From Verrucomicrobiaceae bacterium (lineage in GTDB: Bacteria > Verrucomicrobiota > Verrucomicrobiia > Chthoniobacterales > JAATET01), in assembly GCA_027488755.1 (NCBI GenBank), contig JAIYAZ010000081.1:1-33128 (forward strand): a DNA stretch of 33,128 nt. Direction: 5' to 3'. Numbering within the stretch: the first letter of the stretch is position 1; each line of letters starts with the position of its first letter. Shown one piece after another: positions 1 through 33,128 of the stretch. Made by a program: the position numbers and the translations under genes. The notes beneath the pieces are model-generated. The model was not told where the DNA came from and did no database searches. It saw nothing but the letters and a program-made list of their open reading frames with translations.

Positions 1-1
1 C

Positions 2-118
2 GCTTCCGCCACCGAAAGCGTCACCTCCCTCGACGCCACCTTCGAGCGCGTCACCGTCACCGATTCCCTCCCCGCACCCGCCAAGCGCTTCGCCCGCGTG
101 AAGGTGACTTCGCCATGA
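2..118 (+). CDS. 3' end of an unidentified gene (C-terminal 38 residues)
   Basis: The frame open from the left edge encodes 38 residues ending in LPAPAKRFARVKVTSP, then TGA at 116-118. The piece alternates short beta-strand-like stretches (VTSLDATFERVTVTD) and has the Ala/Thr/Val-rich codon use of its neighbours. Ends of this kind (a short strand followed by RRFARVRV-type residues) occur in secreted beta-rich proteins of Verrucomicrobia, but the fragment is too short to assign a family. It lies 33 bases before the GH43 gene on the same strand, so it may belong to the same transcript. The start is outside the window. Confidence 0.55.
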   Translation, partial: ASATESVTSLDATFERVTVTDSLPAPAKRFARVKVTSP

Positions 119-151
119 ATGTTCCGCCAGTTCTGACAAGCTCCCCTTTTC

Positions 152-1741
152 ATGCCGACAATTCAGAATCCCATCCTCACTGGGTTCAATCCTGACCCAT
201 CCTTCCTTCACGTCGGCGACGACTACTACATCGCAACCTCGACGTTCGAGTGGTTTCCCGGCGTTCAAATTCATCACTCCCGCGATCTCGTCCACTGGCG
301 CCTGCTCACCCGCCCCCTCGACCGCGTTTCCCAACTCGATCTCCGGGGCGTCGGCGATTCCTGCGGCGTGTGGGCCCCCTGCCTCTCTCACCACGAGGGG
401 ATATTCTACCTCGTTTACACCAACGCCAAAAATATGCTTCCGGGTCCAATGGACTGCCACAATTACGTGGTCACCGCCCCGGCGATCACCGGACCATGGA
501 GCGAGCCAGTGTATTTGCATTCCATGGGGTTCGATCCCTCGTTGTTCCACGACACCGACGGTCGGCACTGGTTGGTTGCGATGATCACCGAGAGTCGGCC
601 GGGGCGTCCCCTGTTCGGCGGCATCATGCTCCAGGAATACGACCCCGTCGCCCGCGCGCTGGTTGGCCCCGCCACCAACATTTTTCCGGGGCGCTTGGGA
701 TGCACGGAAGGCCCCCACCTTTATCGGCGGGATGGCTGGTATTATCTTGTCGTCGCGGAGGGCGGCACCGGCGATGGCCATGCCGTCAACGTCGCTCGTT
801 CTCGCGCCATCACGGGTCCCTACGAGGCCGATCCCGCCGGCTTGATGCTTACCAGCCGTTTCCACCCGGAACACCCCCTGCAATGCGCCGGACACGGATC
901 CTTCGTGGAGGCTCAGGACGGCAGTTGGTGGTGCGCCCACCTCTGCACCCGCCGCACCACCTCCACCCCGGCCCGCGTGCGCCTTGGCCGCGAAACCGCT
1001 CTCCAGGCCCTGACGTGGACAACCGATGGCTGGCCCCGTCTCGCGGAGACCGGTTTTCTGCCCCGCCTGACCGTCGCGGTGCCTGATCTTCCGCCCTCGC
1101 CTTGGCCCGAGTCACCCCACCGGGACGACTTTGCCGGTCCCGCGCTCGACCCGGTCTGGCAATCCTTGCGCGTCCCCATCACCGACGATTGGGCTTCGCT
1201 CAGCGCCCGACCCGGCTGGTTGCGCCTGCGCGGTCGCGATGGGTTGCTCTCCTCCTTTGAACAAAGCCTGATCGCCCGCCGCATCGGCGACGAGGCCGTG
1301 ACCGTCACGACCTACATCGACTTCAATCCCACCCACCCGAAGCACTGCGCGGGTCTCATCGTGATCTACGATCGGCGCACATGGAGCTACTTCCACCTCC
1401 GCGGGGACGAGGCCTTCGGCTGCGAGTTGGTAATCACTCACTGCCGCAAAGGCGTGATGCGCCAGGAGTTGGCCTGGGCCCACCCCCGCCAGGTCTTCCC
1501 GCTTACCTGGCTGCGCCTTGAAATCGATCTCGAACACGCCCAATTCAAAATGTCCCGCGACGAGCACTTGTGGGTCACGATCGGCTCTCCCTTCGCCCCT
1601 TCAGAAATCAGTGCCGACGGATTTACCGGCCCCTTCGTCGGCGTGTGTTGTCAGGATGGACTCACCCGCACCCAAACCGCCGATTTTGCCTGCTTCGACT
1701 ACATCCCCGCAGCGAACCGCGGCGATGATTCCCCCCGATAG
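152..1741 (+). CDS. xynB: GH43 beta-xylosidase (subfamily 11-like)
   Basis: Predicted to release xylose from the non-reducing end of xylo-oligosaccharides, possibly with alpha-L-arabinofuranosidase side activity as is common in the family. The 529 residues match the usual length of two-domain GH43 xylosidases. The N-terminal five-bladed beta-propeller (about 1-310) begins with NPILTGFNPDPSF and contains STFEWFPGVQIHHSRDL, a hallmark of the XynB/SXA-type group. The expected acidic triad is visible: base Asp15 in NPDPS, pKa-modulating Asp128 in GFDPSLF, and acid Glu186 in CTEGPHLY. A C-terminal beta-sandwich (about 325-525, GH43 C2 type) follows. There is no signal peptide, so the enzyme should be cytoplasmic. 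The ATG at 152 starts exactly at the conserved N-terminus. The next genes are convergent, so this transcript ends here. Confidence 0.95.
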   Translation: MPTIQNPILTGFNPDPSFLHVGDDYYIATSTFEWFPGVQIHHSRDLVHWRLLTRPLDRVSQLDLRGVGDSCGVWAPCLSHHEGIFYLVYTNAKNMLPGPMDCHNYVVTAPAITGPWSEPVYLHSMGFDPSLFHDTDGRHWLVAMITESRPGRPLFGGIMLQEYDPVARALVGPATNIFPGRLGCTEGPHLYRRDGWYYLVVAEGGTGDGHAVNVARSRAITGPYEADPAGLMLTSRFHPEHPLQCAGHGSFVEAQDGSWWCAHLCTRRTTSTPARVRLGRETALQALTWTTDGWPRLAETGFLPRLTVAVPDLPPSPWPESPHRDDFAGPALDPVWQSLRVPITDDWASLSARPGWLRLRGRDGLLSSFEQSLIARRIGDEAVTVTTYIDFNPTHPKHCAGLIVIYDRRTWSYFHLRGDEAFGCELVITHCRKGVMRQELAWAHPRQVFPLTWLRLEIDLEHAQFKMSRDEHLWVTIGSPFAPSEISADGFTGPFVGVCCQDGLTRTQTADFACFDYIPAANRGDDSPR

Positions 1742-1792
1742 GAACCACCCCGCTCACGGAGGGGAGGGGAGCTACCTTTCCAGCCATTCCCT

Positions 1793-1842
1793 CGCCCCCG
1801 CCGCAGCCGAAAGCGGAAAATCGGGCCTTGGCACCGGGGGCG
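1793..1842. terminator. possible bidirectional terminator between convergent genes
   Basis: The 106-base gap between the stop of the GH43 gene and the stop of the minus-strand TIM-barrel gene contains an 8-base inverted repeat, CGCCCCCG (1793-1800) and CGGGGGCG (1835-1842). A smaller nested CCGC/GCGG hairpin lies at 1801-1816. The location between two convergent stops suits a shared terminator. There is no clear T-tract and the loop is long, so this is only a candidate. Confidence 0.28.
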
Positions 1843-1847
1843 GGAGT

Positions 1848-2684
1848 TCAATCGCGGCCCACAAAATCCGACCAGGCGGAGAGGGCTTGCTCCAAGGGAG
1901 GCAAGTGCGGATGCCAGTGCCGTTCCCACTCCAGGGAAATCACGCCCTCGTAACCGTCTTCTCGCAGCAGTTCATCCAGCTCAGCAAGGGGAAAGTCACC
2001 GGCGCCCGGGGGAACGTAGGATCGGACACCCCCGACCGCGGAGCTGTCTTTGACGTGGATGTGGCGAATCCACGGGCGAAGGGTCTGCCATGTCTGGCGA
2101 ACGGACTCTCCGCCAAGGTGCCAGGTGTGGTGGCTGTCCCAGAGTATATGAATACCGTCGGGCATGCGCGCGGCCAACTCGAGCACGGGTGGGCTGGTTA
2201 CTAGGGAATCGTGGGTCTCGATCAATAGGTCACAGGCCCATCCCGCCGATTCGCGTTCGGCGCTCCATGCCGAGAGAAGATCGAGGGCGGGCTGCCAGCC
2301 CGCCGCGTCGCGCGGAGGCTGATTGCGGGGCCCGCCGTCGAAGATTCGGATCCAGGGGCAGCGAAAGTGTTCGGCAAGCCGGGCAAAGCCGCGCAGTTCA
2401 TCGAGCCCCGTCATGCCATCGAGCAGCCGCGCGGAAGATCCAAGCACGACCACGCGCTGGCCGGCTGCCGCGAGCAGATCGGCGGCGGCATCCAACCCGC
2501 TCTCCGCGAACCAGCCGGGGAGATCCAGCCGGCCCGCGACGAAACGCAGCTCCAAATCCTGCAGGCCGAAACGAGTCGCGAGGGCGCTGATTTTGATCAG
2601 GTCGAGTTCCCCGCAACCGAGGCTGGAAAACGCGCGTCGGAAGAGCCGCGGTGGAGGATTGGTCCGCTCAAGTGCTGAGGTCAT
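1848..2684 (-). CDS. sugar phosphate isomerase/epimerase family TIM-barrel protein
   Basis: A 278-residue xylose-isomerase-like TIM barrel (AP endonuclease 2 superfamily), predicted to isomerise or epimerise a sugar or keto-sugar using a divalent metal. The usual metal-site motifs occur in order: Glu156 in LLIETHD, Asp183 with His185/His186 in LWDSHHTW, His210 in HIHVKD, and Glu252 in ISLEWER. The length is typical and there is no signal peptide, so it acts in the cytoplasm. I chose the ATG at 2684, which overlaps the end of the upstream dehydrogenase gene by 17 bases. An in-frame ATG at 2723 would add 13 residues (MAGRSSPNSTSGP) lying wholly inside that gene. The overlap implies translational coupling. 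The exact substrate cannot be read from the sequence. Confidence 0.88.
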   Translation of the reverse strand: MTSALERTNPPPRLFRRAFSSLGCGELDLIKISALATRFGLQDLELRFVAGRLDLPGWFAESGLDAAADLLAAAGQRVVVLGSSARLLDGMTGLDELRGFARLAEHFRCPWIRIFDGGPRNQPPRDAAGWQPALDLLSAWSAERESAGWACDLLIETHDSLVTSPPVLELAARMPDGIHILWDSHHTWHLGGESVRQTWQTLRPWIRHIHVKDSSAVGGVRSYVPPGAGDFPLAELDELLREDGYEGVISLEWERHWHPHLPPLEQALSAWSDFVGRD

Positions 2685-3720
2685 AGGCCCGGAGGTCGAG
2701 TTCGGAGAGGAGCGGCCGGCCATCCAGCCATCGGCTCAGATTGTCGAGCACGAGCTGACCGCACCGGGGAAAACAATCCGGCGTGGGGCCGCTGACGTGC
2801 GGGGTGAGGGTGACGTTGGGGAGGCCGCGCAGCGGGGAGGCGTGGGGCAGGGGCTCCTCGGCGAAAACATCGAGCGCAATCCGCAGGTGCCCCTCCCGCG
2901 CGACGCGAACAAGCGCGCTTTCGTCCACGACCGCGCCACGGCCACAATTGACCAGAACCGTGCCGGGCCGCAGGGCCCGCAGATGCCGTTCCTCGACCGA
3001 GCCTTTGCTGCGCGGCGTGAGGGCTTCGAGTTCCATGAGCACGTCGGCTCCCGAGCCGAAGAGGGATTCAAGGTTGGGCAGGGGCTCGGCTCCATATTGG
3101 CGAATGAAGTCCGGATCCACGCCTTCGGAAAATACCTCGACCCGAACCCGGAAGGGCTTCAGCAAACCAAGGAGGGTCCGGGCAATCCGGCCGAAGCCGT
3201 GAATCGCGACGCGGCGGTCGAACAGCGTTCGTCCGTCCCCATGGCCGGTTCGCCAACCCGCGCGTTCATGCATCACTCCGCCCCAATACTGGGTTTCGCG
3301 CAACGCGGCCAGGGCGAGGAGCAGCGCATGTTCCGCGACCGTCTCGGCGGCAAGATCGCCCCAGTTGCTGACCCGCACGCCGTGTTCCAGAAAATGCCGG
3401 GGAAGCAGTTGGCGCACCGAGCCGGCCACATGAGCCACGTAGCGCAGGTGCTCGAGCGCCGCCTCCGGCAACGGGGGCGTGGACCAATGGCTGACCAGCA
3501 CTGCCGGGCGTTTGGCCGCGAGCAGGCCGGGCCAATCCATTCCCGGTGCCGTGGGATTGATCGCGTTTTCCGCGCGGGTCAGGCGGATCAGGTCTTCCCC
3601 GAGGGAGCCGGGAAAAAACGCCGACCACTCGGCCGGGGTAAGGGCGATGATTACAGAAGGCACGGGCGAGGGGAATGGCCTCTTCGGGTCGCTTCTCGCT
3701 TTATGAGCCGCGAAAAACAA
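2668..3720 (-). CDS. D-isomer specific 2-hydroxyacid dehydrogenase family protein
   Basis: An NAD(P)-dependent oxidoreductase of the D-2-hydroxyacid dehydrogenase family, 350 residues if translated from 3720. The nucleotide-binding Rossmann motif is at about 171-181 (VAIHGFGRIAR), and the catalytic Arg261 (NCGRGAVVDE), Glu289 (LDVFAEEP) and His308 (LTPHVS) are all present, so it should be active. The physiological substrate is probably a sugar-derived 2-keto or 2-hydroxy acid, but the sequence does not tell. No ATG fits: the most upstream start is TTG at 3720, and GTG at 3663 (giving PSVIIALTPAEW near the N-terminus) is an attractive alternative because conserved-looking sequence begins there. 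It is transcribed divergently from the GH36 gene and overlaps the downstream isomerase-like gene by 17 bases, so the two form one operon. Confidence 0.88.
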   Translation of the reverse strand: MFFAAHKARSDPKRPFPSPVPSVIIALTPAEWSAFFPGSLGEDLIRLTRAENAINPTAPGMDWPGLLAAKRPAVLVSHWSTPPLPEAALEHLRYVAHVAGSVRQLLPRHFLEHGVRVSNWGDLAAETVAEHALLLALAALRETQYWGGVMHERAGWRTGHGDGRTLFDRRVAIHGFGRIARTLLGLLKPFRVRVEVFSEGVDPDFIRQYGAEPLPNLESLFGSGADVLMELEALTPRSKGSVEERHLRALRPGTVLVNCGRGAVVDESALVRVAREGHLRIALDVFAEEPLPHASPLRGLPNVTLTPHVSGPTPDCFPRCGQLVLDNLSRWLDGRPLLSELDLRAYDLST

Positions 3721-3774
3721 ACCGATTATTTATCAACAATCCAATGACTTGCCCACGGTAACGTCGGCGGGGGA

Positions 3775-3790
3775 AGAGAACGCGTTTACT
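3775..3790. promoter_or_regulatory. candidate LacI-family operator in the divergent promoter region
   Basis: The 190-base region between the divergent dehydrogenase and GH36 genes contains AGAGAACGCGTTTACT. Six of its eight symmetric base pairs form a palindrome around a central CGCG, and it differs at two positions from the perfect palindrome AGTAAACGCGTTTACT. LacI/GalR regulators typically bind such CG-centred sites. The 12-base core AACGCGTTTACT recurs at 10309-10320 before the PEP-CTERM gene. No convincing -35/-10 pair was found nearby on either strand. Confidence 0.5.
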
Positions 3791-3910
3791 CCCTTGCTTC
3801 TGGAATGAGGGGGAGGATTCCTGCCTAAAGCAATGGTAATCTCACCTTGGATTCCTCTCGCTCGATGAGTTACGTGAGGGCTTCCCACCCGCGTTTCTTT
3901 GCCCCGGATC

Positions 3911-6073
3911 ATGCCGTTTCTTGACGCTCAGCACCCTTGTTTCGACTACGATTTAGCCGGCACCACGGTGCGTTACTCGCGATGCGGGCGCACGGGCATC
4001 GTGGAGTTTAGCTGTTTTCCGACCGCGATGGCGGGACAGATTTCTCCGCCGCGCGAGGTGCTCAGCGGTCCCCACATTGATGGTCTGCCCGCGCGGTGGA
4101 AACCCGTGTTCGCCCAGGTGCCGGAGTGGCTCGTGCAGTTCAAGCTAGCCGGTTTTCCGGAGCCCGGAGGACATCAAGTCGGGCGGAGCCTGCGGGGGGC
4201 CGTTGAACTGAACGCGCTTTCCTTCTCGTCCCTCGATCTGGACGAGACCGCGAACCGGGTGCGAATCACCGCCACGGTGCGGCATCCCGCGGGCTATCGA
4301 CTCGCCCACATCCTCGAGTGGGGGAGGGGAAAGGCGTTTTTCGAACTCCATACCGAGTTCCACAACGAAAGTTCGCGGCCCTGCACGCTCGAGTATTTGC
4401 CGAGTTTTTCGCTCGGGGGCGTGACGCCGTTCGATTCCGGGGAGGCGGCGGAGCGACTGCGGCTGCACCGCTTTCGTTCGGCCTGGAGCGCCGAGGGGCG
4501 GCACGATGTTCAGTCCTTGGAGGAGCTTCACCTGGAGCGCTCGTGGGGCAATTTCAGCCGCCGCGTCGAGCGCTTTGGACAGGTCGGGTCTATGCCGGTG
4601 CGGGGTTTTTTCCCGTGGGCGGCTCTTGATGATTGTGTGGCGGGGGTGATGTGGGGCGTGCAATTGTCCGCGCCCGGTTCCTGGCATATCGAGGTCGGGC
4701 GTACGCAGGACAAGGTGACCCTTTCGGGCGGTCTTCCGAGCCGCGACTTCGGGGAATGGTGGAAGGAAATTGCCCCGGGGCAATCCTTTGTGTCCCCCAC
4801 GGCGGTGCTGGCCTGCGTGCGCGGTAACATCGACGACCTCTGCGTGGCACTCACCTCCGCCCAGGTGGCCGCAGCCGAGCGGCAGCCCGCTTGGGATCAT
4901 GAGTTGCCGGTCATCTTCAACGAATGGTGCTCCTCATGGGGGGAGCCCACCCGGGAGGCGATTCTGACGACCGCCCGAAAGTTGGCGGAGACCCGCACGA
5001 AGGTCTTCGTGATCGACGATGGCTGGGCGGAAAAACCGCCGGGAGAGGGCATTCAGTTCAACGGCGACTGGAACGTGAATTTTACGCGTTTTCCCGGGGG
5101 CCTGCGCCCAACCTGCGACGCGCTCCGCGAGCTGGGGTTGATTCCCGGACTCTGGTTTGAGCTCGAAGCCGCCACGGAAGGCACGGAGGCGTTTGCCCTT
5201 GAGGACCGGCATCTCCGCCGCGAAGGACGTCTCGTGCAGGTGGGGTCGCGCCACTTCTGGGATTTGCGCGATCCGCTAACTCAGGAGCACTTGGCGCGAA
5301 AGGTGATTTGCCGGCTGCGGGACGATGGATTTGGATACCTCAAAATCGACTACAACGATTCGCTCCCCGCGGGAGTCGACGGGGCCGAATCTCCCGGTGA
5401 AGGCCTTCGCCAGCACCTGGCTGCCGTCCAGGAGTTTATTGCGCGCATTCGTCGGGAGTTGCCCGACCTCCTCATCGAGAATTGCTCCTCCGGGGGGCAT
5501 CGGCTTGAGCCGTCCTTTCAGGCGCTTTGCGCCATGGGGGCGTTTTCCGACGCGCACGAAACGCCGACCATTCCCCTCATCGCCGCCAATCTCCACCGGC
5601 TCATTCTTCCCCGGCAGTCGCAGATTTGGTGCGTGGTGCATGCCGGGGATTCCCTTCAGCGAATGCGTTTCGGGCTCGCCGCGACTTTTCTCGGGCGCGT
5701 TTGTCTTTCGGGGGAAATCGAAGCGCTCGATGCCGGGCGGTTCGCGGAGATCACGGCGGCGCTGGCCTTCTACGAGCGGGCGGTGCCGGTCATTCGCGAC
5801 GGGCGCACCCGCTTGCACCGGGCGCTGGGGTCGAGCTGGAACGCCCCGCGGGGCTGGCAGGTGGTCGAGCGCCACACCGACTCGCTGGCCTTGATTGTGG
5901 CGCACACCTTTGGCGGGCAGAGTGCCTACGCCCCCGTCGTTCCTTTGCCGGAGGGCAAATGGCGCGTGAGCCATGTTTACGGGGACGCGACTCCGAACAT
6001 CGACCAGCACGTCTTGCACTGCGGCTCAATGGGTTCGTTTTCTGCAACGGCGTTTCTCCTCGAACGCCATTGA
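3911..6073 (+). CDS. GH36 family alpha-galactosidase
   Basis: Predicted retaining alpha-galactosidase that removes alpha-linked galactose from oligosaccharides. The 720 residues contain an N-terminal beta-supersandwich (about 1-300) and a TIM barrel with the family signature VFVIDDGWAE and DWNVNFTRFPGGL. The nucleophile is Asp480 in LKIDYNDS, ENCSSGG lies downstream, and the acid/base is Asp547 in FSDAHE. The length agrees with the tetrameric bacterial GH36 group. No signal peptide is visible, so it is probably cytoplasmic. I chose the ATG at 3911 (MPFLDAQHPCF); a TTG four codons upstream is in frame but less likely. It is the first gene after the operator-like site at 3775 and is divergent from the dehydrogenase. 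A 303-base gap separates it from the next gene. Confidence 0.93.
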   Translation: MPFLDAQHPCFDYDLAGTTVRYSRCGRTGIVEFSCFPTAMAGQISPPREVLSGPHIDGLPARWKPVFAQVPEWLVQFKLAGFPEPGGHQVGRSLRGAVELNALSFSSLDLDETANRVRITATVRHPAGYRLAHILEWGRGKAFFELHTEFHNESSRPCTLEYLPSFSLGGVTPFDSGEAAERLRLHRFRSAWSAEGRHDVQSLEELHLERSWGNFSRRVERFGQVGSMPVRGFFPWAALDDCVAGVMWGVQLSAPGSWHIEVGRTQDKVTLSGGLPSRDFGEWWKEIAPGQSFVSPTAVLACVRGNIDDLCVALTSAQVAAAERQPAWDHELPVIFNEWCSSWGEPTREAILTTARKLAETRTKVFVIDDGWAEKPPGEGIQFNGDWNVNFTRFPGGLRPTCDALRELGLIPGLWFELEAATEGTEAFALEDRHLRREGRLVQVGSRHFWDLRDPLTQEHLARKVICRLRDDGFGYLKIDYNDSLPAGVDGAESPGEGLRQHLAAVQEFIARIRRELPDLLIENCSSGGHRLEPSFQALCAMGAFSDAHETPTIPLIAANLHRLILPRQSQIWCVVHAGDSLQRMRFGLAATFLGRVCLSGEIEALDAGRFAEITAALAFYERAVPVIRDGRTRLHRALGSSWNAPRGWQVVERHTDSLALIVAHTFGGQSAYAPVVPLPEGKWRVSHVYGDATPNIDQHVLHCGSMGSFSATAFLLERH

Positions 6074-6376
6074 TCGACGCTCGTGACCTCATCCCTTCGT
6101 TCCAAGTGCTCCTCCAGGTGGTTTGGTTTAACCCCTCTCCACCCCGGTTGGGCTTTCCGCGGCCCCGCGCGTCTGCCGACGGCCGGCGGCCGGCGGCCGG
6201 CGGGGCTACGTGGCGACAAACCCCGAGGCGGCGGAGGGCTGGGTCGAAGCTCCGTTTGCGGGCACCGATCTTATCCCGGGAACATCGATCCCTGCTGGTC
6301 GGATCCCAATTCCTTCGATGGGGGGCTGGCGGTCCAATAAATCCCCGCAAAGTAAACTCAACCCGGTCCCTCCCTC
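6074..6376. other. 303-base intergenic region between GH36 and GH-O-like genes
   Basis: No gene is supported here. The region contains a GC-only heptamer repeat (6181-6201). Near its right end is AGTAAAC at 6351-6357, equal to one half of the operator-like palindrome found elsewhere in the window, but the second half is absent. A 58-codon open frame beginning with GTG at 6210 runs past the start of the next gene; it has no recognisable product. Confidence 0.5.
6181..6201. repeat. three tandem copies of GGCCGGC
   Basis: Three perfect head-to-tail copies of the 7-base unit GGCCGGC are followed by GGGGC. The unit is nearly self-complementary (GCCGGC), so the array can fold on itself. It lies in the gap after the GH36 gene and may be a slippage product or part of a weak terminator structure. 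Confidence 0.6.
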
Positions 6377-8593
6377 ATGCAACTGATGTCCGATGCAATC
6401 GCCGTGACGGGATCCCGGCATGGAATCTTCTGCGAGCCTCACCGCCGGGCGTGCGCGCTGTTGCGCTTCGCTCCTTTTCATGCCCGGCCGCAGTTTCACC
6501 TGCGCGCAGGGCTGCGAGTCGGCGAGCGCGAAGTAATTTTCCCGCTGGCTCCGCTTGCTGGGGCGGAGGACTTTTCCTTTGTCGATCAACGCACCTCGCC
6601 GTGCTCCGTAGGGTTTATCGGAATCGACTCCGCCTCCGGGCTCAAAGTTCGCCTCACGATCACAACCCCGTTTCGGCCGGGCGACTCGGAGTTTTCCACC
6701 ATCCCGGTGCTGTTGTTTTCCCTCACGCTCGAGCCTCTCGGCGGCCAGTTTCGCTGGGAGGCGCAATCCAAGCCGCCAAAGAAGGCGGAGCTATTCCTCG
6801 AAATCACCGATGGCCCCTTTGCCTACGAGGAACGGGGGCGCGACGCGTTGAATCTTGTTTTTGAGGCGACCAACAGCCGACCCACCACCGGACCGGAATG
6901 GTTCAAAGGGATCGGCGAGGCCGTGCCGCAGCGGGATCGCCTCGTGGGGATTGCGGGCAAACGACAGGGCCGCCGCTTCGTTCAGGCCATCAGCCCTCAT
7001 GCCGCAACCCCATTTCCCGCTCTTAACATGGCTTGGTGCACGTGGAGTGCCGCCACGCTGCGCGTTCAGGGCAAAACCCTGCCCTTTCGCTATCAGGCGC
7101 GGTTTACGGGTCTCGATGCCGTCGCACGCTGGGCGCGAAAATCCGCCGGCGAAATCGCCGACAACGCCACTTGCATCGATGCCATTCTCACCGATCACAA
7201 TCTCGGCCCCGCCACCTCGCATCTCTTGGCCTACACCCTGCACTCGTGGGCCATTAACACGTGGTGGTGCACCCGGCCGGACGGACGCGACTGGTTCAGC
7301 GTCTGGGAGGGCAACTGCCATTTCCACTCCACCGTGGACGTCGAGTTCACCCAAGCCCCGTTTTATCTTACGCTCTGGCCGGAGTTGTTGGGCATCGAAC
7401 TCGACACTTGGCCGGAATACGCCAAAGACGGCCAAGCCTGTCTCGGCGCACGGGGCTTGGGCACCCAGTTTCTTTCCCACGACTGCGGAGCCTTTGGCGT
7501 TGCCGACGGACAGGTTTACCCGCACGAAATGGAAATCGAGGAGACCGCGAACTACATCCTCTTGGCATTCGCGTATTCGCGTCGCACGGGGAGCTCCTCG
7601 ATTGTGAAAAAACACGCCGCCACGCTTGATGCGTTTACCCGATTTCTCATTGCGGCCGACACCACCGGGAACGGCGTTCCCGATCACGGCGTCGCCAACA
7701 CCATTGATGATGGCTCCCCTGCCGTGCAGTTCGGCAAAGAGCAAACCTACCTCGCCGTCAAAACCCTCGCCGCCCTGGAAACGGGTGCGCTCCTCCTCGG
7801 CAATCGTTTCCGTGCCACCGCCAAAGCCGCACGGGCGCAAGCCCGCCGCCTCCGGGCCACATTCAACAAACACTCCTGGGCCGGCGACCATTTCACCGTG
7901 CTCCTGCAGAAAAGCGGCACGCTGAAAGACCCGTGGACGGGCAAGGAAAAACATTGGAAAGCCATTCCTGGTTGGGACGCCCCGCACATCTACACCGCCA
8001 ACACGCTGCCCATCCTCGACATGGTCGGCTACGATTTGAAACTCAACCCCGCCCGCGTGAAGCAGGACCTGGCCACCGCGACCGCCCGCTGTCTGCGCGA
8101 ATACGGCTGCGCCCACACCGATTTCACCGCCGAAGCGCAGCAGGCCTTGGTCGAGGCCGCCAATGCCGGACTCGCGGGTGCCGCCCGCAATCCCGGTTGG
8201 ATCTCCATGAATATGCTCCGTGACCTCGCCGCGCTTTATCGCGGCTTGGATCATACCGCGCTTTTCGAACGCTACTGGGAATGGCAGGTGGCCACCAACA
8301 CCCGCGAAACCCATCTGTTTTTCGAAACCTTCGGCGGCAATCATCTCCATTTTTACCCGCGCGGCGTCGCGCTTTGGGGCGTCTTCGACGCCGTCAATGG
8401 CCTCGCCATCGATCGCCCGCAAAAGCTCCGTCGACCGCGACCCGCTCTGCCTCATCTGCGCGCCGCGCGACTCGATCTCGCGTTTGCATCCAAACGAACA
8501 GCGTCCCCGGTGAGGGCCGCAATGTCCCGCGATCCGGGCTCCACCCACCTGTCGCCCTCCATTCACTCCCCCGACAGACCAGGTGGAGGCTGA
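6377..8593 (+). CDS. clan GH-O-like glycosidase (GH52/GH116/glutaminase-A-type fold), function unassigned
   Basis: A 738-residue protein with an N-terminal beta-sandwich (about 1-260) and an all-helical (alpha/alpha)6 barrel (about 270-690). Motifs resemble both GH52 beta-xylosidases and the glutaminase-A-like DUF4965 family: FSVWEGNCHFHSTVD (Glu311 in the position of the GH52 nucleophile), FLSHDCGAFGV, MEIEETANYILLAFAYSRRT, and GVANTIDD, where Asp444 aligns with the GH52 general acid. FYPRGVALWGV resembles the GH52 C-terminal YYPRGV. From these I infer a cytoplasmic exo-glycosidase, perhaps a beta-xylosidase or beta-glucosidase. No signal peptide is seen. The last roughly 75 residues are rich in Arg, Pro and Ser, have no domain character and may reflect a decayed or frameshifted tail. 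A second ATG at 6386 is an alternative start. Confidence 0.7.
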   Translation: MQLMSDAIAVTGSRHGIFCEPHRRACALLRFAPFHARPQFHLRAGLRVGEREVIFPLAPLAGAEDFSFVDQRTSPCSVGFIGIDSASGLKVRLTITTPFRPGDSEFSTIPVLLFSLTLEPLGGQFRWEAQSKPPKKAELFLEITDGPFAYEERGRDALNLVFEATNSRPTTGPEWFKGIGEAVPQRDRLVGIAGKRQGRRFVQAISPHAATPFPALNMAWCTWSAATLRVQGKTLPFRYQARFTGLDAVARWARKSAGEIADNATCIDAILTDHNLGPATSHLLAYTLHSWAINTWWCTRPDGRDWFSVWEGNCHFHSTVDVEFTQAPFYLTLWPELLGIELDTWPEYAKDGQACLGARGLGTQFLSHDCGAFGVADGQVYPHEMEIEETANYILLAFAYSRRTGSSSIVKKHAATLDAFTRFLIAADTTGNGVPDHGVANTIDDGSPAVQFGKEQTYLAVKTLAALETGALLLGNRFRATAKAARAQARRLRATFNKHSWAGDHFTVLLQKSGTLKDPWTGKEKHWKAIPGWDAPHIYTANTLPILDMVGYDLKLNPARVKQDLATATARCLREYGCAHTDFTAEAQQALVEAANAGLAGAARNPGWISMNMLRDLAALYRGLDHTALFERYWEWQVATNTRETHLFFETFGGNHLHFYPRGVALWGVFDAVNGLAIDRPQKLRRPRPALPHLRAARLDLAFASKRTASPVRAAMSRDPGSTHLSPSIHSPDRPGGG

Positions 8594-8765
8594 TGCGCGT
8601 GGGGCACTCAAGGTTCACAACGGTCGTCCGTCTTGGTGGTTCGCATCCGCCGGCGACGGCCCGGGTGGTCCCCGGCATGCCTCCCGCGCGTGGTCTGCCA
8701 GCAGGCCCGGGCGTTTTTCACCCGTTTTCGGTCAACCAAGTCTTTCATCCCAGGAATCCAAATTT
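8594..8765. other. 172-base gap before the GH51 gene
   Basis: No gene, promoter pair or repeat could be supported. The GH51 reading frame is open backwards through this stretch to 8583, but the extra 61 codons look non-coding, being rich in Arg, Gly, Pro and Ser, and they precede a well-conserved N-terminus. Confidence 0.5.
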
Positions 8766-10244
8766 ATGAATACCCCATCGTCCCAAGTCCGACTTCATCT
8801 GGAACCCGATCAGAGCTTGCACACGGTCGATCCGCGACTCTTCGGCAGCTTTGTCGAGCATCTGGGCCGCTGCGTTTACACCGGCATTTTTGAACCCGGC
8901 CATCCCACCGCGGACGCGGCGGGCTTCCGGCAGGATGTGGCGGAACTCATCCGCGAACTCGGCCCGACCCTTCTGCGTTACCCCGGCGGAAACTTTGTCT
9001 CCACCTACAACTGGGAGGATGGCGTCGGCCCGGTCAGCGAACGTCCGGTGCGACTCGATCCCGCCTGGCGGGTGAGCGAGCCGAACACGGTGGGAACCAA
9101 CGAGTTCATCCCTTGGTGCCGAGCCGTCGGCTGCGAACCCATGCTGGCTTTCAACATGGGCACGCGCGGACTGGCCGAGGCGCTCGCCTACTGGGAATAC
9201 TGCAACCACCCCGGCGGAACCCGTCTTTCGGATTTGCGGAAAGCGCACGGCCATCCCGAGCCGCACAATGTCCGCCTCTGGTGCCTGGGCAACGAAATGG
9301 ATGGTCCGTGGCAAATGGGTCACAAGACCGCCGAGGAATATGGACGCCAAGCCTGCGAGATCGCCCGTGCCCTGAAACAATGCGATCCCACCCTCGAACT
9401 CGTCGTGGCGGGGAGTTGCAGCGCCGGTCTCCCAACTTACCCGGAGTGGGATCGCATCGTGCTCGAACACACCTACGAGTTCGTGGATCACATTTCCCTT
9501 CACATCTACGTCAACGACCACGAATTGCCGGACCTGCCCGCCTACCTCGCCGTCGGCTTGCGCATGGATGACATGATTCGAACCATCGCCGCCACCTGCG
9601 ATTACGTCAAAGCCCTCAAGCGCGGCAAAAAGGACATCCATCTCGCCTTCGACGAATGGAACGTATGGCACTGGAAAAACCTTCATCCCGAGGGTTTCCT
9701 GCCGTGGTGCCATGCGCCTTCCCAGGTCGAGCAAACCTACACGGCGGCGGAGACCATCATTTTCGGCTCACTCCTGATCAGCCTCCTTCGCCACGCCGAC
9801 CGGGTCCGCATCGCCAACCTCGCCCAACTTGTGAATGTGATCGCCCCTATCATGACCGCACGCGGCGGCCCGGCTTGGAAGCAGGGGATTTTTTACCCCT
9901 TCCAGCATGGCGCGAAATGGGGACGCGGCGAGGTCATTTCCTGCCGCGTGGATGGCCCCACCTACCCGACCAAGGAATTCGGTGAGGTGCCCTTCGTCGA
10001 TGCCGTCGCGGTGCGCGATCCCGAAACCAAATGCCTCACGGTCTTCGCCATCAACCGCAGCCTCACCGAATCGATGCCGCTGGCGATTCCCGCCTCCCTC
10101 CGCCTTTGCGAGCACCTCACCCTCACGGATGGTGACCCCCTGGCCAGTAATACCCCGGAAAATCCCAACCGCCTTCTCCCCCGCCCGGCCGGAAAAACCG
10201 GTTCGCTCCCCCCGCTTTCCTGGAACGTTCTTCGGCTGGAATAA
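8766..10244 (+). CDS. abfA: GH51 intracellular alpha-L-arabinofuranosidase
   Basis: Predicted retaining enzyme that releases terminal alpha-L-arabinofuranose from arabinoxylan or arabinan fragments. The 492 residues match the roughly 500-residue AbfA type: a TIM barrel followed by a C-terminal beta-sandwich (about 390-492). Typical motifs include RLFGSFVEHLGR near the N-terminus, LLRYPGGNFVSTYNWEDGVG, the acid/base Glu177 in CLGNEMDGPWQ, and the nucleophile Glu297 in LAFDEWNVW; both positions are close to those of the Geobacillus enzyme. There is no signal peptide. I chose the ATG at 8766, directly before the conserved N-terminus, rather than an earlier in-frame start at 8583 that adds a low-complexity leader. 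It is the last gene before the operator-like site at 10305. Confidence 0.95.
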   Translation: MNTPSSQVRLHLEPDQSLHTVDPRLFGSFVEHLGRCVYTGIFEPGHPTADAAGFRQDVAELIRELGPTLLRYPGGNFVSTYNWEDGVGPVSERPVRLDPAWRVSEPNTVGTNEFIPWCRAVGCEPMLAFNMGTRGLAEALAYWEYCNHPGGTRLSDLRKAHGHPEPHNVRLWCLGNEMDGPWQMGHKTAEEYGRQACEIARALKQCDPTLELVVAGSCSAGLPTYPEWDRIVLEHTYEFVDHISLHIYVNDHELPDLPAYLAVGLRMDDMIRTIAATCDYVKALKRGKKDIHLAFDEWNVWHWKNLHPEGFLPWCHAPSQVEQTYTAAETIIFGSLLISLLRHADRVRIANLAQLVNVIAPIMTARGGPAWKQGIFYPFQHGAKWGRGEVISCRVDGPTYPTKEFGEVPFVDAVAVRDPETKCLTVFAINRSLTESMPLAIPASLRLCEHLTLTDGDPLASNTPENPNRLLPRPAGKTGSLPPLSWNVLRLE

Positions 10245-10260
10245 AGCGGATGCGCGGCGA

Positions 10261-10277
10261 TCTCCCCGCCCGGGAGA
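10261..10277. terminator. hairpin after the GH51 gene
   Basis: TCTCCC (10261-10266) and GGGAGA (10272-10277) can form a six-base-pair stem with a five-base loop, 16 bases after the GH51 stop. No T-tract follows, so intrinsic termination is uncertain. The position between two likely transcripts makes it a reasonable candidate. Confidence 0.33.
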
Positions 10278-10304
10278 CCCAAAACTTCGGCACCGATGAC
10301 AAAA

Positions 10305-10320
10305 TAGAAACGCGTTTACT
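10305..10320. promoter_or_regulatory. candidate LacI-family operator before the PEP-CTERM gene
   Basis: TAGAAACGCGTTTACT contains the ten-base perfect palindrome AAACGCGTTT (10308-10317) and shares the 12 bases AACGCGTTTACT with the site at 3779-3790. It lies 67 bases before the chosen start of the PEP-CTERM gene. Sharing suggests the same LacI-type regulator controls both promoters; no such regulator is in the window. Confidence 0.5.
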
Positions 10321-10387
10321 TCAAAACCATTCGCGTGCCCTTGGGGACAGTGAAATATTTTGTCGAGTTCCTTCCCTCCACTTACCC

Positions 10388-12535
10388 ATGAAAATTCGAT
10401 TTGTCGGCGTTATTTCCTCGCTTGTTTTTGCCCTCTCCGTCCACGCGCAAACCTCGTGGAATGCCAGCACAGGCGGGGACTGGGATCTGGCGGGAAATTG
10501 GAATCCTGCGGTGATCCCGAACGGCGTTGGAGCCGATGTGCGCATCACGAATCTTACGACGAGCGGGGAATACATCATCAGCGCCTCGGTCCCCCAGGAC
10601 TTCACCGTCGGGCGGCTCGACTTCGGCACCAACACGGCGAACGTCGATCTCGACATGCTTCTCGATGCCAATGTCAGTCTCATTTTTGATGTGACGACGG
10701 GCAGCGCGCAACTCAACTTGGCCACCGGCGGGAGCGGCTCAACCATGACGATCGATTCCTCGATCCAGTTGAACGACAACCTGACCTCCACCAGCGTGCG
10801 CAACGGCGGCACCCAAGTGACCGCCCAATTCACCGGCGCGATCAACCTTCAGGGCAACACTTGGACGGTCAGCAACACCGTCCAACCCCTGCGTTTTGAC
10901 GGTTTGATTTCCGGCTCCGGCGGTGGGTTCATCATCGCCAACCCTAACGCGACCACCCGCCAAACGTTTTTCAACAACACGGCCAGCACCTTCTCCGGTG
11001 GCGTCAGCATCCAGCGGGCCGCCACCGTCCAGCTCAGCTCAACCAATGGCAACTACACCGCCACCGGCGGCGGGGGCATCCTCGGCACCGGCACGATTTC
11101 CGTGGCGAGCGACAGCACCACGAACGACAACCTCGCCGCCACGATCAACTCGAACGGTGCATTTTTCACCAACGACTACACCGATACGACGACCAACGTG
11201 CTTGGTAACACCTTAGACATCGCCTCGGGCCGTGTCCTGCGAATCGATACCGGAAACCGCCCCATGAACTTCGGCGACGCCGACGGCGATCTCACCGGCT
11301 CCGGTCGCTTGGTCAAGGTCGGCGGCCAGGCCAACGGTCCTCGCCAACTCGCGCTCAACTTCGCCAACACCGGCTTCACCGGCGTGGTGGAGATTCAAGA
11401 CGGCCAGATTCAAACCCGCGTCACGAACGCGCTGGCCACCGGATCCACCATTGTCTTCAATCCGCAGAACAGCACCAACGGCGTCGCCCTTCAGGGTGGC
11501 ATGGCCAGTGGTGCGGCCGTGACGATCGGCAGCAACCTTGACTTCCAACGCACCGCCTCCGGCCACGTCCAGTTTATCTCCACCTCCGGCAATTCCACCT
11601 TCGAGATCACCGGCAACTTCTCCAACTCGGGCACCGGCACCGCCGGCTACATCGGCGTCGGTCGTGGCAACAACAACAACACCGTCGGCAACGGCGGTTT
11701 TTCCGTCGGCACGAACACCGGCAATGCCACCATCATCCTCAGCGGCACGGGCACGCTGGAAAACAACGTCGGCATCGTGGACGGCACCAGCACGCAATCC
11801 ATCCTCCGCCTCGCCAACACCAGCGGTGCCCAGACCTTCTCCGGTGTCATTTCCGGCAACGGCGACCTCGTCCGCAACGGCGTCGGCGGCACCACCATCG
11901 TCTCCGGCATCAACACCTACAACGGCACCACGACCGTCAGGGCGGGTCGTCTCGACGTGGACGGCACGCACGGTGCGGCCAGTGTGGTCGGGGCCTACGC
12001 GGTCAATGGTGGTATCTTGGGTGGTAACGGGGCCATTCGCGCCGGATCCGGCTCGGCGGTCGCGATTGCGGCCACCAGTTCGGCGATGATCACCGGTGGT
12101 GCCTCCGGCATCGTTGGGAATCTCAAACTTGATGGTGGCGCGACGACCGGTGCGATCTTGAGCATGGCCACGGGCACGACCTTCACCTTCGACATCGGGG
12201 CCACCGCCGACAAAATCAGTTTTTGGAACTATGCCGGGGCCGCCGACTTCGTCCGCAACAACAACCTCATCGATCTCGCGGACATCGGCAGTGCGGGAGT
12301 GGGAACTTACACGTTGTTCGACTTCTACAGCGATGGCGGAACAACCCCGACGGCGTCCGGCATCACGGACGGCTTGGCCCTTGGCGTCATTCCCGCCGGA
12401 TGGAGTGCCAATCTGGTGTTCAATTCCAACTCGATCGACCTCCAGCTCAATGCCGTGCCCGAGCCAGCTACGGTTGCCCTGATTGCCACGGGTCTCGCGG
12501 CGGTCACCCTGTTCCGTCGTCGTCGCAATTCGTGA
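10388..12535 (+). CDS. secreted PEP-CTERM protein with autotransporter-type beta-strand repeats
   Basis: A 715-residue exported surface or matrix protein of unknown binding partner. It begins with a clear signal peptide (MKIRFVGVISSLVFALSVHA, cleavage likely after residue 20). The body is very rich in Gly, Asn, Thr and Ser and consists of repeated short beta-strands of passenger-domain type, with an autotransporter-associated repeat at about 490-530 (GINTYNGTTTVRAGRLDVDG). The C-terminus carries a PEP-CTERM tail: VPEP at 690-693, a hydrophobic stretch, then RRRR and two residues. Such tails are cut by an exosortase during sorting; none is encoded here. I chose the ATG at 10388 because it begins the signal peptide; the frame is open back to 10250. 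There is no catalytic motif. It sits between the GH51 and GH1 genes behind its own operator-like site. Confidence 0.9.
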   Translation: MKIRFVGVISSLVFALSVHAQTSWNASTGGDWDLAGNWNPAVIPNGVGADVRITNLTTSGEYIISASVPQDFTVGRLDFGTNTANVDLDMLLDANVSLIFDVTTGSAQLNLATGGSGSTMTIDSSIQLNDNLTSTSVRNGGTQVTAQFTGAINLQGNTWTVSNTVQPLRFDGLISGSGGGFIIANPNATTRQTFFNNTASTFSGGVSIQRAATVQLSSTNGNYTATGGGGILGTGTISVASDSTTNDNLAATINSNGAFFTNDYTDTTTNVLGNTLDIASGRVLRIDTGNRPMNFGDADGDLTGSGRLVKVGGQANGPRQLALNFANTGFTGVVEIQDGQIQTRVTNALATGSTIVFNPQNSTNGVALQGGMASGAAVTIGSNLDFQRTASGHVQFISTSGNSTFEITGNFSNSGTGTAGYIGVGRGNNNNTVGNGGFSVGTNTGNATIILSGTGTLENNVGIVDGTSTQSILRLANTSGAQTFSGVISGNGDLVRNGVGGTTIVSGINTYNGTTTVRAGRLDVDGTHGAASVVGAYAVNGGILGGNGAIRAGSGSAVAIAATSSAMITGGASGIVGNLKLDGGATTGAILSMATGTTFTFDIGATADKISFWNYAGAADFVRNNNLIDLADIGSAGVGTYTLFDFYSDGGTTPTASGITDGLALGVIPAGWSANLVFNSNSIDLQLNAVPEPATVALIATGLAAVTLFRRRRNS

Positions 12536-12674
12536 GAAGGGTGGGGGGCTGCAACATGGACGCCGCAAGTTTTCCGGCTTGGCATGCTTCTCTGCCTTAA
12601 AGCCGGTCGCTTGAAACCCGCCCCCATCCATCGCGACGAAGGCAGGAAGCCGGCCTTTGAAACGCTCGGGATCA

Positions 12675-12689
12675 ACCCGATGCCCGGGT
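12675..12689. terminator. weak hairpin between the PEP-CTERM and GH1 genes
   Basis: In the 198-base gap after the PEP-CTERM gene, ACCCG (12675-12679) and CGGGT (12685-12689) can pair around a five-base loop, followed about 15 bases later by an AT-rich stretch (TTATCAATTTTAA). The stem is short. The AT-rich stretch could instead be part of the promoter for the GH1-led gene run; no clear -35 box was seen. Confidence 0.22.
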
Positions 12690-12733
12690 GCGCTCCTCAT
12701 TATCAATTTTAACTTCTGACGTTTTCCCGCCGC

Positions 12734-14161
12734 ATGAGCGCCGCCACCTTTCCGCCGAATTTTCTTTGGGGCGCGGCGACCGCCGCCTACCAAATCGAGG
12801 GCAGCCCCGACGCCGACGGCAAGGGGCCGTCGATCTGGGACATGATGTGCCGCAAGGAGGGGGCCATCGCGGGCGGCGTGACCGGCGATGTGGCCTGCGA
12901 CCACTACCGGCGTATGAAGGCCGATGTGGCCATGATGAAAGAGATGGGCCTGCAGGCGTATCGCTTTTCCCTCGCTTGGTCGCGCGTATTTCCCGAAGGC
13001 ACGGGTTCGGTCAATCAAAAGGGGCTCGATTTCTACAACGCCCTCGTCGATGAACTGCTGGCCGCCGACATCGTGCCCTTTGCCACGCTGTATCACTGGG
13101 ATCTGCCGCTCGCGTTGCATCATCGCGGCGGCTGGATGAACCGCGAGATCAAGGATTGGTTTGCGGATTACGCCGCCGTGGTGGGCCGCTCCCTGGGTGA
13201 CCGCGTTAAATGGTGGATGACTCTGAACGAGCCTTCGGTGTTCGTTGTCTGCGGATATCACCTCGGCAGCCACGCTCCCGGGTTGAAAATGTCCACCACC
13301 GAGGCCCTGCGCTGCGGACATCACACCTTGCTCGCCCACGGCATGGGCACCCAGGCTCTCCGGGCCGCCTGCCCTCAGGACGTCAAAATCGGCATGGCCC
13401 CGGCGGGATATGCGAAAATTCCCGACTCGGAATCACCCGCTGACATTGAGGCCGCGCGTCGCTCGTTGTTTTCCATCAATGGCCAGACCCTCTGGGACAT
13501 CCCGCTGTGGCTCGATCCCGTCTATCTCGGAAAATATCCGGAGGATGCCCTCCAGGCCTTCGGCGAGAAATGGCACCATCCCTGTGAGAGCGATCTGACC
13601 ATCATTCATCAGCCGCTGGATTTCATCGGGTCGAATTGCTACTCCGGCCTGCGCGTCCGCGCCGGAGCGCGGGAGGTTTCCCGGGAAGGCCTGAGCGCCA
13701 CGTCACTCGGCGGGGGCGATGCGTCCGTGGGGATTTCCGCCGAGGATCTTCCCTATCCGCCCGAACACCCCACCGGCCAGCTTTCCTGGCTGATGCTTGC
13801 GCCGGAGGCCCTCTATTGGAAGGCCCGCTTCTACACGGAACGTTACGGACGCCTCCCCTTCGTCGTCACCGAAAACGGATTTTGCAGCGGGGACTGGATC
13901 GCGCTCGATGGCAAAGTCCACGATGCGGCGCGCATCGACTATCTGCACCGCTATCTGCGCCATCTGCGCCGCGCAGCAGCCGAGGGGATCGAACTGGGCG
14001 GATACTTCCAATGGTCACTCATGGACAACTTCGAATGGGCCGAGGGTTACAAACCCCGCTTCGGCCTCGTTCACGTGGATTTCCCGACGCAGACCCGCAC
14101 CCTCAAGGACTCAGCCCACTGGTATCGCGAGGTCATCCGAAACCATGGGGCAAGCCTTTAG
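12734..14161 (+). CDS. GH1 family beta-glycosidase (beta-glucosidase type)
   Basis: Predicted retaining beta-glucosidase or beta-galactosidase acting on imported oligosaccharides. The 475 residues span a complete GH1 TIM barrel. The N-terminal family signature is present (FPPNFLWGAATAAYQIEG), with the acid/base Glu166 in TLNEPSV and the nucleophile Glu380 in VVTENGF. The sugar-binding Gln20, His121/Trp122 (LYHWDLP) and the C-terminal FEWAEGYKPRFGL are also present. No signal peptide is visible, so it is cytoplasmic. It is the first gene of the long plus-strand run. Its last 17 bases overlap the start of the sulfatase gene, suggesting translational coupling. GH1 does not allow the glycone specificity to be read confidently. 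Confidence 0.95.
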   Translation: MSAATFPPNFLWGAATAAYQIEGSPDADGKGPSIWDMMCRKEGAIAGGVTGDVACDHYRRMKADVAMMKEMGLQAYRFSLAWSRVFPEGTGSVNQKGLDFYNALVDELLAADIVPFATLYHWDLPLALHHRGGWMNREIKDWFADYAAVVGRSLGDRVKWWMTLNEPSVFVVCGYHLGSHAPGLKMSTTEALRCGHHTLLAHGMGTQALRAACPQDVKIGMAPAGYAKIPDSESPADIEAARRSLFSINGQTLWDIPLWLDPVYLGKYPEDALQAFGEKWHHPCESDLTIIHQPLDFIGSNCYSGLRVRAGAREVSREGLSATSLGGGDASVGISAEDLPYPPEHPTGQLSWLMLAPEALYWKARFYTERYGRLPFVVTENGFCSGDWIALDGKVHDAARIDYLHRYLRHLRRAAAEGIELGGYFQWSLMDNFEWAEGYKPRFGLVHVDFPTQTRTLKDSAHWYREVIRNHGASL

Positions 14162-15803
14162 TCTCGCGAGGGTCGCCTTGCTTGCGTTCGTCGCGGCAAC
14201 ATCTTCCCGCGCGATGGTCCCATCATCGGAGCGACCGGACATCGTGGTGATTCTTGCCGATGACCTCGGCTTCAGCGATCTCGGTTGCCAGGGCGGAGAA
14301 ATTTCCACCCCAAATATCGACCGGCTCGCGGCGGAAGGGGCGCGCTTTTTGGCGGCGTCGAATGCCGCCCGATGCTGCCCCAGCCGTGCGGCGCTTCTGA
14401 CGGGCGCGTATCCCCACCGGGTTGGAATGGGGTGGATGACGCAGGTGGATCTGGGGCGCCCCGCCTATCGAGCCGAGTTGGCCGCCAATTGTTCGACCCT
14501 GCCGGAGATCCTTTCGACCGCCGGCTACCGCACGTTCATGGCCGGCAAGTGGCACCTCACGGCGGAACGAGAGAGCAACGGCCTCCCGCCAAAGGAAAGC
14601 TGGCCCACGCGGCGGGGTTTCGACGGATTTTATGGCATCCTCGGCGGCGGGGGTTCCTACTTTTCCCCGCGGTTTCTCCTGCGCGGGGAAACGCCCGTCG
14701 CGCCCGGGCCGAATTACGACTTCACCGCGGCCATCACCGATGCAGCGGTGGACTTCCTGTGGTCCCAAGTCCCCGGGCCGCGCTTCCTCTACGTGGCCTA
14801 CACCGCCCCGCACTGGCCCCTCCATGCCGCCGAGCCGGAGATCGCCCGCCATCTGCCCATCTATGCGGCCGGCTATCAGGCCATTCGGGAGGGGCGCCTC
14901 GATCGCCTGCGGAAGGACGGCATCCTTCCTTCCGGCGGGAGCGCGGCCCCGGACACCACGCCGGACTGGTCGCGACTTTCGCCTGCCGCGCAGGCGGACC
15001 AGGCCCGACGGATGGCCATCTATGCTGCGCAGGTCGAGGCCATGGACCGTGGCGTGGGGCGCATCCTCAAGGCCGTGCGCGAAAGCGGTCGGGATGAAAA
15101 TACGCTCGTCATTTTCGCGTCGGACAACGGCGCGTGTGCCGAGGAACTCGAGCCGCCCCCGCTGCCCGCAAACCTCGCTGCGACCGAGCGCAGCAGCTAT
15201 GGCGCGGCGTGGGCGTCCATTAGCAGTCTGCCCTTTCGCGGATTCAAAAAAGATCCTCTCCAGGGCGGCGTGGCGACTCCGCTGTTCTTACGGTGGCCCG
15301 CCAGGATCAAGCCCGGAATCCGAATTGGCGACCCCGTTCAATTGATTGATGTGCTTCCCACCTGTGCGGACGCCGCGCAGGCAACCCTGCCCGACGAGCG
15401 AGGCGGCCAGGAGATGATCCGGCCGGACGGATTGTCTCTCCTGCCCGCCGTCCTGGATGGGAAGCCGCTCCCCGCCCGCGACCTGTTTTTTGAACATGAA
15501 GGCGGTCGCGCCATCCGGCGGGGTCCGCTCAAGGCGCTTGCCCTCCGCGATGCCGCGGACTGGCAGCTTTTTGACCTCGAAACCGATCCCGCCGAGCTTC
15601 GGGATCTTGCCCCGGAACGCCCGACCGTGCTGGCCTCGATGCAAACCGCCTGGACTCACTGGGCCGAAGTCAACGGCATCCTCCCCCTGGATAAACGGGA
15701 TTGGGGGGATCGCACCAGAGATCCCCGCGGGGGGCAATCTCCGCCTGCCGCGGCGTCGCCCGCGACGGACTCCCCACCCAGTCTCCACCATCTTTCCGAA
15801 TGA
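14145..15803 (+). CDS. exported type I (S1) sulfatase
   Basis: Predicted to hydrolyse a sulfate ester, probably on a carbohydrate. The 552 residues begin with a signal peptide (about 1-23, hydrophobic ARVALLAFVAA), so it acts in the periplasm or outside. The S1 signature CCPSRAALLTG places the formylglycine precursor at Cys77 (CxPSR with x = Cys). Metal ligands Asp39/Asp40 (ILADDLGFSD) and Asp327/Asn328 (ASDNG) are present, as are GKWHL and the FKKDPLQGG segment typical of arylsulfatase-like members. The formylglycine-generating enzyme is not in the window. I chose the ATG at 14145, which begins the signal peptide and overlaps the GH1 gene by 17 bases; its stop overlaps the GH13 start (ATGA). 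It is the only exported enzyme in the run, and the sulfated substrate is unknown. Confidence 0.92.
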   Translation: MGQAFSLARVALLAFVAATSSRAMVPSSERPDIVVILADDLGFSDLGCQGGEISTPNIDRLAAEGARFLAASNAARCCPSRAALLTGAYPHRVGMGWMTQVDLGRPAYRAELAANCSTLPEILSTAGYRTFMAGKWHLTAERESNGLPPKESWPTRRGFDGFYGILGGGGSYFSPRFLLRGETPVAPGPNYDFTAAITDAAVDFLWSQVPGPRFLYVAYTAPHWPLHAAEPEIARHLPIYAAGYQAIREGRLDRLRKDGILPSGGSAAPDTTPDWSRLSPAAQADQARRMAIYAAQVEAMDRGVGRILKAVRESGRDENTLVIFASDNGACAEELEPPPLPANLAATERSSYGAAWASISSLPFRGFKKDPLQGGVATPLFLRWPARIKPGIRIGDPVQLIDVLPTCADAAQATLPDERGGQEMIRPDGLSLLPAVLDGKPLPARDLFFEHEGGRAIRRGPLKALALRDAADWQLFDLETDPAELRDLAPERPTVLASMQTAWTHWAEVNGILPLDKRDWGDRTRDPRGGQSPPAAASPATDSPPSLHHLSE

Positions 15804-17428
15804 ACCCATCCCGCCGCCCCTCCTGGTTGCACCAAGCCGTTTTTTATCAAGTTTATCCCCAATCCTTCGCGGACTCGAACGGCGACGGCATTGGCGATCT
15901 ACCGGGTTTGATTTCCAAACTACCCTACCTGAAATCGCTCGGGGTCACCGCGCTGTGGCTCAACCCGATCTTTGAATCCCCCTTCGGCGATGCAGGCTAT
16001 GACATCTCGGATTTCCGCAAAGTCGCCGCCCGCTACGGCACCAATGAGGATGCGATCCGCCTCTTCCAAGAGGCCCACAAACTCGGGTTGAAGGTGGTGC
16101 TCGATCTGGTCGCCGGTCATACCTCCGACGAGCATCCGTGGTTTCAATCGGCTGCCAGCGACCCCAAAAGCCCTTACCGCGAACACTACATTTTTACCGG
16201 CGACGAACCGCAGCAATCGATGTTCGGCGACAGCATTCCCCGGACCGCGCAGGGCGAACATTTTGTGGCCAACTTTCTGCCCTTTCAACCGGCCCTGCGC
16301 TACGGTTACAAGCACCCTGATCCCTCCAAACCTTGGCAATTGCCACCCGAGCATCCGGCCTGCCTTGCGGTGCGCGTGGAGCTGCGGGACATCATGAAGT
16401 TCTGGCTCGATCTCGGCTGCGATGGATTTCGCGTGGACATGGCCGCCTCGCTGATCCGCGGTCCGGGGGACAACACCATCCTCGCCCGACTGTGGCAGGG
16501 ATTTCGCTCCTGGTTTGATCGGGACTATCCCGAGGCCGTGCTGGTTGCCGAGTGGGGCAATCCCATCGAAGCGATCAACGCGGGCTTCCACATTGATTTT
16601 TTGCTCCATTTTGGCGAACCCGCCTACACCCACCTCGTCGGCTCGCCCAACGAGATCATCGGCAACCGGCGCGTGCCCCACGTCTTCTTCGAACGCTCCG
16701 GAGAGGGCGATATCCGGCTCTTTCTGGACAACTACCTCAAGCACTACTCGGCAACCGTCGGGCGCGGCTACATCTCGCTGCCGACCGGAAACCACGATTT
16801 CCAACGCCCGCGTCGCGGCCGGGACCTTGCCGACCTACGCGTGCTTTACGCCATGCTCTTCACCATGCCCGGCACGCCCTTTCTCTACTACGGCGATGAG
16901 ATCGGCATGCGCAATATCGACGGCCTGCCGGAGAAGGAAGGCTCCATGTGGCGCACCGGCAATCGCACCCCCATGCAATGGGAACACGGGGCCCCGAATC
17001 TCGGCTTCTCCACCGCGCCGAAAAAACGGCTTTACCTCCCCGTGGACCCCGCCAAGGACGCTCCCACCGTGTCGAAACAGCTCGCCGACAAGGCGTCACT
17101 CCTGCACCTCACCCGTTCGCTCATTGCCCTGCGGCGAAAGCATCCTGGTCTCGGCAACGACGCCGAGTTTCGTCCGGTCTTCGCCCAGAGCGGACGCTAT
17201 CCGTTCGTCTATGAGCGCGGCACCGCCGCCACCGGACGGTTCCTCATCGCCATCAACCCCGCCGCGGCACCCTGCGTGGTCGATTTGCCCGCCTTGGGGC
17301 AGGCCCGTGTTTTGTTGGCCGAAGGCACGAAACGCGCGGGCACGAAACTGACGCTTGCCGGCGTTTCCTTTGCCATTTTCTCCCTGCCGGAACCCGCCCG
17401 CGGCCGAGCCGTCTCCCGCGCCTCCTGA
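15800..17428 (+). CDS. GH13 family alpha-glucosidase-like enzyme
   Basis: A retaining alpha-glucan-active enzyme of the alpha-amylase family, most similar in layout to intracellular alpha-glucosidases. Of 542 residues, the barrel carries conserved regions in order: VFYQVYPQSFADSNGDGIGD, DLVAGHTSDEH, the nucleophile Asp213 in GFRVDMAAS, the acid Glu251 in VAEWGNP, and Asp333 in GNHDFQRP. A short domain C ends the protein (about 460-542). No signal peptide is seen. The ATG at 15800 overlaps the sulfatase stop as ATGA, and the conserved N-terminal WLHQAVFYQVYP follows within ten residues. It is odd in a cluster otherwise aimed at xylose, arabinose and galactose linkages; it may remove alpha-glucosyl residues or handle storage glucans. 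Confidence 0.93.
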   Translation: MNPSRRPSWLHQAVFYQVYPQSFADSNGDGIGDLPGLISKLPYLKSLGVTALWLNPIFESPFGDAGYDISDFRKVAARYGTNEDAIRLFQEAHKLGLKVVLDLVAGHTSDEHPWFQSAASDPKSPYREHYIFTGDEPQQSMFGDSIPRTAQGEHFVANFLPFQPALRYGYKHPDPSKPWQLPPEHPACLAVRVELRDIMKFWLDLGCDGFRVDMAASLIRGPGDNTILARLWQGFRSWFDRDYPEAVLVAEWGNPIEAINAGFHIDFLLHFGEPAYTHLVGSPNEIIGNRRVPHVFFERSGEGDIRLFLDNYLKHYSATVGRGYISLPTGNHDFQRPRRGRDLADLRVLYAMLFTMPGTPFLYYGDEIGMRNIDGLPEKEGSMWRTGNRTPMQWEHGAPNLGFSTAPKKRLYLPVDPAKDAPTVSKQLADKASLLHLTRSLIALRRKHPGLGNDAEFRPVFAQSGRYPFVYERGTAATGRFLIAINPAAAPCVVDLPALGQARVLLAEGTKRAGTKLTLAGVSFAIFSLPEPARGRAVSRAS

Positions 17429-17480
17429 CTCGTCCGTCGCTCCCGCTCCTTCCGCTCACCCACCCACATCTCCGCATCCA

Positions 17481-19403
17481 ATGAATGAAATCTTTCCCAC
17501 CGGCGACATCGTCCGTTCCCACTGGCCGGTCGAGACGGACAAATCAGTGAATCTCTATCTCGGCACCGGACGATGCGGCGGCTGCTTCGACGCTTATGGT
17601 CTTCAACACCGGGCCGATGCCGATCCCGCCGCCAAACGCGTTTCGTCCACCCGCCTGTCGCACGCGGAGGTGTGGCATCGCGGGCGGTTTGGTTTCGACT
17701 CCCAGGTCCCGCTGACGCGGCTTGTCTGGTCGGTCGCCCCCGGTGAACCGCAGGCCTACCACCAGCATTTGCGCCTCGCCACCGGCAGCCTGGAAACCCG
17801 CTTCGAGTCGGAGGGATTTGCCTACACCCTCGCATGCTCCACCAGCCCCGCGGAGGCCGACCGGGATTTTCTGCGCCTTCACCTGACCTGGTCGGGAAGT
17901 ATCCGTCCCGCGCTTTGCATCGAGACGGTGCGGGACTTTGTCACCGACTACGGCGATGAACTGCCCGCCACGACAAGGTTCGACCTCGACGGACAACACG
18001 CGGGTTTTCACATTTCGCGGGGCACAAGCGAGGGTCTTTGCCTGGTGCATTTCGCCGGGAAGGTGACGGCCACGGCAAATGGGGATCGGCTGGCGCTTGA
18101 ACTCGCGGCCCCCGAGGGCGCAGCCACCCTCACGCTTGCCCTTGGACCGGCGGCCCGCCGCACGGAACTGGAGGCTCGACTCTCCGCCCTGTCCGAAATG
18201 GATTGGCCGGTCTGGAAGGATCACGCCGAAACTGCGTGGAAACAACGCTGGGGTGCGAAGGTGGAGCCGCCCGCCGGACTCTCGCCGGAGCATGCCGCGC
18301 TGTTTCAACGCAGTCATTACCACCTGCTCTGCACCTACGCCCCCGATGTGCGCTGCCCGGCCCCGCCCATGGGATTCACCGGCAATGCCTGGGGACGCCA
18401 TTTTCCGCAGGACCTCTCCTACATCCACCCGGCCCTGCTGGCCCATGGGCATAGCGACATCACGCGGGCGCACGTGGAGTTTTACCACTCCTGCCTGTCG
18501 GATCAGCTTCGACTTACGCGGGAGTTTTATAAAAAACCCGGCGTCTGCTGGTCGTGGGAATACCCCATCGGCCCGGATGCCCGCCTATTCCGTCCGGAGG
18601 ACGGCGGGGTGCCCAACGAGTTTCAATTCGAAATCCACAACGCCGCCTATCCGGCCAAGATGGCGATTGAGACCGCCGCGGCATTAAACGACGCCGCGTG
18701 GGCCGCCGCCGTCGCCTGGCCCGTGGTGCGCGAAAGCGCGCGATTCCTCTTCGCCTGCCTGCAACGCGAGGCCAACGGCACGCATTCCGTCGTGGTCACG
18801 CCGTCGATGGGGCAGGACGAGTTCGGCGGTCCAAATGCCAAAAACTACCTCTGCGCCCTCTTTGCCACCGAATACACCCTGCGCGAGGCCGTGCTACTCG
18901 CCGGGCAGATCGGATGCACCGATACGGAGACCGACGCATGGGCGCAAGTGCTCGCGGACGGTCTCGCCTACGCCCGCTTGCTCCATCCGGAGCACGCGTT
19001 TTTTGCCGCCAACGAATCCATCCCGTTCGAGCCCCGCCGCCAAAAACACCCGGTGCAGCTCAATCCCCTCTGGCTGCTTCCGCTGGGTCGCGAGCCGGAT
19101 GCGCCCACGCTTTCGGCGTATCGCCAGCGCCGCTTGATCTGCTCCAGCGAACGCGAGGGTCAACGCCACCCCGGCATTCCCACGGGATTCTATGATGGCT
19201 GGACCCTGTTTGCCTTCCAACTCTCCGCCGCCCGCCTCGGCGACCGGGTCGGTTGCGCGCATGAACTTCGGGAAATGCTCCCGGCCCGCGCGGTCGATCC
19301 CGATCACATCACGATCTACGAATCCTCCGGCTTCTGGCAGCCCTACTACACCACCAGCATGGGGCTCTATCTACAGGTCGCCCGTTTGATCGAGGTCACT
19401 TAA
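17481..19403 (+). CDS. GH65-like (alpha/alpha)6-barrel glycosidase, specificity unknown
   Basis: A 640-residue protein with an N-terminal beta-sandwich (about 1-250) and a helical barrel (about 270-620). GFTGNAWGRHFPQDLSYIHP resembles the GH65-type GYxGHxFWDxD segment, and Glu384 in FQFEIHNAAYP is in the place of the general acid of GH65 and clan GH-L enzymes. PTGFYDGWTLFAF lies near the end. There is no signal peptide, so it is cytoplasmic. The start at ATG 17481 follows the GH13 stop by 52 bases; earlier in-frame codons are Pro/Ser-rich and unlikely to be translated. A role in hydrolysing or phosphorolysing an alpha-linked oligosaccharide, together with the adjacent GH13 enzyme, is an inference. 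The FWD motif of true GH65 is not conserved, so a distinct family is possible. Confidence 0.65.
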   Translation: MNEIFPTGDIVRSHWPVETDKSVNLYLGTGRCGGCFDAYGLQHRADADPAAKRVSSTRLSHAEVWHRGRFGFDSQVPLTRLVWSVAPGEPQAYHQHLRLATGSLETRFESEGFAYTLACSTSPAEADRDFLRLHLTWSGSIRPALCIETVRDFVTDYGDELPATTRFDLDGQHAGFHISRGTSEGLCLVHFAGKVTATANGDRLALELAAPEGAATLTLALGPAARRTELEARLSALSEMDWPVWKDHAETAWKQRWGAKVEPPAGLSPEHAALFQRSHYHLLCTYAPDVRCPAPPMGFTGNAWGRHFPQDLSYIHPALLAHGHSDITRAHVEFYHSCLSDQLRLTREFYKKPGVCWSWEYPIGPDARLFRPEDGGVPNEFQFEIHNAAYPAKMAIETAAALNDAAWAAAVAWPVVRESARFLFACLQREANGTHSVVVTPSMGQDEFGGPNAKNYLCALFATEYTLREAVLLAGQIGCTDTETDAWAQVLADGLAYARLLHPEHAFFAANESIPFEPRRQKHPVQLNPLWLLPLGREPDAPTLSAYRQRRLICSSEREGQRHPGIPTGFYDGWTLFAFQLSAARLGDRVGCAHELREMLPARAVDPDHITIYESSGFWQPYYTTSMGLYLQVARLIEVT

Positions 19404-19422
19404 CCACGCCGACCCAAGGGAA

Positions 19423-20064
19423 ATGAATTCCTCTCCCGTCCAACCCAACGACCGCGTCCTCTTCGAGGGCGACAGCCTCACCGACGGCTTGAAAAACAAC
19501 TACGGCCGTCAGATGGGTTGGGATAAAACCTGGGCTCACCGGATGGACGAGTGGTTGTTTACGCACCGGCCCGAGCTCAATCTCGAGTGCAAGAATCTCG
19601 CCGTCGGCGGCAACTCCACCCGCAACCTCCTCGCCCGCGTCGAGGCCTCGGCCGCCTTCAAGCCGACCGTCGTGCTTTTCACCATCGGCACCAATGACGC
19701 CCTCATCGGCCTGCCGCTCGACGAGTTTCGCGCCAACCTCACGGCGTGGTGTGATCGTCTTCAGGCCGCCGGTTGCCGCACGTTTATTCATGTCGGCGGC
19801 TTCCCGCCTTGTCCGAATGTGGATGCCGAGACCCGGGCCATTCTTGAGCGCGGCCAACCCTACGATGCGATCACCAAGGCAGTGGTCGAGGCATCCGGTG
19901 GCTTCCAGATCGACGTCGCTCCCTCCCTCCTGCCCCGCGCCGAAGCTTTGGAGCGGAAATGGTCGCACCACACCGTCTATTCCAGCGGCGTCCACTATAA
20001 CGCCCTCGGCAACGAACTTATCGCCGGGGCGGTGCTCACGCACCTCGGCTTCTGGAAACCGTAA
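19423..20064 (+). CDS. small cytoplasmic SGNH/GDSL hydrolase
   Basis: A 213-residue single-domain esterase of the SGNH superfamily, likely removing acetyl or similar acyl groups from oligosaccharides. Block I is GDSLTDG with nucleophile Ser18, block II is NLAVGGNS with Gly62/63, and block III is GTND with Asn91. Block V reads SSGVHYN with His191, where the usual Asp three residues before the His is Ser188, so the standard triad is incomplete and it may work as a dyad. There is no signal peptide. The ATG at 19423 follows a purine-rich AAGGGAA and leads directly into the first strand. It lies 19 bases after the GH65-like gene and 40 bases before the beta-propeller gene. Confidence 0.88.
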   Translation: MNSSPVQPNDRVLFEGDSLTDGLKNNYGRQMGWDKTWAHRMDEWLFTHRPELNLECKNLAVGGNSTRNLLARVEASAAFKPTVVLFTIGTNDALIGLPLDEFRANLTAWCDRLQAAGCRTFIHVGGFPPCPNVDAETRAILERGQPYDAITKAVVEASGGFQIDVAPSLLPRAEALERKWSHHTVYSSGVHYNALGNELIAGAVLTHLGFWKP

Positions 20065-20104
20065 ACTCAGCTTCATCCCATTCAACCACCCACCGCCAAA
20101 AATC

Positions 20105-21133
20105 ATGAAACTCGAACTCCTCGCACTCCAACCGACCCCCGTTGTTCCCAAATCCACCGCGCTCGCCAGCGGTGTCCAATTCGGCTTTGAGGGCGGCACG
20201 GCGCACAAGGTCGGCGAGCGCTACTACGTTTTCACGACCGAATGCGTGGCCGAACCCAAAACCGCCGCCTCGCGCCTCGCCCTCTACGTCAGCGACGACG
20301 GCATCGCCTTCACCCACCACTCCACCGTGCTCGACCTGCACGGCGACTGGCGCGACCCGGCGACGTTTTGGAATCCCTGGTCGCCGATGGTGGTCTTCGA
20401 CGAAGCCCTCAACCGCTGGTCGCTCTTCTACGTCCACTACGTCCGTAAGCCGGGCTCCGACCAGCCCTACAACATGACCGGCCGCATGGCCCGCCTCGAC
20501 TCCTCCACACTCGGACGCGAGGGCATCACCGGACCGTGGGTCAAAGCAGGATTGATCGATCTCGCCGACGACCAACCTGACCCGTGGGAAGGCTCGTGCA
20601 AGGTCGTCTCGTTCTATCCCTACAAGGCCGCCGACGGCCTCTGGTGGGGCTTCTACGGCAGCAACAATGCCCCGGAATTTATTCCGCCCCATGACCTGCC
20701 GCAGGAAGGCAGCGCCATGAAATTCTGGGTCGGACTCGCCAAGTCCGCCGACAACACCCTCACCGGACGCTGGGACCGCCAGACCGCGCTCAACCCCGTG
20801 CTCATGGATCCCGATTTTATGGAGAACCCGGTCGTCACCCGCCTGCGCGAGGACCTCTTCATCTGCGTCTATGACGGCGGCAACACCCACGGCATCTCCT
20901 ACGCCTTTTCGCGCGACGGGGTCAAATGGGACGCCGAGCAAGTGCTCGCGCTCCCCGACGCCCCCGCATGGCTCAAGGCCATCCGCACTCCGCTCGGCCT
21001 GATCGAGGAAAACGACGGCAGCTACACGATCTTCTTCACCGCCTTCGACGGCGAAAATCCCGAAGGCATCGTCCCGCTCTGGCACGATGGTTTCGGCCAC
21101 CTCGGCCGCTGCCGCGTGCGCGTGTCGGACTAG
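20105..21133 (+). CDS. putative five-bladed beta-propeller glycoside hydrolase (GH43/GH117/GH130-like)
   Basis: A 342-residue protein made of repeated beta-blade motifs typical of the GH43/62/32/68/117/130 superfamily. Blades read as GFEGGTAHKVGERYYVFTTE, NPWSPMVVFDEALNRWSLFY, DPWEGSCKVVSFYPY, MENPVVTRLREDLFICVYDG and DGSYTIFFTAFDG. Candidate catalytic acids are the Glu in FEGG, in WEGS and in MENP, but I cannot match them with confidence to one family. There is no signal peptide. The ATG at 20105 was chosen because the first blade begins shortly after it; the frame is open further upstream through the SGNH gene in another frame. By context it is probably an exo-glycosidase on an oligosaccharide. 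Its substrate is unknown. Confidence 0.65.
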   Translation: MKLELLALQPTPVVPKSTALASGVQFGFEGGTAHKVGERYYVFTTECVAEPKTAASRLALYVSDDGIAFTHHSTVLDLHGDWRDPATFWNPWSPMVVFDEALNRWSLFYVHYVRKPGSDQPYNMTGRMARLDSSTLGREGITGPWVKAGLIDLADDQPDPWEGSCKVVSFYPYKAADGLWWGFYGSNNAPEFIPPHDLPQEGSAMKFWVGLAKSADNTLTGRWDRQTALNPVLMDPDFMENPVVTRLREDLFICVYDGGNTHGISYAFSRDGVKWDAEQVLALPDAPAWLKAIRTPLGLIEENDGSYTIFFTAFDGENPEGIVPLWHDGFGHLGRCRVRVSD

Positions 21134-21199
21134 AGCCGTGTCCCAATTAACCAACGCTCAAACTGCCTCCGTCCGCCGCCTGGCAGCGGGACAAACCAT

Positions 21200-22750
21200 A
21201 TGATCACCCTTTCGTCAGAACCCGTTGCCTCCCCCCTTCGCCGTCCTTGGAAAAACGGGATCGCGGTGGGGCGCGCCTATGACCTCACCCGCTCCGATCT
21301 CCTGGCCCACCTCGCCTGGCTGCAACGCGAGGTCGGTTTCCGCACGTGTCGGTTTCATGCGGTTTTCCATGACGACATGGCGGTGGTCCGTCGCCAGAAG
21401 GATGGCACGCTCGTTTACCAGTGGCACCACGTGGACAAGGTCTATGACGCGCTGCTCGCGCTCGGTCTGCGGCCCTTTGTGGAACTCAATCCCATGCCCG
21501 CCGCGCTGGCCTCAAGTGGGCAGACGATGTTCCATTACCGGATGAACGTCACCCCTCCGCGCGAGTGGGGCGAGTGGCACGGTCTGGTCCGTGCCTTCAC
21601 GCTCCATTGCGTCGAGCGCTACGGTCTGCCGGAGGTGCGCCAGTGGCACTTCGAAGTCTGGAACGAACCGAACCTCTCGGGGTTCTGGTCGGGCAGCAAG
21701 GAAGACTATTTCCAACTCTACGCCCACGCCGCCCGGGCGGTGAAAAGCGTGGATACCGAACTCCGTATCGGAGGACCGGCCTCGTCCAAAGCCCACTGGC
21801 TGGGCGACCTCATCCGCTTCTGCGCGGACGAACAGGTGCCGATCGATTTTGTCAGCACGCACCTCTACCCGCAGGACGAATTTGTCGAATACGCCGACCG
21901 CGCGGCCAGTCCGCACGCGCCCGGAGCGTTTTTCTCCTCGGTGATCCGCGGAGCCCAGGCGGAGATCGCGTCGTCACCCATGCCGCATCTGCCGATCCAC
22001 TGGACGGAATGGAACACGCAACTCGCCACCTCATCGGCCGACGTCACCTGGGGCGAGAACCGTTACGTGGACAGCCTGCAAGGCGGCTCGTTTGTCGCGC
22101 GCCACATGATCGAGCTGGATGACGCCGCCGATTCGTTAACCTATTGGACCGCAAGCGATGTCTTCGAGGAAAGTCCGATTCCCAACGCCCCGTTCAGCCA
22201 GACCTACGGCTTGCTGACGATTCACGGTATCCCCAAAGCGACGGCAAACGCGTTCCGTTTTTTGGAGCGGCTGCGCGGCCCGCGCGTCGCTTGCGAGCCC
22301 GCCGGGTCGCTCCCGGATTTTTGCGGCCTGGTCGCGACGCGAGAGGGGGACTGTCTCCACGTCCTCCTGTGGAACGACGCACCGCCGGAGATCGCCTCCG
22401 CGCCGCATTGGCACGACCACATCCGCATCCCAGGCGATGGGCAGTGGATTGCAACCGCCAGCCACCTCCGCGCCGGTGCCGGCAGCCCGTTCGAAACCTG
22501 GGAGGCGATGGGAAGTCCGCTTAACCTCACACCGACGCAGCTTTCCCTCCTCCGCCAGGCAGGCGAGCCAGCGATGCACGCCACGCCCTTTTCCGCGACG
22601 GACTCCTTCCAATTTTCGCTCGCCTCCAACGAAGTGCTGCACCTCGAGTTCAGTCCCAAGGGACGGACGGCAGGCCTAAAAGCAGCCGATCTTTCGCCAG
22701 AGGAAACCGCCAAGCTGGAAGCCCAGCTCGGAGAAAAATCACGCGACTAA
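21200..22750 (+). CDS. GH39 family beta-xylosidase-like enzyme
   Basis: Predicted retaining exo-beta-xylosidase, or a related GH39 activity, acting in the cytoplasm. The 516 residues consist of a TIM barrel (about 15-340) and a C-terminal beta-sandwich. The acid/base is Glu156 in FEVWNEPNLSGFW and the nucleophile is Glu270 in PIHWTEWNTQ, close to the positions in thermophilic GH39 xylosidases. THLYPQDEF and YWTASDVFEE, also characteristic of the family, are present. No signal peptide is visible. The ATG at 21200 starts 66 bases after the beta-propeller gene, the largest gap in this run. GH39 also contains alpha-L-iduronidases and other specificities, so the glycone is not certain. Confidence 0.92.
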   Translation: MITLSSEPVASPLRRPWKNGIAVGRAYDLTRSDLLAHLAWLQREVGFRTCRFHAVFHDDMAVVRRQKDGTLVYQWHHVDKVYDALLALGLRPFVELNPMPAALASSGQTMFHYRMNVTPPREWGEWHGLVRAFTLHCVERYGLPEVRQWHFEVWNEPNLSGFWSGSKEDYFQLYAHAARAVKSVDTELRIGGPASSKAHWLGDLIRFCADEQVPIDFVSTHLYPQDEFVEYADRAASPHAPGAFFSSVIRGAQAEIASSPMPHLPIHWTEWNTQLATSSADVTWGENRYVDSLQGGSFVARHMIELDDAADSLTYWTASDVFEESPIPNAPFSQTYGLLTIHGIPKATANAFRFLERLRGPRVACEPAGSLPDFCGLVATREGDCLHVLLWNDAPPEIASAPHWHDHIRIPGDGQWIATASHLRAGAGSPFETWEAMGSPLNLTPTQLSLLRQAGEPAMHATPFSATDSFQFSLASNEVLHLEFSPKGRTAGLKAADLSPEETAKLEAQLGEKSRD

Positions 22751-22755
22751 GTTAA

Positions 22756-23772
22756 GTGAATACGAATTTCCTCGAACTCCACAATATCGCCGAACTCGAT
22801 GCCTCGGCTGGTTATCCTGGCCTGCTCGTGCGGCGCTATCCACGCGCGGTTGCTGAGGCCCTCGAAAATTCCTCGTCTGTCTCCGAGGACGCAACACTTT
22901 CCGAACTGCGCTTCGTCGTCGTCTCCGGTCGCCGCCTCGCCGTGTCCTTCACCTCCATTTCCGGCGGCGATCTCTTCATCTATCGGGGAGACTTCGTGCA
23001 AAACCATGTGCGCGTTCCGGTCGGTGTCATTTTCCGCCAGATTCTCGATTTCGAAAACGACCTTTATGCGAACCTCCGTCCCGAGGCCTTCGTAGGGCAG
23101 GCCTTCTCCCGTCACGTCTGGCGCGTTGTTTTCGACGGCCTCACCCTCCTGCATGGCGTGGACCTGATGGGCGCTATCATCCGTCCACCCCGCGCCGATG
23201 AAAAACCCGCCCGCCGCTGGGCCGCCTACGGCTCGTCCATCACCCACGGCTATAGCCCGGTTTCCCGCCAGCAATGCTACGTCGCCCAGGCGGCCCACCG
23301 CCTCGGTGTCGATGTGATCAACCTTGGACTCAGTGGTTCGTGCATGTGTGAGAAAGCCGCCGTGGACTACCTCGCCAGCCGGGACGACTGGGACTTCATC
23401 ACCTGCGAAGTCGGCGTCAACATGCGAGCCCACTACGAGTCGGATGTTTTTGACCAGCGCGTGCGCCACCTCGTCGAGACCTTCACGACCCGTCATCCTG
23501 AAAAACCGGTCGTGCTCATCAGCCCCTTCACTAGCGCCGCCGATTTCGCGATGGAGCCCACCCGCGACAGTCGGCGCACCGCCGGTTTCCGTGAAAAACT
23601 CAGCGTCATCGCCGCCGAGTTTTCCCCGCGCGGAGTCCACCTCATCGACGGTCGCGAAATCCTGCCCGCCTTCGCCGGTCTGAATTGCGACTTCGTCCAC
23701 CCCTCCACCGAGGGGCACACCCTCATGGCCGAAAACCTCGCCCATCACCTGCGACGCCTCGGCATCGCCTAA
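22756..23772 (+). CDS. two-domain SGNH esterase (CE2-like architecture)
   Basis: A 338-residue protein with an N-terminal beta-sandwich (about 1-145) and a C-terminal SGNH hydrolase domain, the layout of CE2-type carbohydrate acetylesterases. Block I reads YGSSITHGY with Ser161 as the probable nucleophile, LGLSGSCMCE supplies the oxyanion Gly, EVGVNM the Asn, and DFVHPSTEGH the Asp and His. It probably removes acyl groups from sugars. No signal peptide is seen. The start is GTG at 22756, five bases after the GH39 stop; there is no ATG before the conserved N-terminal strand, so GTG is preferred. Together with the small SGNH enzyme at 19423 it gives the cluster two de-esterifying activities. 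Confidence 0.85.
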   Translation: MNTNFLELHNIAELDASAGYPGLLVRRYPRAVAEALENSSSVSEDATLSELRFVVVSGRRLAVSFTSISGGDLFIYRGDFVQNHVRVPVGVIFRQILDFENDLYANLRPEAFVGQAFSRHVWRVVFDGLTLLHGVDLMGAIIRPPRADEKPARRWAAYGSSITHGYSPVSRQQCYVAQAAHRLGVDVINLGLSGSCMCEKAAVDYLASRDDWDFITCEVGVNMRAHYESDVFDQRVRHLVETFTTRHPEKPVVLISPFTSAADFAMEPTRDSRRTAGFREKLSVIAAEFSPRGVHLIDGREILPAFAGLNCDFVHPSTEGHTLMAENLAHHLRRLGIA

Positions 23773-23793
23773 ATGCACCAGGGATATCCGCGC

Positions 23794-24873
23794 ATGAATA
23801 AACCACTCGACATCGCAATCATCGGCGCTGGCGGCATCAGCCGTGCGCACACGCACGCGTTTCCTTTTTTTCGGGATCGTCTAGTGCTTTCGGCGGTCTG
23901 CGATACGCACGAAACGGCCGCCCACGCTTTGGCGTCCGAATGCGGAACAGGCATTCCTGTGTTCTCCGATCATCGGCAACTGCTGGCGCAAATCCGACCG
24001 GATGCCGCCATCATCACGCTGCCGCACTTCCTGCATTACCCGGTCGCTCGGGATTTCCTTGATGCCGGTGTGCCCGTGCTGGTGGAAAAGCCGGTCACCT
24101 GCACCGGGGCCGAGTTGCGCGAGTTGGACGCGATCGCCAAACGAAAAAAGCTCGTTCTGCTGGCCGGACAGATGCGGCGATTCAACGCGGCGGTGCGCAA
24201 AGTGAAAGCATGGCGCGACGCTGCTCCGGAAAACTTTGGCGAACTCCGCAGTTTCGACGTCGTGGTGCAGGTCAACATTGACGCCTACACGGGCGGCAAG
24301 ACCGGCCACTGGATTCTCGACGGCGCGAAAGCGGGCGGGGGAGTCATCACCAGTTTCGGGATTCATCGCGTGGATTTGGTGCGGCACCTCGGTGGCGCGG
24401 ATTTCGCGGAGGTCACGGCCATCGGACGCTTCGATGCGCCGTTCACGAACCGCGCGGAATCACAGGCCAGCGTCTTGTTTCGCATGAGCAACGGCGCGAC
24501 CGGCACGCTGCACGCCAACGCCCTCGCGCCGCGCACCCCGTTCATGGACAGTTTCTGCCTGCACGGCACGCACGGCACGATTCTGGAAGTCGCCGGGCCG
24601 ATGCGTTACGCCACCACCACCGGCACGATCACAAAACAATGGGGCGATCAGCACCAGGGCTTTGTCGAGGCGACGGATTCCAGTGACCCCAAAGACGACG
24701 CCTTCGCCCAACAACTTCTGGCGTTTGCGGACGCGGTGCAATTTGGGCGCATGCCGACATTCAACACGTCGGAGGAAAACTTCAACACCGTCGCCTGCAT
24801 GGATGCCATTGCGGAAAGCTTGCGCACCGGCGGAACGGTGAAGGTAGCGAAACTCAAAGCCGTGTCAGAATGA
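23794..24873 (+). CDS. Gfo/Idh/MocA family NAD(P)-dependent oxidoreductase
   Basis: A 359-residue two-domain dehydrogenase that oxidises or reduces a sugar or sugar derivative. The Rossmann domain (about 1-125) begins IAIIGAGGISRAHTHA and contains the catalytic-site VEKPVTCTG. The C-terminal alpha/beta domain contains GHWILDGAKAGGGVITSFG followed by HRVDLVRHLGG, whose His is the usual active-site residue. It is cytoplasmic. Two in-frame ATGs exist: 23773 directly after the preceding stop, and 23794, which has an AGGG about nine bases upstream and starts at the conserved strand, so I prefer 23794. The stop overlaps the next start as ATGA. Members of this family can act in redox-assisted cleavage of glycosides via 3-keto sugars; whether this one does is unknown. 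Confidence 0.92.
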   Translation: MNKPLDIAIIGAGGISRAHTHAFPFFRDRLVLSAVCDTHETAAHALASECGTGIPVFSDHRQLLAQIRPDAAIITLPHFLHYPVARDFLDAGVPVLVEKPVTCTGAELRELDAIAKRKKLVLLAGQMRRFNAAVRKVKAWRDAAPENFGELRSFDVVVQVNIDAYTGGKTGHWILDGAKAGGGVITSFGIHRVDLVRHLGGADFAEVTAIGRFDAPFTNRAESQASVLFRMSNGATGTLHANALAPRTPFMDSFCLHGTHGTILEVAGPMRYATTTGTITKQWGDQHQGFVEATDSSDPKDDAFAQQLLAFADAVQFGRMPTFNTSEENFNTVACMDAIAESLRTGGTVKVAKLKAVSE

Positions 24874-27800
24874 AGAAACCTGGAATTCAATCGAATCGCG
24901 TGAGTGTCCGGTGTGATGAAATCGCGCTGCCCACCTATTTGCCCGATGCGCCGGACAAGAATCCGATGTTTCTGGAAAAGCGCGTGTATCAAGGCAGCAG
25001 CGGCAAGGTATATCCGCTGCCTTTCACCGATCGCATTGCCGAAAAACCGGTGATCCGGAAATGGAAGGCGATTTGGATTGAAAACGAATTTCTCCGCGTG
25101 CTCGTGCTGCCTGAAATCGGCGGACGCATCCATGCGATTCAGGATAAAACCAACGGCTATGACCTAGTTTACAACCAGCAGGTCATTAAGCCGGCACTGG
25201 TCGGCCTGGCCGGGCCGTGGGCGTCCGGCGGCATCGAGTTCAACTGGCCACAGCATCATCGGCCCGCAACTTACCTGCCAGTGGATTTTAAAATTGAACA
25301 AAATGCCGACGGCTCGCAGACCGTTTGGTGCAGCGATCATGACCCGATGTGCCGGATGAAAGGTATGCACGGCGTCTGCCTGCATCCCGGCAAGGCCGTC
25401 GTTGAATTGAAGGTCCGCGCCTACAATCGCACGCCGTTCACGCAAACTTTTCTCTGGTGGGCCAACGTCGCCACCCGCGTGCACGAGGCGTATCAAAGCT
25501 TTTTCCCGCCAGATGTCTATTATGTTGCCGACCACGCGCGGCGCTCAATGAGCGAGTATCCCCTGGCCCAGGGCAATTACTACGGCGTCAATTACGGTGA
25601 GCGTTGTCGTAAGGGAATTCCTCAAAATGAAATTCCCGCGCAATTTGTCCCCCCCCACGCCGGTGGCCAAGTTCCAATGAGCTACGCACCGAACGACCTG
25701 AGTTTCTACGCCAACATTCCCGTGCCGACTTCCTATATGTGCATGGGTAGCCGGGAGGATTTCTTTGGCGGCTACGATTTCAAGGCGCAGGCGGGTATCG
25801 TTCACCTAGCCAATCACCACATCTCGCCCGGCAAGAAGCAATGGACCTGGGGCAATCACGAATTCGGTTACGCGTGGGATCGAAATCTGACCATTGCCGA
25901 TGCCGATGGCGAATTTGCTCCTTACATCGAAATCATGTCCGGCGTCTATACCGACAATCAACCCGACTTCAGCTTTCTTCAGCCCGGCGAGACGAAATGG
26001 TGGAGTCAGTATTGGTATCCGATTCAAAAAATCGGCCCGGCCCAACACGCCAATCTGCACTGCGCGGTCAGTCTGAAGATTGTATCCGGGAAAATTTGGC
26101 TGGGTCTCTCCGTCACCGGCAAATTCACCGGCGCGAAAATCATTCTCACTGCCAACGGCAATAAACTTTTCTCAGCCACGGACGATCTTTTGCCCAACTC
26201 ACCGTTTGTCACAGAAATCAAACTCCCGCACCCCGTGGCAGAAACCGATTTACATGTGCGCATCGTGGATCAGGCCGGCGGCGAGATCATTGCCTATCAA
26301 CCGAAGTTAAGAGTCCAAGGGGAACTCCCACCAACGGCCACCGAGCCGCCACCGCCCGAAAGCATCGCCAGTAACGACGAACTTTATGTCACCGGGCTGC
26401 ATCTGGAACAGTATCGCCACGCCACATGCTGTCCCGCGCTTTACTGGCGTGAGGCTTTACGCCGTGACCCATTGGATTCGCGCTGCAATAATGCGATGGG
26501 CTTATGGTATCTGCGGCGCGGCGAGTTTGCCGTGGCAGAAAAGCACTTCCGGCAGGCAATCGAGCGGCTGACTCGACGCAACGCCAATCCCTACGACGGC
26601 GAGGCTTATTACAACCTTGGCCTGTGTTTACGGCATCTCAACCGCAACGACGATGCTTACGCGGCATTTTACAAAGCGTGCTGGAATCAGCCGTGGCAAT
26701 CCGCAGGCTACCACGCGCTGGCTGAACTTGACTGCCAGAGATCCGAATGGCTCACGGCACTAGATCATCTTGACCGCTCACTTCGGCTGAACACCGATAA
26801 CCTCCGCGCCCGAAATCTCAAGGCCATTGCCCTTCGGCGGTTGCATCGCGATACCGAAGCCGACGAGCTGCTTAGTAAAACACTCGCGCTTGATTCGCTG
26901 GACTGGTGGGCGCTGCATTTATCCGGCCAGCCGTTGAAATGTGATTTGCAGACCGGACTGGACTTGGCGCATGACTTTGCCCGCGCCGGTTTTTATGTGG
27001 ATGCGATTGCTTTGCTGGAAAGTGTGACGGCGAAAAAAGCGGATTTTCCGGATCAAAGCTGGGGCGCGTTGCCACTCGTTTATTATACCCTCGGCTGGCT
27101 GGAGCAAAAGCGTGGGGACGAAGAAGCGGCATTAAGGCACTTCAAGCAGGCTGCCACCCACGCCCCCGATTACTGTTTTCCAGCCCGGCTCGAAGAAATC
27201 GCCATTCTTGAGTCGGCGATGCGGGCGAATCCCGGCGACGCCAAAGCGCCGTATTACCTCGGCAATCTGCTCTACGACCGGCGGCGTCATGCGGAGGCGA
27301 TTCAGTCGTGGGAACAATCCGCAGCGCTCGACCCCAGTTTCTCCATCGTCTGGCGTAACCTCGGCATCGGCTATTTCAACATTCTTGGCCGACCGGCGAG
27401 AGCTCGTGCGGCCTATAACCGGGCGATCAAGGTGAACCCTGAAGACGCGCGCTTGCTATACGAACGCGACCAACTTTGGAAACGCCTCGGCGAAAAGCCG
27501 GTTAAGCGGTTGCGGGAGCTTAAACAACGCCTTAACCTCGTCCTACGGCGAGACGACCTGAGCGTGGAACTCGCCGCGCTCTACAACCAGATCGGCCAAA
27601 ACGCGAAAGCGCTCGCGCTCGTGAGCGCCCGCCATTTTCAACCGTGGGAAGGCGGCGAAGGCGGCCCGCTCGGTCAATGGGTTCGCTCGCACCTCGCGCT
27701 GGGTCGGGCCGCGCTGGAAGATGGTGAGCCGGATACTGCTGGCAAACACTTTGGAGCCGCGTTGACAGCGCCGAAATCGCTCGGCGAGGCCAAACATCTA

Positions 27801-28265
27801 CTGGCCAACCAGAGCGACATTCACTACTGGCTCGGCTGTGCGCTGGCGGCCAATGGCGACACCGCACAGGCTAGAGAACAATGGCTCGCCGCCGCGACAT
27901 TCAAGGGCGACTTTCAGGAGATGAGCGTCCGCGCATTCAGCGAGATGACTTATTACTCCGCGCTGGCGTGGAAGAAACTCGGCCAACGGGCGAAAGCGAA
28001 GAAGCTGCTCCGCGATCTGTTGACTTATGCCCAGACGCTTCAAAAGGCGCAGGCGAAAATTGATTACTTCGCAACCTCACTGCCGACGATGCTGCTGTTT
28101 GACGACGACCTGCAACGGCGACAGGAAACCGCCGCGTTGTTCCTGCAAGCGCAGGCGCGGCTCGGCCTCGGTCAGATGTCGCAGGCGAAAGTCCTGCTCG
28201 CCACTGTTCTTAGACGCGATCCCAGCCACATGCTGGCATCGGACTTTATGTCAGAAGCCACTTAA
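24870..28265 (+). CDS. DUF5107 domain protein with C-terminal TPR array
   Basis: A 1131-residue protein of unknown biochemical role. The N-terminal part (about 30-400) matches the DUF5107 pattern, a galactose-mutarotase-like beta-supersandwich, with VLVLPEIGGRIHAIQDKTNG, GIEFNWPQHHRPATYLPVDF and FGYAWDRNLTIAD. From about residue 510 to the end there are many tetratricopeptide repeats, for example MGLWYLRRGEFAVAEKHF, YYNLGLCLRHLNRNDDAYAA and APYYLGNLLYDRRRHAEAIQ. No signal peptide is present. The ATG overlaps the oxidoreductase stop (ATGA). The gene looks richer in A and T than the glycosidase genes around it, which may reflect separate acquisition. By fold and context it probably binds or processes a sugar, with the TPR part serving protein contacts; this is inference. 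Confidence 0.88.
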   Translation: MKKPGIQSNRVSVRCDEIALPTYLPDAPDKNPMFLEKRVYQGSSGKVYPLPFTDRIAEKPVIRKWKAIWIENEFLRVLVLPEIGGRIHAIQDKTNGYDLVYNQQVIKPALVGLAGPWASGGIEFNWPQHHRPATYLPVDFKIEQNADGSQTVWCSDHDPMCRMKGMHGVCLHPGKAVVELKVRAYNRTPFTQTFLWWANVATRVHEAYQSFFPPDVYYVADHARRSMSEYPLAQGNYYGVNYGERCRKGIPQNEIPAQFVPPHAGGQVPMSYAPNDLSFYANIPVPTSYMCMGSREDFFGGYDFKAQAGIVHLANHHISPGKKQWTWGNHEFGYAWDRNLTIADADGEFAPYIEIMSGVYTDNQPDFSFLQPGETKWWSQYWYPIQKIGPAQHANLHCAVSLKIVSGKIWLGLSVTGKFTGAKIILTANGNKLFSATDDLLPNSPFVTEIKLPHPVAETDLHVRIVDQAGGEIIAYQPKLRVQGELPPTATEPPPPESIASNDELYVTGLHLEQYRHATCCPALYWREALRRDPLDSRCNNAMGLWYLRRGEFAVAEKHFRQAIERLTRRNANPYDGEAYYNLGLCLRHLNRNDDAYAAFYKACWNQPWQSAGYHALAELDCQRSEWLTALDHLDRSLRLNTDNLRARNLKAIALRRLHRDTEADELLSKTLALDSLDWWALHLSGQPLKCDLQTGLDLAHDFARAGFYVDAIALLESVTAKKADFPDQSWGALPLVYYTLGWLEQKRGDEEAALRHFKQAATHAPDYCFPARLEEIAILESAMRANPGDAKAPYYLGNLLYDRRRHAEAIQSWEQSAALDPSFSIVWRNLGIGYFNILGRPARARAAYNRAIKVNPEDARLLYERDQLWKRLGEKPVKRLRELKQRLNLVLRRDDLSVELAALYNQIGQNAKALALVSARHFQPWEGGEGGPLGQWVRSHLALGRAALEDGEPDTAGKHFGAALTAPKSLGEAKHLLANQSDIHYWLGCALAANGDTAQAREQWLAAATFKGDFQEMSVRAFSEMTYYSALAWKKLGQRAKAKKLLRDLLTYAQTLQKAQAKIDYFATSLPTMLLFDDDLQRRQETAALFLQAQARLGLGQMSQAKVLLATVLRRDPSHMLASDFMSEAT

Positions 28266-28268
28266 TAT

Positions 28269-29129
28269 ATGATGGTAGTCGATGTTCAGCTGGCCGGAGT
28301 GGAGTTCCGCCTCGGCGAAACGGTCGCCGGCTTTTACCGCCACACTGACGAATTTAAGCCGCACATTCACCCGCTACGGACCCCGCGCGGACACTACGTC
28401 ACGAGTGCCAGTCCGCACGACCACAAGCATCATAAGGCACTGATGTATGCGCTGCGCGCGGAGGATGTGAATTTCTGGGAGGAAGTCGCCACGCTGCCAA
28501 CCGAGGTTCCCGGCATCGAGCGGCACTTGGATTTTTCGAACATCGTCAGTCGCGGGCCGCAAGTGGGCTTCACCGAAACCCGGCGTTGGACGGCCCAGGA
28601 CGGTTTACTGCCGTCGTTTGATGAAGTGCGTAAGATCACCTGCCGCCACGATCCGGCGGCGCGGGCGTTTGTCTGGACCTGGGCGACCCAACTCACGGCC
28701 TTGCGCCCGCTGGATCTGGTTCAAAGCCAGTGGAGTCACGGGCTGCCGGACGGGACGAAGGTGAATTACCACGGCTTGGGCATCCGCTTCCGGCGCGATT
28801 TTGGCGGCATGACCGGCAATCACGAACTGCGCGTGGACGGCGCGGTGTTTAAAGAGAAGTTTCAGCAGCAGATGGGCGCGCGGCCCAAGGAGGTCACCTT
28901 CATCGGCAGCCTGGACGAAACCTGGCCGGTTGAGCGGGCGGGCGTGACCTTTCAGCAGGCCACCGGGCAGGACAACACGCTTTACATCATGGAGGACTAC
29001 ATCCCGTTCATGGGCCTCGGCCCGACCAATCGTGCTCCCATAAACTCGCCTCCGGCCAAACCATCGAGGAGGCCTACACCGTCACCGTGTTTGATGTCTG
29101 AACTTAAATCATCCTTAAACCACCCATGA
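28269..29129 (+). CDS. DUF6807 (PmoA-like) family protein with probable 3' frameshift
   Basis: A cytoplasmic protein of unknown function, 286 residues as read. The N-terminal part fits the DUF6807 pattern: GETVAGFYRHTDEFKPHIHP, then SPHDHKHHKALMYAL with a His cluster, and a central beta-sandwich. The last 27 residues from about 29042 are Pro/Ser-rich and unlike the family. The +2 frame instead reads KLASGQTIEEAYTVTVFDV and stops at 29101, a natural C-terminal strand, so one base seems to be missing near 29040-29043. The true product would then be about 277 residues and end at 29101. Against this, the present stop overlaps the GH42 start as ATGA. Start choice is ATG 28269 or ATG 28272. It follows the DUF5107 gene by three bases, so the two are probably co-translated. 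Confidence 0.82.
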   Translation: MMVVDVQLAGVEFRLGETVAGFYRHTDEFKPHIHPLRTPRGHYVTSASPHDHKHHKALMYALRAEDVNFWEEVATLPTEVPGIERHLDFSNIVSRGPQVGFTETRRWTAQDGLLPSFDEVRKITCRHDPAARAFVWTWATQLTALRPLDLVQSQWSHGLPDGTKVNYHGLGIRFRRDFGGMTGNHELRVDGAVFKEKFQQQMGARPKEVTFIGSLDETWPVERAGVTFQQATGQDNTLYIMEDYIPFMGLGPTNRAPINSPPAKPSRRPTPSPCLMSELKSSLNHP

Positions 29130-31036
29130 CCACATTCCCCATCGGGATCACCCATTATCCCGAACATACCGATCGCGCCAACTGGGAGCCCGACCTCGAC
29201 TGCATGGCGGCCAATGGCTTCAACTTCGTGCGCGAGCTGGACATTTGCTGGAGCAAGGTCGAACCCCGCGAGGGATTCTACACGTTCGAGTGGCTCGACG
29301 ACTACCTCGACCTGTGCCACCGCAAAGGCTTCTCGGTGGTCATGTGCACGCCCACCGCCAGCCCGCCGCCTTGGTTGGTGACAAGGTATCCCGATGTCCA
29401 GACGGTGCAGGCCAATGGCCAACCCTTCCCCTACGGTGCCCGCCGGCAGGTTAGTGTGATTTCCGCAACCTACCGCCGCCTCGCCACGGGCATCGCCGAG
29501 GTGTTGGCCAAACGCTACGGTGACCATCCCGCGGTCATCGGTTGGCAGGTGGACAACGAACTGCACGGCATGGAGGATTTCCACATGAGCGGATTTTGCG
29601 AGGAGCATTCGCCGGAGGCCATCATTCGCTTCCGCCAATGGCTTGCCGCACGCTACGGAACGGTTGACGCCCTCAACGCCGCCTGGGGCAACGGGTATTG
29701 GTCGCGGGAATACAGCGAATGGGACGAGATCACCACCCCGCAACAGCCCCGCTGCATCAACGGCTGGTTCATGGATTTCTACCGTTTTTATTCCGACATG
29801 AACGGCGAGTTCCTTCGTCTCCAAGCCCAGACCCTGCGCCGCCAGATCGCCTCGCGCCAGTGGATCACTCACAACTTCACCAGCATCCTCAACAAGGGCC
29901 TCGATATCACCGCGTATTGTCGAGACGTGGACCTCGTCTCGTGGGATCCCTATCCTTACTCTGGAGGAATCGGGGAATACGTGAGCTGTGCGATGAAGCA
30001 CGACCTCATGCGCACCGCCAAGCGCAAGCCGTTCTGGGCCATTGAAACCTATCCCGGTGAAGCCGTTTCGCAGGCCTGCCTTGCAGAAATGGTCGCGCAC
30101 GGCGCCGCCGCCATTGCCTACTGGCCATGGCGGAAATTTCACTACGCGCAGGAAAAATGGCACGCCGCTTTCATTGACTACGCTGGCCAGCCCTATCCCT
30201 ATCTGGAGACCGTTGCCGCCTTCGCAAAGCGTCCAGAAATTCTGGAACCCCTGCCCGCCACGCTGCCTCCCCGCCCCGCCGCGTATCTGTATTCCAACGA
30301 CACGATCCGCTGCGAACTCCGCGACCATCCACATGATCGGAAAAACCCCTCTCTAAAATCCCTCGAACTCCTCTACCGCGCCAAATGGCAATACGGCGTG
30401 CCCACCGACTTCGTGGACGCCGACGCCCTCGTCTCCGCCGAAACTCTTGCGCCGCACCGCCTGCTTTTCGTGCCCGGCGTGCGCGTCGTCACAGAGCCGC
30501 TGGTTGCTGCACTTACGGCATGGGTTGAGGCTGGTGGCATCCTGCTTGTGACAGGCAAATTTGGTTCGCTCGATCCTTGGGGCAAACACCACACCCCGCA
30601 CGTCAACAGCCCCGTTACCGCCCTGGTCGGTTACACGGTCAGAGACGATGAGTGGGTGCATAATCAGAGGCTGCACCTCGCCACGGGCGAGGAGTTCACC
30701 TCTGAGGTCTGGGTCGAACACGCCACGCCCACCACAGGCCGTGTCCTCGGCACGTTTACGGGTGGCGAGTGGGATGCACGCCCCGCCGTGATCGAAAACC
30801 GTGTCGGCCAAGGCTGCGTGATTTCGCTCCTCGGCACGTCGCTCGACCTCAACCGCCACTACGTCAGACTCGCCGCCGATGCCGCTGGAATTCCCTATGT
30901 GGACAATCCTCACGACGACGTCGCCACCCTTCCTCACCTCACGCAACCGGAAAAACGCTGGTATTTGAACCATGCCCGCGAGCCTCGGACGGTCGGTGGC
31001 GTCACCATCCCGCCCCGTGATTTCATCTTGGCCTAA
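29126..31036 (+). CDS. GH42 family beta-galactosidase
   Basis: Predicted retaining beta-galactosidase acting inside the cell on galacto-oligosaccharides. The 636 residues contain the TIM barrel (about 1-380), with ITHYPEH near the N-terminus, NFVRELDICWSKVEP, the acid/base Glu145 in GWQVDNELHG, and the nucleophile Glu307 in FWAIETYPG. A flavodoxin-like trimerisation domain (about 385-580; VDADALVSAETLAPHRLLF) and a small C-terminal sandwich follow. The length is near the usual 640-690. The ATG at 29126 is supported by FPIGITHYPEH directly after it. Together with the GH36 alpha-galactosidase it indicates a galactose-containing substrate. Some GH42 enzymes act on alpha-L-arabinopyranosides, so that activity cannot be excluded. 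Confidence 0.94.
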   Translation: MTTFPIGITHYPEHTDRANWEPDLDCMAANGFNFVRELDICWSKVEPREGFYTFEWLDDYLDLCHRKGFSVVMCTPTASPPPWLVTRYPDVQTVQANGQPFPYGARRQVSVISATYRRLATGIAEVLAKRYGDHPAVIGWQVDNELHGMEDFHMSGFCEEHSPEAIIRFRQWLAARYGTVDALNAAWGNGYWSREYSEWDEITTPQQPRCINGWFMDFYRFYSDMNGEFLRLQAQTLRRQIASRQWITHNFTSILNKGLDITAYCRDVDLVSWDPYPYSGGIGEYVSCAMKHDLMRTAKRKPFWAIETYPGEAVSQACLAEMVAHGAAAIAYWPWRKFHYAQEKWHAAFIDYAGQPYPYLETVAAFAKRPEILEPLPATLPPRPAAYLYSNDTIRCELRDHPHDRKNPSLKSLELLYRAKWQYGVPTDFVDADALVSAETLAPHRLLFVPGVRVVTEPLVAALTAWVEAGGILLVTGKFGSLDPWGKHHTPHVNSPVTALVGYTVRDDEWVHNQRLHLATGEEFTSEVWVEHATPTTGRVLGTFTGGEWDARPAVIENRVGQGCVISLLGTSLDLNRHYVRLAADAAGIPYVDNPHDDVATLPHLTQPEKRWYLNHAREPRTVGGVTIPPRDFILA

Positions 31037-31063
31037 CGACGAATCAACCCCAGCCCGGTTGCC

Positions 31064-33128
31064 ATGAACCCCATCACCCTCTCCGACGACCATCTCGAAC
31101 TCGCCTTCGATCCCGTCACCGGGGCGATGACCCGCTTTCTGGTCAGGGCCACCGGCTGGCACGTCGTCAATAACCCCGCTCTCCAAGCCGGCCTGCGTCT
31201 GCTCGTCCGCACGCCGGAACACGGCAACAACACCGCCCACACCGCCAACCAGGCACTCGCTTTCGCCACCTTCGACGGTCCCCGTAAACTTATCCTCCGC
31301 TACGACACGATCCACACGGACAAAGCGGGCATCCTGCCCATCGCCGCGCAGTTGGTCATCGAACTCACCGGCGACGGGGCGGCACTTTTCACCGTCCATT
31401 TGGAAAACAACTCCGCCTACACCATCGAGGAAGTTTGGGCGCCGAGCTTCGGCGGCCTGCGCCAGCCCGAGGGCGAGGCCCCGCTGCAGCTGAAATACCT
31501 CAACATGCTGGGCAGCATCACCCACAGCATCCGCTTCGATAACCGATTCTCCGCCGGCACCGGCTACTGGGGCTTTGAACATCCGGTCGCCTACGACAAC
31601 GCCAACCGCACCAGTTTTTTCATCCTCGATAACGCGCAGCAGGGCCTCTACCTCGGCCAGCACGAGGTCATACCGCGCTTCCTCTCCCTCTGGGTCGCCG
31701 AACTCAAGCCCGGCTACACCGAGAGCCTGCACATGCGCCACGATCCCGACGCGCCCGAATTGGCGGGCCGTGCCGCTGGCTTCGTCTTCAGTCGCGCCTT
31801 CCTGCCCTTCGTCGCGCCGGGCACCAGCGTCAATCTACCCACCACCACCGTCCGTCCGTATCGGGGCGACTGGCACACCGCCGCCAAGCACTACGCCGCA
31901 TGGCGCAAGTCCTGGTTCCAGCCCAAGCCGCTGCCCGCCTGGGCCGCCGAAACCGACGCCTGGCTCACGCTGCAAATGGACACGCCCGAGGGCGACGCGC
32001 GCTACCGTTACACCGACCTGCCCGGCATCGCCGCCGAATGCCTCGAACACGGCGTCAAAGCCATCCACCTCATTGGCTACAACCACGGCGGACAGGATCG
32101 CAACATCCCGTTCATTGACCCCAATCCGCTGCTCGGCACTTACGACGAACTCAAGGAAGCCATCCGCACCTGCGAGGCCATGGGCGTGCGCATCATTCTC
32201 TTTTTTAAAATCGGCTGGGCCAACCTCGACCTGCCGGACTTCGAGCGCACCATCCTGCCGCACACCTGCAAGGACATGCACGGGAACCCGATGTGGTTTG
32301 GCGGCTACGACTACTCCACCATCACCAACGCCCTCGGTTACAGCCGCTACAAGGGCGTCCACCTTTGCCACAGCTCCACCGCCACCCGTGCGTCCCTGAT
32401 GAAGGAACTGAACAAGCTCCTCGATCTCGGGGCCAGCGGCCTGCAATGCGACGAGGTGTTGCAGAACCAGCCCTGCTTCGACCGCTCCCACGACCATCCC
32501 TACGGCGAACCCGGCCCCAATGGCTCGCTCAAGGCCGCCGCCGAGACCTGGGAAATCGCCGCCCAACGCAATCCCGAGTTCCTGATGGCCGGCGAAGGCC
32601 CCACCGATCCGATGACCCAGTATTACCATATCAACTACACCCGCACCTCCGACCGTTACGGCAGCGGGCGTTATGTGCCGGCCTGGAAATTCATGGACCC
32701 CGACGCGCGCTTCGCCGCCTGCATCGTCGGCTTCGACGACCGCGAGATGATCAACCAATGCCTCACCTTCGGGTCCATCCTCTGCTACGAACCGATCAAC
32801 TTCAAAGGCCGCCTGCGCGACTTCCCCGCCACCGTGGCCTACGGCCAAAAAGCCCAAGCCCTCCGCCAACGCCTCCGCGCCTACCTCTGGGACGGCCGCT
32901 TCCGCCATACCGAGGGCGCGACCGTCACCTTCGCCGAAACCGGTCGCCCGGAAATGTGGTCGCTCTTTGAACACCGCGAAACCGGCCGAGCCGCCATCGT
33001 CATCGCCAACGAAGACGCCACCCGCGACCTCACCGCCACCGTCACTCTCGATGCCCGCCCCGGTGCCCGCTTCCGGATTCACACCGTGGACGACCTCGAC
33101 GGCCAAGACCTTCCGACCAACAACACCG
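31064..33128 (+). CDS. DUF6259-like putative glycosidase, cut by the window end
   Basis: An open frame from ATG 31064 continues to the last base, giving 688 codons without a stop, so the gene is truncated at its 3' end. The N-terminal half (about 1-275) is a beta-supersandwich starting MNPITLSDDHLELAFDP. The second part (about 290-620) has TIM-barrel character, with VKAIHLIGYNHGG, RIILFFKIGWANLD, LQCDEVLQNQPCFD and FLMAGEGPTDPM. Asp463 or Glu464 in QCDEV and Glu511 in AGEGP sit where GH-D-type or GH13-like barrels hold catalytic acids. No signal peptide is seen. The layout fits the DUF6259 group of putative glycosidases, whose activity I do not know. It starts 27 bases after the GH42 gene in the same run. 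Confidence 0.72.
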   Translation, partial: MNPITLSDDHLELAFDPVTGAMTRFLVRATGWHVVNNPALQAGLRLLVRTPEHGNNTAHTANQALAFATFDGPRKLILRYDTIHTDKAGILPIAAQLVIELTGDGAALFTVHLENNSAYTIEEVWAPSFGGLRQPEGEAPLQLKYLNMLGSITHSIRFDNRFSAGTGYWGFEHPVAYDNANRTSFFILDNAQQGLYLGQHEVIPRFLSLWVAELKPGYTESLHMRHDPDAPELAGRAAGFVFSRAFLPFVAPGTSVNLPTTTVRPYRGDWHTAAKHYAAWRKSWFQPKPLPAWAAETDAWLTLQMDTPEGDARYRYTDLPGIAAECLEHGVKAIHLIGYNHGGQDRNIPFIDPNPLLGTYDELKEAIRTCEAMGVRIILFFKIGWANLDLPDFERTILPHTCKDMHGNPMWFGGYDYSTITNALGYSRYKGVHLCHSSTATRASLMKELNKLLDLGASGLQCDEVLQNQPCFDRSHDHPYGEPGPNGSLKAAAETWEIAAQRNPEFLMAGEGPTDPMTQYYHINYTRTSDRYGSGRYVPAWKFMDPDARFAACIVGFDDREMINQCLTFGSILCYEPINFKGRLRDFPATVAYGQKAQALRQRLRAYLWDGRFRHTEGATVTFAETGRPEMWSLFEHRETGRAAIVIANEDATRDLTATVTLDARPGARFRIHTVDDLDGQDLPTNNT

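Follow-up and report, generated by a model that had tools for sequence, protein, structure and literature searches.

A recurrent Gfo/Idh/MocA dehydrogenase and DUF6807 gene pair, most likely split by a DUF5107-TPR gene, in a glycosidase cluster of a Verrucomicrobiaceae bacterium

The window, that is the whole stretch of 33,128 nucleotides that was analysed, was found to contain a Gfo/Idh/MocA dehydrogenase (Gfo) gene and a DUF6807 gene, and the unit that survives the analysis is this pair, whose members recur next to each other, or overlapping, on the same strand. The region is very probably a conserved Gfo and DUF6807 pair with a DUF5107-TPR gene inserted between its halves. Judged from sequence comparison, the insertion is most likely recent and took place in this species, and the inserted gene is most likely sugar-associated and unrelated to the pair. 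As an overall explanation, an operon of Gfo and DUF6807 in a glycosidase cluster, split by the recent arrival of DUF5107-TPR and possibly serving an oxidative sugar step, is favoured with moderate confidence.

An earlier note, made from the sequence alone, had described three tightly packed genes at this locus, and the packing was borne out by an ATGA overlap between the Gfo and DUF5107-TPR genes followed by a gap of three bases before DUF6807 (Table 1). The Gfo open reading frame opens at 23773 (23773-24873) and contains an alternative ATG at 23794, which is the start used in the earlier note and agrees with that in the closest relative, L167. The family identities were also recovered by Pfam, namely GFO_IDH_MocA (3e-24), DUF5107 (1e-50) followed by TPRs, and DUF6807 (4e-24), and the trio was found to be flanked by GH39, GH42, GH43, GH51, GH1 and GH13 genes, as the glycosidase surroundings described before had implied. 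RNA elements and tRNAs were sought within the window and none were found.

Table 1. Coordinates of the features at the locus, numbered from the first letter of the window.
Feature	Position	Strand	Evidence or remark
Gfo/Idh/MocA NAD-dependent dehydrogenase, first gene of the pair	23794..24873	+	PF01408 3e-24 and C-terminal domains; relatives
Direct repeat TGTCAGAA, left copy, 8 bp	24863..24870	+	window/L167 DNA homology ends here
DUF5107-TPR gene (YphG family), very probably inserted between the halves of the pair	24870..28265	+	1131 aa; absent from the pair of relatives
DUF5107 domain, galactose-mutarotase-like beta-supersandwich, residues 9-398	24894..26063	+	AF2 model
TPR array, about residues 527-1126	26448..28247	+	Pfam TPR families
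Direct repeat TGTCAGAA, right copy	28249..28256	+	just 5′ of the DUF5107-TPR stop
DUF6807 open reading frame, second gene of the pair	28269..29129	+	PF14100 4e-24; 90% identity to L167
HDHKHH, the DUF6807 family motif DHxHH	28416..28433	+	alignment; D51 and H52 invariant
DUF6807 C-terminal remainder in another frame, TIEEAYTVTVFDV-stop	29035..29101	+	comparison with the intact L167 homologue

In L167, the Gfo and DUF6807 genes were found side by side, with products 84% and 90% identical, respectively, to those of the window. The Gfo gene adjoins DUF6807 in all six of the closest relatives that were read (L167, L168, L182, L185 and L188, and L183 in the reverse order), and the pair was also found at 10 of 40 further loci. 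A Gfo gene lies within 300 bp of 27 of the 84 examined DUF6807 genes, on the same strand in every case (27/27), whereas such a neighbour was found for only 1 of the 32 distinct DUF5107 genes that lie outside the window. Overlapping Gfo and DUF6807 genes were also found in Granulicella (Acidobacteriota), which places the pair in at least two phyla. The remaining DUF6807 genes (57/84) were found to have no adjacent Gfo gene, and some loci contained ThuA, cytochrome/DUF7133, GDSL or rhamnosidase neighbours instead; the family may therefore be a general sugar-binding module. Fusions of ThuA with DUF6807 were also observed. A plasmid search using the close DUF6807 subfamily gave no match.

The Gfo protein was found to contain PF01408, PF02894 and PF22725 above the cut-off, with an N-terminal NAD(P) Rossmann domain and a C-terminal alpha/beta domain. 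The Rossmann motif GAGGI, an Asp after beta-2 (NAD type), an EKP motif and a His at the catalytic position were present and were kept in the relatives. Oxidation at C3 would be no more than a family analogy: in the PDB ranking of the Gfo, inositol 2-dehydrogenases, sugar 3-dehydrogenases and DgpA were found intermixed. No dedicated lyase or hydratase of known family, as in a 3-keto-glycoside pathway, accompanies the dehydrogenase in the operon; with Pfam, neither 3keto-disac_hyd nor a TIM-barrel enzyme was found among the operon's genes. An AP_endonuc_2 gene lies 20 kb from the operon on the opposite strand.

The DUF6807 protein matched profile PF14100 with 86 bits against a cut-off of 27; the match is confined to positions 13-214 of 270, in part owing to a frameshift. 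The open reading frame can be read as the family to about 29034 and then continues out of frame to 29129, an end which differs from that of the family. Near 29035-29043, where the L167 homologue is intact, the window lacks about one base, and the C-terminal strand (TIEEAYTVTVFDV-stop, which closes at 29101) therefore falls in another frame; judging from the reading frame, the window's own DUF6807 may be non-functional. The His-rich motif HDHKHH pointed out earlier is real, but it was found by alignment to be the family-wide DHxHH and is not particular to this locus. The residues D51, H52, W70 and R173 were invariant in 25 aligned sequences, the window included. The predicted model (pLDDT 92.5) was found to have a galactose-mutarotase-like fold, which matches GalM with Z 17.4 across 230 residues. 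At the profile level, no hhalign match of DUF6807 to GalM was obtained, with small alignments; no relation to DUF5107 was detected at the sequence level, and no sequence relative was found among solved structures in the PDB. Literature searches on the function of DUF6807 or DUF5107 gave incidental mentions only. The family is also annotated as 'PmoA family protein', and a literature search for this name together with oxidoreductase gave nothing.

Taken from the sequences, redox-assisted sugar processing by Gfo and DUF6807 is a reasonable reading. The neighbouring glycosidases would free a sugar or glycoside, which Gfo would oxidise with NAD+; by analogy with its family, a hydroxyl of the ring, for instance that at C3, may be the target. 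DUF6807, apparently cytoplasmic and with a mutarotase fold, in which an Asp-His pair is invariant and an Arg and a Trp are present, would bind the same sugar and could carry out an acid/base step on it, namely anomerisation, epimerisation or elimination. DUF5107-TPR would be a later arrival, probably sugar-binding and mutarotase-like, which would not be required; its relatives are encoded near regulators and transporters of sugars. This order of events, with oxidation of the sugar or glycoside by Gfo first and conversion of the product by DUF6807 second, is put forward tentatively.

An ordinary oxidative sugar pathway, in which DUF6807 is a plain aldose mutarotase giving the correct anomer of the freed monosaccharide to a 1-dehydrogenase, is possible but unlikely. 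The modelled fold is consistent with it, as are the free sugars released by the glycosidases surrounding the pair and the presence of aldose 1-dehydrogenases in the Gfo family; however, no profile-level match to GalM was obtained with the small alignments used, the residues of GalM could not be placed on DUF6807, and a GalM-type gene is already present in the genome. The ThuA fusions point instead to keto-sugar pathways, as does a neighbour in L168 that weakly resembles 3keto-disac_hyd. A more specific form of the two-step reading, also rather unlikely, is that a 3-keto-glycoside produced by Gfo is cleaved or epimerised by DUF6807, which would thus be the missing lyase or epimerase; this would be a widespread, undescribed Gfo/Idh/MocA-dependent glycoside pathway, with a DUF6807 route existing alongside those that use TIM-barrel enzymes or 3keto-disac_hyd.

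The DUF5107-TPR protein was found to be alignable end to end with E. coli YphG (34% identity over 1137 columns) and has the YphG-type architecture of an N-terminal DUF5107 followed by C-terminal TPRs, about 1100 aa. The mutarotase-like fold joined to TPRs that had been proposed for it was borne out by the AF2 model, which matched 5cd6 with Z 35.1 and GalM (3mwx) with Z 24.5. Elsewhere, DUF5107 genes were found beside AraC, an MFS sugar transporter and GH2, beside an ABC sugar transporter, or beside an MFS transporter and an aldose 1-epimerase. A sugar transporter and an AraC/ROK regulator next to the gene are frequent elsewhere (common, not strictly defining), but in the window it is Gfo and DUF6807 that adjoin it.

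It is improbable that the three proteins form a true module, with DUF5107-TPR as a scaffold that brings Gfo and DUF6807 together to act on a sugar in concert. Such a module would fit the tight packing and has an analogous set in the E. coli yph cluster (YphG, a DUF5107-TPR protein; YphC, a dehydrogenase; YphB, mutarotase-like), but none of the 28 other genomes that carry both DUF6807 and DUF5107 has the two genes less than 10 kb apart, the middle gene is missing in the closest relatives, and its GC3 deviates. The outcome that the earlier note had named as refuting the trio, rarity of the three families as neighbours in related genomes, is thus what was seen, and the closest relatives contained Gfo beside DUF6807 with no DUF5107 between; the three-gene module was rejected on this survey.

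In the DNA alignment of the window with L167, homology ends at 24863 and restarts at 28285, leaving a gap of 3.42 kb exactly around DUF5107-TPR, which therefore appears as a clean 3.4 kb insert; the gene is missing from the pair in L167, L168, L182 and L185. The repeat TGTCAGAA has just two copies in the window, which bound the insert, and by shuffling such an arrangement has a chance of about 1%, so that the repeat by itself could be chance. The sequence 3′ of the right repeat aligned locally with the L167 intergenic stretch no better than shuffles, and a repeat-bounded empty site is thus suggestive only. The GC3 was 0.736 in Gfo, 0.746 in DUF6807 and 0.656 in DUF5107-TPR, against 0.73-0.80 in most flanking genes. 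The claim that the three genes are less GC-rich accordingly holds for DUF5107-TPR and fails for Gfo and DUF6807, which equal the flanks, and a GC-poor islet over all three was rejected. Two of the three genes thus show the flank-like GC3 that the earlier note had named as its other refuting outcome. The DUF5107-TPR value lies 0.10 (2.8 SD) below its neighbours in the window copy only; low GC3 as a general DUF5107 trait was rejected, being below neighbours in just 8 of 19. A sister species genome (G254) contained a truncated DUF5107 gene at a different site; the sequences flanking that site are also collinear in the genome of the window, where about 71 nt separate them. For the window's DUF5107-TPR, an orthologue 72% identical was found in G326.

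An ancestral three-gene operon that lost DUF5107-TPR in relatives is very doubtful: in the alignment, a precise deletion would look just like an insertion, but four further divergent pairs contain no DUF5107-TPR, the low GC3 is restricted to the window copy, and G254 carries DUF5107 elsewhere. A misjoin of DUF5107-TPR into the pair by assembly or binning is just as hard to credit: the genome is a draft of 169 contigs with at least one local sequence problem (the frameshift), but both junctions have intact frames, the gene is full length, and the closest orthologue of full length, which belongs to the same order, groups with the window copy in one supported clade.

The pair is of some interest, whereas the three genes together do not make up a conserved unit. 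DUF6807 is a common family for which no function was described in the open literature searched, and its recurrent operon with Gfo in at least two phyla offers a directly testable two-enzyme assay. The locus also cautions that one recent insertion, and not only a functional unit, can give rise to tight spacing and overlapping starts.

Among known systems, the pair resembles the Gfo/Idh/MocA 3-dehydrogenase pathways, namely levoglucosan LgdA-B1-B2-C (PMC7676230), C-glycoside DgpA/CGD (PMC8563793) and the BT_2158-type glycoside 3-dehydrogenase (NCBIfam NF058561), in that a Gfo/Idh/MocA oxidoreductase and a small sugar-modifying protein are encoded together in carbohydrate clusters. The matches of the window's Gfo to these 3-dehydrogenase families were weak and under curated cut-offs. 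The partners described in these papers (PMC7676230, PMC8563793) are TIM-barrel enzymes that resemble sugar isomerases/epimerases, or a CGD subunit with a beta-sandwich, whereas the partner in the window is DUF6807, with a predicted mutarotase fold and no sequence match to solved structures. In the E. coli yph cluster, YphG is of about the length of the window's DUF5107-TPR and likewise has a dehydrogenase and a mutarotase-like protein encoded around it, but YphC is of the zinc type, YphB is aldose-1-epimerase-like and not DUF6807, and an ABC transporter (YphDEF) is encoded; a literature search found no functional paper on yphG. BDI_1685 of Parabacteroides distasonis (PDB 5cd6), a DUF5107 TPR protein, has the same DUF5107 fold over 322 residues but a shorter TPR part, with 575 residues in all, and its entry title gives no function. 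Although no profile-level sequence match to the GalM superfamily was obtained for DUF6807 or DUF5107, both resemble it in their predicted fold (Z 17.4 and Z 24.5, respectively).

The adjoining genes for a Gfo/Idh/MocA dehydrogenase (Gfo), a DUF5107-TPR protein and a DUF6807 protein were found to have the ATGA overlap and the three-base gap described in the earlier note, and their placement within a run of glycosidase genes was borne out (table). The window's genome was found to contain one DUF5107 and one DUF6807 gene, both at this locus. The trio is not the undescribed three-gene sugar module proposed there, nor any new conserved module, and is in itself ordinary gene shuffling; the region is a recurrent, undescribed Gfo and DUF6807 pair carrying a recent insert.

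Features of the window with their positions and, for the trio, GC3
Feature	Position	Strand	GC3	Remarks
Gfo/Idh/MocA ORF	23773/23794-24873		0.736	first gene of trio
DUF5107-TPR ORF	24870-28265		0.656	ATGA overlap with Gfo gene
DUF6807 ORF	28269-29129		0.746	three-base gap after DUF5107-TPR
Repeat TGTCAGAA, left copy	24863-24870			8 bp
Repeat, right copy	28249-28256			8 bp
AP_endonuc_2 TIM-barrel sugar isomerase-like gene	1851-2723	minus		
D-2-hydroxyacid dehydrogenase gene	2671-3720	minus		
761-aa protein	10250-12535			amid glycosidases; PEP-CTERM sorting motif, weak PATR repeat
Long ORF in glycosidase run	17355-19403			no Pfam match; weak kojibiose-hydrolase-like match (NCBIfam)
Long ORF in glycosidase run	19694-21133			no Pfam match

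The closest DUF6807 relative in the genome collection was found in the Verrucomicrobia MAG Prado246 (locus L167), where a Gfo gene (84% to the window) adjoins the DUF6807 gene (90%) with no DUF5107-TPR gene between them. Two blastn blocks, 23793-24863 of the window against 7439-8509 of L167 and 28285-29104 against 8547-9362, cover both genes of the pair, and therefore DUF5107-TPR is the sole extra gene in the window. Gfo directly followed by DUF6807 was also found in UBA6056 (L168) and at L182, L185 and L188, while L183 has the opposite order, a more distant Gfo coming after DUF6807. Of 84 DUF6807 genes, among which two loci were counted twice, 27 had a Gfo gene within 300 bp, always on the same strand (27/27), a biased rate because the loci other than the 20 top-scoring (6 Gfo-adjacent) and 40 further ones (10 Gfo-adjacent) were picked as fusions or close relatives. 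A Gfo gene within 300 bp was found for 1 of the 32 distinct DUF5107 genes outside the window. The Gfo and 'PmoA family' (DUF6807) genes of a Granulicella plasmid overlap.

DUF6807 was found in 52 and DUF5107 in 67 of 240 genomes of the phylum, and in 41 and 20, respectively, of 197 genomes of the order. The three families did not recur as neighbours in relatives: DUF6807 and DUF5107 were within 10 kb in none of the 28 other genomes holding both (hand-counted from the phylum and order tables; contig breaks might mask a few neighbours, and several of the genomes are single contigs), the nearest being 13-15 kb apart in genome G230.

DUF5107-TPR was probably inserted recently between Gfo and DUF6807, splitting the pair. 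The gene is flanked by the only two copies of the 8-bp repeat in the window, a match of this length being found in about 1% of shuffles. Homology to the C-terminus of its orthologues stops immediately upstream of the right copy, and the final residues (SEAT-stop) could therefore derive from former flanking sequence. The supposed lower GC of the trio held for DUF5107-TPR but not for Gfo or DUF6807, the GC3 of the flanking genes being mostly 0.73-0.80; that of DUF5107-TPR was 0.10 (2.8 SD) under its neighbours, a difference of inconsistent sign across 18 relatives. In G254, of the same genus, a DUF5107 gene without residues 175-922 was found at a different locus (L169 4150-5315). In the window's own genome the flanks of that locus are collinear on contig C160, only about 71 nt apart (L192 12990-12919); the gene thus moves between sites within the genus. 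The nearest full-length relative (72%) was found in G326, from another family of the order.

The modelled DUF6807 of L167 (pLDDT 92.5) was a galactose-mutarotase-like supersandwich, matching GalM 3mwx (Z 17.4, 3.9 A over 230 residues) and PL26 lyase 5xqg (Z 16.8). The DUF5107 domain matched 5cd6 (Z 35.1) and GalM (Z 24.5). Since both match GalM, two of the three proteins are predicted to belong to one fold class; profile comparison detected no sequence relation among DUF6807, DUF5107 and GalM. DUF6807 contained invariant D51, H52, W70 and R173, and the His-rich HDHKHH noted before is the local form of the family DHxHH motif, which may be a metal or an acid/base site.

The end of the DUF6807 ORF is out of frame. 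About one base is missing near 29035-29043, because the final strand of the family lies in a different frame, which stops at 29101; the C-terminus is intact in L167. The frameshift (29035-29129) could have arisen in assembly or could be a real, recent lesion. Elsewhere the gene looks constrained, with 77 third-position versus 28 first- or second-position differences from L167.

The partners of this uncharacterised domain were varied. ThuA and DUF6807 genes overlap in a Catenovulum plasmid, and DUF6807 was found downstream of alpha-L-rhamnosidases at two loci. Fusions (L104-L110, L113, L115) contained ThuA, GDSL or DUF7133 with HEAT repeats/cytochrome c, and one frame was joined to a methylguanine-DNA methyltransferase domain.

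The window Gfo retains EKP, the conserved His and, following the second strand, an Asp of the NAD type. Its PDB relatives were a mixture of inositol, aldose and sugar-3 dehydrogenases, with DgpA and a glucuronide 3-dehydrogenase among them. AP_endonuc_2-like TIM-barrel proteins are Gfo partners in keto-sugar pathways. The step of the pair is probably cytoplasmic, because no signal peptide was apparent by eye in either protein. The neighbours of the pair differ between genomes (GH38, GH13, GH36; GH67 and a weak 3keto-disac_hyd-like domain; GH52; GH95/DUF5703), a variety more in keeping with a broad substrate, sugar or glycoside, than with one special sugar. The pair merits a bench test.

DUF5107-TPR is of the YphG type, and such genes elsewhere were found beside AraC or ROK regulators, MFS or ABC sugar transporters, GH2 and aldose 1-epimerase; the protein is likely to bind sugar or to act in connection with its uptake. 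The E. coli yph cluster (L194 5817-14746, K-12 yphB-yphG), like the window trio, unites a dehydrogenase, a mutarotase-like protein and a DUF5107-TPR protein, from other families, and by this analogy the combination may be useful, though the window's version is recent.
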